Assembly (NCBI GenBank): GCA_014155875.1 | Contig: JACEFZ010028305.1 | Span: 65,001-129,000 of the forward strand | Source of the DNA: Cepaea nemoralis | Lineage: Eukaryota; Mollusca; Gastropoda; Stylommatophora; Helicidae | DNA length: 64,000 bases | Direction: 5' to 3' | Shown here: piece by piece, positions 1 to 64,000 of the stretch | Position numbering within the stretch: position 1 is the first letter of the stretch | Layout: each line of letters starts with the position of its first letter | Program-made: the position numbers and the translations under genes | Notes under the pieces: generated by a model | Seen by the model: only the letters and a program-made list of their open reading frames with translations | Databases searched by the model: none | What the model was told of the DNA's origin: nothing

Positions 1-721
1 TGGTGTTTCATTCTCATCTAGGCGGACAACTATGATGGTCCCAAGAGAAAGTCACCTCAACTTGACCAGCAAGGTCCCCTCACGCCTATGACCGCAACCT
101 TCTTTAAGACGACTCCACTACACATATAACAAGACACGGGTTGACAGTAAGAGTACTATAACTTTATTCGCGGTGCTGCATCATCATTACCGGTATAATG
201 TATGTCAAACGGTCAGCCGTTCTCTCAGTCAAACCCACATGTTAACCTGACATCCACTCTGCCACCGAGCGTCAGATGATAACTTGAGGAACATTTACCC
301 TGTTTCATCGATGCCCATACTCCCGATGTGCAGTCGCTCCACAGTTCTTCCACACGTCCTCCCTTACCGGAGGTGAGCCAGCTTGCAACTGTCTTATGTG
401 AATGCGAGTGTCTATAATGCTTGGCGTTATCTTTAGGTGGATGCCCCTGGCGGTTGGCCTTTAACTTCTAATGTAGAATCCTTACTTGTTCTGAATGGGC
501 AAGCGTACCGTTCTTGTCTATGTTCCATTCTAACGTTCTTAACTTGTGTCATGTTTAAGAATAATGGTGTTCGTGTCCGTGTCCCGTACTAAAGTCTTCA
601 TTTGGGAATGTTCAAGTATAGTTGTGTTCGTGTCTGTGTCCCATGTTAAAGTGTTTCTGTTGCCAAACGGTGCGATTTTGTGACGTGTTCCTATTATGCT
701 ATCATGTTGCGTTTTGCTGCT
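1..721. other. gene-free stretch
   Basis: I see no supported gene here. Two imperfect copies of a segment of about 68 bp occur around 556-655, both containing TTCGTGTC and TGTCCC. Short open frames on both strands show no recognisable domain. Confidence 0.5.
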
Positions 722-1083
722 ACTTTTGGTGCTTGCTTGCTTGCTTGCTTGTGTTCGTTGGCTTGAGCTCCAACGCGAAGTCCTGTATGTCGGATGAAGG
801 CATCCCGTTGTCCAACATAAGAGTGATGTCATACAGGACCTGAGGTTTGCGTGAGTATCCGTTGTCCCATGTCTGGCTTATTGGTGTGCAGACAGGTGGT
901 TCCTTGCCGTATAAGCAGACACTCTCCGACTTCGGAGGAATCGGCGATCCTACTGACTTTAGACAGGACCCCGAAGGGACCTGTTGCCCAGGACGCTCGA
1001 CGAGGACACGTCAATATGTCTTGGCCAGTATATAACCCGGCCCTGGTGCCTTGGAAACACCTCTGCGTCCCACTTTTGGTGCT
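722..1083 (+). mobile_element. 338-bp retroposon with 12-bp target-site duplication
   Basis: The body (734-1071) is flanked by the direct repeat ACTTTTGGTGCT at 722-733 and 1072-1083. It begins with GCTT repeats and ends with GGAAACACCTCTGC. Its first 320 bp and its last 20 bp match the two ends of the 1,352-bp element at 20560-21911, so it looks like an internally deleted, non-autonomous derivative of that element. A TATA-like AGTATATAA lies at about 1027. Orientation is uncertain: the GCTT run could also be read as a 3' CAAG tail on the minus strand. Confidence 0.75.
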
Positions 1084-1189
1084 AAAATGTACCATTTTTA
1101 TATATATTATTCTTTTATATGTCTGCAAGCTGATTTCCTCATTTCTGCTACATTTAACTTAAAGATTTCTGGCTGAATCAACAGTGCAT

Positions 1190-2840
1190 GGAGATTGGAA
1201 CAAACTATGGAAAAGACTCACATTTCTTGCATCAACGAATAAATACACTGACAGGAAGTAAAACACGAAATACCACTGGACGGTTAAAATCGAGGAATAG
1301 CGCAATATTTATGGGGCAAGATGGTACAGTCAATAGGTGGACGAAATATCTGGAAGACCGGATGTAAATATTCAAAACAATGGCGATGATTCACCAATAC
1401 CTGCGGCGGAAGTTGAAGATGCACTACACCGCAAGAAGAAAGGAAATGCACCCAGTCCAGACAACATTACATTGGAGGAAATTAGAGCTCTGTGAGATTT
1501 AGGAGTCGACATATTGACAGATGTTCTAAATAAGATGTACAACAATGGGCACATTCTTAGTGATCTATTAAAATCCATCTTTATAGCTCCAACTAAAAAA
1601 CTAGGCGCTCAGAATGCGAAGTTCATGGCACAATAAGTCTTATGAGTCACATGACAAAGCTGTTATTGTGAATAATTATGAGATGAACAAGAAACAAGAT
1701 TAAACCAGAAATTAGTGAAGAACAGTGTGGATTTACGGAGGGGAAAAGCACAATGTTATAAATATTCTTAGGACACTATTAGAAAGAGCTATAGAAGTAA
1801 GAATAGACATGTACGTATGCTTCATGGACTACACAAAAGCATTTGACAATTTGAAACATGAGGAAATAAATTACTGGAGCAACTAAACATTGACGGCAGA
1901 GATCTGCGAATTCTATAGAACATATACTGGCGGCAAATAGAAGCCAGGAAATTCAACAACCTGTTAGGATCATTTCAATGTATAAATAAGGACGCCAGAC
2001 AAGGTTGCGTAATGTTTCATAATTTGTTCTCACTGTACAGTGAATATAATGCAATCTAGGTATGCTGACGATACCGTGTTACTAGCAGAAAGCGAGCAAG
2101 AGTTACAAAACCTAGCGGAACAAGTACATAGGCAAAGTGCAAAATGTGGCTTAGATATTAATATACTGAAAATGAAAACTATGATAATTTGCAGTGGAAA
2201 GAAAAGGTCATCAATGAACGTCATAGTAAACGGGCAGATACTAGAACAAGTAACCAGTTTCTCTTGTCTTGGACATGAAAGATGATGGCAGAAGTGGAAC
2301 AGAAATCAAAAAGATAATAGGAATGGCTAAAAATGATTTCAACTGAATAAAATCAGTATTAACATCTAGAGATTAACAATGCATTAAAATGAGAATTGTC
2401 AAATGCTACGTAATTTCAACTCTACTGCATGGCGCGTAAGCCTGGACATTGAAAAAGCAACTAGAAAGTCGAATAGAGGCCTTGGAGATGTGGATATGCG
2501 GAAGAATATGTAGTATTACATGCGGGAAAAACAATCAAATACAGAGGTTCTAGAAAAGTTGGAGATGAAAAGAGAGTTGATGAAAGAAATACAAAAGAGG
2601 CAAGTGAAATATTTCGACCACGTTAAAAGACACATCACTCTTATCAAAACCAAACTGGGGAGATAAGGCTGAGGGCAAGCGAGTAAGAGACAAACAACGA
2701 ATCAAGTGAGAAGATAACATCAAGAGATGACCGAACATCAATTTGACAGAATGTACAATCAAAGCGAGAAACAGACAGTCTTGATCCATTGAAGTTAACC
2801 TTCATTGTGGAAACGGCACCTGATTGATTGATAGATAAAG
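1190..2840 (+). mobile_element. decayed RTE-type LINE, reverse transcriptase to C-terminus
   Basis: The plus strand keeps successive RTE reverse-transcriptase motifs in several frames. They include a GPDNIT-like start at about 1455, a DYTKAFD-like block at about 1828, the catalytic YADD block (YADDTVLLAESEQEL at about 2060) and a degenerate C-terminal region up to about 2790. Many stops and frameshifts make it non-functional. The 3' end at about 2820 is followed by a short TGAT repeat, the kind of microsatellite tail RTE elements carry. It is a relic of a protein that would copy element RNA into DNA at a chromosomal nick. Confidence 0.8.
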
Positions 2841-2869
2841 AGATCTACATAAAATGTGTCAGGGATCGT

Positions 2870-3680
2870 GGTTGGTGGCCAAAAGATAAATAACATACGC
2901 TATGCTGATGACACTGTCTTGATAACACGTCAGAAGGAACTACAGGAAATTATAGATACAGTGTGTGTAGAAAGTGAAAAATGGGCCTTAGCCTGAATAA
3001 TAGGGAGATAGACGTCATGGTGATATTTAAAAAAAAACCGGGCCGTGCCTAAATGTATAATTAAAGTAAATAATGTTACTTTGTGCAAACATTAAAATAT
3101 CTAGGACCATGTGTAACATCAGGTGAAAGATGTATCACAGAGATAAAGAACATAATTGGACAAGTAAACACAGCATTCTATCAAATGAAGAACGTTTTGT
3201 GCAATAAGTCATTGACCTCGAAAGTTAGAAAAAGAGTTCTTGCATGTTACATAGAACCAATTTTAACATACAGCTGTGAACCCTGGACAGTTAGTAAACA
3301 GGCGGGAAAATCCCTGGACGCCTTGAAAATGTGGTTTTATAGAAGAATGCTGAAAATTAATTGGACAGCTTAAATGAGCAATCTGGACATTTTAAGGGAA
3401 GCTAAGTTTCAAAGACAACTTGTCACAAACATCAGAAAGAACCATTCATTGTTTTTTGACCACATTATGAGAAGACGAAACATGGAACATGTCGTGACAA
3501 CCGGAAAGATTTTAGGAATGAGAGATAAAGGAAGACAGAGTCAGAAGATTCTTGACAGTCTTGTATCATGGCAGGGAAGGGAGTCAACACACGAATTAAT
3601 CCATGCCTTCGGAGATTACAATTTGTGGAGAAGGATGATCGCCTACACCAGTCGGCGAGGCACTTGATGGTGTTTACCAA
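2870..3680 (+). mobile_element. second decayed RTE-type LINE, 3' half
   Basis: A second, separate 5'-truncated copy follows directly. It starts just before a YADD-type block (YADDTVLITRQKEL at about 2898). It continues through the thumb/C-terminal region (KYLGPCVTSGERC, LACYIEPILTYSCEPWT) and ends with HIMRRR and the typical terminal SRRGT at about 3660. The two long frames 3083-3373 and 3374-3667 are separated only by one stop, so this copy is better preserved than its upstream neighbour. Confidence 0.8.
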
Positions 3681-3699
3681 TGTTCATATATTAAATCAG

Positions 3700-3950
3700 T
3701 ATATGTGTGTGCATATGTCAAATCAGTCTACACTTGTGCGTATATCAAATCTGTCAACGTATTTATAAATGTCAAACCAGTCTCCGCGCATGCGTGTGTC
3801 TGTGTGTGTGTGTTTGTGTGCGCGTGCGCGCGCGCGCGTGCGTGTGTCAAATCAGTCTTCACATGTACCTATGCCAAATCAGTTTACATATATGCACAAG
3901 TCAAATTAGTCTACAGATGTGCATATGTGAAATCAGTCTTCACGTGACCA
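3700..3950. repeat. GT/GC microsatellite within degenerate tandem repeat
   Basis: A GT/GC-rich microsatellite (about 3783-3848) sits inside a degenerate repeat of about 33 bp whose units share AAATCAGTCT or a variant. Open frames across it are low-complexity artefacts. Confidence 0.7.
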
Positions 3951-4225
3951 TCAATATCCCACGATGGAATGAGTCAACACAATGTTATCAGTTTAAGCAT
4001 TCTAACGTTTTTGATCATCATTGTGTTTTTCATTGTAAAGTGCACCTACAGCTTGCCATAAATATGTAACAATGTAGCAATTTCTATATTTTTATCAAAA
4101 CTAATGTTGTGCACGAAGACTAGGCATTTCCAGAAATAGTTTATTGAGTAATCCATCTACGCAAGCTCATAAACAGTTCCTTGCACAAGCAATCTACAAA
4201 AATTCCTCAACACGTCATTGTGCGG

Positions 4226-4660
4226 GGAGTCGCGTTAGCTCAGTGGTTAGCACGTTTGCTTATCGACCTGTTGATCATCATCATCATCTTTCACTTTTGG
4301 CGTTAAGGGTCCTGGGTAGTAACAGTTGACGTTCCAGCGCCCGATGAGTGGCATTGGATAGTGTCATTTCGTGTGATTGTACCATGTCTTTGATGTCGTC
4401 AATCCATTTTCCTCTCGGGCGTGACCCATTTATTTTGGGTTAAAATTAATATTGAGAAGGGGTCTTTAAATTGACATGGACTCCCAGGTGGATGCAACCC
4501 AAATTGGAACGCAGGGAATTTCTTAGGAAGTAAGGTCTAGCTCCTGTGTGCAATTGGTATATGCAAATATGGTACTAGCACCTATGCCTGATTAGCCAGA
4601 TGTTGAAAGGCTCTTTTACATAGTGCCTTCACAGGAATTAGCAATCTACACATTTCTATC
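4226..4660 (+). mobile_element. long tRNA-derived SINE
   Basis: The head reads like a tRNA: GCGTTAGCTCAGTGGTTAGC (A-box region) at about 4231, followed by GACCTGTTGATCAT. A body of about 400 bp follows. An inverted copy lies at about 28945-29395, and a truncated copy at 15360-15600 marks the start of duplication unit B. The region past about 4409 is shared with unit B because of the segmental duplication. Confidence 0.7.
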
Positions 4661-4751
4661 ACTTCACCTTGTTAGCACTCTATACACTTGTATCACTTCA
4701 CCGTGTCTGCACTGTATACACTTGTATTACTTCACCGCGTAAGCACTTTAT

Positions 4752-4919
4752 ACTTCTGTATCTTCTTCTTCTGCGTTCATCCGGAGTTGTTTTGTATTTC
4801 GGACGTGATTGCGTTGTGCCTGTTTACAGCAGAGCTGCGTTCTTGCGCCGTTAGGCCGACACATCCGACTTCTGCGGGCATTTGTTGACCGGGTTAACCT
4901 TTCCAGACACTTCTGTATC
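4752..4919 (-). mobile_element. GAA-tailed short retroposon, copy 1
   Basis: The 146-bp insert 4763-4908 is flanked by ACTTCTGTATC at 4752-4762 and 4909-4919. On the minus strand it ends in a GAA-repeat tail. Three further copies lie at 10539-10685, 20313-20454 and 35502-35612, each with its own target-site duplication. Confidence 0.85.
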
Positions 4920-4988
4920 ATTTCATCGTGTATGCACTCTATACATTTGCATCATCACTTCATCGTGTCTGCACTTTATACACTTGTT

Positions 4989-5645
4989 TCATTTCACCTT
5001 TACAACTAACGGAAACAAAAAGACTCAACAAAAATAATCCTGCCAAATATAAAGAAATTCACAGACAAGTCAGAATATTATGTAAAGAGGCAAAAGAAGC
5101 ATGGCTTGAGAAAAATTGCATATAAATTGAAAAACAACACAACATTCAAAATACCAAATTTGTGCACAAAAGAATAGTTAGTTAGTTGCTATTTGGTCGA
5201 GGTTCCAACTTCACGGCAACGGGTCGTCCCGATTATGCTCCATTCCCGTGCCAGCGAATATCCCACAAAATGCTCCCCACTGTCCAATGTGAAAAGTGGA
5301 AGAGACCGGAGTCTCGGCAATCCAACAGCCCGCACAAAAGAATTCAGGAACTTACTAATAAAAGAACAAGAACATCTAGAACATCAAGAACAATTAGACG
5401 TAGACAGTCAAACTTTTTGGACATGTTATGAGAAGAAATGAATCGGAGAACTTGGTGACAACTGGCAAGATCGAAGGAAACAGACCAAGGGGAAGACCGA
5501 GAAGTTAATACCTTGATGGTTTGGCCACATGGCATGGTCGAGACAGGAACACTGAGCCGATCCACGACTCTGGTGATCGAATGAAATGGCGAGTCATGAC
5601 CGCCCACGCATTCCGTCATGGCACTCGATGGATGGATCATTTCAC
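4989..5645 (+). mobile_element. internally deleted RTE LINE inserted in minisatellite
   Basis: The insert 4998-5636 is flanked by TCATTTCAC at 4989-4997 and 5637-5645, both lying in the minisatellite. It keeps the linker after the endonuclease (KRLNKNNPAKYKEIHRQVR, KEAWLEKNC at about 5030-5120), then jumps at about 5380 to the C-terminal block (IRRRQS, RNTEPIHDSGDRMKWRVMTA) and ends with a GATG tail. Most of the reverse transcriptase is missing. A second retroposon is nested at 5176-5331. Confidence 0.85.
5164..5343 (-). mobile_element. AACT-tailed SINE nested in RTE
   Basis: The 156-bp insert 5176-5331 is flanked by GCACAAAAGAAT at 5164-5175 and 5332-5343. Read on the minus strand it ends in an AACT repeat. 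A related copy on the plus strand at about 27105-27203 also ends with that tail, and related fragments occur at about 19045-19110 and 26225-26290. Confidence 0.85.
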
Positions 5646-6399
5646 AGAGTCTGCACTATATACACTTATATCATTTTACCGTGTCTGCACTCTATACACT
5701 TGTATCATCACTTCACCGTGTTATCACTCTAACTACTAGAATCACTTCATCGTGTTAGCACTCTGTACACTTCTATCATCACTTCACCGTGTTAGCACTC
5801 TATACACTTGTATCACTTCACGGTGTTAGCACTCTATGCACTTGTATCACTTCACGGTGTTAGCACTCTATGCACTTGTATCATCACTTCAGCATGTCTG
5901 CACTCTACACACTTGTATCACTTCACCATGTCTCCACTCTATACACTAGTATCACTTCACCGTGCCTGCATTCTATACACTTGTATCACTTCATCGTGTT
6001 AGCACTCTGTACACTTGTATCACCTCACCGCGCCTGCATTCTATACACTTGTATCACTTCACCATGTCTGCACGCTATACACTTGTATCACTTCACCGTG
6101 CCTGCATTCTATACACTTGTATCACTTCATCGTGTTAGCACTCTATACACTTGTATCACTTCACCATGTCTGCACTCTATACACTTGTATCATCACTTCA
6201 CCGTGTTATCACTCTATACACTTGTATCATCACTTTACTGTCTTAGCACTCTATACACTAGTATCATCATTTCACCGTGTTAGCACACTATACATGTGTA
6301 TCACTTCACCGTGTTAGCACTCTATACATGTGTATCACTTCACCGTGTTAGCACTGTACACTGGCATCAACATTTCACCGTGAACAAAATCTTGGCTTT

Positions 6400-6500
6400 A
6401 AACAAAAAACATTTAACAGCAATCAACCCTAACATATATTGGCTGTTTGTGATTCATTAGGCTGTTTCAATTCAGTATTTGTTCACTTTCTGAACGACCG
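6400..6500 (-). mobile_element. SINE core fragment
   Basis: The minus strand matches a core of about 100 bp (GTCGTTCAGAAAG at its start, GTTGACTG-like motif near its end) that recurs at least twelve times in the window. The equivalent position in unit B is 16160-16265, so this copy predates the A/B duplication. Confidence 0.65.
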
Positions 6501-6599
6501 ACGTTTCCTACCATGGAAATGAACGCACAGCTGCATCCAAACCGCCCGCGGGTGATTTTTAACTTTCGACTCAATATGTCTGAGAATTTTGAAACTGCA

Positions 6600-6895
6600 T
6601 ATTCGGATGTCAGCAAGGCCGAATGGAAAGGAAAAAAAAACGCATGTTCTTAACATCCGGTGTTCTGATGCGGAGGTAAGGGGTTCAACCCTTATATCGA
6701 ACAGTTTGACTAAAAATATTGACCTCTCGTCCTTGACTTGGATTACAATTGCCTCTGAAGTCGGAGTGGGTTAACCTTATGGCGAGGGACACTGTTAATA
6801 GGGAAAGCTAATCCACACGCAAAATTTAGTCCAGCACTACCAGAAGTAGTGTGTTTGGACTACGTTTGAGTTCAAAGCGAGCGAGCACAAATGGA
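6600..6895 (+). mobile_element. tRNA-derived SINE, 300-bp family
   Basis: It resembles a tRNA-headed SINE: an A-box-like region near GCCGAATGG, then a degenerate B-box GGGGTTCAACCC at about 6679, and a body ending GAGTTCAAAGCGAGCGAGC. The same family occurs at 16370-16660 (unit B), 34560-34860 (+), 31510-31800 (-) and, as a fragment, 34870-34990 (-). Confidence 0.65.
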
Positions 6896-6957
6896 AAAAT
6901 AAAAAGAAACTGCATGTTCCACTGTAATCAAAGCCACAGACGCCGGTTGACAACGAT

Positions 6958-8010
6958 CTACACACCCTTAAAATACATATATGTGTTTACAATATTTCCG
7001 TCCAATTTGAGACGAGCCATCATTCTCCAGTGAGATGCAGGGCCCAGAGGATTACATCCAACATTACAGGTTTTAAACCACCAGCCAGCTTTGCCCTTGC
7101 TGGCACACTTGGCCGTGTCCAGGTCGTTGTCATGATCGGCAGTAGAAAATGAGACACCCATAACAGGAGTTAGGCAGTCTCCGTACACACCGTCAGCGGA
7201 GTTGTTCTGGCTGTAAGTGGCAGTGAAATTATAGCCGGTCTCAGCTGATCCAGTACGGAAGTGTGTGAAGGCGTAGTAGAGATACTGTGTAGTGCCGTTG
7301 ATGTTCACGATGACCCTGAGAAAGACATCAGTTAGACCTGCATCACTGAGAAGTTTCATCTTGTCCAGACCTAGCCAGTAATTTGTGCTGTCGTGATGGA
7401 ACCCGTGGACGTAGTCAGACCAGGTCATCGTGTTGTCATAGCGGCCAGTATTGTACATTACGTATGTGAAAAAATCCTTCTTGTCTCTGTAATAACTGCA
7501 GTAAACCAAAATCGGCGTTGGTGAGGTTTCTGGGTGTAAAATTATACGTTTATGAGCTCCATCTTTGTAACCGTAAACAGTCATTTCTTTACAGGTGCGA
7601 GGGTATCGTTCACAGCGATCACCTACCCAACCATCAATACATTTACACGTACAGCGAACTGGGTCCCACGTGCCATTATGCTCACAGGGATTCTTCATAT
7701 ACAACTCAAAGAAAACATCTTTGGGAGTGCAGTTGATTCTCCTGGTGCAGTCAGCATGGTGATAGCACACTCGGTGTTCATCCACATGCACGCCACAGCA
7801 ATCGTCCTGACATTCTGCTGCGCATTTAATGATACTTGGGTATTCACCTGACTTGGGATGGACCGAACCGTTTTCCAGTCTTTGTTTCAGCTTGCAGGTG
7901 ATAAGTTTGTTAAAGTTCGTGTATTGTTGTTCGCTGTTGCAAAGTATCAACTGTATAAACATTATGGCCGCGATACTAACAACAAACTGGATTTTGCGAT
8001 AGCTCTCCAT
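6958..8010 (-). CDS. secreted fibrinogen-related protein, copy A (PAN/apple-like + EGF-like + FReD)
   Basis: A single uninterrupted 350-codon frame. The frame opens upstream at 8094, but I choose the ATG at 8010 because MES(I)YRK is the start shared by all three copies and the residues upstream are not conserved. A hydrophobic signal peptide covers about residues 7-25. A Cys-rich PAN/apple-like region spans about 39-94 and a short EGF-like segment about 109-133 (CEHNGTWDPVRC, GWVGDRCE). A fibrinogen-like domain runs from about 140 to 350 with NYWLGLD, the calcium-site motif DHDND (292-296), a C302/C315 pair and GWW. N-glycosylation sequons are present at 93, 112, 236 and 261. Proteins of this type are extracellular lectin-like recognition molecules in invertebrate immunity or adhesion; this role is inferred from the family. 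There are no introns within the frame. Relative to B, differences cluster around residues 149-169 and 238-284. Confidence 0.9.
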   Translation of the reverse strand: MESYRKIQFVVSIAAIMFIQLILCNSEQQYTNFNKLITCKLKQRLENGSVHPKSGEYPSIIKCAAECQDDCCGVHVDEHRVCYHHADCTRRINCTPKDVFFELYMKNPCEHNGTWDPVRCTCKCIDGWVGDRCERYPRTCKEMTVYGYKDGAHKRIILHPETSPTPILVYCSYYRDKKDFFTYVMYNTGRYDNTMTWSDYVHGFHHDSTNYWLGLDKMKLLSDAGLTDVFLRVIVNINGTTQYLYYAFTHFRTGSAETGYNFTATYSQNNSADGVYGDCLTPVMGVSFSTADHDNDLDTAKCASKGKAGWWFKTCNVGCNPLGPASHWRMMARLKLDGNIVNTYMYFKGV

Positions 8011-8234
8011 AATTGTCTGGTTTGCAGAAACCGGTTTGCAAATGGCGGCAGTTGTTGATAAATGTATGCTTAGAAGCAGTGAGAGATGCACCATCTATCC
8101 TCAATTTTAGTCTAGATCACAAAGTTTAGATGATAAGCCTTCACACACGCCCGCTTCTTCACATCAAAGCAATGATATCACATTAGCAAACTCCTGCCAC
8201 TTCCTGTGTATCTCTTTATGTTGTCTAAACTAGT

Positions 8235-8435
8235 ATCATATACATGCACTATGCCTTAAATGTCATAATATAACTGTATATATGTATGTATTTGCTTTGT
8301 TCACACTATGTGACACCTAACACTAACAAACGGCAACGCTCTGTAATATACACAAACAAAAGAAACACACATTACGCCTTGTAAATATACATTGATTTGT
8401 ATGAAATAAACGTTTTAAAAAAAAAAAGCATCATA
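8235..8435 (+). mobile_element. 189-bp poly(A) retroposon in unit A
   Basis: The segment 8241-8429 is absent from the corresponding site beside copy B (about 17991). It ends AATAAACG followed by a run of A, and a short duplication ATCATA flanks it. It looks like a reverse-transcribed RNA 3' end or SINE inserted after the A/B duplication. The source is not recognised. Confidence 0.7.
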
Positions 8436-8439
8436 TAAG

Positions 8440-9247
8440 TCTGTATTAACTCATTGCTACCTTTCCTGCTATAATACATTCAACACAAAGTACATTGATT
8501 TATTCGCCTAATTTCTTGAACAGTATACTGATTTACTTCATGTCTATACTTCCTTGTGCATTAATAATAATGCCATATCCATGCGTTATGAGACACACTA
8601 GAGTTAAGAGAGTAAAGATACCCGCTTATTCGAAGAGTTTAAATTGACCAGTTACTGCTCAACTCTGGTTTACTATTATGTGACTTGGCATTAACACTTA
8701 TAATAACCATCGAGGATGGCGGAGGTAGGAGTACTGTTATTTGAAGCAAAGCTTTGCCTTTAAAGCCTTTGAAAATTCCTGACGACATTGCCGGAAGTTG
8801 TGGGTTTCATGCAACATTATCTATGCCACGTGCTTTTACGGTGCGGAGTAATTTGCTTTCAAGGAAGTAAATCAACAAAGGGAAGAAAGACTCCACCTTG
8901 TTATCCTGAAATAAATATTGCTGTCGTGACAGAATAAATAAATCAGTTAATACATTCGTCGATTCCTGACAACAGACCATGTATGTCTTGCTGGCTCAAT
9001 GACCATCACACGTGACCGTAGCATGCCAAGAGTAGACCACAAACGAATAGTAAAAAAGAAAGGAAAATATACAACTGTGCCAAGAAAATAGTGCGTGTCA
9101 AACTGATTAATGAATCACGGATTGTGTTTGTAGTGCGTGAGGTGGTTCTATATAGGGCCGTATATTTGTGATTTTAATAAAAGCATGTAACATTCATGCT
9201 TCCAGCTATTGTCTGTGTGGGTTTTTGTTTACGTCATTATTTTAAAA
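8440..9247. promoter_or_regulatory. conserved upstream flank of FReD copy A
   Basis: This stretch is shared with the upstream flanks of copy B (about 17995-18805) and, inverted and more diverged, copy C (about 26390-27300). It holds no coding frame. The promoter, if retained, must lie in or near this flank, but no convincing TATA element could be fixed to a start site. A TATATAGGG string at about 9152 lies about 1.1 kb from the gene. Confidence 0.4.
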
Positions 9248-9400
9248 TGGCAGTAAAGAAAAGCCAGGAAAGATAAAAACCTGACATAAGTGAAGAGTGA
9301 AAAAGCCAGGAAAGATAAAAACCTGACATAAGTGAAGTTTCAAATCCCGAAACAAACACATATTCAATAAGTGAAGAGGTCAATTTGGGAATAGTTAAAG
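9248..9400. repeat. short tandem duplication at end of unit A
   Basis: A segment of about 50 bp beginning AAAGCCAGGAAAGATAAAAA is present twice, at about 9258 and 9300. The single-copy version sits at about 18961 in unit B. Unit A similarity to unit B stops at about 9402, where the RTE 5' end begins. Confidence 0.75.
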
Positions 9401-9401
9401 T

Positions 9402-10037
9402 CGTACTGGGTAGCGGGGTAGGGGTATTCCCTATCAAAGGAGAGGTAAGGTGCTCCTTCCCACCTCTAATCTACGGGACACTCTTGGGCAACGTGGAGTA
9501 CCCGTTTAGCCACCCAATCAGGGATACGTCGAGCCATGAGTGCAGGTGGTGGATGAAGTTGAAGAGCAGCCAACAGACAGTTGTAGGTTATGGTCTCCAG
9601 CTTCATGATGGTAGGCAGAGGATCTCTTTTTTGTTTGAGACAATGGCCACGGTCATCGACCACTATGGTCACTGCTAGGAAGGAAAGCAATGGCAAACTA
9701 CCTTATTTAGTGATGCCAAGAATATAATGTACTGCAATCTCATCGATAATCAGAGAAACGGCGTAAATAGGTGCTCCATAGGAGCAGCCTCGCCCCGTAG
9801 GGGTAGTCATGTGCACCAGGTGACTCCAGACCGTCAGCAGGCGACTGAGTGCAAAAGAGTATCAACATTGAAAGAGGGAATGTAAGAACTATGAGTGCGG
9901 ATGGAAAATTTGATAACATTAAGAATGAAATGAGAAGACTAAATATTAACCTGTTAGGTACATGTGAGACCAGATGGACAGGAATGGCATTATAACATCT
10001 GAGGAATATAGAATAATCTATTCTGGTGGATGTGGTA
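9402..10037 (+). mobile_element. RTE LINE 5' end (5'UTR and endonuclease start)
   Basis: The 5' leader is non-coding. From about 9872 it encodes, with frameshifts, the start of an RTE endonuclease (ERGNVRTMSADGKFDNIK, then LLGTCETRWTG). The frame breaks off after YSGGCG at about 10037 and resumes after a foreign insert at about 13865. Confidence 0.8.
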
Positions 10038-13000
10038 TTTAAAATGTCTCTACAAATCCCCTAGTATTGACGCTTTTAAAAATACAATGCCCTAATAATT
10101 ACCGTTTCAGTACCTTACTGTTGGGGGAAGAAAACATCCCTAGACTGAACCGTAGGACAGCTAAATTTAGGTGGCCCTAGTTTAAAATCCAAGAACCTAG
10201 ATTGGTCAAGTACCTGGCCAAGACGGGCGCTAGATTGAACAAAGGGATTAGTAGCCATTCAGTCAGAGAGCAAAGGACGAACACGTAAGCCTCCCCGTAC
10301 GGTGGAGGGCAATTTTAGCCCTAAAACATCAATCTCTGCAGCCTAGGTATGTGAATTTGCATTATGAATGTGTAATCATGTCTTTTGATAAGGTACATAT
10401 ATCATTTTGTTAAATAAGAATTGTTAGAATTTGATAAATCAACGATTCTTGTAAACGACGGCTTGATTGATTGCCGCCACTAAGCAACCATGTCTTACCT
10501 CGATGTCAATTTTCCTATTCTATACAGTCTCAAATTCTCCCCCGGGAAGGTTAACCCGGTCAACAAATACCCGCAGAAGTCGGATGTGTCGGCCTAACGG
10601 CGCAAGAACGCAGCTCTGCTGTAAACAGGCACAACGCAATCACGTCCGAAAAAAAAACTCTGGATGAACGAAGAAGAAGAAGAAGAAATTCTTATGTTTG
10701 AGTAACTTCTATGCATAGTGAAACTATATCACTATCAATGCCTGTAAACCTGTAAATATTGAATGTGCTGTAGAGTAGGAAACTCTTAAGGACATTTCAA
10801 GAACTTTCTCTCCATGCGGAAGAATAATAATAGTAACGCATCTTATGGACACTATTTCATGTTGGAGAAGTAAGTCTTGTTAATCTGTAACTTGAATTAT
10901 CGTACAATTTCAGTACAATCTTCTTGTTTACAGTTTAATAACACACAATATGTGTGATGGACATGTAATCCTTTCATAAATATGCTAGAGAAATGCTATG
11001 TGGGATGAATAAAATCTCAAGAAAGAAAGAAAGAAAGAAAACGCATGTTATATATATTCTAATGCTCTGGCAAGACGTGCCTTCAGTCCACAATGCATCA
11101 TAGTGGTAGGCACCTGGAATAATATTATGTTCAGAAATTGCCAACAACGTTCACACTACTTACCATGCTGCAGAAGTTATTCCCTAGTCAGAATACTTCT
11201 TATGTTAGCAGCAATTGGTGAGTTATGCATGTATAACAACGTTCCCTAACCTCATGCTGCTAAAAGCAGGTGGGAAAGAGGACCATCTATTTGGGTCTTA
11301 TGGATTGAAGAATGAGAGAAAATCTCAAGAATGGCTCCGGCATTATGAATATGATTATTATTCATAAATGAAAGAGATTAATATGTTTTTTCTATGTATG
11401 AGAATTATGTAATCTATTCATGATTGTACTTTATTGCTGGAATATTTATGTTAAGGTAAAACCCAGCGGGAGACATGAGTGATGATGATAATTTAAGAAG
11501 CCGTGTGTATGTCAGCACACAAGAAGAGAATGTGACTGGTATGATGTATGGCCTGTGGCCTAATAATGTTTACAGCTGTAGAAAGGAGATGGGGAATTAT
11601 GAGACAAAATGCCTATGTCTCAGAAATCCTTGTCAGGTTATGACAGGTATAACATCAAGTTGACTGAAGGGGTAGGATTCCTGAGATTCATCAGAAAGAC
11701 CCAGTAGCAATCCCAGAATAGAATATTGAGTGAGGAGATACCTTACTCACAATAAGCGCTAGAATAGCTCAACAACAAGCAACGAAGGACACATTGGAAA
11801 GACTATCCGATCGCCGTCCCCTTTTTTCTTTGTAATTGTGTTGTGAAAATGTTAACACCACACAGAGTTGTATTACTGCTTGTATGTATGCTTTTGTCAT
11901 TCCCAGCTCTGGAAAGGCAGGTAGTGGTTTTTGGAAGTATCACTAAACCGGATCCTGGGTTAACAACCGGTAAGAAGGGATAAATAGCAGCCTGTCCTAC
12001 ACATATATTCTGGACCAATACATCAATGGTGACTGCTGTACTTATTAGCTGTCATAGCCAGCAAAAGACATTTTCAAAAAATAATGACAATGTTATTGAT
12101 GAAGTCCTACTTCAGTAGGAATATCCAGGACGGACTTCAGTATCTAAAAATTTATCAAGATAAAAAGATATACAGAGTAACCGACACCAGCATATCGTCT
12201 GCTTTACTTCTGAGAGGTACCGCCTGAAGTCTCATCAATCAGCAAAGTCAACGAAACACGGGACAGTCCAGGTTTGAAAAACTAACAGCAGGAAGAACTC
12301 TTCTACTGTCTGTTTGATTCCCAGTTTCATATTCAACAATGAATAACCCTTCGAAAGCAGTCCTACAGCAGTAGAATCAACACCAGGTCCTAAATATGGA
12401 CACCAATGGGAAGACACTGAAAGAGTATTAAATAAGCAAAGTACAACCAAGGTCCCATACCTGAATACCAACTCAAATACCAACTCAAAGACATTGAAAG
12501 AAACTAGTGGAGTCAAGGTGTATACATACACAGCAGAAGGAATCATTCGACTGTCTGCGACTCACAGTTTGGGTGCTGGATTTATTCTTCGTAAATTCCT
12601 TGCCTGCAGCAGACCAATCCTGGACATAGTCCCAGATGAAATCCAATGAACTCTCAGCATTGTATGTCCTACACTGAAATGGAAATACTGAATCAGAACT
12701 CTACGCTGGTCCCATGTCGGTCTGATTGCCCATCACTAAGTGTGGGATGGCCTATCAACATGAACCGGGTGTGTGACAAAGCCTCTTGAACCAAATTGGG
12801 AAACGGATAGCATAAGCCTAGCTGCTGGGCAGTCGTCATCTTTTTCATCTATGAGATGATATAGGGAAGGACCTTGTGAGAAGACTCAAATTGGATCTCC
12901 TGAAAATTTGACAGACCTAAGCCTTAATTTCAATTGGACACAGCCCACATGCAGCAGAATATTCGTGAATTAAGCCTCACGGAAGGGATTAAGGGAACAT

Positions 13001-13864
13001 TTTATTTCCGAATAGTATGGATTATAAAAGATTCACCAGCAAAACTCAGTGGACACAATGTGAGTACAACATAACTGTGAGTACATTATTTCAGTCCCCG
13101 GATAATAGTGACATTATCTGCTAAGCATTGAAGAGAAATAATGAACAGTACACCAGGACAATACAGGAAAACATAATTTAAATAATCAGTTTAACATTAT
13201 GTATGGAATGTATATTTTGGGTTGAGTGTTCTGACACTATCTAATTAATTTTTTTTAAATATGAGAATTGTAAATGATGTTGGAAACAAATGATTTTATA
13301 TGTTTGGTTTTTCTGAACTCGGACTATTTTATTTTTACATCTGTATATTTTTCAATGGTAGCAGAACCAAATAATGATTGTTGTTTTGGTTGAGTACATG
13401 AATATGATTGTATTGTTTTAGGTCAATGGGGTATCACATTTTAATATGTGTAGGATATTGTATATCATCCCATTCCTGTTCTGGAAATTCAGTATGGTCA
13501 TTATAATTATATGTATGTGACTACAAAGCTTGATTTCATTCAGTGGTGAACTGTTTGTCCAGTTGTTGATGTTTACGTCAATTGCTTGTTGATGGTTGTT
13601 CAACAGTGGTTGTTATATATGTTGTAAACAATCAATGTCCTCTAACACTATATACAAATTAGCAGTTGATATTAGTGGGAATGAAAACATGCACATAAAT
13701 ACAATTATATAAAGGAGTGAAGTATTTTTCCTCTTGTGTTTATGGTAGAATTCAATGATCACCTCAAGTGGTGAAATGAGTGAGAATAAAAAATAATCCC
13801 ATTAGGGATCCCCTAGACACAATTAAGCCAATATTCTCATATATTAAATCCTGCATCCCACAGT
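10038..13864. mobile_element. 3.8-kb unclassified insertion splitting an RTE endonuclease
   Basis: The RTE endonuclease reading is interrupted after GGATGTGG (about 10037) and continues at AGAGAAAC (about 13867), so 3.8 kb was inserted. GTGG is repeated at both junctions. I found no transposase, integrase or reverse-transcriptase motif, no long terminal inverted repeat and no clear LTR. A GAA-repeat SINE is nested at 10539-10685 and a GAAA microsatellite lies at about 11023-11040. The open frames in it are short and unrecognised. Confidence 0.6.
10532..10692 (+). mobile_element. GAA-tailed short retroposon, copy 2
   Basis: The 147-bp insert 10539-10685 lies between AAATTCT at 10532-10538 and 10686-10692 and ends in a GAA repeat. 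It is full length by comparison with copies 1 and 3. Confidence 0.8.
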
Positions 13865-14997
13865 GGAGAGAAACAACAGCGAGGAGTAGCAATTATAATG
13901 GATACAGGGAGGTCAAAATCGATCAAAGGATATTGGACTGTATCCGACAGAGTATTACTGGTAAAGTTGAGTGGGAGACCTTTTAATGTCAACGCCACAC
14001 AAGTTTATGCTCCAACAGCAGACAGTGGTGATGACAACATTGATGAATTTTATAATGATTTTAGAGAATGCCTTTAAGAAATGTAAGAATTCTGAAGTAA
14101 AACTCATAATGGGTGACTTAAATGCCAAAGTTGGAAATCAACAGGCCGGATGCATAGTAGGCAAGTATGGAATAGGGGAACAGAATGAAAGAGAATGCAG
14201 ACTTGTACAGTGGGCAAAAGAGCATGATGTGATTATTGGAAACACCTGGTACAAACAGCACCCTAGAAGATTATGGACATGGAGGAGCCCTGATCATAAG
14301 ATCAGAAATCAGACTCATTACATGCTCATCAACAGAAGATTTCGAAATGTCTTAAAAGTCGCAAAAACTATACCAAGCGCAGAATGCTACAGCGACCATA
14401 GATTAATCTTAAACGATATATATATAAAGTTAAGGAAAGTGAAATATGCACCAAGAAACACAACATTTGATCTACTGGCACTGAAGAGTGAAGAGATAAA
14501 AGACAAATTCAACGTAGAGGTAAAGAAAAAATGTGATGCATTGTTCAATATGGAAATAGTATTTCAAGATGCCAGCGACCAATGTGAAATATTAAAGAAA
14601 TCAGTCAACAAAGCTGCAGAAACAACCATCCCAACAATAAAGATAATAGGACGCAAGAAATGGATGACGGAAGACATCTTAAAACTCATAGAAATAAGAA
14701 GAAATAACAAAAATAACAAGGAAAAATATGAAGAGATTAACAAGAAAATTAGGAAGCTGTGCAAAGATGCAAAAGAAACTTGGCTTGGGAAAAATTGCAC
14801 GGATATTGAAAACCAACACAACACCCGGAATACCAAATTAATGCACAAAAGAATTAATGACACCACTAACAAAAGAACACACACATCAACGGGTTGTCTA
14901 AAACCCAAGGATGGCAAAATCATAATAGAAAAATATCAGAGTTTACATGCGTGGTCAGATTATCTGAAAGACCTTTATGATGATACAAGAGAAGAAC
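13865..14997 (+). pseudogene. RTE endonuclease domain and linker (element 5' half, continued)
   Basis: A long frame (13971-15146) encodes the APE-type endonuclease of an RTE LINE. The first stretch (NVNA, QVYAPTADSGDDNIDEF) is read in another frame before about 14090. It then runs GDLNAKVG at about 14112, IGNTWYKQHPRRLWTWRSPD at about 14235 and YSDHRLI at about 14390. The DNA-nicking domain is followed by a Lys-rich linker with coiled-coil character. The usual Asp in the RNQ-D-Y motif is His here (RNQTHYM), and a frameshift lies near 14080, so the copy is probably dead. The element breaks at about 14997. Confidence 0.85.
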
Positions 14998-15358
14998 AAT
15001 GTCTACGTCTAATTTTTCTAATCAATTTACGATTTTCATTTGTCTCCTGTAGTACTTGGTCATTGATTTTTCTGTCTCTCCATGGTATTTTTTGCATTCT
15101 CCTCAGAAACCACATTTCTGCAGCCATCAGATGTTTTTCAGCTTGACTGCTCATTGTCCAAGTTTCAAATCCATACAAAAGAACAGCCCCTATGTAGTAC
15201 CTCAGCACTCTTTTTCTCGTTTCAATTGACATCTTTTTATTGGTCAGTATGTTTTTCATCTTGCTAAAGGCTACTTTCGACAAGGCGATTCTTGTTCTAA
15301 TCTCTTCCACACATCTCCCATCAGATGTTATTACTGTTCAGAGATAATTGTACCGATT
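14998..15358 (-). pseudogene. RTE reverse-transcriptase C-terminal segment, opposite strand
   Basis: The minus strand encodes the connection/C-terminal part of an RTE protein (EEIRTRIALSKVAFSKMKNI, LYGFETWTMSSQAEKHL, ending IRRRH). It abuts the plus-strand endonuclease half at about 14998 in a head-on arrangement. Sequence to the right changes at about 15359 to the SINE that opens duplication unit B. Confidence 0.85.
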
Positions 15359-15359
15359 C

Positions 15360-15600
15360 ACTTCCATTTTCCTCTCGGGCATGACCCATTTATTTTGGGT
15401 CAAAATTAATATTGAGATGGGGTCTTTAAATTGACATGGACTCCCAGGTCGGTGCAACCTAAATTGGAATGCAGGGAATTTCTTAGGAAGTAAGGCAGAT
15501 GGTGTGATACTGCCTAGCTCCTGTGTGCGATTGGTCTATACAAATATGGTACTAGCACCTTATGACTGATTAGCCAGATGTTAAAAGGCTCTTTTACATA
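15360..15600 (+). mobile_element. truncated long SINE, start of duplication unit B
   Basis: It matches 4409-4640 closely (CCATTTTCCTCTCGGGC start) but lacks the tRNA-like head. It marks the left edge of duplication unit B. Confidence 0.7.
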
Positions 15601-15604
15601 GTTC

Positions 15605-16135
15605 CTTCACAGGAATGAGAAATCTACACATTTGTATCACTTCACCTTGTTAGCACTCTATACACTTGTATCATTTCACAGTATCTGCACTCTATACACT
15701 TGTATCACTTTACCGTGTAAGCACACTATACACTTGTATAATTTCACCGTGCCTGCGCCCTACACACTTGTATTATTTCACTGTGTCTGCACTCTATACA
15801 CTTGTATCATTTCACCGTGCCTGCACTCTGTACACATGTATCACTTCACCGTGTTAGCACTCTATACACTTGCATTACTTCACCGTGTTAGCACTCTATA
15901 CACTTGTATCACTTCACCGTGTTAGCACTCTATACTCTTGTATCATTTCACCGTGCCTGCACTCTATATACTTGTATCATCACTTCACCGTGCCTGCACT
16001 CTATATACTTGTATCATCACTTCACCGTGTTAGCACTCTATACAATAGTATCACTTCACCGTGTTAGCACTCTATACATTTATATCACTTCACCGTGTTA
16101 GCACTCTTTACATTTGTATCAACATTTCACCGTGA
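15605..16135. repeat. 34-35-bp minisatellite, unit B
   Basis: Same array as at 4640-6380, without the two retroposon insertions, so those insertions are younger than the duplication or were never on this copy. Confidence 0.95.
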
Positions 16136-16159
16136 ACACCATCATGGCTAAAAATTAAA

Positions 16160-16265
16160 ACAAACTAAAAGTTAACTGCTATAAACCCCAACATATATTG
16201 GCTATTTGTGATTTATTATGCAGTTTCAGTTCAGTATGTGTTCACTTTCTGAACGACCAACATTT
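16160..16265 (-). mobile_element. SINE core fragment, unit B
   Basis: Counterpart of 6400-6500, inherited through the duplication. Confidence 0.6.
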
Positions 16266-16369
16266 ACTACTATGGAAATGAAAGCAAAACTGTCTGCATC
16301 CAAACTGCCCACGGGTGATTTTGAAATCTCAACTCAATATGTCTGAGAATTTTGAAGCTGCATATTCGG

Positions 16370-16660
16370 ATGTCAGCATGACCGAATGGATAAAAACGCA
16401 TGTTCTTAACATCCGGTGTTCTGATGCGGAGGTAAGGGGTTCAACCCTTACATCGAACAGTTAGACTAAAAACATTGACCTCGTGTCCTTGACTTGGGGA
16501 CGTAAATTACAAGTACCTCTAAAGTCGGAGTGGGTTTGCCTGATGGCGAGAGACACTGTTAATAGGGAAAGCTAATCCACACCCAAAATTCAGTCCAGCA
16601 CTACCAGAAGTAGTGTGTATGGACTACGTTTAAATTCAAAGCGAGCGAGCACAAACGGAA
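16370..16660 (+). mobile_element. tRNA-derived SINE, 300-bp family, unit B
   Basis: Counterpart of 6600-6895, ending TTCAAAGCGAGCGAGC. Confidence 0.65.
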
Positions 16661-16721
16661 AAATATAAAGAAACTGCATGTTCCACTGTAATCAAAGCCA
16701 CAGACGCCGGTTGACAACGAT

Positions 16722-17774
16722 CTACACACCCTTAAAATACATATATGTGTTTAAAATACTTCGGTCCAATTTGAGACGAGCCATCATTCTCCATTGAGAT
16801 GCAGGACCCAGAGGATTGCATCCAACATTACAGGTTTTAAACCACCAGCCAGCTTTGCCCTCACTGGCACAGTTGGCCGTGTCCAGGTCGTTGTCATGGT
16901 CGGCGGTAGAAAATGAGACACCCAAGACAGGAGTTAGGCAGTCTCCATACACACCACCCTCGGAGTTGTAGTCACTGGAGATGGCAGTGAAATTATAGCC
17001 GGTCTCAGCTGATCCAATACGGAAGTGTGTGAAGGAGTAGTAGGGCAACATTGTAGTGCCACTGATGTTCACGATGACCCTGAGAAAAGCCTCAGTGTGA
17101 CCTGCATCATTGAGAAGTTTCATCTTGTCCAGACCTAGCCAGTAATTTGTGCTATCGTGATGGAACCCGTGGACGTAGTCAGACCAGGTCATCGTGTTGT
17201 CATAGCGGCCAGTATTGTACATTACGTATGTGAAAAAATCCTTCTTGTCTCTGTAATAACTGCAGTAAGCCAAAAAGGGCGTTGGTGAGGTGACTGGGTG
17301 CAACATTATACGTTTCTGATAGCCATCTTCGTAACCGTAAACAGTCATTTCTTTACAGGTGCGAGGGTATCGTTCACAGCGATCACCTACCCAACCATCA
17401 ATACATTTACACGTACAGCGAACTGGGTCCCACGTGCCATTATGCTCACAGGGATTCTTCATATACAGCTCAAAGAAAACATCTTTGGGAGTGCAGTTGA
17501 TCCTCCTGGTGCAGTCAACATGGTGATAGCACACGCGGTGTTCATCCACATGCACGCCACAGCAATCGTCTTGACATTCTGCTGCGCATTTAATGATACT
17601 TGGGTATTCGCCTGACTTGGGATGGACCGAACCGTTTTCCAGTCTTTGTTTTAGCTTGCAGGTGATAAGTTTGTTAAAGTTCGTGTATTGTTGTTCGCCG
17701 TTGCAAAGTATCAACTGTATAAACATTATGACCGCGATACTAACAACAAACTGGACTTTGCGATAGCTCTCCAT
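16722..17774 (-). CDS. secreted fibrinogen-related protein, copy B
   Basis: An intact 350-codon frame. The frame opens at 17804, but the start shared with the other copies is the ATG at 17774. A signal peptide covers about residues 7-25. The Cys-rich PAN/apple-like region has C39, C63, C67, C71, C72, C82, C88 and C94. The EGF-like segment is 109-133 and the fibrinogen-like domain 140-350, with Asp at 292, 294, 296 and 298 as candidate calcium ligands and C302/C315 as the conserved disulfide pair. It is the same length as copies A and C, with no stop or frameshift. The 5' leader just before the start differs from A and C (about 17780-17805), which could alter expression. Proposed role: secreted pattern-recognition or adhesion protein, inferred from domain architecture. 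Confidence 0.9.
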   Translation of the reverse strand: MESYRKVQFVVSIAVIMFIQLILCNGEQQYTNFNKLITCKLKQRLENGSVHPKSGEYPSIIKCAAECQDDCCGVHVDEHRVCYHHVDCTRRINCTPKDVFFELYMKNPCEHNGTWDPVRCTCKCIDGWVGDRCERYPRTCKEMTVYGYEDGYQKRIMLHPVTSPTPFLAYCSYYRDKKDFFTYVMYNTGRYDNTMTWSDYVHGFHHDSTNYWLGLDKMKLLNDAGHTEAFLRVIVNISGTTMLPYYSFTHFRIGSAETGYNFTAISSDYNSEGGVYGDCLTPVLGVSFSTADHDNDLDTANCASEGKAGWWFKTCNVGCNPLGPASQWRMMARLKLDRSILNTYMYFKGV

Positions 17775-17994
17775 AATTGTCTGGCCTCTCCTTCCCAGAA
17801 ACAAATGACTTCAGTTGTTGGTAAACGTATGTTTAGAAGCAGTGAGAAGTGCACCATCTATCCTCAATTTTAGTCTAGATCACAAAGTTTAGATGACAAG
17901 CCTTCAAACACGCCCGCTTCTTCACATCAAGACAATGATATCACATTAGCAAACTCCTGCCTCTTCCTGTGTATCTCTTTATGTTGTCTAAACT

Positions 17995-18805
17995 AGTAAC
18001 ATATAAGTCTGTATTAACTCATTGCTATCTATCCTTCTGTAATACAGTCAACACAACGTACATTTGTCTATTAGCCTAATTTCTTGACCAGTATACAGAT
18101 TTACTACCTGCTATCTATACTTGCTTGCTCATAATCATAATGGCAATAATGCCATATTCTTGCATTATGAGACACGCTAAATTCCGAAGAGTTTAAACTG
18201 ACCAGTTACTGCTCGACTCTGTTTTACTATTATGTGACTTGGCATTAACACTTACAATAACCAGCGAGGATTGGCGGAGGTAGGAATACTGTTATTTGAA
18301 GCAAAGCTTTGCCTTTAAAGCCTTTGAAAATTCCTGACGACATTGCCGGAAGTTGTGGGTTTCATGCAACATTATCTATGCCACGTGCTTTTACGGTGCG
18401 GAGTAATTTGCCTTCAAGGAAGTAAATCAACAAAGGGAAGAAAGACACCACCTTGTTATCCTGAAATAAATATTGCTGTCGTGACAGAATAAACAAATCA
18501 ATTAATCAATTCGTCGATTTCTGACAACAGACCATGTATGTCTTTCTGGCTCAATGACTATCACGCGTGAGCGTGGCATGCCAAGAGTAAACCACAAACC
18601 AATAGTAGGAAAGAAAGGAAAATATACAAATGGGGCAAGAAAATAGTGCGTGCTAAACTGATTAATGAATCACGGATGTTGTTTGTAGTGCGTGAGGTGG
18701 TTCTATATAGGGCAATATATTTGTGATTTTAATAAACGCATGTAACATTCATGCTCCCAGCACTTGTATGCGTGGGTTTTTGTTTACGTCATTATTTTAA
18801 AATGG
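17995..18805. promoter_or_regulatory. conserved upstream flank of FReD copy B
   Basis: Non-coding sequence shared with unit A (8440-9247) and, inverted, with the flank of copy C. It lacks the 189-bp insertion of unit A and therefore shows the empty site. Confidence 0.4.
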
Positions 18806-18964
18806 CAGTAAAGAAAAAAAATGACAAACCACTGAACGTAAAACTTGCCAAGACATCAACAGCAGTTGAAAAAATGCAGGCGTTGACTGTAATGTTTTGT
18901 AAATAGGATATGCACCCCACCCCCACCCCCACCCCCACCCCCACCCCAAAAACAGTAAAGAAAA
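18806..18964 (+). mobile_element. 135-bp SINE with CCCCCA tail in unit B
   Basis: The insert 18818-18952 is flanked by CAGTAAAGAAAA at 18806-18817 and 18953-18964. Unit A has the empty site at about 9247. It carries the recurrent SINE core and ends in a CCCCCA repeat. Confidence 0.85.
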
Positions 18965-19107
18965 GCCAGGAAAGATAACAACCTTACATAAGTGAAGAGG
19001 TCGATTTAGGAATAGTTATAGAACACTGTTCCAAATTCATAGCAGTGGATCACTACATAATTGCTCCATTCCCGTGTCATTGAAATCCACACGAAATGTT
19101 CATTATA

Positions 19108-19351
19108 ATCCCATGTGAACTAGTGAAACCAGGAACAGCTTAGACAAGACCAAATGGCCAGAGCACCGACAACAAGCCGTCTTCATCATGCAGTTCACTG
19201 TGGAAGAAGAAAGCCGTCCGAACACACGCAAGGATATCGAGAATAACGGATGCCTCGTTCTCTCCGGTCGAGGGATGCTAACTAGCGACAATGCAAATAG
19301 AAAAAAAGTTATGTAAGCTCACCCTCTGCCCCTTCCCAGGTAGTTAATGTT
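19108..19351 (+). repeat. repeated module with conserved frame
   Basis: About 240 bp present inverted at about 25770-26000. Both copies keep a similar frame (VEEESRPNTRK-DIENNGCL against VEEDSRPNTHK-RIENNGCL, then GMLTSDNAN). No domain is recognised. It may be a fragment of a larger element's protein. Confidence 0.45.
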
Positions 19352-19719
19352 ATGAAACTTCCTTCAAACCTTACTCAAGACGACTACCACGTTATGGACA
19401 GACCAGAACAGGTCATTCTTCTGCGCCTCAGAACAGGACACAATAGATTACGCAACCACATTTATACAAAATTCAAGATTGGTGACTCAGCCATGTGCAC
19501 ATGTGGTTTGGCGTCGCAGACAGCAGAGCACATACTCCAGGATTGCCCAAACTACAACATATCCAGGCGAACCTTCTGGCCTAGAGAGACAACAGTGGAA
19601 GATAAACTCTATGGACCGCTGAATGAACTAAAAAAGACTGTTAGATTCATACAAGAGACAACATTGCAGTTATAAACATAATTTAGGCGAACGAAAGAAG
19701 AAGAAGAATGAAACTTCCT
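19352..19719 (+). mobile_element. 5'-truncated LINE tail with zinc-knuckle C-terminus
   Basis: The 344-bp insert 19364-19707 is flanked by ATGAAACTTCCT at 19352-19363 and 19708-19719. It encodes the extreme C-terminus of an RNase H-bearing LINE protein (LRLRTGHNRLRNH, then C-x-C-x8-AEH-x4-DC) up to the stop at about 19675, followed by a GAA-repeat tail. The inverted sister locus near 25770 has the empty site. Confidence 0.85.
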
Positions 19720-19970
19720 ACAAGACACATAACACATAGAAACTTCCTACATCACACATAATAGATAACTAGCTCATGGGCTTAGCTCTTTTTGGTACAA
19801 GATCCGAGGACTTCTGGATCCACAAAGATGTGGCACCCAGAAACTAACAGGTAGAAAGTCTCGGTTTCTCATTAGTCCAATACTAGATGGACGTGGACAT
19901 CGGAACCACGTCATAATAACCCGGCCTGCCTCGTGGCTCTCCGTTATCGGCAGTACTGTTCAACGTCTAT
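19720..19970. repeat. dispersed repeat, inverted near copy C
   Basis: The segment around 19790-19965 (GATGTGGCACCCAGAAACTA) recurs on the opposite strand at about 25610-25740 and 25990-26170. It belongs to the inverted duplication and one additional copy. Confidence 0.6.
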
Positions 19971-20510
19971 AACACGAAACTGACCAGGATACAACCCGAG
20001 GGACCATGATACAACCCCCTGAACTATGATACAACTCGCTTGGCCAGAATACAATCTGATGAAAAAGGATACAATCCGCTGAAACATGAAACAACCTGCT
20101 AGATCAGGATACAACCCTCTGGATCTGGATACAACCCGCTAGATCAGGATACAACCCGTTGGGCATAGATTCAACACGCTAGATCAGGATACAACCCGCT
20201 TGACCAGGATACAGCCCACTAGATCAGGATACAACCCGTTCGACCAGAATACACACCGCTAGATAAGGATACAACCTGCTGGATCTGGATATCACACACT
20301 AGCTCAGAATACTTCTTCTTCGTTCATCCAGAGTTGTTTTTTTTTCCGGATGTGATTGCGTTGTGTCTGTTTACAGCAAAGCTGCGATTCTTGCGCCGTT
20401 AGGCCGACACATCCGACTTCTGCGGGCATTTGTTGACCGAGTTAACCATCCCGGGCTCAGGATACAATCCGCTGGATCTAGATACAACACGCTAGAAAAG
20501 AATACAGCCC
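19970..20510. repeat. 20-22-bp minisatellite
   Basis: Degenerate units built on AGGATACAACCCGCTAGATC. A shortened inverted stretch lies at about 24605-24700. A GAA-tailed retroposon (20313-20454) splits the array. Confidence 0.9.
20302..20465 (-). mobile_element. GAA-tailed short retroposon, copy 3
   Basis: The 142-bp insert 20313-20454 is flanked by GCTCAGAATAC (20302-20312) and GCTCAGGATAC (20455-20465). Its tail on the minus strand is GAA. Confidence 0.8.
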
Positions 20511-20550
20511 GCTAGAATTCGGAGAAGGTAACCGAGTGGTGTGAACAAAT

Positions 20551-21920
20551 CAATCCAGTGGTGCTTGCTTGGGTGCTTGCGTTCGCTGGCTGTGAACTCC
20601 AGCGTGAAGTCCTGTATGTCGGATGAAGACATCCTGTTGTCCAACATTAGTGTGATGTCATACCGGACTGAGGTTTGCGTGAGTATCCGAAGTTCCATGT
20701 CTGGCTTATTGGTGTGCAGACTGGTGGTTCCTCGCCGTGCAGGCAGATACTCTCCGACTTCGGAAGAATAAGCGATCCTACTACGTTAGCCAGGACCCCG
20801 AAGGGACCTGTTGCCCAGGACGCACGACTAGGGCGTGTTAGTAGGTCTTAGCCAGTATAAAACCTGGAGACACATGGACGTCTTAAACATCGCCATTACT
20901 ATAAAGACACCATATAAAGACGCAATGCGGAGGTGAGAGACAGCCACGTGCATCTTACAAGCCGAGAAAGATCAACTGCAAAGCCAGATTGATGAGTTAA
21001 AGAAACAAGTCAAGCTACTTCAAACAACGGCACCAACCAACGATAATGAAAAACTGCATGCTGAAATAAAGAAGATCTAGCAAAACATCAAACAAGAGGT
21101 GGAGCACATGATCTAGGCAACAAAGAAGAATGAAGAGATTCTACGAGACATCAAGGCGGAGAGAGAAATACTAAAATCAGAAAAGGAGCCAACCCAAATC
21201 AAACCAGCAGAAGCCAAGGAAAAGATCACAGAAAAGCAACAAGATGAAACCCAGCAAGGAAACATCGAAAAACTTCTAAAAACAATACACAAAAGAGGAG
21301 GCAAAAGGACGCAAGCTGAAACGAAACCACAGACCAACCAGAAACAGCAAACTAAAGCCAGTAGTCCAACCACGACGTCCAAGAAACCCAAGAAATCAGT
21401 ATCCTGCCAAACACACAAAGAGAGCGTAGAGGAAGATTACAACATATCCTAAATTGAAACGGACGAAGAATTAATGGAATGGACAAAAAGACACGAAGAA
21501 AAAATGAAACGAATTGAAGACGCTTCAGCAGATATTTCAAAGACAGCGGCTAGGTATTAAAAAAAACAAAACAACAATAAGGACTGCATCCTATCAAAAT
21601 AGACAAGCCAGAAGCCAACACTGACAAAAGAAGGAGACGGACAGCAGAGGAGACGGACTCAAAAGAACACCTGCCGGCCTATCCCCCAGCTGATGTCACT
21701 GGTATAAACACTTCAAGAATCGATACGTCAGCGAACACTGGCGCAAAGAATTGGACAAACCTATCCCGCACCATGAACCACAACTATTATAACCGATGCC
21801 ACGGAAGTTGGTTGGCATTTGGGGGAAGTTTTGTTCCCCCCCCCCCACCCCACCCCACCCCCACCCCCGCAAAATGGACTTGGACTCGGACTTGGAAACA
21901 CCTCTGCATCCCAATCCAGT
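20551..21920 (+). mobile_element. 1,352-bp retroposon with ORF1-like coiled-coil frame
   Basis: The insert 20560-21911 is flanked by CAATCCAGT at 20551-20559 and 21912-21920. The first 320 bp match the 338-bp element at 734-1071, including a TATA-like AGTATAAAA at about 20853. From about 20950 to 21540 the plus strand encodes, with a few stops, a Lys/Glu/Gln-rich coiled-coil protein (EKDQLQSQIDELKKQVKLLQ) followed by a basic Gln/Thr/Lys region, resembling the ORF1 RNA-binding protein of some LINEs. A C-rich tract lies at 21835-21867. No reverse transcriptase is present. Confidence 0.7.
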
Positions 21921-22440
21921 TGTGAGTCTTGGGAAGGTCTGTGTATCGTGGTACTCGTTGAACAATTCCATTGTGAAAGCATCCGTGCATAGCATATGTA
22001 AAAGTGGGCAGACATTTGATAGAGGTCACGCACTGAAATATATAGGTTTGTAAGACGTTTGTTTAGACTGCCATACACGTATCACGTGAAGCAGGCTACT
22101 ATTACATGCAAACGTGTTCTAGCAGCACTGAAGACTGTGGTGGCTACACATATGGGACAGAAACCCCTAGCCTTATTGTTCAATCATCTATTACTGGCAG
22201 CGTTTGATTGTGACCTGGGTCTCTAGTCACTATCTACTTCACTATGGGGACGGAGCGCTTATGGGAATGTCATGAATGCTGTGATGTCGGTTCCTAAATC
22301 AATCAATCAATCAATCAATCACTATCTACTTCACAGTGTGAACACTGGGAACGGACCCAGAATGAAGGAATTCCCTTTGCCGTGTAACCTTTTTGGAGTG
22401 GTAGAAGGACTGGTGTGTTCCTGTGATCTCTTCCAATATT
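21921..22440 (+). mobile_element. LINE-like 3'UTR segment, left arm of inverted duplication
   Basis: It matches the minus strand of 23640-24495, including AGCAGCACTGAAGACTGTGG at about 22121. An AATC repeat lies at 22301-22320. No coding frame is supported. Confidence 0.6.
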
Positions 22441-23049
22441 TAATTTGAGTGAGTAGTTTTTATAATGTACATATTTATAAACTCCCTTCCCTTCTGCTCG
22501 CGCGCGCACACACACACATGCGCGCGCACAATTGTATCAAGTGAGTAATAACCTGTGCTGTTGGGCATAAGCATGGCATTGTGTTGTAAGCGGATCGTGA
22601 AGGAGTTTTTTGTCACTCACAAAGATGATCGTGCTACATTATTCTGAGCACATTCCTGCATTCCTCCTGTACTTCATATTAAGCGAGACTGAAAAAAAAA
22701 AGCATGTTGAGATCTGGCCGAGAAACAATAAATACAAATGGGACATGTCTTTTTAATTCCAGTGTTAGTTTGCTATATTTTGCAACCGTAGTTGTGTTCT
22801 TTTTTGTACTTCTAATACGTTTTTCATGCGTCACGACTCTATGTGTTTGTGCCTGTGATAATTTTATTATAGAATTATATACGTCACTCTTAAATCGATT
22901 ATCGATGCCTTGTATATGGAATATTTCAGACACCAACAGTTGACTTACAGTATTCCTTAATACAGGGTACACACATGCAGTCATCTTCAACACACACACA
23001 CACACACACACACACTCACCCACCCACCACCCACCCACACACACACACA
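22441..23049. other. spacer of the old inverted duplication
   Basis: Gene-free sequence with a GC/CA microsatellite at about 22500-22530 and a CA microsatellite at 22988-23049. It is not shared by the two arms. Confidence 0.5.
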
Positions 23050-23615
23050 ATGTTTGTCATCATCATCATCATGTGCCGTGCCAAATGACGTTAGCGTTCA
23101 TACATCTCCACATATAAGGGTACCTGGGGTTGTGGATCAACACTATAGATGCCATTCCTCCAGGCCGCCGCCACAGTCCAGTCAGCATCAGTTATCTAGA
23201 TTTGTCACTGCCTCTTCTACCGATGGTCTTGCAAGTCATCATTTTTCCCAGTGTCTCTCCTCTTATTCATCATCAAGTTCCATGCCAGCTGGCGTAGGCG
23301 TTCATGTCTCTCCACATATCTCGGTCTATCGTGTGCTGTATCAATTCTGCTAATTTATATTCTTCCATGCCACCGTCTCAGTTCATCCAGCATCATTTCT
23401 TTTGGTTTGCCTCTCTTCTCCTTAATCTTTCCAGTTGTAACAATGTTTTTCAACGCCTCTCCTCTCATCACATGACCAAAGAAGAAAATTGTTTGTCTCC
23501 TTCTTATTCACTTTACATTAAATTAAAAATCAGTGTTTGTTGCCTTCTTATCTACTTCTTGTCATTTAAACGTTCTAGTAATTTGATTATTTCCCCGCGC
23601 TTCACACTCCATTAA
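23050..23615 (-). mobile_element. decayed RTE-like LINE 3' end
   Basis: The left edge carries a CAT-repeat tail followed by CATGTGCCGTGCC, the same 3' terminus as RTE copies at 29673 and 61291. The minus strand holds a heavily frameshifted C-terminal segment. The copy is more diverged than the other RTE fragments. Confidence 0.6.
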
Positions 23616-23639
23616 GGTCGGCAGGGCTCTTATGAGTCA

Positions 23640-24495
23640 TTGGGACACTCCAGTCCCTCTGCCACTCCAAGGAGGATACACAGCAGATGGAATTCCTTTA
23701 TTCTGGTTCAGTTCCCGGTGTGAGATAGATAATGATTAGATACTCAAGCCACACCAATCACTGCCAGTACTAGATGGTTTAACAAGGGATCTCTGGTCCA
23801 CGTGGGTAGCCACCATAGTCTTCAGTGTTGCCAAGACCCGCTTGCATCTTATAGTAGGCTGGACAGTGGACTGAGTCGCTGCGGAAGTCTGTTGTCCGTA
23901 AAGTCACCTTCATCTTCGTCCCGGGACATGTGGGAGTCGAGGGAAATGAAAGAGCTGATAAACTGGCTGGCTCTGCACCCCCTGTAGATGGCCAGCCCAT
24001 GGATAGTGCCGATGTTATTAACGTCCTTAAAGATATGGCGAGAGCAGAGGACTTTGACGTCAGTGAATCCACATCGCTGTCCGGGATGAAAGACTTGGGA
24101 GTAAGAATTGGCAGGGCCAGACACGAGAGGTACATCAGGAAAACGAGGTTCTTCGTCAACCAACACAGAACTGACAATATTAGCCACCGAACGCTGAAGC
24201 ATATGCTGGGGGGGGGGGGGGGGAGAGGATCTGAGCACCTATGTACCTGTCCGGAGTGCATTGAAGATACCCCAACTGATAACTGATAACTGATAAGTAG
24301 GCTGCTTCACGTGATACTTGCATGACAGGCTTGACTAAAGTCTTACACCCTACATATTTGTAGATATACAATGTGTGACCTCTGTCAATTGCCTGCCCAC
24401 TTGTACATACGTTAGCCACGAATCCTTTCCCAATGGAGTTGTTCAGCGAGGACCCACAATACACTGACTTTCCAAAGGCTCAAAATGGGTTGATT
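23640..24495 (-). mobile_element. LINE-like 3'UTR segment, right arm of inverted duplication
   Basis: Inverted counterpart of 21921-22440, interrupted by a nested LINE fragment at 23862-24292. It continues into the inverted minisatellite and dispersed repeats that flank FReD copy C. Confidence 0.6.
23851..24304 (+). mobile_element. nested 5'-truncated LINE with RNase H domain end
   Basis: The 431-bp insert 23862-24292 is flanked by ATAGTAGGCTG (23851-23861) and ATAAGTAGGCTG (24293-24304). It ends in three ATAACTG-type repeats. The frame from about 23880 encodes the end of an RNase H domain (KVTFIFVPGHVGVEGNERAD, with the His and Asp typical of RNase H) and a following C-terminal tail (RYIRKTRFF, LCTCPEC). 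The matching site at about 22110 in the other arm is empty. Confidence 0.85.
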
Positions 24496-24705
24496 TGTTC
24501 ACACCACTCGGCCATCATCTCCACATTCGCTTGCATATTGTGACCATGGCATGCCTATTCGAACTAGTCCCATACAGTAATACATTATTTGCGAATGTCA
24601 AGGTTCGTCCTGGTCAAGTGGGTTTATCATGGTCCACGGGGTTGCATCCTGATCCAGCCGGTTGTATCTTGATCTAGCGGGTGAATCCTGGTCAGATTTG
24701 TTTTA
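24496..24705. repeat. inverted, shortened minisatellite of the B flank
   Basis: It matches 20535-20550 and parts of 19960-20300 in reverse orientation (CAACCGGCTGGATCAGGAT on the minus strand). Confidence 0.65.
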
Positions 24706-25293
24706 TAGACGTTGAACGACGACTATCAGTTGCTCTTCAAAGACTAAAACAACTGAATACATTATAGAATTGGGCAGACAGAACTATAAACATTAGATTG
24801 TTAAGAGCATGCATCTTTCCCACTGCAACATACGCTTGTGAGACCTGGACACTTACTAAACAAGCTGAACAGTGCATAAATGCCTTTGAATATAAATGTT
24901 ATAGACGAGTTCTAAGAATATCTTGGGTAAAGAAAAGAACAAATGCATCCATACTTCAAGAGCTGAATATTGAGGAAGGTTGGCTATTAAAGACGATAAA
25001 ACAAAGAAAATTGAAATATTTTGGTCACTTGAAAAGTCATAAAAGTTTGTAGAGAACAATAATGGAGGGGTATATGCCTGGGAAGAGAGGAAGAGGAAGG
25101 CCAAAGAGAAGATGGGTGCAGGATGTGGCGGATGATCTCCAGATGGGTGTATCGGACGGGGGACATCTTGCTTATGATCGAGAGGTTTTCCGGAAGGTTG
25201 TTATGGTAGTGAGGTTCTGCAAAGGACATGCTACTGAATGAATGAATAAATGAATGAATGAATGAATGAATGAATGAATGAATGAATGAACAG
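24706..25293 (+). mobile_element. RTE-like LINE 3' end with TGAA tail
   Basis: It encodes the C-terminal part of a reverse transcriptase (RACIFPTATYACETWTLTKQ, then CYRRVLRISWVKKRTN, KYFGHL and GKRGRGRPKRRWVQD) and ends with a TGAA repeat at about 25236-25290. It interrupts the repeat shared with 19955-19975, and TGAAC occurs at both junctions. Confidence 0.8.
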
Positions 25294-25349
25294 CACTGCC
25301 GATAATGGAGTGCGACGAGGCAGGCCAGAGTATTATGATGTGATTCAAA

Positions 25350-25600
25350 TGTCAGCTCCGTGACGAAGTACTTGCGGACGCAGTTCGTAATTCTATATAC
25401 CGCGTTCGAAACACAGCTGTGGGCGAATTGGTAGCAGACCGCCGTTCGTTGGGGTTTTACAAAATGGTATGGGTGCCAGCCAGTCGTTTAGAAAACAATG
25501 ACAAACTACTGAACGTAAACTTGCCAAGAGATCACAACAGCAAAATATACTGGTGTTGACTGCGACGTCCTGTAAAGAATATGCAACTAACTTATTTTTC
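25350..25600 (+). mobile_element. tRNA-headed SINE with recurrent core
   Basis: A degenerate tRNA-like head with B-box-like GCGTTCGAAACAC (about 25403) is joined to the recurrent core of about 100 bp. The same head and core occur at 59165-59410. Confidence 0.65.
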
Positions 25601-25604
25601 AACG

Positions 25605-26200
25605 TCCACGTTAATATAGTAGTGGACTAATGTATAACTGGACACTTCTCACTGTTAGTTTCTGGGTGCCACATCTTTGGGGGGTCCAGAAGTCGTCGGA
25701 TCTTGTATCAAAAAGAGCCAAGCCCGTGAGATAGTTAGCTATTACGTGTGATGTAGGCGTGTCTTGCAGGAAGTTTCATAACTCTGACTACCTGGAAAGG
25801 GGCCGAGGGTGAGCATACACAACTTCTTTATATTCGCATTGTCGCTAGTTAGCATCCCTGGAGAGGAAAGAGCGAGGCATCCATTGTTCTCAATCCGCTT
25901 GTGTGTGTTCGGACGGCTGTCTTCTTCCACCATGAACTTGCATATTCAAGACGGCTTGTTGTCAATGCTCTGGTCATTTGGTTTATAACATTGTGTTCTA
26001 GACACGAACAGCACTGCCAATAACGGAGAGCCACGAGACAGGCCGGGTTATTATGACGTGGTTCTGATGTCCACGTTCATCTAGTATTGGACTAATGAAA
26101 AACTGAGAACTTCTACCTGTTAGTTTCTGGGTGCCACATCTTTGGGCGTCCAGAAATCCTCGGATCTTGTGCCAAGGAACAGTAGGCTATTCCTTCCTCC
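25605..26200. repeat. inverted dispersed repeats of the B flank
   Basis: It contains two copies of the 19790-19965 repeat and one of the 19108-19345 module, all in the opposite orientation to those beside copy B. Confidence 0.6.
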
Positions 26201-26209
26201 ACGAGTTTA

Positions 26210-27300
26210 CGTGGGGTTATACTTAGCATTTCGTGTGATTTCCACTGAAACAGGAATGGAGCAATTATGGAGCGATTCGTTGCTATGAAGGTGGAACAGA
26301 AGAACTATTACTATTCGGAATAGTATTCCCATATCTACCTTCTTCACTTAGATAAGGTTTTATACGACCCTGTCTTTTCTTTACTGTAATTTAAAATAAG
26401 AATGCAAACAAAAACCCACGCGTACAATAGCTGGAAGCACGAATGTTGCATGCGTTTATGAACATCACAAATATTTGTCACTTGATGGAACTATGTCACG
26501 CCCTATAGATAAAACCCATGAATCAATTTAGCACGCACTATTTTCTTGACCCAGTTGTATATTTTCCTTTCTTTCGTACGAGTGGTTTGTAGTATACTTA
26601 TGGCATGCTTCGATCACGTGTGATAGTCATTGAGCCAGCAAGACATACATGGTCTGTTGTCAGAAATCGACGAATTGATTAATTAATTTGTTTATTCTGT
26701 AACGACAGCAATATTTATTTCAATATAACAAGGTGGTGTCTCTCTACCTTTTGTTGATTTACTTCTTTGAGGCAAATTACTCCGCACCATAAAAGCACGT
26801 TGTCTGGATAATTGTTGCATGAGACCCACAACTTCCGGCAATATTGTCATTAATTTTAAACAACTCTTCAGATAAAGATTTGCTTCAAATGAAAGTACTC
26901 CGCCAATAGTCTCTGGTTATTTTACATAAGAGTAAAACGGAGTTGAGCAGTAACTGGTCAATTTAAACTGTGAGGTCAGTTGGGGCTCTTTACACTCCTA
27001 TCTCTAGTGTTTCTCACAATGCAAGGATGTGGCATTATAATAAATGCGCAAGCAAGTATAGACAGCAGGTGGTAAATCAGTATACAGTTAAAAATAATTG
27101 GACAATGGGGAGCATTTTGTGTGATATTCACTGGCACAGGAATGGAGCATAATGGGGACGACCCGTTGTCGTGACGTTGGAACCTCGACTAACTAACTAA
27201 CCGTTAAAAAAATTAGGCGAATAGATAAAAGTACGTTGTGTTGATTGCATTATAGAAGTATAGATAGCAATGAGCTAAGATAGACTGATATGTTACTATA
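26210..27300. promoter_or_regulatory. upstream flank of FReD copy C
   Basis: Inverted, diverged counterpart of the upstream flanks of copies A and B. It contains SINE fragments at about 26225-26290 and 27105-27203. No coding frame. Confidence 0.4.
27105..27203 (+). mobile_element. AACT-tailed SINE fragment
   Basis: It matches the nested SINE at 5176-5331 on the opposite strand and ends with the same CTAACTAACTAAC tail, which fixes the tail as a family property. Confidence 0.7.
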
Positions 27301-27522
27301 CTAGACAACATAAAGAGATACACAGGAAGTGGCAGAAGATTGCTAATGTGATGTCATTGCCTTGATGTAAAGAAGCGGGCGAGTGTGAAATCTTGTCATC
27401 TAGACTTTGTGACCTAGACTAATATTGTAGATGGTTCATCTCTCACTGCTGATAAACGTAAGTAAACGAAACAACTGCCGTCATTTGCAAATCGGTTTCT
27501 GCAAAGTAGAGACCAGACAATT

Positions 27523-28575
27523 ATGGAGATATATCGCAAAGTGCACTGTGTTGTTAGTATCGCGGTCATAATGTATATACATATGACACTTTGCAAAGTC
27601 GAACAACAATACATGAACTTTAACAAAATTATCACCTGCAAGCTGAAATACCGACTGGGCAATGGCTTGGTCCATCCCAAGTCAGGCGAATACCCAAGTA
27701 TCATTAAATGCGCCGCAGAATGTCAAGACGATTGCTGTGGCGTGCATGTGGATGAACACCGCGTGTGCTATCACCATGTTGACTGCACCAGGAGGATCAA
27801 CTGCACTCCCAAAGATGTTTTCTTTGAGCTGTATATGAAGAATCCCTGTGAACATGATGGCACGTGGGATCCGGTTCGCTGTACGTGTAAATGTAATGAT
27901 GGTTGGGTAGGTGATCGCTGTGAACGATACCCTCGGAACTGTAAAGAAATGACTGTTTACGGTTACGAAGATAGCTATCAGAAACGTATAATGTTGCACC
28001 CAGAAACCTCACCAATGCCGTTTTTGGCTTACTGCAGTTATTACAGAAACGATCCGGAGTATTTTCTTGACGTAATGTACAATACAGGACACTATGACAA
28101 CACGATGACCTGGTCTGACTACGTCGACGGGTTCCATCACGACAGCACAAATTACTGGCTAGGTCTGGACAAGATGAAACATCTCAATAATGCAGGTCTA
28201 ACTGATGTCTTTCTCAGGGTCATCGTGAACATCAGCGGCACTACAAAGAAGCCCAACTACGCCTTCAAACAGTTCCGTTTTGGATCAGCTGAGACCGGCT
28301 ATAATTTCACTGCCATCTCCGGCGAATATAACTCCGAGGGTGGTGTGTATGGAGACTGCCTAACTCCTGTCTTGGGTGTTTCATTTTCTACTGCCGACCA
28401 TGACAACGACCTGGACACGGCCAACTGTGCCAGTGAGGGCAAAGCTGGCTGGTGGTTTAAAACCTGTAATGTTGGATGCAATCCTTTGGGACCTGCATCT
28501 CACTGGAGAATGATGACTCGTTTCAAATTGGACCGAAGTATTTTAACCACATATATGTATTTTAAGGGTGTGTAG
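27523..28575 (+). CDS. secreted fibrinogen-related protein, copy C
   Basis: An intact 350-codon frame beginning MEIYRK, co-linear with copies A and B. A signal peptide covers about residues 7-23. It has the Cys-rich PAN/apple-like region, the EGF-like segment (CEHDGTWDPVRC, GWVGDRCE) and a fibrinogen-like domain with the DHDND calcium motif and GWW. The 112 sequon is lost (NGT becomes DGT). It is the most divergent of the three. Differences from B are concentrated at about residues 28-47, 175-184 (RNDPEYFLDV against RDKKDFFTYV), 217-228 and 242-269, while the Cys framework and calcium site are unchanged. That pattern fits a folded, still functional protein whose surface is diversifying. It is transcribed away from copy B. 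Confidence 0.9.
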   Translation: MEIYRKVHCVVSIAVIMYIHMTLCKVEQQYMNFNKIITCKLKYRLGNGLVHPKSGEYPSIIKCAAECQDDCCGVHVDEHRVCYHHVDCTRRINCTPKDVFFELYMKNPCEHDGTWDPVRCTCKCNDGWVGDRCERYPRNCKEMTVYGYEDSYQKRIMLHPETSPMPFLAYCSYYRNDPEYFLDVMYNTGHYDNTMTWSDYVDGFHHDSTNYWLGLDKMKHLNNAGLTDVFLRVIVNISGTTKKPNYAFKQFRFGSAETGYNFTAISGEYNSEGGVYGDCLTPVLGVSFSTADHDNDLDTANCASEGKAGWWFKTCNVGCNPLGPASHWRMMTRFKLDRSILTTYMYFKGV

Positions 28576-28689
28576 ATCGATGTCAATCAGCAGTTTTGAC
28601 ATAAGGGATAGGGAGGCATGCAGTTTTATCATCCCCAGACATCAAGTTGAGAGTGTGGACAAGCTGGAAGCAGACAGCTCTTCGGACAT

Positions 28690-28800
28690 CGGCCGTTTAG
28701 AAAGCAATGACAAACTACTGAACTAAAATTTCCAAGTACATCACAAACAGTCAATAAATATTGGGGTTGACTGCACGCCAGGTATGGCACATGCAGTTCA
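28690..28800 (+). mobile_element. SINE core fragment
   Basis: Degenerate copy of the recurrent core (AGAAAGCAATGACAAACTAC). Confidence 0.65.
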
Positions 28801-28944
28801 CTATATTTTTTTTTCAAGGTTGTTTTCACAGTGAATTATTGATAAACGTATTAAAAGTGTATAGAGTTCTACCACGGTAAAATGGTGCAAATGTTTAGAT
28901 TGCTCTTTCAGTGAAGGAAACATGTAAAGGAGCTAACTCAGTGA

Positions 28945-29395
28945 ATAGGTAAATGTGTATATTGCTCATTTTGTGAAGATGGAAGTAAGTACAGGGACAT
29001 TTTTACATCAAGCTAATCAGATATAACGTGCTAGTGCCATATTTGTATACACCAATCAGCACACGGGAGCTAGGCAGTACCACACCATTTGCCTTTACTT
29101 CCCAATCACTCCCCTGCTTTCCATTTTTGCTTGTATCCACCTGGAAGCTCGAGTCAATATTAAAATTTATTCCCCCCCCCCCCCGCCCCAATGCGAATTC
29201 TAAGCCACTATCAATGGGTCAAGCTCTAGAAGAACATGGATTGTCCACATCAAAGACATTGTACATTTACATGGGATGTCACTATCCAGTGCCACCCATG
29301 AAGTGCTGAATGCCAACTATTCCTCCCCACGACGCTTGACGACAAAAGTGGAAGATGATGATTATGATCAACAGGTCGATGAGCAGACATACTAA
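28945..29395 (-). mobile_element. long tRNA-derived SINE, inverted copy
   Basis: It matches 4240-4660 in reverse, including CATCGACCTGTTGATCAT. It carries a C homopolymer at 29168-29182. Confidence 0.65.
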
Positions 29396-29604
29396 ATACT
29401 GCGCTGGGTGCCGGATGGTTTGAGACGGTGGCACGAAGAATTATCCAGATCACCAAGGCCGTATATCTATAGAGACACAAGAACGCCTTCGAAATTTGGA
29501 ATGGCACATGATGATGATGAATAAAGAGTGTGAGATGGTCAGTAATACGTTGGTCAAGTGAAATAAACGGACAGGTATTGATAGACACTGGTATTTCTAG
29601 TATC

Positions 29605-29605
29605 C

Positions 29606-29674
<69 letters not shown>

Positions 29675-31135
29675 GTGCCATGCCAATAAGCGCAGGCGGT
29701 CATGATTCGCCATCTCACTCGGATCACCAGAGTCGTGTATCAGCTTGGTGTTCTTGTCTCACCATGCCATGTGGCCAAGCTATCCAGGTATTTACTTCTC
29801 TGCCTTCCCCTTGTTCTCTCCCCCTTAATCTTGCCAGTCATCACCAAATTGTCTAGGTGATTTCTTCTCATAATGTGTCAAAAACAACATCTGTGACTGT
29901 GTGCATCTAATATCTCTAATCAGTTTCCGGTTTTCATTTGTTTCTTGTAAGACTTGTTCATTGGTTTTTCTGTCTGTCCATGGTATCTTTGCATTTTCAG
30001 AAACCACATTTCCACAGCCATTAGATGTTTGTCAGCTTGTCTGCTCGTTGTCCAAGCTTCATATTCGTACAAAAGTACAGGTTCTATGTAGGACCTCACC
30101 ACTCTTCTTCTCGTAGCAATTGAGATCTTTTTATTCGTCAGTATGTTTCCCATCTTACATCGCCATAGCGATTCTTGTTCTAATCTCTTCAAGGCATCTC
30201 GCGTCAGATCTTATGACTGTTCAGAGATAATTGTATCGATTCACTTGTTTAAGAATATTTTAATTTATCGCATTTCCCAGGAAATAAGACTCACCCCTAT
30301 AATAAGCTTAACTCCGTTTTCCAGGATGCTTTAATATAAGACCTACCCCTAAAATAAGCCCTGTCAGCTAGAATAAGAGACTTGTTGCTGAATGGCCAGT
30401 CGGAGAACAGACGCCACTGGTGCGCACTTCATTTTGAGAGATAGGACGATGTTCCCGAGGGTGATGACAGGACTGTATTTTAATAAATGTAGAATTGTGT
30501 GCATGAATAGATGTAGATTTTTGTATATAAAAAACAAAACAAAAAAACAAAAATACAAAAAAAAAACATATAAGACATACCTCGAAAATAAGGCCTAGTG
30601 CATTTTTTAAGCTAAAATTAATATAAGACACGGCCTTATTTTCGGGGACACACGGTACTTGTATACTACATTGTGGTACGTATTTCTTTCTTCCTAATGA
30701 CGACCATAATCTGTGTTTACTTACAATTTCATTTTATTCCTAGTTGTTAACTGTGTGCAACAACTGCATCTAATAAATGTTGCAGATCCTGCTCATTGTC
30801 TGCAATAAATACTGTATCATCCACATATCTCATGTTGTTGATGCTACATCCCTCAATGGTGATTCCTGTCATATCGTCAACATTTCTAACAATATGTTCA
30901 CTGTACAGGGAAAAAAGATCTGGAGATATTACACATTCGTGTCTCACACCTCTCTTAATAAGCTGATATTGATGTACTTCATTATTAATCTTCACTGCAG
31001 CTTGTTGTTTCTAATATATATATATATATTTTACAAGTCTAAGGTCTTTCCCATCAATTTGTAGATCTGTAAGCACCTTCATCTTGTTGACATGTCTTAC
31101 TTTATCGAATGTGTTTGTGCAGTATAGTATCCCAT
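29605..31135 (-). mobile_element. RTE LINE with ATG-repeat tail
   Basis: Read on the minus strand: the end of the palm segment (about 31135-31040), QPIKRGVRQG-like KRGVRHECVISPDLFSLYSE, and a catalytic YVDD block (about 30810-30830). After a foreign insert comes the C-terminal half (EPVLLYEYEAWTTSRQADKH at about 30090-30030). The 3' end at 29673 is followed by an ATG-repeat tail (29605-29672), the same 3' terminus as at 61291. Several frameshifts and a TA microsatellite inside the coding region at about 31013-31027 show decay. Confidence 0.85.
30255..30660. mobile_element. MITE-like insert in RTE
   Basis: About 400 bp separate two parts of the RTE frame. AAATAAGAC-type motifs are scattered near the left side and recur near the right side, ending CTTATTTTCGGGGACACACG. 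It resembles a non-autonomous DNA element, but I could not define matched terminal repeats or a duplication. Confidence 0.4.
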
Positions 31136-31509
31136 ATCAATGCCCATTGGTAGAAGTCGAAGCGAAGACTAGCACATTGGATGGGCAAATAATCAAAATC
31201 TGTTACCACCTAGGTACCCAGGTTCGCGGTATACGAGTGCCCCAGCTACTACACCACCAGGTCTCCAGAATTAAAATAAAATCAGCAGTTAAAATCATTT
31301 AAAAAAGAATTCATCAACATCTTAACACATACTATGGGAATAGAAACGACTTCCAGTGATTGTTGACTTTATCCGCAGGTAAACAATGATTCTCTTGGTC
31401 TGCCTCTGTCACTTTTCCCATTGATCTTTCCACCTGTCGCTGTGTTCTCCAATGTCTTTCTTCTCATCACATATTTATTTTATTTATTATTATTATTATT
31501 ATTTTTGTT
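31136..31509. other. gene-free stretch
   Basis: No supported gene. A TTA repeat lies at about 31483-31505. Confidence 0.4.
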
Positions 31510-31576
31510 TTGCGCGCTCGCGCTTTGAACTCAACGTAGTCCATACTCATGCTACTACTTCTAGTGTATTGAACCT

Positions 31577-31636
<60 letters not shown>

Positions 31637-31800
31637 CGTGCGTGCGTGTGTGTGTGTGGATTACCTTTCCCTATTACCATTGGTTCTCGCCATCAAGCTA
31701 ACCCCCCTCCGACTTCTGAGGTACTTGTAATTTACTTCACCATGTCAAGGACGAGGCATCAACATTTTAGACAAACTGAACCGTGAAGGGCTTGACCCCG
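31510..31800 (-). mobile_element. tRNA-derived SINE (300-bp family) with GT microsatellite
   Basis: The minus strand matches 34560-34860. A GT microsatellite (about 31580-31660) has expanded inside it. Confidence 0.6.
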
Positions 31801-32290
31801 CTGTCTCAGTATTATCACACCGGAAGTTTAAGAGCGGACACGCTTTTCCATTGGCCCGTTGCTGACCTCCTCTTGTAGTTGCATATATTGTTCTATTTTC
31901 ATTAGCCTCCTCCAAGCTATTTACTCATCCACGGAATGCATTTAATCAAAAGTCATCGGTCCAAGTGCGCGGACTTCTTTCAACAAACGCAAGCATGATA
32001 TTTTAGCAGTGACATGCGTAAACATAGCCTGAAATAATATCACAAGACAAAATCGATACGGGAAATTGGTGAGTCAAGCACAGAAGCGAATGTTGTGACA
32101 GAGAATAGGGTGGTGTTTAGTTTCTGGATAAGTCACAGACTGGTCTTTTTTCAGCAGTCACGTAAGTCCCTCCATCAGTCAGTGCTTGTGTGTGGCTTGA
32201 CGGGTGGGTACGTCTTAGGATTAACAGGAGGATGCGTGCCGTATTTTTGTGTGTGCCTTTTCTTGCGGATTGTAGTTTGCGTTAGGAAGT
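31801..32290. other. gene-free stretch
   Basis: No supported coding frame, RNA gene or repeat found. Confidence 0.4.
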
Positions 32291-32294
32291 TATG

Positions 32295-32550
32295 TAAAGT
32301 AAAGTAAAGTAAAGTAAAGTAAAGTAACGCAAAGCAAAGCAAAGTCAAGTCAAGTCAAGTCAAGTCAAGTCAAGTCAAGTCAAGTCAAGTCAAGTCAAGT
32401 CAAGTCAAGCCAAGCCAAGCCAAGCCAAGCCAAGCCAAGCCAAGCCAAGTCAACTCAAGCGAAGCGAAGCACAGTAAGGTTAAGTAAAGTAAAGTAAAGT
32501 AAAGTAAAGTAAAGTAAAGTAAAGTAAAGTAAAGTAAAGTAAAGTAAAGA
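32295..32550. repeat. pentanucleotide array with unit switches
   Basis: Consecutive blocks of AAAGT, CAAGT, CAAGC and AAAGT again, with transitions through single substitutions. Open frames rich in FTLLY or LAWLG are artefacts. Confidence 0.95.
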
Positions 32551-32639
32551 ACCCATTTTTCGTGCAGTGAGATGTATTTGGTATTTGATAAGTAATGGAC
32601 CTCTGTAAACGTGTACAAGCGCCTCATGTGTATAACTAA

Positions 32640-33370
32640 AGTTATCGCGTACTTTACATGACGTCACAATCAACCCAGCATTTTTGGCTGTTCTGTGATT
32701 TATTAAGCAACCTTTACACTCACTAGTTTGTCATTACTTTCTGAACAATCGACGCTCAGACGATAGAAATCAACACAAGGCTGCCTCTTCCAAATCGTCT
32801 GCAGCTGATTTTGAGTTCTTAACTCTGCATGTCGAAGAATTGCGAAACGTGTTACACTGCCCCAAAGCCACAGTGCTGGCGGGTTTATGGTTAGTTGGTT
32901 GCGTATCATTTACAGGACGTAGCAGTCAACTCCAGCATTGTTTGGCTGTTTCTGATTTCTGCGCGTTCAGTAGTTTACGTTTAGTAGTTTGCCATTACTT
33001 TCTGAACGACCGGCACTCGTACCTTTGTATGGAAACCAAAGCAATGCAGTCTACTGCCAAATCTCCCGGTCTGTTCAGTTCGTAACTACGTCGCCCCAGA
33101 GCAGGGTGTAGGTTAGCAGCTCCATATTACGAGAAGAATCGGCACTCGAGGGTTGATGACGTAAATACCACACGGGCCGCCTTTACTTCCCTGAACATTT
33201 CCTGGGATCCATTGTCAGACATGATCGCTCATTAGCATTAGCATTTGTTATTTGTCCTTTAAAGGACTTTGCATTCAACCCCAGCATTTATTTCACGTTC
33301 CTGATTTCCTAGGCAATTTTACGTTCAGTAGTTTGTCTTTGCTTCCTGAACCATCGACACCTCATACCAT
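32640..33370 (-). mobile_element. three SINE core copies in a row
   Basis: Three minus-strand copies of the recurrent core lie at about 32650-32770, 32905-33020 and 33255-33360. Each contains a TTTCTGAAC or TTCCTGAAC motif and is followed by related head-like sequence. Confidence 0.6.
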
Positions 33371-33530
33371 CGAAATTAACACAAAGCGATCTGCTTCCAA
33401 ATCGTCCATGGCTGATTTCTAGCCGGTTACCCGATATGTCCTAGAATTGTGAAGCGGTATTCACTAACCCCTAAGCCAGGCAGTTAAATCCCTACAAGTG
33501 TTTAAGTATCGCCACAGTTGGTCACATAAA

Positions 33531-33765
33531 GGTATAAAGGTAAAGAGCGCCCTCCTGGGTCAAACATAACGGTATAAAGGTAAAGAGCGCCCTCCTGGGT
33601 CAAACATATAGGTATAAAGGTAAAGAGCGCCCTCCTGGGTCAAACATATAGGTATAAAGGTAAAGAGCGCCCTCCTGGGTCAAACATAACGGTATAAAGG
33701 TAAAGAGCGCCCTTATGGGTCAAACATGTAGGTATAAAGGTAAAGAGCGCCCTCCTGGGTCAAAC
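33531..33765. repeat. 40-bp tandem repeat, six units
   Basis: Units start at 33531, 33571, 33611, 33651, 33691 and 33731. Each begins GGTATAAAGGTAAAGAGCGC and ends GGGTCAAACATA plus two variable bases. The last unit is partial. Confidence 0.97.
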
Positions 33766-33849
33766 TATGTATATGATGCTATGGCTATATTTTTCTGACC
33801 AAACGAAACTCGAGGGTTTATGTATCAGTCCGGCAGCCTGGCCTCCTGG

Positions 33850-34500
33850 ATCATTTTCTATTACTCATGTTATGTAAGAATAACAAAGACGACCCAAAGA
33901 CAGCCCTGTTGCACTTCTATTTGTTCAAACGTATCTCTTGGTGTTCGCTCATAAAGAACTCCACATGCCATGTCTTTATGTTGGGGTTGCCATATGACGG
34001 CACACGCCACCAAAATCATAAATGGGGTTTTTCCAGTTATGCACAAAAATGGACAAATAGGAAAGGAAGATACCATTGGAAACGAAAACACCGTCACAGA
34101 ACAACAAAGGACTTTCTCTGTGTGTGATTCGAAAGGAAAGGACGTGTCTTCCAGAGAGCCGTGTGTGAAGCGCCATATGCGACTTATTCCGAGCTTCGGC
34201 GAATAGAGTTCAGGAGGAAGGATCGATTGGCAGATGGATACTTAAGACAGAACCCGAAACCTAGACGTGCTGCAACTCAGAACAGCGAAATGGCAGGTCT
34301 ACGCCTCAAAGAGAACATTGGAAGAAGGCAGGGAGTTTCGTGAAATGTTAACTAATTAAACGCCGCTCCTACATCTCGGGGGCAGTTTAATAACATGCGA
34401 TAATTATCCACTGTTATTTGTTCCGCTCGACACTAAATAAAAGTGTGAGTCTTGTTTCTTCTTTGGAGTCGTCTGATTATTCGTCACACTGTTCAAAGGT
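33850..34500. other. diverged repeat, no gene recognised
   Basis: The part at about 33860-33980 recurs diverged at about 34995-35105 (ATGTATCTCTTGGTGTTC in one, CGTATCTCTTGGTGTTC in the other). Short open frames on both strands overlap, and none shows a known domain. Confidence 0.4.
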
Positions 34501-34559
34501 GAGTGCTTTTATGAGTCAATATGCATTCCACATCCCAATGGAAGGAATAACCACTTGGC

Positions 34560-34860
34560 AGGGGTCAACATGACCGAAGGGATAAAAGCGCTCGCTCTTA
34601 ATCTCCTGGTGTGCTGATGTCTTGTGAGGTTCCAACCCTGCACCGGTCAGCTGGACTAAAATGTTGACTTCTCGTCATTAGTGCGGGGACGTAAATTACA
34701 AGTATCTAAGTGGTCAGAGTGGGTTCGCCTGATGACGAGGGGCACTGGTAATGCGGAAAGCTAATCCACAAACAAAACACACAAAATAGTCCCGTGTGCT
34801 AGAATTATTAGCCCCGTGTATGGACTACGCTTGAGTTCAAAGCGAGCGAAAGTTTTTAAA
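34560..34860 (+). mobile_element. tRNA-derived SINE, 300-bp family
   Basis: A tRNA-like head (ATGACCGAAGGGATAAAAGC, then B-box-like GAGGTTCCAACCC at about 34626) is followed by a body ending GAGTTCAAAGCGAGCG. It is the clearest head of this family in the window. A second fragment on the opposite strand follows at 34870-34990. Confidence 0.7.
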
Positions 34861-35489
34861 AAAAGTTTAATGTCCCTCACCATTACATGTACCCACTGTG
34901 ACTTCTGAGGTACTTGTAATTTACGTCCCCAAGTCAAGGACGAGAACTCAACATCTTAGTCCAACCTACCGGTGTAGATATGATTGTCGGCAAAGTCCAG
35001 TCTATACATATGTAAGAATAATACAGACGACAAAAGGCATCCCTATTCTTTCTTTTTCAAATGTATCTCTTGGTGTTCCCTTGTGAAGAGCTCTACATTT
35101 CATGCCCTAGTATGTTGCCTTTATTAACTGATTTAATGCCATGGGATAATTAATCGCCTTAAGCGACTTCGTATCAGCCGTGGGCTTATATACAGTAGTT
35201 TTCCCTATGCAGCCTCTTTTAATGTGATATATAACACAACATGTCTGCTACCATTTTAACAACTTTTACATTATAACTGTGACACTTCCCATTTTCCGCC
35301 ATCCATTTTTGTTTGGTCCCAACCTACATTTTGTTTGACACTGAATCTGTTTTAAGTTACTGATCTTCTGTGGGATCCTATAATGCCTCAACAGAAAGAC
35401 GCTCTCTTGTTGAACGTACGAGAGCATACACGCCCTAACACTTCCGTGCGCTCTCGCACTTAAATACATACACACACAACATGGTTATC

Positions 35490-35624
35490 GTATAACAAAA
35501 CCCGCAGAAGTCGGATGTGTCGGCCTAACGGCGCAAGAACGCAGCTCTGCTGTAAACAGGCACAACGCAGTCACATCCGAAAAAAAAAATCCGGATGAAC
35601 GAAGAAGAAGAAGTATAACAAAAC
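35490..35624 (+). mobile_element. GAA-tailed short retroposon, copy 4
   Basis: The 111-bp insert 35502-35612 is flanked by GTATAACAAAAC at 35490-35501 and 35613-35624. It is 5'-truncated by about 35 bp relative to the other copies and ends with a GAA tail. Confidence 0.9.
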
Positions 35625-35849
35625 TGTCTGTTCCGCCCGGAATGGCACATAATGGTGTTGACGGGTAGTGAACATATTTAGCACGATGTTGTATCGTGAT
35701 AACATTCAGTCACGTGCTTATGTTTTCCTGTGTGTTAGGCGCAGTTAGTGGCTGTTCAATACCAGTTCTCTACATGTGCAGCCTTCTGTTTTGCTCTGGC
35801 GCCTACGTGAGTCTTGTTTAACACGTTCTTCACACGTGTATTCCTACAG

Positions 35850-36070
35850 ATTCATTGGGAGTTGCGGCGAGGTAGTGGCCAGCTTCCATGCCCGCCGGAT
35901 GGTCATGTGTTCGAATTCACGTGGTGGGTGGGGATTTGTTTTATATTGACATGGGCTACAGTTCACCTCAGTTAAGAAATGTGTATCGGGAAATGTTGTG
36001 GGAAGTAAACACAACCCATGTGATTTTGACCACATCATCCATCAATCGCCGGTTGATGTATATGCACTAT
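35850..36070 (+). mobile_element. tRNA-derived SINE
   Basis: The head GAGGTAGTGGCCAGCTTCCA, an anticodon-arm-like stretch and B-box-like GTGTTCGAATTC (about 35910) precede a body of about 150 bp. Confidence 0.6.
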
Positions 36071-36169
36071 ACATTCAATATAGCGCTGTATATACAATTA
36101 ACGTGGAACTGTAACATTTACTTTCTGTTAACTTTCAAACGCATGCGGGGTCCTTTTACCGTGTTGTTC

Positions 36170-36450
36170 TAAAGCAGATATGAGTCCTCTTAACGTATTT
36201 TAACGCATATATGTGTCATTTTAACGTGTTCTACAGCATATAGGAGTCCTTTTAACGTGTTCTAACGCATGCGGGAGTCCTTTTGACGTGTTGTTCTAAC
36301 CCATACTTGAGTCGGCATAACACGCTGTTCTATCACATGAGGGAGTCAGCTTAACACGCAGCCCTAACGCATATAGAAGTCAGTTTAACACACTATCTTA
36401 ACGATTGCGGGAGTCAAGTTCACCACATTGTTCTAACACATCCGGCAGTC
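36170..36450. repeat. degenerate 31-34-bp minisatellite
   Basis: Units share GAGTCCTTTTAACGTGTT and TCTAACGCATA with heavy divergence. Confidence 0.8.
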
Positions 36451-36504
36451 GGCTCACACGCTTGCAGAGACAAAACAATGGGGCTGGTCCCACTGTTTCT
36501 ATTA

Positions 36505-36510
36505 CACATG

Positions 36511-36547
<37 letters not shown>

Positions 36548-36555
36548 GCGCGCGA
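36505..36555. repeat. CA/CG microsatellite
   Basis: Pure CA run followed by CG. Confidence 0.95.
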
Positions 36556-36954
36556 GTCTACACATATTTATAGACGCCGCTTTACTTAGGCACGTGGAAC
36601 TATTAACAGAACACGTTTATTTCTGTTCAATAGGATAATTCCAGGGAGATAGAAAGTGAATGTCGAGGCTGTTAAGTGGATGTTGTCATTTTGGTAAGAT
36701 GCGGCTTGTCACGTCGTTGAAGTAGAATCTGGTCGTTATTTTGACAAATTGATGTTTCGTAAATACGAAACAGCTTCTGGTATCTTCGACTCCCGTGGGA
36801 AGAATGGAAAAATGACACAGATAGTTACCCGCTTCACTGAGACGCTTCTGTTCATTATTTATCGAGCGTGCTGTTGTGTTCTTGGGTTTGTCTGGTTTAC
36901 TGTATTACCCTCTTTGCGGAGTTTGGGCTGACCCCTAAAGACGTACTGGTTGAG

Positions 36955-37040
36955 CATAATCCTGTCACTACTGAGAACTGAACCTCACACGCCTGTGTTG
37001 GGTAGTCAGTGCGCTAACCATTGCAGTACGGCGACTACCC
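36955..37040 (-). mobile_element. tRNA-like SINE head
   Basis: On the minus strand GTCGCCGTACTGCAATGGTT and GAGGTTCAGTTCTC resemble A and B boxes of a tRNA-derived SINE. It lacks the pairing for a functional tRNA. Confidence 0.5.
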
Positions 37041-37488
37041 ACCTCACAGTTACACAGTATAACACCGGAATAAATTAATGAATTTCAAAGGGTATGTTCA
37101 GTGTGAACAACGTATGGTGTCGTTTTCAACTAGGCAGTGTGTACGACAGTTGTATTTAATATGAGCTACGTATAGCGAGGCTTTCTATTAGGTATTGTGT
37201 CAAACTGTTATGTTTCTCATGAGCCGCGTATAGTGTGGTTTTCTATTAGGCATTGTGTACGGAAGCTGTGTTTAACATGAGCCACGTGTATTGTGGCTTT
37301 CTATTAGGCAGTGTGTTAGACAATTATGTTAATCATGAGCCACGTATAGTGTGGCTTTCTATTAGGCAGTGTGTGCTGCAGCTGTATTTAACATGAGCCA
37401 CGTATAGTGTGACTTTCTATTAGGCACTGTATAAGGCAGCTGCATTTAGCATAAATCACGTATAGTGTGGCTTTCTTTTAGGCAGTGT

Positions 37489-37760
37489 ATGAGTGTCGTA
37501 GTAATCCTTTATTACTTTAGTGTCGTCCCTGGAGTGAGGGGAATCAACACCCACATTTTTATTAACCCAATATTATTGTCCTAGAGAAACCACCAGACTC
37601 CGTCCACAAAACTCCGTCAGTCTGTAGACACCTCTTTCTTACTCTCACTCACCCCTGGATCATGCCCCCTCTCATTCTTCCCCAACACAACATACTCAAC
37701 AACTCTAGCTTCAACAAATAAATACAAGAAATTTATTAAAGCAAAGAGTATATGTGGGAG

Positions 37761-37803
<43 letters not shown>

Positions 37804-39481
37804 AATGTGTAGAATGTGTGTCGTATATTCTAAGGTGTATATGTAGAAATCAGACTACAAAGCTCCGGATCACAGTCTGATCATCATTGTACGAGTTACA
37901 CCACATCATCACGGGTCAGTAAACAAACACCTCACCACACGATGCGTCCCTCTTGTTCGATGTTGACTCTCTCCGGTAGCCCTTTGATAACCCAGATACC
38001 TGGTCACCAATCACGAATATAGTCTGATACTGATCCGGCAGCGATCACACACCCTGTTAATAAATGTCTATATGGTTCCGAGACATAAACCTTCCTTGTC
38101 TAGTGAAAACAAGTAACACTGTTCCCGGGAATAAATGATTCATTCTTACAAGTCCTACCGTTTTCACTATTACACTGTTTCTCGTTCTTTGAATTAATTC
38201 CTATTAATAGTTCACAGGTGGTGTGAAAATGTTAAAACACTCTAATGTTATTTCACTTGCAGTGTGAAAAGCAAACACTTTAATGTTATTTCACTTGTGG
38301 TGTGAAATCAAACACTCTAATGTTATTTCACTTGTGGTGTGAAATCAAACACTCTAATGTTATGTCACTTGTGGTGTGAAAATCAAACACGATATTGTTC
38401 CTACACCCGTGGTGTGAACAGTAACACTCCATTATTTCTTTCACGAGTGGTGTGAAATAATAAACCCTTTTCTCATGGGCCAAATGCACAGGCCACTGAA
38501 CAGAAATCCTCGTACCAAGTTCTCCATGATACGAACAATTCAGCATCTGTTCGTTGAAAACCCGAGGGGAACCTGTGAAAGAGACACAACAGACTCGGTG
38601 AGAGCAATCTGATACTGACTCCTATTAGATGAGTGTAGGCCTACAGTCTTACTCAGATCCATGACAGTGAACCAATCTCTGTCATGTCAGAGGAGCTCAT
38701 CACCCGGGCCTGAGTTAGGGCAAGACAAGGAAAGACCAATACACAAAGTGTAGAACCCCAGTATACCCCCACTGGAAGATCCCACCATTGGATATTTCCC
38801 CTATCCCCCAACCATTCCCAATCACACTAAATATCATCCCCTTTCACTATCCTCAACTAGCTGAGCTAATTTACATCTCACACTAGTTAGTTTAACACTG
38901 CGACTGTCTACTGTCGCCGACACTGTTTTTATACTTGACTACAAAGCAACCACTACGTTAAAGTTCTAAACTCTAACTATCATTTTACTATTCTACATTA
39001 ATAACATTTAAATGCTAAGTGTAGATACCCTATGAATTCCTAGCTCACAATCCGAATTGAATCTCCAATTTGCCATGAAAGACACATGTTTTTCTCTCAA
39101 ATACACTGATAGTAAACATGCGGGATTCTTTTCACTCCGAGCACTGAGCTATTCAACACGTTAGCCTAGGTCAACGTTATTGTGCACTCTCCCGACAACA
39201 AGTCTGTTTTATACAGTATGGGATTGACCTCGTGACGTCATTCTCCTGTCAACAACATGTGGCAACCGAATCACGGCGGCGCCTTGCCTTTCATCTTGAG
39301 TCTTGTCCAAGACAACCGGGAAACTCTTTTCCCGTTTCTCCGGGGAATCCTCAAAGACTAGCGGCGCCTATGATCCTACGGGAATGTCCCCACTAGTTGC
39401 AAACAATTTGTAAGGTTGAATATAGCCTGCCGCTGTTGTTTTATCATCTTATCGTGATTATAGTGGTTTCGTGACAATGAG
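37489..39481. mobile_element. probable solo LTR (Gypsy-like)
   Basis: The 1,983-bp insert 37494-39476 begins TGTCGTAG and ends CGTGACA. It is flanked by the 5-bp duplication ATGAG (37489-37493 and 39477-39481) inside the minisatellite. TGT...ACA ends and a 5-bp duplication are typical of Gypsy-type LTR retrotransposons. No gag or pol frame is present. It holds a GT microsatellite (about 37764-37800) and an internal tandem repeat at 38215-38460. Confidence 0.75.
38215..38460. repeat. 34-38-bp tandem repeat inside the LTR
   Basis: About six units with AACACTCTAATGTTATTTCA and GTGGTGTGAAA. Such repeats in an LTR can vary copy number or act as enhancers. Confidence 0.9.
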
Positions 39482-40757
39482 GCAGCTGTGTTTAGCACTA
39501 TCCACGTATAGTTTGGCTTTTTATTAGGCAGTGTATGAGGCAGCTGCGTTTAGCGAGAACCACGTATAGTGTGGCTTTCTATTAGGCATTGTGTACGGCA
39601 GCTGTGTTTAGCATGAACCACGTATAGTATAGCTTTCTATTAGGCAATGTATGAGGTAGTTGTATTTAGCATGAACCACGTATAGTGTGACTTTCTATTA
39701 GGCAGTGTATGAGACAGCTGTGTTTAATATGAACCACGCTTTCTATTAGGCAGTGTATGAGACAGCTGTGTTCAGCACGATCCACGTATAGTGTGGCTTT
39801 CTATTAGGCAGTGTATGATGCAGCTGCGTTTAGCATGAACCACGTATAGTGTGGTTTTCTATTAGGCAGTGTATGAGGCAGCTGTGGTTAGCATGATCCA
39901 CGTATAGTATGGCTTTCTATTAGGCAGTGTATGAGGCAGCTGTATTTAGCATGAACCACGTATAGTATGGCTTTCTATTAGGCAGTGTATGAGGCAGCTG
40001 TATTTAGCATGAACCACGTATAGTATAGCTTTCTATTAGGCAGTGTATGAGGTAGTTGTATTTAGCATGAACTACGTATAGTTTAGCTTTCAATTAGGCA
40101 GTGTATGAGACAGCTGTGTTTAATATGAACCACGCTTTCTATTAGGCAGTGTATGAGACAGCTGTGTTCAGCACGATCCACGTATAGTGTGGCTTTCTAT
40201 TAGGCAGTGTATGATGCAGCTGCGTTTAGCGAGAACCACGTATAGTGTGGCTTTCTATGAGGCATTGTGTAAGGCAGCTGTGATTAGCGTGAACCACGGA
40301 TAGTGTGGCTTTCTATTAGGACTTGTGTGAGGCAGCTGTGTTTAGCATGAACCACGTATAGTGTGGCTTCTATTAGGCAATCTATGAGGCAGTTGTATTT
40401 AGCATGAATTACGTAAGGTCTGGTTGTCTATTAGGCAGTGTATGAGGCAGCTGTGTTTACATGAACCACGTATAGTATGGCTTTTTATTAGGCAGTGTAT
40501 GAGGCAGCTGTGGTTAGCATGATCCACGTATAATATGGCTTTCTATTAGGCAGTGTATGAGGCAGCTGTGTTTAGCAATAACCACGTATAGTGTGGCTTT
40601 CTATTAGGCATTGTGTACGGCAGATGTGTTTATCATGAACCACGTATAGTGTTGCTTTCAATTAGGTAGTGTATGAAGCAGCTATTGTCAGCGTTAACTA
40701 AGCGTGGTGTGGTTTTCTAACATCTAGAGTCAACTAAGCGCGGTGTGGCTTTCTAAC

Positions 40758-41572
40758 ATCTAGAGCAGTGGTTCCCAAGCTTTTTAAGCCGAGGGCCATA
40801 TTTACTATTTTCGGTAGTTAAGCGGGCCACAACGTTATAAAATTATAAAAGTCGTGTAATATCATTCTTACCTTTCTTAACTTTTGTCACCAAAATTCTA
40901 AAACATTAAAGGTAGTCAGTGTCAGTACTACACTGCGGTCATTTTTGTGGTTTAAAATCAAAATTTCATTTAACAATAAATCTTAAATCAATTTCCAAAA
41001 TCGCTATTAATGTAATTAAGTTACAATTGTAACTGTTCTTCATAACCAGTTACTTAAGTTAAGATGCCAGTTTATCAATGTCAGGGCATAAATCTGCCGT
41101 GCCCAAAGTCATAAGCGCAGCTTGATTATTGTCGGTGAGTCTGGAACATTGCTTGTTTTTTTTTTTTTTAAATAACGATCATTGCGGAAAATGACTGCTC
41201 GAATCTGTAAGTCCATCCAAAACTACAAATGTATCTCTGGGGAAATGAACGCAAGTGTTCAAATTGTTCGACAGCCAATAGTCGCCAGAATGAAATCATA
41301 TGATCAGCTGATGGTGAAGCAGGCAGCTCCAGAAATGTACATCTCAGTGCAGAATTGCATTTCAAGTCAATTATTTCGTGCTGAAGGTTTTGCTGTAATT
41401 GACAGAGCTTGGCATTAGGAAATAGGAACGAATTTATGAAGAGGGCAACATTATCCTCTTCTATTGTGAACTCTTGAAACTCGACAGAAACAAGGTCTCG
41501 CGTGCCACTTTCTGACAGTTGGCGGGCCACAAGTGGCCCGCGGGCCGTGGTTTGGGAACCTCTGATCTAGAG
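40758..41572 (-). mobile_element. hAT-superfamily transposon remnant
   Basis: The 799-bp element 40766-41564 has terminal inverted repeats CAGTGGTTCCCAAGC and, at the other end, GGTTTGGGAACCTCTG. An 8-bp duplication ATCTAGAG lies at 40758-40765 and 41565-41572. Both are diagnostic of hAT elements. It keeps only the 3' part of a transposase frame on the minus strand. Confidence 0.93.
41168..41530 (-). pseudogene. hAT transposase C-terminal fragment
   Basis: The 120-residue minus-strand frame ends in a region resembling the C-terminal dimerisation part of hAT transposases of the ZBED5/GTF2IRD2 kind (LQHEIIDLKCNSALRCTFLE, then RSFPQRYICSFGWTYRFEQSFS). The catalytic core and the BED zinc finger are missing, so it cannot catalyse transposition. 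It stops near the end of the element, as expected for an internally deleted copy. Confidence 0.8.
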
Positions 41573-41599
41573 CTAACTAAGCGCAGTGTGGTTTTCTAA

Positions 41600-42580
41600 C
41601 ATATAGTGTTAACAACTGTAGCTAAACATAATTCTGAGAACAGTTAAACGGAAAGGATAAGAGCTCTAGCTGCCCCAAAACTCGAGGAAGAGAAAATCAC
41701 AACTGCACCTCCTCGCGGTAGAGAGCGGGAAACAGTCATCGGTGTGGTAAACGTAGCGCTGGAAGGGGGGGGGGGGGGTGAATATCCACCAGGATAAGTT
41801 GACATAGATGGGGTACTCTATACTGTAAGCGAGAGTACAACAGAGCAAGATGCACACTTACCTTGGGAACTTAAAAGGTTGCTGTAGGTTGCGAACATAG
41901 TTCACAGCCATGTGGATGTGGAAAGCAAGGGAAAACTACAACTTTATCCATCCCAAGACACGCAACATGATAGTCGATTGTATTCACCAACAATGGGGAC
42001 TGCACACACACAAAATTAGACACAAATTGGCCATGACACTGCGGAGATGACACCGTATTAAGAACCCTTGACCAACACCAGCACAACGTTAACATACAAT
42101 TTGTGAGGACATGCATCTTTCCTGAAGCAACTTGTTGATATGAAGTCATGGATAATTTCGCTATCACTAGAGAAGAAAATGGAGGATTTTGAGCTGAAAT
42201 GTTACAGAGAGGGTTTTTAAATATCATGGACCAAGAAGAAGGAAACTACTGACACTCCACAGGATCTGAGCATGGAAGACAACCTGCGCATGGAGAGTAT
42301 CTTGTCTCGGGAACTGGAATACTTTAACCATAGTGAACGTCACAAGGACTTGGAGAGAACAGTTCAGGAAGGCATGGATCCTGGTAGATGAGGCAAGATG
42401 GGCACAAACATTGCAGACATCTGTGGGATGAGGATGTACGAGACAGGATGAATGGCCAGGGATCACGACGGTTTTCGCCGTACTGTGATGAGAGCAACGT
42501 TCTGTAAATGAGCTGCTACATGATGATGATCGGCACACTTTGTGCGATGTATGCAATATCACGTCCTTTCTTTCCTGAAC
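41600..42580 (+). mobile_element. decayed RTE-like LINE 3' end
   Basis: From about 42050 the plus strand keeps a frameshifted C-terminal segment related to the LINE at 24706 (a match to RTCIFPEAT at about 42109, an ELKCYRE-like stretch at 42195, then CGTTCTGTAAATGAGC) and ends with an ATG-repeat tail at about 42520. The part 41600-42050 contains a G homopolymer (about 41766-41779) and nothing else recognised. Confidence 0.6.
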
Positions 42581-42639
42581 ATTAGTAGTAGGATAGGTGG
42601 TATTTGAGTCGCATTTCCGGAGTGTGGTGCTGGATTGAC

Positions 42640-42700
42640 CTAGTAAAATCCTTATATAAAAAGTATAGCTCCTGAGCCGTGACGTCAAAAAGCGACTCCT
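42640..42700. promoter_or_regulatory. CRE-like and TATA-like motifs near palindrome end (left)
   Basis: TTATATAAAAAG at about 42651 and a perfect TGACGTCA at 42680-42687. The mirror copy is at 55840-55847. Promoter function is a guess from motifs only. Confidence 0.3.
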
Positions 42701-42719
42701 TCGGGGCAAGGGATATAAC

Positions 42720-45505
42720 TCAGGAATACATAATTTAATGCTTTCTTGCGTTATTACCTCCCCTTTTTGGGTTGAGAATTTTATTTATTTATTTATTTTT
42801 TTAAATGTAATGATTACTGTTAATTATTGTTGTAGTGGGCGGGGCTTAAAAACTAACAGCATGTGATTGAATGTGTATTAGGGTTACAGTGCTCTTCCTC
42901 GGTTTCTTTCCCTTTTATTGTTCTCATCTATTTTATCTATATAGGGCCGGGCGTAAGACTATCAACAATACATTGGGGCTGTGTAAGGTTTAGGGGTACA
43001 GTGTATCTCCGCGGGAGCGTCTAGGATGCGGGTGAACGTAGGGTGGGCGCGCCGGGGTGGGGTGCGAAGGGGGCGGCGCATGGGGTGGGGCGAGGGGGGT
43101 TCGAACCCACGAGCCGCGCCGAGTGTCATAGGAAAACCGTGATAAGTAAAAGGTAAGTAGGGTTGGTATATGGTATGTAGAGAGTCGTAACGGTTTATTC
43201 ACTATCATCATACGAGTTACAAATGAAAACCTTAAAAAGGTAAGGATGGCCGATAGTATTGAATGTAGTGAGTATGGATTAGTGAAATTCGTTGTTAAGA
43301 GGTGAGAGAATGGAGGAAAGGTTAGATAAGTACTTCTGATCCTTGTTACGGGGTAGACGAGGGGCAGGGTTGCTAGATAAATACTCCGACAGCAATATTA
43401 GAACACCCGAGGTTAAGGCTCATAGTAAAAGCTGAAGCATGAACTCATAGTCGGCTGACTTGAAGGTGAGCTCCTGGGTGACTCAGCGCAAGGCGATGTC
43501 GGCGGTGAACATGATTGAACGTATTCAGACATGTTTTGGGGAAAACCATGAATGACTCATCGTGACATAACCACGGTATACATGCCCAGACATGTTTTTG
43601 GGGGTGGGACTGTAAACACTCTAAATCAACGCATGGTAAGACCACTGTATAACGATACAAACCTCTGACTATACATGTTTTAATGAGAATATCTAGGTGT
43701 TTTACTGTATACGTCTAACCGGATTGCACTGGTTGTTGTATAGTTTGACTCAACGTCATTATAAAGGAGCTCAAATGTCGGCTAAGGACACTGTGTTTGC
43801 AACAAGGGCTATCGAAAATACCTCACTAAAGAAACAGCTGTGGTAAGTAGAGTGTGATATACAGAGTCGCTCTACGATGTAGTAGTCTCTCAGATCATAC
43901 CAGCGTAGTACAACGGCGATAAATACTAGCTAGTAGTCGGCAAACTGACGCTCTTACCACGGAAATTAACGCTATACTAGTATACTGTGGTGAATACGGG
44001 TTTATACAATAATAATATATGTAGATGACTACTGAAAGCACAGGTGACCTACTAACCACTTTGTGTCAATCTATGTGAGTGTCTGTTTCTCGGTCGTCCT
44101 TATGCTGTCTATGATGTAGGGTAAGTGATGGTAGATGATGTGGTGCATTCTAACTATGTAATGTATACATATGAACAAGTGTGTTTTTCACTAAAGTATA
44201 TCAACCATGTTTTTATGTTTTCCGTTTTCTGTTCACTAAAAGTATCCTGATTCTGGTTCGACAGATTTGAACATAAGAGAAGACACATCAACCACGCAGT
44301 GTTGGAGCAACGCAATTCTGTCACTCACAGAGGTATGTGTAGTAGGGGGATCAAGTCATCTACTTGTCTCTCCTATCTCCACTAAGTGTATTGAACAGTG
44401 TAAGACAAGGATCTATGGTCACTAATTACGTAGCCAGCCACAAGGACGTCATCTTTCTGCGCACTAACTTATGTATATGAAACAGGATGTATCATGTATT
44501 CAACTATTCAATATTTATGGATCATATATCCGCTCATTAAAGTACACTGGTTCTCCAGAGTGAAAAGGTGCTGACACAAACTGAGCTGTCTGAGTGAAAA
44601 ACTTGCAGCCACAGGACAACTTAGAGTCATTCTCTGTGGTCACTAATGTATCAATGTAAATCACTAAGATACACGGTCTAAAAATAATGTGTCTCTTCAC
44701 ATTGTGCCAAGGCTACATAAAAATCAAATATGTGGTGTCAAATTCATGTAAAGCTTACAATATGATATCCCGTGTGTAAAAAACAAAAATCTTTATCGTT
44801 TCACCAGAGTGAAAATTTGCTGACATAACCAGGAAAAAAGCTACCTTACAGAGGTACATACAAGAAAAAAGAAATCTCTGACAGTCTACCACAAATTATT
44901 GGTCTGCATTCACCATTGTTTTTCACTAAAGGAGCAACACTAAATATTTCACTCCTAGGTATTAGGGGGCATAGTCACCTTTGCTCATTAGTATAGTACA
45001 CCTTGATATGCCATATAAATAACACAAAGAACAGCATTACGAAACAAGCCGCTGCTAGCACAAGAGGAAAAGCATATAGTCATGGAGAAGACCCATTGTA
45101 TGGACGGGATCAACAGAAACAAATAAATATTTTACTACAAGGGACAGCAAAAGATCAAAATATTCCTTTTAATATGTCTTAAAAGTTATGTGATATGAAA
45201 TAATTTCTGTAGATATACTATAGTCATGATTGTCTTATGGTTGTGAAAAAATGTAAAATATAATGATTTTACCCTTCTTCACAGCTATTTGGCGACCAGT
45301 GCTTACAACGACTTGCGAAAACGTGAAAAAAACTACAGGAAGCTACACAAAACATATTGTGGTTGATCATTATACCTTAGTCATTACAGCGTCACGAGAT
45401 TATTGCGCTGTCACTGAATCGTTATCTAATACCACAAGCGATAACTGTGTTGGATAATATTGTCGTAGTATCACAACTAACACATCAGCTACTGGAACCA
45501 ACTTA
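42720..45505. other. left arm, region upstream of zinc-finger frame
   Basis: A GC-rich segment (about 43005-43120) contains a B-box-like GGGTTCGAACCC (about 43107 on the minus strand) but no complete tRNA. The rest is AT-rich. A 64-codon frame at 45263-45457 just upstream of the zinc-finger frame could be a short upstream exon or chance. The motif TTTCACTAAA recurs at about 44188, 44234 and 44925. Confidence 0.45.
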
Positions 45506-45550
45506 TTGCTTTATCACCGTATCATCAAATACTACTACATTTTTTCTATC

Positions 45551-46432
45551 ATGATGGCCACCAGTCAGAAAAATAGCTATCTATGTCACACCTGTGGTAA
45601 AAGCTTTACAAAAAACCGCAATCTTACACGTCACATTAACACCGCACACAAAACCACAACTCATACATGCCACCTCTGTGGCAATCTATACAACAGAAAA
45701 GACAACCTAAAATACCATATAAAAACACATCACCAGACTTCATCAACAACAACACCCGCAGCAAGCACGGACACTACCCCATCAACAGCAAACACGAACA
45801 ATACACTCTCAACAACAAACACGGATACTACACCCGCATCATGCAAAAGAAAAGCATCAGCAGACACACAACCATCAAAAAACCATAAACACGATAACGA
45901 GCAAGTGGTAGCAGAGGAACCCGACATAGAGATAGATGAGGAAGTAGAGATAGATGAGGAACTAAAGACCTTAGACAAACTCCCCGACGACGACGACATC
46001 CAACAGACATATAGAGACAACTGGGCAGCCCTTAGGACACATCAGAACATCAACAAACATATATCGACCTACAACTTTTTTCACCGACCAGACGCAGTAC
46101 AACCAATAGACTGGCCCGAGACATTAAAACCAGTATTTAGTAGCCAGACATGTCGCTTTAAGATAAATTATAGCCATCACATGATTTTAAGACATAAGGA
46201 AACGAATGAACTTAGATTTTACCATTCATCATCAAACAACGCCTGTGAACTCGACGTACCCTTTTTAGTAAACAACGAGCAAGAATTTGATGACTTTACA
46301 GCCATAGTCCAGGATAGTGACATGTTCAATAACGCCCTACACAACAGACCCGACACTAAGTACCTGGTAGAGACAATACCCGCGACTAGTTTCTATGTAT
46401 ATCACATCACTGAACATCCGATAGGTAGCTGA
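45551..46432 (+). CDS. two-finger C2H2 zinc-finger protein, left arm
   Basis: The frame opens at 45506 (308 codons). The ATG at 45554 or 45551 has the better context and yields a protein of about 292 residues. In 308-residue numbering, C2H2 finger 1 uses C27, C30, H43, H48 and finger 2 uses C55, C58, H71, H76. A Thr/Ser/Asn-rich linker (about 78-112) and a basic patch (CKRKA) follow, then an acidic stretch (DIEIDEEVEIDEEL). A compact C-terminal region of about 130 residues comes last (WAALRTHQNINKHISTYNFF, RFKINYSH, LRFYHSSSNNA, HPIG). From memory, that region resembles part of large C2H2 proteins linked with family-B DNA polymerases in selfish elements of cnidarians and other invertebrates; this is unverified. 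The stop directly after HPIG, where such proteins continue, suggests truncation or a splice donor (AG/GTAGCT). An AATAAA lies at about 46493. Both arms carry the identical frame. Confidence 0.75.
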   Translation: MMATSQKNSYLCHTCGKSFTKNRNLTRHINTAHKTTTHTCHLCGNLYNRKDNLKYHIKTHHQTSSTTTPAASTDTTPSTANTNNTLSTTNTDTTPASCKRKASADTQPSKNHKHDNEQVVAEEPDIEIDEEVEIDEELKTLDKLPDDDDIQQTYRDNWAALRTHQNINKHISTYNFFHRPDAVQPIDWPETLKPVFSSQTCRFKINYSHHMILRHKETNELRFYHSSSNNACELDVPFLVNNEQEFDDFTAIVQDSDMFNNALHNRPDTKYLVETIPATSFYVYHITEHPIGS

Positions 46433-46569
46433 AGCATTTCGTATAATGACATTATGTTTTGATATTTTTTTCTTGTTAAAAAAGTACTGTAAATAAACAG
46501 GTATAAACTATAACAGTGTGTTGTTTGTTGATTTCCTTTCGTGTTGACGGTGTATATAGTTGCCATGTG

Positions 46570-48080
46570 GTGAGAAAATGTTACATATTGAGGACAAAGT
46601 CAAGAAATATGTCAATAACACTAAGAAAAAGAGTAACCAAAATATAAAAAAGGCTGACCAAATTCAGAAATATCTCGACAAAACTCATGAAAAGTAGGAA
46701 AATTGTTAGTCAAATGTGAAAAATATGGTTCAAGTAGGAAATCATGTTAGCCAAAGGTGAAAACTATTGACCAAGTAAAGAAACTTCTCAGCCAAACTCA
46801 TAAAAAGTAGCACAAATTTGATAGCCCAAGGGGAAAATGGTGGCCGTATACAGAAATATCTCGACCAAACTTACAAAAAGTAGGAAAATATGTCGACTAA
46901 AGTAGGAACATTTGTTAGCCAAAGATGAAAAATATTGGTCAAGTAAAGAAATATCGCATCCAAACTTTTAAAATGTAGGAAACTTTATTAACCAAATGTG
47001 AAAAATATTGTCCAAGTAAAGACATGTTTCAACTAATCTTATAAATATGTCGTCCAAACTTATAAACATTAGGAAAATGTGTTAACCTAATGGGAAAAAT
47101 ATTGGCCAAGTGAAGAAATATCTCAACCATACTTATGAAAAGGAGAAAAATGTGTTATCCAAAAGGGAAAAATATTGTCCAAGTAAAGAAATGTTTCAAC
47201 TAGTCTTATAAATATGTCGTCTAAACTCATGAAAAGGAGAAAAATGTGTTATCCAAAAGGGAAAAATATTGACCAAGTGAAGAAATATCTCAACCATACT
47301 TATGAAAAGGAGAAAAATGTGTTATCCAAAAGGGAAAAATATTGTCCAAGTAAAGACATGTTTCAACTAGTCTTATAAATATGTCGTCTAAACTTATGAA
47401 AAGGAGAAAAATGTGTTATCCAAAAGGGAAAAATATTGACCAAGTGAAGAAATATCTCAACCATACTTATGAAAAGGAGAAAAATGTGTTAACCAAATGA
47501 GAAAAATATTGCCCAAGTGAAGAAAAATTTACACAAAACTTATAAAACTTAGGAAAATGTGTTAACCTAATGAGAAAAATATTGCCCAAGTGAAGAAAAA
47601 TTTACACAAAACTTATAAAACTTAGGAAAATCTGTTAACCTAATGAGAAAAATATTGCCCAAGTGAAGAAAAATTTACACAAAACGTATAAAACTTAGGA
47701 AAATGTGTTAACCTAATGAGAAAAATATTGCCCAAATGAAGAAAAATTTTACACAAATCTTATAAAACTTAGGAAAATGTGTTAACCTAATGAGAAAAAT
47801 ATTGCCCAAGTGAAGAAAAAATTTACACAAAACTTATAAAACTTAGGAAAATGTGTTAACCTAATGAGAAAATATTGCCCAAGTGAAGAAAACATTTACA
47901 CCAAACTTATGAAAAGTATGAAAATTTGTTAACCAAAGGGGAAAAAATATGGGCTAAACTATGAAGTATGTTGACCGAAGTAAGAAAATGTGTTAACCAA
48001 ATGGGGAAAAATGTTGGCCAAAACATGAAACATCTTAACCAAACTTATAAATATCTCGTGTAAACTTTTAAATAAGTAGG
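46570..48080. repeat. AT-rich tandem repeat, left arm
   Basis: About 1.5 kb of degenerate units containing AGGAAAATGTGTTAACC, GAGAAAAATATTGCCCAAG and TGAAGAAA. The units are most homogeneous between about 47500 and 47900 (68 to 70 bp) and more diverged toward the zinc-finger gene. Confidence 0.93.
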
Positions 48081-49068
48081 AAAAAAAATATTGCGTCTGT
48101 AGTTATGTCAAAAGTATCTTGAACTTTTATCTGAACAGACATTTCACAACACATAATCATCAACGTCAACACTTTCCCTCTTTTACGTTACCGAAAGTTT
48201 CAACTTACCATTCCAGAGTAGCTGCTAAAGACGCACTTATACATGCTAATCACCCATCTGGCCACACTCTTGGTTGTTGTCTTCTAACATAAAATATCTC
48301 TGTCTTTCGTAGATAGTCTTCACAACTTTTCCATGTCACAGCCCCAAGAACTGCAAACCTCCATTGTACATGAGCTCCAATAAAACAGTCATAACAACAT
48401 TTATGGTAATGCAATCTGTGGCTCCACCTGGGATAGTTTCAATATCATCTGAGTATTCGTCAGCAAAGAGCTATTACCCATGGCTGACATCTTCAACTTT
48501 CTATACCACAATGACACTAACCTTCCATTGTTCCATCTTTCAACAATACAAAGGGTGTTCTCGAAGTCTAACTAACATAATATTTCTTACTTTGGCCACC
48601 TCTTTCACACGTTGTCATTTCACAGCTGCGATAACGACAAGTCTGCAACCAACACTGTCTGTTATGAAGTCGACCTTTCTTAAAACCACGTCTGTCCTTA
48701 ATGAGCCCTTAAATACCCTCTACCAGATCTTATAACCGACTTTCAACGTTTCATACCAAATAACATTAACACTCTCTTTGATTACAGAACAACCGATTTT
48801 CTGCTGACTAGGCAGGTTTCTCAATCTAATGGAGATAAATCACCTGTCCTCCTAACATACTAGGCACTATTCTAGACAACGAATATGGTCATCAACCAGC
48901 ACCCCTAAGAAGAACTTGAAATCAGCAACAGAGATTGGGTTCCTGAGACGAATTCCTTGGACTACCAGAGTAACTAACGCTGATCGCCTAAAAGAGCCTA
49001 CAAAACATAGAGCCTTATATACATCAAACACAACAAACTCTTTCTTACTAACCCTAACTATACATCAT
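48081..49068. other. left arm, inner non-repeated part
   Basis: One 123-codon frame at 48364-48735 is shortened in the mirror copy by a 1-base difference. No domain is recognised on either strand, so I do not call a gene. Most of the arm-to-arm differences lie in and near this part. Confidence 0.5.
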
Positions 49069-49112
49069 CTAACCCTAACCCTAACCCCTAATCCTTAACC
49101 CTAACCCTAACC
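49069..49112. repeat. telomere-like CCCTAA array, left
   Basis: About seven CCCTAA units, two of them imperfect. The mirror array in the right arm reads TTAGGG. Confidence 0.9.
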
Positions 49113-49225
49113 ATACAGCAAAAACAACAAACTGTCTTAAGAGACATAGATACAAACCAGTGTTAGAAATGGAAAAAGTTAAATTTTAATTAAAATTTAA
49201 AACTAATAAATCGCAATTTTATTGC

Positions 49226-49304
49226 TCGCTTCACTTAATATACAGATATAGGCTAAGTATAGGTATAAGTTAGGTATAAGACGTATATCGAGGTTACATC
49301 TTGC
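49226..49304. other. 79-bp spacer at the centre of the palindrome
   Basis: Unique, AT-rich, non-palindromic. It contains repeated GGTATAAG. The flanking arm sequence starts at ATTGC/GCAAT. Confidence 0.85.
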
Positions 49305-49417
49305 GCAATAAAAGTGCGATTTATTAGTTTTAAATTTTAATTAAAATTTAACTTTTTCCATTTCTAACACTGGTTTGTATCTATGTCTCTTAAGACAGTT
49401 TGTTGTTTTTGCTGTAT

Positions 49418-49461
49418 GGTTAGGGTTAGGGTTAAGGATTAGGGGTTAGGGTTAGGGTTAG
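49418..49461. repeat. telomere-like TTAGGG array, right
   Basis: Mirror of 49069-49112. Confidence 0.9.
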
Positions 49462-50449
49462 ATGATGTATAGTTAGGGTTAGTAAGAAAGAGTTTGTTGT
49501 GTTTGATGTATATAAGGCTCTATGTTTTGTAGGCTCTTTTAGGCGATCAGCGTTAGTTACTCTGGTAGTCCAAGGAATTCGTCTCAGGAACCCAATCTCT
49601 GTTGCTGATTTCAAGTTCTTCTTAGGGGTGCTGGTTGATGACCATATTCGTTGTCTAGAATAGTGCCTAGTATGTTAGGAGGACAGGTGATTTATCTCCA
49701 TTAGATTGAGAAACCTGCCTAGTCAGCAGAAAATCGGTTGTTCTGTAATCAAAGAGAGTGTTAATGTTATTTGGTATGAAACGTTGAAAGTCGGTTATAA
49801 GATCTGGTAGAGGGTATTTAAGGGCTCATTAAGACAGACGTGGTTTTAAGAAAGGTCGACTTCATAACAGACAGTGTTGGTTGCAGACTTGTTGTTATCG
49901 CAGCTGTGAAATGACAACGTGTGAAAGAGGTGGTCAAAGTAAGAAATATTATGTTAGTTAGACTTCGAGAACACCCTTTGTATTGTTGAAAGATGGAACA
50001 ATGGAAGGTTAGTGTCATTGTGGTATAGAAAGTTGAAGATGTCAGCCATGGGTAATAGCTCTTTGCTGACGAATACTCAGATGATATTGAAACTATCCCA
50101 GGTGGAGCCACAGATTGCATTACCATAAATGTTGTTATGACTGTTTTATTGGAGCTCATGTACAATGGAGGTTTGCAGTTCTTGGGGCTGTGACATGGAA
50201 AAGTTGTGAAGACATCTACGAAAGACAGAGATATTTTATGTTAGAAGACAACAACCAAGAGTGTGGCCAGATGGGTGATTAGCATGTATAAGTGCGTCTT
50301 TAGCAGCTACTCTGGAATGGTAAGTTGAAACTTTCGGTAACGTAAAAGAGGGAAAGTGTTGACGTTGATGATTATGTGTTGTGAAATGTCTGTTCAGATA
50401 AAAGTTCAAGATACTTTTGACATAACTACAGACGCAATATTTTTTTTCC

Positions 50450-51960
50450 TACTTATTTAAAAGTTTACACGAGATATTTATAAGTTTGGTTAAGATGTTT
50501 CATGTTTTGGCCAACATTTTTCCCCATTTGGTTAACACATTTTCTTACTTCGGTCAACATACTTCATAGTTTAGCCCATATTTTTTCCCCTTTGGTTAAC
50601 AAATTTTCATACTTTTCATAAGTTTGGTGTAAATGTTTTCTTCACTTGGGCAATATTTTCTCATTAGGTTAACACATTTTCCTAAGTTTTATAAGTTTTG
50701 TGTAAATTTTTTCTTCACTTGGGCAATATTTTTCTCATTAGGTTAACACATTTTCCTAAGTTTTATAAGATTTGTGTAAAATTTTTCTTCATTTGGGCAA
50801 TATTTTTCTCATTAGGTTAACACATTTTCCTAAGTTTTATACGTTTTGTGTAAATTTTCTTCACTTGGGCAATATTTTTCTCATTAGGTTAACAGATTTT
50901 CCTAAGTTTTATAAGTTTTGTGTAAATTTTTCTTCACTTGGGCAATATTTTTCTCATTAGGTTAACACATTTTCCTAAGTTTTATAAGTTTTGTGTAAAT
51001 TTTTCTTCACTTGGGCAATATTTTTCTCATTTGGTTAACACATTTTTCTCCTTTTCATAAGTATGGTTGAGATATTTCTTCACTTGGTCAATATTTTTCC
51101 CTTTTGGATAACACATTTTTCTCCTTTTCATAAGTTTAGACGACATATTTATAAGACTAGTTGAAACATGTCTTTACTTGGACAATATTTTTCCCTTTTG
51201 GATAACACATTTTTCTCCTTTTCATAAGTATGGTTGAGATATTTCTTCACTTGGTCAATATTTTTCCCTTTTGGATAACACATTTTTCTCCTTTTCATGA
51301 GTTTAGACGACATATTTATAAGACTAGTTGAAACATTTCTTTACTTGGACAATATTTTTCCCTTTTGGATAACACATTTTTCTCCTTTTCATAAGTATGG
51401 TTGAGATATTTCTTCACTTGGCCAATATTTTTCCCATTAGGTTAACACATTTTCCTAATGTTTATAAGTTTGGACGACATATTTATAAGATTAGTTGAAA
51501 CATGTCTTTACTTGGACAATATTTTTCACATTTGGTTAATAAAGTTTCCTACATTTTAAAAGTTTGGATGCGATATTTCTTTACTTGACCAATATTTTTC
51601 ATCTTTGGCTAACAAATGTTCCTACTTTAGTCGACATATTTTCCTACTTTTTGTAAGTTTGGTCGAGATATTTCTGTATACGGCCACCATTTTCCCCTTG
51701 GGCTATCAAATTTGTGCTACTTTTTATGAGTTTGGCTGAGAAGTTTCTTTACTTGGTCAATAGTTTTCACCTTTGGCTAACATGATTTCCTACTTGAACC
51801 ATATTTTTCACATTTGACTAACAATTTTCCTACTTTTCATGAGTTTTGTCGAGATATTTCTGAATTTGGTCAGCCTTTTTTATATTTTGGTTACTCTTTT
51901 TCTTAGTGTTATTGACATATTTCTTGACTTTGTCCTCAATATGTAACATTTTCTCACCAC
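50450..51960. repeat. AT-rich tandem repeat, right arm
   Basis: Mirror of 46570-48080, with one A fewer in a homopolymer at about 50855. Confidence 0.93.
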
Positions 51961-52094
51961 ATGGCAACTATATACACCGTCAACACGAAAGGAAATCAAC
52001 AAACAACACACTGTTATAGTTTATACCTGTTTATTTACAGTACTTTTTTAACAAGAAAAAAATATCAAAACATAATGTCATTATACGAAATGCT

Positions 52095-52976
52095 TCAGCT
52101 ACCTATCGGATGTTCAGTGATGTGATATACATAGAAACTAGTCGCGGGTATTGTCTCTACCAGGTACTTAGTGTCGGGTCTGTTGTGTAGGGCGTTATTG
52201 AACATGTCACTATCCTGGACTATGGCTGTAAAGTCATCAAATTCTTGCTCGTTGTTTACTAAAAAGGGTACGTCGAGTTCACAGGCGTTGTTTGATGATG
52301 AATGGTAAAATCTAAGTTCATTCGTTTCCTTATGTCTTAAAATCATGTGATGGCTATAATTTATCTTAAAGCGACATGTCTGGCTACTAAATACTGGTTT
52401 TAATGTCTCGGGCCAGTCTATTGGTTGTACTGCGTCTGGTCGGTGAAAAAAGTTGTAGGTCGATATATGTTTGTTGATGTTCTGATGTGTCCTAAGGGCT
52501 GCCCAGTTGTCTCTATATGTCTGTTGGATGTCGTCGTCGTCGGGGAGTTTGTCTAAGGTCTTTAGTTCCTCATCTATCTCTACTTCCTCATCTATCTCTA
52601 TGTCGGGTTCCTCTGCTACCACTTGCTCGTTATCGTGTTTATGGTTTTTTGATGGTTGTGTGTCTGCTGATGCTTTTCTTTTGCATGATGCGGGTGTAGT
52701 ATCCGTGTTTGTTGTTGAGAGTGTATTGTTCGTGTTTGCTGTTGATGGGGTAGTGTCCGTGCTTGCTGCGGGTGTTGTTGTTGATGAAGTCTGGTGATGT
52801 GTTTTTATATGGTATTTTAGGTTGTCTTTTCTGTTGTATAGATTGCCACAGAGGTGGCATGTATGAGTTGTGGTTTTGTGTGCGGTGTTAATGTGACGTG
52901 TAAGATTGCGGTTTTTTGTAAAGCTTTTACCACAGGTGTGACATAGATAGCTATTTTTCTGACTGGTGGCCATCAT
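52095..52976 (-). CDS. two-finger C2H2 zinc-finger protein, right arm
   Basis: Mirror copy of the left-arm frame (full open frame 52095-53021; likely start at 52976 or 52973). The encoded 308-residue reading is identical to the left copy. Domain order and the early stop after HPIG are as described there. The two genes converge on the spacer. If both are expressed, their transcripts would be indistinguishable, and run-through toward the centre would produce RNA that can fold on itself. Confidence 0.75.
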   Translation of the reverse strand: MMATSQKNSYLCHTCGKSFTKNRNLTRHINTAHKTTTHTCHLCGNLYNRKDNLKYHIKTHHQTSSTTTPAASTDTTPSTANTNNTLSTTNTDTTPASCKRKASADTQPSKNHKHDNEQVVAEEPDIEIDEEVEIDEELKTLDKLPDDDDIQQTYRDNWAALRTHQNINKHISTYNFFHRPDAVQPIDWPETLKPVFSSQTCRFKINYSHHMILRHKETNELRFYHSSSNNACELDVPFLVNNEQEFDDFTAIVQDSDMFNNALHNRPDTKYLVETIPATSFYVYHITEHPIGS

Positions 52977-53021
52977 GATAGAAAAAATGTAGTAGTATTT
53001 GATGATACGGTGATAAAGCAA

Positions 53022-55945
53022 TAAGTTGGTTCCAGTAGCTGATGTGTTAGTTGTGATACTACGACAATATTATCCAACACAGTTATCGCTTGTGGTATTA
53101 GATAACGATTCAGTGACAGCGCAATAATCTCGTGACGCTGTAATGACTAAGGTATAATGATCAACCACAATATGTTTTGTGTAGCTTCCTGTAGTTTTTT
53201 TCACGTTTTCGCAAGTCGTTGTAAGCACTGGTCGCCAAATAGCTGTGAAGAAGGGTAAAATCATTATATTTTACATTTTTTCACAACCATAAGACAATCA
53301 TGACTATAGTATATCTACAGAAATTATTTCATATCACATAACTTTTAAGACATATTAAAAGGAATATTTTGATCTTTTGCTGTCCCTTGTAGTAAAATAT
53401 TTATTTGTTTCTGTTGATCCCGTCCATACAATGGGTCTTCTCCATGACTATATGCTTTTCCTCTTGTGCTAGCAGCGGCTTGTTTCGTAATGCTGTTCTT
53501 TGTGTTATTTATATGGCATATCAAGGTGTACTATACTAATGAGCAAAGGTGACTATGCCCCCTAATACCTAGGAGTGAAATATTTAGTGTTGCTCCTTTA
53601 GTGAAAAACAATGGTGAATGCAGACCAATAATTTGTGGTAGACTGTCAGAGATTTCTTTTTTCTTGTATGTACCTCTGTAAGGTAGCTTTTTTCCTGGTT
53701 ATGTCAGCAAATTTTCACTCTGGTGAAACGATAAAGATTTTTGTTTTTTACACACGGGATATCATATTGTAAGCTTTACATGAATTTGACACCACATATT
53801 TGATTTTTATGTAGCCTTGGCACAATGTGAAGAGACACATTATTTTTAGACCGTGTATCTTAGTGATTTACATTGATACATTAGTGACCACAGAGAATGA
53901 CTCTAAGTTGTCCTGTGGCTGCAAGTTTTTCACTCAGACAGCTCAGTTTGTGTCAGCACCTTTTCACTCTGGAGAACCAGTGTACTTTAATGAGCGGATA
54001 TATGATCCATAAATATTGAATAGTTGAATACATGATACATCCTGTTTCATATACATAAGTTAGTGCGCAGAAAGATGACGTCCTTGTGGCTGGCTACGTA
54101 ATTAGTGACCATAGATCCTTGTCTTACACTGTTCAATACACTTAGTGGAGATAGGAGAGACAAGTAGATGACTTGATCCCCCTACTACACATACCTCTGT
54201 GAGTGACAGAATTGCGTTGCTCCAACACTGCGTGGTTGATGTGTCTTCTCTTATGTTCAAATCTGTCGAACCAGAATCAGGATACTTTTAGTGAACAGAA
54301 AACGGAAAACATAAAAACATGGTTGATATACTTTAGTGAAAAACACACTTGTTCATATGTATACATTACATAGTTAGAATGCACCACATCATCTACCATC
54401 ACTTACCCTACATCATAGACAGCATAAGGACGACCGAGAAACAGACACTCACATAGATTGACACAAAGTGGTTAGTAGGTCACCTGTGCTTTCAGTAGTC
54501 ATCTACATATATTATTATTGTATAAACCCGTATTCACCACAGTATACTAGTATAGCGTTAATTTCCGTGGTAAGAGCGTCAGTTTGCCGACTACTAGCTA
54601 GTATTTATCGCCGTTGTACTACGCTGGTATGATCTGAGAGACTACTACATCGTAGAGCGACTCTGTATATCACACTCTACTTACCACAGCTGTTTCTTTA
54701 GTGAGGTATTTTCGATAGCCCTTGTTGCAAACACAGTGTCCTTAGCCGACATTTGAGCTCCTTTATAATGACGTTGAGTCAAACTATACAACAACCAGTG
54801 CAATCCGGTTAGACGTATACAGTAAAACACCTAGATATTCTCATTAAAACATGTATAGTCAGAGGTTTGTATCGTTATACAGTGGTCTTACCATGCGTTG
54901 ATTTAGAGTGTTTACAGTCCCACCCCCAAAAACATGTCTGGGCATGTATACCGTGGTTATGTCACGATGAGTCATTCATGGTTTTCCCCAAAACATGTCT
55001 GAATACGTTCAATCATGTTCACCGCCGACATCGCCTTGCGCTGAGTCACCCAGGAGCTCACCTTCAAGTCAGCCGACTATGAGTTCATGCTTCAGCTTTT
55101 ACTATGAGCCTTAACCTCGGGTGTTCTAATATTGCTGTCGGAGTATTTATCTAGCAACCCTGCCCCTCGTCTACCCCGTAACAAGGATCAGAAGTACTTA
55201 TCTAACCTTTCCTCCATTCTCTCACCTCTTAACAACGAATTTCACTAATCCATACTCACTACATTCAATACTATCGGCCATCCTTACCTTTTTAAGGTTT
55301 TCATTTGTAACTCGTATGATGATAGTGAATAAACCGTTACGACTCTCTACATACCATATACCAACCCTACTTACCTTTTACTTATCACGGTTTTCCTATG
55401 ACACTCGGCGCGGCTCGTGGGTTCGAACCCCCCTCGCCCCACCCCATGCGCCGCCCCCTTCGCACCCCACCCCGGCGCGCCCACCCTACGTTCACCCGCA
55501 TCCTAGACGCTCCCGCGGAGATACACTGTACCCCTAAACCTTACACAGCCCCAATGTATTGTTGATAGTCTTACGCCCGGCCCTATATAGATAAAATAGA
55601 TGAGAACAATAAAAGGGAAAGAAACCGAGGAAGAGCACTGTAACCCTAATACACATTCAATCACATGCTGTTAGTTTTTAAGCCCCGCCCACTACAACAA
55701 TAATTAACAGTAATCATTACATTTAAAAAAATAAATAAATAAATAAAATTCTCAACCCAAAAAGGGGAGGTAATAACGCAAGAAAGCATTAAATTATGTA
55801 TTCCTGAGTTATATCCCTTGCCCCGAAGGAGTCGCTTTTTGACGTCACGGCTCAGGAGCTATACTTTTTATATAAGGATTTTACTAGGTCAATCCAGCAC
55901 CACACTCCGGAAATGCGACTCAAATACCACCTATCCTACTACTAA
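53022..55945. other. right arm, outer part
   Basis: Mirror of 42582-45505. No additional gene is seen. A CRE-like TGACGTCA lies at 55840-55847 and a TATA-like TTTTTATATAAGG at about 55865. Confidence 0.5.
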
Positions 55946-56690
55946 CATTTCCTCATACACATTTTAGGTTCATCTGGGAGCCCAAGTCTACGTTTATACA
56001 AATCCCGCCTCAATGGCTCGGGCTGGCGAGCACGGGTGATGAATACAAGTCGATGAATGTAGGTACCAGGGAGCGGCGGCGGGACATCAGTAAAATTATC
56101 CACGGAGAGGTAGCGTTGTCTTCCCTCCTTCTAACCATCATCGTTGGATCTGTGTATAGCCCGGGTTCCCAAACTGTTGGTCGTGATTCCCAAGGCAGTA
56201 GCAAAGTGCTTTCTCAGGAGAGAAGTGTGTCGGCTTGGGGGTGCCTCGGTTACTTTTATTTGCAATTATTTTTGTAAGAAAATTTTACAACGTTTTTGAA
56301 CGTTTGTGTCCAATACGGCCTCACTGGAATGTTCCACTAGTATCTGCATAACTTACGTTTTTGTTTCCTAAGCGAAAGGAAGTGATTAAATATCCACTAA
56401 TAATTATATTTAACATAAGGCTGAGATTCGACGCATTTTTTCTTTTAACAAAGGCCAAATAGACTGCATGATAAGGATGATTTGAGGCTAGCCTAACACA
56501 TACTAGGCTGCGAATTTTGAGGCTGGCGGGGAGGCAAGTACAATCATGGCATTACATATTTATCATTATCAGGTCATTTTCAGAACGTAGTTCTCATCTC
56601 AACCAGCTGGAAAGACTCTAGATCTTTCACTTGCTCCAATGCCTTGTGCATTTTAATTTCCAGTATCTGTCGGCCGTTGCCTCGTCTACA
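55946..56690. other. gene-free stretch right of palindrome
   Basis: Nothing supported except a weak tRNA-like stretch around 56012-56035. It is unrelated to the left flank of the palindrome. Confidence 0.4.
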
Positions 56691-56935
56691 AGAAACTATA
56701 GCTTTCAAATCTATAACAATGGTTTCCACTACTAGGAACTACGGCCTCCGCTACAAGAAACCATAGCTTCCACCACAAGAAACCATAGATTTCATTACAA
56801 GAAACCATAGCTTCCACTACAAGAAACCATAGCTTCCACTACAAGAACCATAACTTCCACTACTATAAACCATAGCTTCCACTACAAGAAACCATAGCTT
56901 CCACTACAAGAAACCATAGCTTCCACGTAAGCAAC
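56690..56935. repeat. 22-bp minisatellite
   Basis: Units CCACTACAAGAAACCATAGC plus TT with moderate variation, about ten copies. Confidence 0.93.
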
Positions 56936-57019
56936 ATACGGAGAACTTGAACTTTTGGCATTCCATTATCATCATTACCACAAATGAAGGTCGGCTGTAA
57001 TCATTCGCCAACATCCCCT

Positions 57020-57395
57020 CTCATACGTCTCCATGGTGCATTCGCATACGTCTCCAGGTGCATTCATATACGTCTCCATGGTGCATTCACAAACGTTTCC
57101 TTTGTGCATTTACATACGTCTTCATGGTGCATTCATATACGTTTTCATGGTGCATTCGCATACGTCTCAATGGAGCATTCGTATATGTCTTCATGGTGCA
57201 TTCGCATACGACTCCTTGGTGCAGTCACATACGTATTAATGGTACATTCGCATGCGTCTTCATGGTGCATTCGCATAGGTTTTCATGATGCATTTACAAA
57301 CTTCTTCATGGTTAATTCATATTTCACATACGTCTTCATGGTGCAGTCAAATACGTCTCCATCGTGAAATCACATGTCTCCATGTGTGTATTCAC
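57020..57395. repeat. 24-bp minisatellite
   Basis: Units on CATGGTGCATTCGCATACGT plus CTTC/CTCC, about fifteen copies. The open frames over it (repeating HGAF) are repeat translations. Confidence 0.93.
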
Positions 57396-57715
57396 ACAAA
57401 CGTCTCCAGTCCATATCTTCATATTGCTCACCCACATTTAACGCTGTCTTCCTCTTGCCCGCTTCACCTCTACACCCCCTCAACATTTCTGCTAACAAAT
57501 ATCCATACTACTGTATATTGACAAAGTATCTTACTTTCCCCGTCTGTATCTTCCTGAATAACGTTTTCTTCAGTCTCAGTTTTGGTAATAGTTCTTGTGT
57601 GTATTTTATTCACCTGCTATGATAACATACCTATTGGTACAGATAACCACATTTCCAAAGATTCACATTTTCACTCGCATTGTTTATTTTATTGTCCATG
57701 TCTCTGCACCATGCA
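57396..57715. other. gene-free stretch
   Basis: No gene or repeat family recognised. Confidence 0.4.
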
Positions 57716-57719
57716 GCAG

Positions 57720-57845
57720 TTAAGTTAGTTGCATGACCTTTACAGGACGTCATAATAACGCCCAGCATTTTTAGGTTGGCTGTGATTTTTCTAAGCAATT
57801 TTAGGTTTACTAGTGCCCATTGTATTTTGACATTGTGAAAATCAA
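57720..57845 (-). mobile_element. SINE core fragment
   Basis: The minus strand carries the recurrent core; ACAGGACGTCATAATAAC on the plus strand is its 3' end. Confidence 0.6.
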
Positions 57846-58336
57846 TGCCAAGTGATATGCTCCTAATTGGTATGTTGTTGATTACGAACCGGGTATGCCG
57901 GATTGCGAAAAGACTATTCGATCCGATGAAGAGATACAGCAAGTGGTGCATGAGTTGTTATTCAGCGACCAAGAGAATTGTTTTGTTTTGTTTTTGGCAG
58001 GAATCCAAGTATTTTATCAGCGCTGGAGGACTTGCATTGAACGCAGTGATGACTACATCGGAAAATGATACATTTGTTCTTTACTTTTTCTGAGTATATT
58101 CACAAAAACACCACAAACAAAGACATTTACCGTTTTCATTTGAAGCTCTCTCGTACATGGAGGCAGCTGCAGGGGATAGCAAGGTGTATTAAGCTTGGTA
58201 CGAGTTGGTTGAGAACTTTTGCCACACTCGGGGAGGGGGGGGGGGCGGCAAATTGAGAAGAAGCTGTTTCATACTGTTAAATATTATATCAATTGAGGCC
58301 GCCAAGACAGTTCATCATCAAACGCATATGTATTTT

Positions 58337-58626
58337 TGGCGCTCATAGAATTAGGGGAAAGAATTAGAAACTAGAGGACGCACTAGGCAATATAATAATT
58401 GAAAGGTATAATTACCGACCTGGACTCGAACCTGTCATCTCCATATGACGACAGCTCCTCGCTGCAGGAACACGTGTACTTCGACGCATGACCAACTAGA
58501 TAACCTTAAAAAAATGTGTCTTCATTAGCCAGGTCTACCATCCACATGAATTCACAACTATGGAATGTGAACATAATTCATATCAAAGCTAGTCTCTAAT
58601 TCTTTCCCCTACTGTTATGAACGCCA
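58337..58626. mobile_element. 290-bp element with 38-bp inverted ends
   Basis: The ends 58337-58374 and 58589-58626 are imperfect inverted repeats sharing AGGGGAAAGAATTAGA. The interior has a tRNA-like stretch on the minus strand with B-box GGTTCGAGTCC (about 58435). No clear target duplication. It could be a MITE, or a SINE whose ends became inverted. Confidence 0.6.
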
Positions 58627-59159
58627 TACAAGATATGTGTGGGTTGTTTTTTTTTTAACGAACTAAACGTATTAACTTGGACTTCTTGCATTAATTCACA
58701 GCAGCTAACTACTTTCAGAGTTCCTGGCCCCACCGTACAATTTCTGTTATCTTCAACACCCTCTGTCATCTGTTATTAATCGTCATAGGTAAGAAACAAT
58801 ATTTACTTCTACCGGTGTGTTTCCATTCACTGTAATTTGCCAGATTGGCTTGGTGCTATATTTGGAACAATACGAACACAGACGTGCAATAACAAAACTA
58901 CCGGTTTAGTTGGGAGAAAACATCAAGAAAAACATTTTTTTTAAATTATCATTCTGTACCATTTTACTGGACAGGATCAACTTTCGACTCGCATGGTATT
59001 TTTTTATTTTCAAATCCTGTAACCAGTAGAGAGACATGATTTTAAGACAGTCGACTGGTAGGTTTAGATACAACTGTAGTTACCATTGCTCATATGATCA
59101 TAACATGTTTCTGATGAAGAGCTGCTGACATCTGAAGTAGACTCGCAAGTATTAAACAG

Positions 59160-59410
59160 CATTCATCGAAGTAGAGCTGGTCTCAGTGGCGAAGACGTTA
59201 CGAATGCGGTTCGTAATTCCGCTTACCTGCGTTCGAAACACAGCGATGCGCGTTTTGGCAGCAGATCGCGTTGCGCTAGGTTTTAACGAATTGGTATGTG
59301 AGCCTGTCGTTCAGAAAGCAACGGCAAAATATTGATGGTAAACTTGCCAAGAGATCACAACACCAGTAAAATAATGGTGTTGACAGCGATGTCTTGTAAA
59401 GGATATACCA
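59160..59410 (+). mobile_element. tRNA-headed SINE with recurrent core
   Basis: Head with B-box-like GCGTTCGAAACAC at about 59229, then the core (GTCGTTCAGAAAGCAACGGC). Second full copy of the type at 25350-25600. Confidence 0.65.
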
Positions 59411-59454
59411 AAAATATCGAAGTAGAGATTAGAGGACACCTGGACTATATAAGC

Positions 59455-59770
59455 ACTGACGTGGAGTCGCGCTAGTGCAACGACTAGCACACTTGCTCAT
59501 ATTTTAGAAATCCCATCAAGGTGAATTTTTCTCATCTGGGCTTCCACAACAACCCAGCCTACAATGGATACCAACAAGTATCACTGGAAGTAAATGCAAC
59601 AGGCGTGATGTTAATAATATCTCCCATCCAGTGTCCATTGTTCTATAATAGCATGGGGCTAGCACTGTATATTCAATACGACTCAATGCGTGTACAAGGG
59701 TCCTATGGCCACTTTACAGTGCGGCCACAATGGGATTCCAATCTGACGCCTTAAAATGATGACAGTACCT
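59455..59770 (+). mobile_element. tRNA-derived SINE
   Basis: The head GGAGTCGCGCTAGTGCAACG is followed by a body of about 280 bp that partly resembles 35850-36070. Confidence 0.5.
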
Positions 59771-59869
59771 CGCTGTAGAAACAAATGGACTCCGTCGAAT
59801 GGCCGCCTCCTCTTCGTCTACTACTGCCTCTTATTCTTCTTTTACTGTTGTCTCTTCCTCTTCTTCTTA

Positions 59870-59873
59870 CTCT

Positions 59874-59914
<41 letters not shown>

Positions 59915-59930
59915 GTTGTTGTTGTTGCCG
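59870..59930. repeat. ATT/GTT microsatellite
   Basis: ATT run passing into GTT. Confidence 0.95.
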
Positions 59931-59944
59931 GTCTCCCTGGTGGA

Positions 59945-60165
59945 GGGGTTAGCAGCTTTCTCCGTAACCCCGAATACTCTCGTGGTTGACGTGAGCGCAC
60001 GAGAATTGGAAGCGGTTCGAGTCGCGCCAGTGACTTATGAGAGTATGGAGCAGGTCGCTCAGAAAGTCGTGGCGTGCTGATGAGCGTAATCTAGCCTAGG
60101 AATCAACTACAGCTGAAAGATGCTGATGTTGACCGCAATATCCTGAAACAGGATGGAAACGCGGG
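59945..60165 (+). mobile_element. SINE with recurrent core
   Basis: Head ACTCTCGTGGTTGACGTGAG with B-box-like GCGGTTCGAGTCGC, then the core with AGCTGAAAGATGCTGATGTT. Inverted full copy at 63550-63790. Confidence 0.65.
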
Positions 60166-60167
60166 AA

Positions 60168-60171
60168 AAAA

Positions 60172-60243
<72 letters not shown>
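60168..60243. repeat. ATT microsatellite
   Basis: About 24 ATT units immediately after a SINE, probably its tail. Confidence 0.97.
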
Positions 60244-60244
<1 letters not shown>

Positions 60245-60439
60245 CCTGCCCCATAGTTTCTCAGTTCTGATTATAACATCTATTTTCTGAATAATATTGT
60301 GACCTCCGGTGCAGATCATGCTTACAGTAACACAGTTTCCTTTTTGTTCATCTTTCGAGGGAGTTACGTCACACGTAGTTCTTCACCTCAATTCTCAGTG
60401 TGTACGATTTCGGCATGACGTTGTGTCAGGTTTGCAGTA

Positions 60440-63105
60440 AATCAGCTGTAAATTATTTCCTCTAACAATACATCAATAGGAGTAGTACATTAGTTCTCCT
60501 AGCAATACAGCAACACGAGTAGTACAGTAGTTCTCCTAGCAATTCAGCAATATGAGTAGTACATTAGTTCTCCTAACAATACATTACCATGAGTAATATA
60601 TTAGTTCTCCTGGCAATACAGCAACACGAGTAGTACATTAGTTCTCCTAACAATACAGCAACACGAGTAGTACATTAGTTCTCCTAACAATACATTACCA
60701 CGAGTAGTACATTAGTTCTCCTAACAATACACCAACACGAGTAGCACATTAGTTCTCCTAACAATACACCAACATGAGTAGTAGATTAGTTCAGCTAGCA
60801 ATACAGCAATACGAGTAGTACATTAGTTCTCCTAGCAATACAGCAACACGAGTAGTACATTAGTTCTCCTAACAATACAGCACCACGAGTAGAACATTAG
60901 TTATCCTAGCAATAAAATAACACGAGTAGTACATTAGTTCTCCTAGTAATACAGCAACACGAGTAGTACATTAGTTCTCCTAACAATACAGCACCATGAG
61001 TAGTACATTAGTTCTCCTAGCAATAAAATAACACGAGTAGTACATTAGTTCTCCTAGCAATACAGCAACACGAGTAGTACATTAGTTCTCCTAACAATAC
61101 AGGAACACGAGTAGTACATTAGTTCTCCTAACAATACATTACCACGAGTAGTACATTAGTTCTCCTAACAATACACCAACACGAGTAGTACATTAGTTCT
61201 CTTAACAACATATTACTACGAGTAGTACATTAGTTCTCCTAACAATATAGCAACACAAGTAGTACATTCCATCCATCCATCCATCCATCCATCATGTGCC
61301 ATGCCGGTAAGCGTGGGCGGTCATGTTCTGCCATCTCACTCGATCACCAAAGTCGTGGATCAGCTCCGTGTTTCTGTCTCGACCATGCCACAAGGCCAAG
61401 CCATCCAGGTACTTGCTTCTAGGTCTTCCCCTTGGTCTGTTCCCCTCGATCTTGCCAGTTGTCACCAAGTTCTCCAAATCATTTCTTCTCATAACATGCC
61501 CAAAAAATTGTGACTGTCTACGTCTAATGTCTCCAATCAGTTTACGATCTTCATTTGTTTCTTGAAGGACTTGTTCATTGGTCTTTCTGGCTGTCCATGG
61601 TATTCTTTGCATTTTCCCCAGAAACCACATTTCTACATCCATCAGATGTTTTTCAGCCTGACTGCTCATTGTCCAAGCTTCACATCCATATAAAAGTACA
61701 GGTTCTATGTAGCATCTCAACACTCTTTTTCTCGTTTCAATTGACATCTTTTTACTGGTCAATATGTTTTTCATCTTGCTAAAGGCTACTTTTGAGTCTG
61801 CTTAATACAATACACGATACTGGAAATATACTTCAGGAGTTATGTAATTCTGTATTTATTGCAATCCCAAAGAAATCAGGAGCCTTGGAATGTGATCAAC
61901 ATCGAACAATTAGTATAATGAGTCACATCACGAAGATTTTGCTAAGAATTATCATGCTAATAATTATGAGGATAATACAACCTGAAATAGGAGAAGAACA
62001 ATGTGGGTTTGTAGAAGGCAAGGGTACAGTAAATGCTGTGTATATACGGAGAACCGTAATCGATCGTTCTATAGAAGTAAACAAAGATCTACACCTTTGC
62101 TTTATTGACTACACAAAGACTTTCGATAAAGTGAGACATGTCGACATGATAAGGATGCTTGAAGATCTACAAATTGATGGAAAAGACCTTAGACTTGTAA
62201 AAAACATATATTGGAATCAACAGGCTACCATAAGAGTTGATAATGAAGTAAGCCAATATCAGCCTATTAAGAGAGGTGTGAGACAGGGATGTGTAATGTA
62301 TCCAGATCTGTTTTCCCTGTACAGTGAAAGTAGTACATTAGTTCTCCTAAAAATACATTACCACGAGTAGTACATTAGTTCTCCTAACAATACAGCAACA
62401 CGAGTAGTACATTAGTTCTCCTAACAATACACCAACACGAGTAGTACATTAGTTCTCCAAACAATACATTACCACGAGTAGTACATTTGTTCTCCTAACA
62501 ATACATTACCACGAGTAGTACATTAGTTCTCCTAACAATACATTACCACGAGTAGTACATTAGTTCTCCTAACAATACAGCAACACGAGTAGTACATTAG
62601 TTCTCCAAACAATACATTACCACGAGTAGTACATTTGTTCTCCTAACAATACATTACCACGAGTAGTACATTAGTTCTCCTAACAATACATTACCACGAG
62701 TAGTACATTAGTTCTCCTAACAATACAGCAACACGAGTAGTACATTAGTTCTCCAAACAATACATTACCACGAGTAGTACATTAGTTCTCCTAACAATAC
62801 AGCAACACGAGTAGTACATTAGTTCTCCTAACATTACACCAACACGAGTAGTACATTAGTTCTCCTAACAATACATTATCACAAGTAGTACATTAGTTCT
62901 CCTAACAATACAGCAACACGAGCAGTACATTAGTTCTCCTAACAATACATTACCACGGGTAGTACATTAGTTCTCCTAGCAATACATTACCACGAGTAGT
63001 ACATTAGTTCTCAATACAATACACAAACACGAGTAGTACATTAGTTCTCCTAACAATACAGCACCACAAGTAGAACATTAGTTCTCCTAACAATACAGCC
63101 ACAAC
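60440..63105. repeat. 37-bp minisatellite, split by an RTE
   Basis: Units ACGAGTAGTACATTAGTTCT plus CCTAACAATACAGCAAC, with CAGCAAC/CATTACC/CACCAAC variants mixed. Some sets of three units recur, for example around 62405-62790, pointing to higher-order duplication. An RTE copy splits the array at 61269-62328. Confidence 0.97.
61258..62339 (-). mobile_element. RTE LINE with 5' inversion (twin-priming structure)
   Basis: The insert 61269-62328 lies between AGTAGTACATT at 61258-61268 and 62329-62339, which is also part of the minisatellite unit. Its 3' part (61774 down to 61292, minus strand) encodes an intact C-terminal 160 residues (MKNILTSKKMSIETRKRVLR, HVMRRND, AHAYRHGT) and ends in a TGGA-repeat tail. 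The 5' part (61792-62328, plus strand) encodes fingers/palm with IAIPKK, EEQCGF, LCFIDYTKTFDKVRH and KRGVRQGC. It is inverted, and the segment with the catalytic YADD is missing. Confidence 0.9.
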
Positions 63106-63109
63106 ATTA

Positions 63110-63185
63110 ACTGTCATTTACTGCCAATATAGTACCTTGCGGTGTATGGCAGAGGGGCCTTTGAGCCTGAGAAATTAAGGCCGCC
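63110..63185. other. short unassigned stretch
   Basis: No feature seen. Confidence 0.3.
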
Positions 63186-63325
63186 TGGCTAGTGCAGTCG
63201 CCGCGAACTGTGCAGGTTAGGTTTTCTTTTTGTCCCCGACGAAAACAATCCCACACCTTACTGAGGGATCGAACCCGGGTCTCCTGAAGGAGAAGCCGGC
63301 GTTATAGTCCTTTTTTTTTTACTTC
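63186..63325 (-). mobile_element. tRNA-like SINE fragment
   Basis: On the minus strand CTTCAGGAGACCCGGGTTCG followed by ATCCC is a good B-box and T-arm. The 5' tRNA half is weak, so a functional tRNA gene is not supported. Confidence 0.5.
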
Positions 63326-63389
63326 TTAATATAACATTAGCACTAATAGTCCAATAGGTCTCATCTCAGTAAATTATCCGCACATTTAT

Positions 63390-63545
63390 CACAATTGTCC
63401 TACTCCCGATACAGCCTCAGCACCATTATCACAACAGTTCTCCTCTCGATACAGCCTCAGCACCATTATCACAACAGTTCTCCTCTCGATACAGCCTCAG
63501 CACCATTATCACAACAGTTCTCCTCTCGATACAGCCACAGCACTA
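63390..63545. repeat. 40-bp tandem repeat
   Basis: Nearly identical units with CCTCAGCACCATTATCACAA and CAGTTCTCCTCTCGATACAG, about 3.5 copies. Confidence 0.95.
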
Positions 63546-63790
63546 TTGTTTTTTTTTTTTTGGTTCGCATATCCTTTACAGGACATCGTTGTCAACATCA
63601 GCATCTTTCAGCTGATTGTTGATTTCTTGGCAAGATTACGCTCAGTTGTTTGCCTTTGCTTTCTGTGCGACCGGCTCACATACCCCGTAAGTTACCGACG
63701 CGGAGAGAACCGCTACCGATTCTCGCGCACGTCACGTTACTCACGAGAATATACGGGATTACGGAGAAAGTCGTGTAACGTCTAGACCAG
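63546..63790 (-). mobile_element. full-length SINE with A tail
   Basis: Read on the minus strand: head with TATATTCTCGTGAGTAACGT, core (GTCGCACAGAAAGCAAAGGC, then CAGCTGAAAGATGCTGATGT), and GTCCTGTAAAGGATATGC followed by an A run. It matches 59945-60165. Confidence 0.7.
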
Positions 63791-64000
63791 GGAGCCCGGC
63801 ATCAGCACGATTAGTACGTTTAATTTCAAACGTAACTCTTGCTATCAGAACTGGAGTCTTGGTAGAGGAGATTGATGGGAAGTGGGTTCTCAAGCTTGAG
63901 AATGTTTCGCGCATGCAGTTGGGGATAGGTAACAGGCTGAGGTAATAAAAGTGTGCTTGCAAAAGGCAGTCGTCTGTACATGGTCTGCAGAAGCTGGGTT
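63791..64000. other. window end, no feature seen
   Basis: No supported gene or repeat. Confidence 0.4.

Follow-up and report, generated by a model that had tools for sequence, protein, structure and literature searches.

Polinton/Maverick elements are the closest described systems to the locus analysed here. In the survey of vertebrate Mavericks, intact elements are 12.7–24.6 kb long, carry inverted repeats of 46–1447 bp, are bounded by 6-bp target-site duplications and have gene modules that are mostly oriented toward the centre (PMC8097293). The commonest end motif reported there is (AGT)2 at the 5' end and (ACT)2 at the 3' end, and termini were recognised as either (AGT)2//(ACT)2 or (AG)3//(CT)3 (PMC8097293). 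Polinton tips vary, as one wasp polintovirus is described to have GTGTGTGT, in common with a bidnavirus (PMC4061559). Domains of terminal proteins (TPs) consist of a four-stranded sheet and two helices in the order beta-alpha-beta-beta-alpha-beta, similar to the little-finger (LF/PAD) region of Y-family polymerases, with a Ser or Tyr between alpha2 and beta4 and a Gly or Pro nearby (PMC11071308). Polintons normally carry the TP, the protein primer, at the N-terminus of a protein-primed DNA polymerase. In the sources consulted, protein-primed replication of polintons is deduced from the gene complement, from folds and from terminal sequences.

AAV is a hairpin-primed parvovirus. Its 5' snapback genomes are described as self-complementary molecules that comprise one genome end, the promoter and part of the replication gene; they are symmetric or looped, defective or satellite-like, and replicate with helper functions (PMC8235507).

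Results

Architecture of the palindrome

The window, i.e. the whole 64-kb stretch of Cepaea nemoralis DNA that was analysed, contains two inverted repeat arms that align end to end in BLASTN and MAFFT, 42582–49225 (6644 bp) against 49305–55945 (6641 bp). The original prediction of two reverse-complement arms of about 6.64 kb, with few differences and a 79-bp spacer between them, was borne out. The arms are 99.91% identical over 6644 bp (BLASTN), with 3 substitutions and three 1-base indels, and their length and identity are far outside chance. The spacer is unique and asymmetric, as had been claimed, its 25% identity to its own reverse complement being at chance level. The flanks on the left and right are mutually unrelated. 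No further copy of the arm was found elsewhere in the 64-kb window at E 1e-5, and no relative was found in the viral-contig and genome-contig collections searched.

All six differences between the arms lie within 1556 bp at the inner end of the 6644-bp arm (P ~1.6e-4 under random placement), and the outer 5087 bp are identical. The inner quarter that holds them is 47669–49216 against 49314–50859. This clustering could reflect consensus errors near the centre of the hairpin or homogenisation of the outer parts. Because the arms are 99.9% identical, the palindrome is probably of recent origin.

Each arm holds one intact gene pointing to the centre, a long tandem array and a telomere-like stretch, all of which had been predicted for both arms (Table 1). 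The telomere-like stretches are degenerate and face each other, 305 bp apart, as CCCTAA-centre-TTAGGG. A telomere-to-telomere fusion was considered and rejected, because a head-to-head fusion would show the reverse of this order on the + strand and each array measures only 44 bp. A six-frame Pfam scan of one arm and the spacer, with frames translated with X at stops, gave zf-C2H2 and one sub-cut-off BAR match in the tandem array; no PolB catalytic domain, integrase, ATPase, capsid or protease was found in it. Since these core genes were sought and not found, we file the element as Polinton-derived and not as an autonomous Polinton. The window contains no tRNA or Rfam RNA at default thresholds.

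Table 1 Features of the palindromic element and its borders (positions in the window)
Feature	Position	Strand	Remarks
Target-site duplication AACATT, left copy	42578..42583		
Whole element	42584..55943		13,360 bp, 5'-AGTAGTAGG...CCTACTACT-3'
Left arm (terminal inverted repeat)	42584..49225	+	
Left-arm gene	45551..46432	+	293 aa from ATG; C2H2 x2, low-complexity linker, C-terminal terminal-protein-like (LF/PAD-like) predicted fold
Candidate poly(A) signal AATAAA	46492..46497	+	~60 nt past the stop, then GT-rich DNA
AT-rich tandem array, left arm	46692..47946	+	units ~73, 94, 167 bp
Telomere-like (CTAACC)n stretch, left arm	49069..49112	+	44 bp
Spacer (loop)	49226..49304		79 bp, unique, asymmetric
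Right arm (terminal inverted repeat)	49305..55943	-	near-identical reverse complement of left arm
Telomere-like stretch, right arm	49418..49461	-	44 bp, GGTTAG on +
Tandem array, right arm	50582..51835	-	mirror of left-arm array
Right-arm copy of gene	52095..52976	-	identical DNA
Target-site duplication AACATT, right copy	55944..55949		

Elsewhere in the window, three ORFs of 350–378 aa with a fibrinogen C-terminal domain (PF00147) form a small fibrinogen-related gene cluster, at 6958–8094 (-), 16722–17804 (-) and 27523–28575 (+); the former two are 90% and 92% alike to the last over ~1.1 kb. The tandem arrays at 5636–6355 and 15623–16121 have a common 34-bp unit and each lies near a fibrinogen-domain ORF, as if co-duplicated. 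To the left of the palindrome there are 58-bp satellite arrays with similar units (37106–37488 and 39477–40683), and the left flank at 42180–42520 resembles, by eye, the decayed 3' end of a non-LTR retroelement. Two 37-bp tandem arrays (60448–61268 and 62329–63097) flank a reverse-transcriptase ORF at 61792–62370 (PF00078, E 2.8e-18); the beginning of the second array lies within this ORF.

Ends and target-site duplication

The 6-bp direct repeat AACATT lies immediately outside the element on both sides. The palindrome appears 2 bp longer per side than the element itself, because the TT (left) and the AA (right) of AACATT mirror each other. The mirrored ends had been placed at 42582 and 55945, in unrelated flanks; the flanks are indeed unrelated, but the ends move 2 bp inward, to 42584 and 55943. 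Between the duplications the element starts with AGTAGTAGGATAGG and ends with CCTATCCTACTACT, and its termini, AGTAGT (42584) and ACTACT (55943), are the (AGT)2//(ACT)2 motif.

The element resembles the vertebrate Mavericks as described (PMC8097293) in its 6-bp duplication AACATT, its (AGT)2//(ACT)2 termini, the presence of terminal inverted repeats, a size that falls within 12.7–24.6 kb and a gene that faces the centre. It differs from them in that its inverted repeats span practically the whole element, so that their ~6.64 kb exceeds the 46–1447 bp given for those elements (PMC8097293), and in that a single gene is present twice, with no polymerase catalytic, integrase, ATPase or capsid domain in one arm and the spacer.

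To estimate how often such ends arise by chance, two null sets were used. With the real arm end kept and flanks drawn randomly from the window, a duplication of at least 6 bp, accepted at any of 11 offsets, appeared in 54 of 20000 trials. When the arm ends were random as well, a 6-bp duplication together with an AGTAGT or AGAGAG start was obtained in 3 of 400000 (~7.5e-6). A looser count in this second set, of 6-bp repeats, gave 14323 of 400000, which we think is inflated by self-mirrored hexamers inside the arm. Another 6-bp repeat near the ends, TTTCCT, occurs at 42571 and 55948, and its offsets do not match. As read from the sequence, the ends and the duplication indicate a real element boundary. 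Ginger transposons, with TGTNR termini and CCGG/CCGT or RTATAY duplications (PMC2836005), were rejected, the ends here being AGTAGT and the duplication AACATT.

The arm gene and its predicted fold

A stop-free run of 324 codons surrounds the arm gene (P ~1.7e-8 under base composition), and Pfam identifies two C2H2 zinc-finger stretches in its protein. A search of 5.8 billion proteins returned two relatives, and a profile search added one more relative of the C-terminal domain, making three; the remaining 29 of its 32 matches cover 16–29% of the query and carry zinc-finger domains. The C-terminal domain, of ~160 residues, shares 51, 54 and 58% identity with the three relatives. Two of these, P0002 and P0003, have no Pfam domain above cut-off and end at PIG or PVG, and the arm-gene protein ends one residue later (HPIGS). 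The other relative, P0001, runs 24 residues further, and this boundary is not the end of the protein in it. PHROGs gave weak matches only, some of them to zinc-finger families.

A splice donor, GGTAGCT, for an intron at the end of the ORF could lie hidden at the stop that follows HPIGS. This reading is disfavoured, as P0002 and P0003 end likewise (their stop is deduced from the proteins only) and an AATAAA, one of four on that strand of the arm, lies shortly past the stop. No second exon was recognisable in six frames of one arm and the spacer. We favour the ORF end as the true end of the gene, with the candidate poly(A) site downstream of it suggesting that this short gene is complete.

Two fold models of the C-terminal domain were compared with known structures. 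The second model has the predicted order beta1-alpha1-beta2-beta3-alpha2-beta4; the first has the same order, with beta3 barely formed. Pro267 and Tyr271 are invariant in all four sequences. Both residues lie in the alpha2-beta4 loop in the first model, and in the second Tyr271 is the first residue of beta4, which places a Tyr with a nearby Pro where TPs have their Ser or Tyr. On these models Tyr271 (codon 46361–46363) is a candidate priming residue. In PDB re-alignments, Y-family polymerases made up 44 of 50 and 46 of 50 of the matches listed, nearly all in the little-finger/PAD region. The first model gave no match at E <= 0.001 in Foldseek searches of the viral fold library and of PDB. Matches of the second model in the viral library include a 'C2H2-type domain-containing protein' of Drosophila-associated adintovirus 2 (rank 2, prob 0.99), the DNA polymerase B of a MELD virus (rank 7, prob 0.92) and the 'Structural protein' of bird parvovirus-like viruses (ranks 1, 4 and 5, prob 1.00, 1.00 and 0.77). 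Some adintoviruses have zinc-finger genes (PMC11071296), and bird bidnaviruses carry a polinton-type PolB (PMC9896142).

On the two models, the domain may share its strand-helix order with the D1/TP domain of polinton-type PolB (PMC11071308); as with that domain, the PDB matches listed are mostly Y-family polymerases, and a Tyr with a nearby Pro stands at the alpha2-beta4 junction. Unlike in polinton PolB, the TP-like domain ends the protein and is not followed by a protease (vOTU) and a polymerase, and it has two C2H2 fingers N-terminal to it. Among 382 candidates of about 473–1505 aa, we found neither sequence homology to a known protein-primed polymerase nor a full-length polymerase relative. 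The fold comparison supports, and does not prove, that the arm gene encodes a zinc-finger TP. The protein might instead be the remnant of a fused polymerase gene and not a working stand-alone primer.

Discussion

The duplication, the end motif and the putative terminal protein together point to a Polinton-derived element. The same end and the adjoining gene are found on both arms with a unique loop between them, as in a snap-back genome. We consider it probable that the palindrome is an integrated, non-autonomous Polinton/Maverick-type derivative, namely a snap-back (inverted-dimer) genome. Three readings had been offered in the original prediction: a giant transposon with terminal inverted repeats, a linear virus- or plasmid-like genome integrated head to head, and an inverted duplication of recent date. 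The former two merge into one, as Polinton/Maverick ends and a target-site duplication are found on an inverted dimer with a putative terminal-protein gene, and the third is disfavoured.

Protein-primed linear genomes replicate by strand displacement. In the proposed course of events, a parent element was replicating in this manner from its protein-capped end when one strand, either the growing or the displaced one, would have folded back on itself close to where the spacer now lies; synthesis along this strand would then have run up to its 5' end. The product would be a linear molecule that has the same end, upstream region and TP gene at either side. As both its ends are proper ones, such a molecule could be replicated and inserted in trans, by a polymerase and an integrase supplied by an intact relative, and its insertion would have created the AACATT duplication. 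We infer the fold-back, the copying and the insertion via an in-trans integrase by analogy. The central junctions hold short complementary stretches, GCAAT/ATTGC and TTGCGCAA, that could have primed the fold-back.

The main rival is an assembly artefact within a genuine Maverick-type insertion, in which an asymmetric element had its other half replaced by a mirror image through a fold-back read or a mis-join. Fold-back (chimeric palindromic) reads are known to arise artefactually in long-read and amplified libraries. The confinement of the six arm differences to the inner 1556 bp would fit such an origin, as would the short inverted repeats of the published intact vertebrate Mavericks. So would the three 1-base indels, of which an A-run and a CC hold one each and which might be residual consensus errors. 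Yet a simple fold-back read would be expected to mirror the flank too, and here the two flanks are unrelated and the right one has its own AACATT at a proper ACTACT end, so that the right end looks genuine; the spacer, moreover, is unique and asymmetric. We regard the artefact as unlikely. The ends and the duplication strengthen the earlier argument against an assembly error without closing it, as they speak for a real element boundary and not for both arms being in one molecule.

An inverted dimer could also derive from another mobile element or an integrated linear virus or plasmid that is not a Polinton, e.g. a genome of the bidnavirus or adintovirus type or a further superfamily that makes 6-bp duplications. 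Proteins of bird parvovirus-like viruses and of an adintovirus are among the viral fold matches of the second model, the PolB of bidnaviruses is itself described as of polinton origin (PMC4061559), and the literature on invertron plasmids discusses panhandle intermediates (PMC1864894). The (AGT)2//(ACT)2 termini with a 6-bp duplication speak against this, as they are not the GTGTGTGT tips given for the Bombyx bidensovirus (PMC4061559), and the ends differ from the TGTNR of Ginger; we judge such a source improbable. It is very improbable, in our view, that the palindrome is an ordinary chromosomal inverted duplication of a host segment, made by template switch or break-induced fold-back, whose terminal repeats are coincidental. 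Replication-based models for inverted copies have been published (PMC4689423, PMC10766183), but one flank should then be continuous with the native neighbour of the arm, and a 6-bp direct repeat exactly outside AGTAGT...ACTACT is not expected from a plain inverted duplication; the joint chance of the duplication and the end motif is that of the second null set above.

As a snap-back Polinton derivative, the element resembles the AAV 5' snapback genomes as described (PMC8235507), being self-complementary and consisting of one end, the upstream region and a gene, with a loop. It differs from them in that protein priming is deduced here and that the molecule sits in a chromosome, bounded by a target-site duplication. 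As in adenoviruses, the terminal protein (putative here) is encoded separately from the polymerase (PMC11071308); unlike adenovirus TPs, which have N- and C-terminal helical extensions (PMC11071308), it has N-terminal zinc fingers and a stop right after the domain. Streptomyces linear replicons share with the element very long inverted repeats, reported at >600 kb in streptomycetes (PMC8743542), and invertron plasmids are likewise described as linear, with inverted repeats and a terminal protein (PMC1864894). These are, however, replicons of bacteria and mitochondria and not insertions in animal chromosomes.

In the literature searched, no report of non-autonomous, defective or palindromic Polintons was found, and none of the papers listed by wider searches was on a palindromic Polinton, judging by titles and abstract openings. 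As far as these searches show, the ends of the element are of a known kind and its palindromic, primer-only architecture is new. Tentatively, it may represent a class of satellite 'snap-back Polintons' that keep only two protein-primed ends and their own zinc-finger TP, which, as in adenoviruses, is split off from the polymerase; intact relatives would supply polymerase and integrase. By analogy with what is proposed for AAV 5' snapback genomes (PMC8235507), transcription running through both convergent arms could yield hairpin RNA directed at the parent.

With its proper ends and duplication, a snap-back copy in a chromosome would be a fossil of protein-primed replication, and would demonstrate that a single end, present at both sides, is enough for insertion. 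Were the stand-alone zinc-finger TP real, it would be a case from a eukaryotic element, beside the adenoviruses, of a TP split from the polymerase, and would help to explain how so reduced an element could spread.
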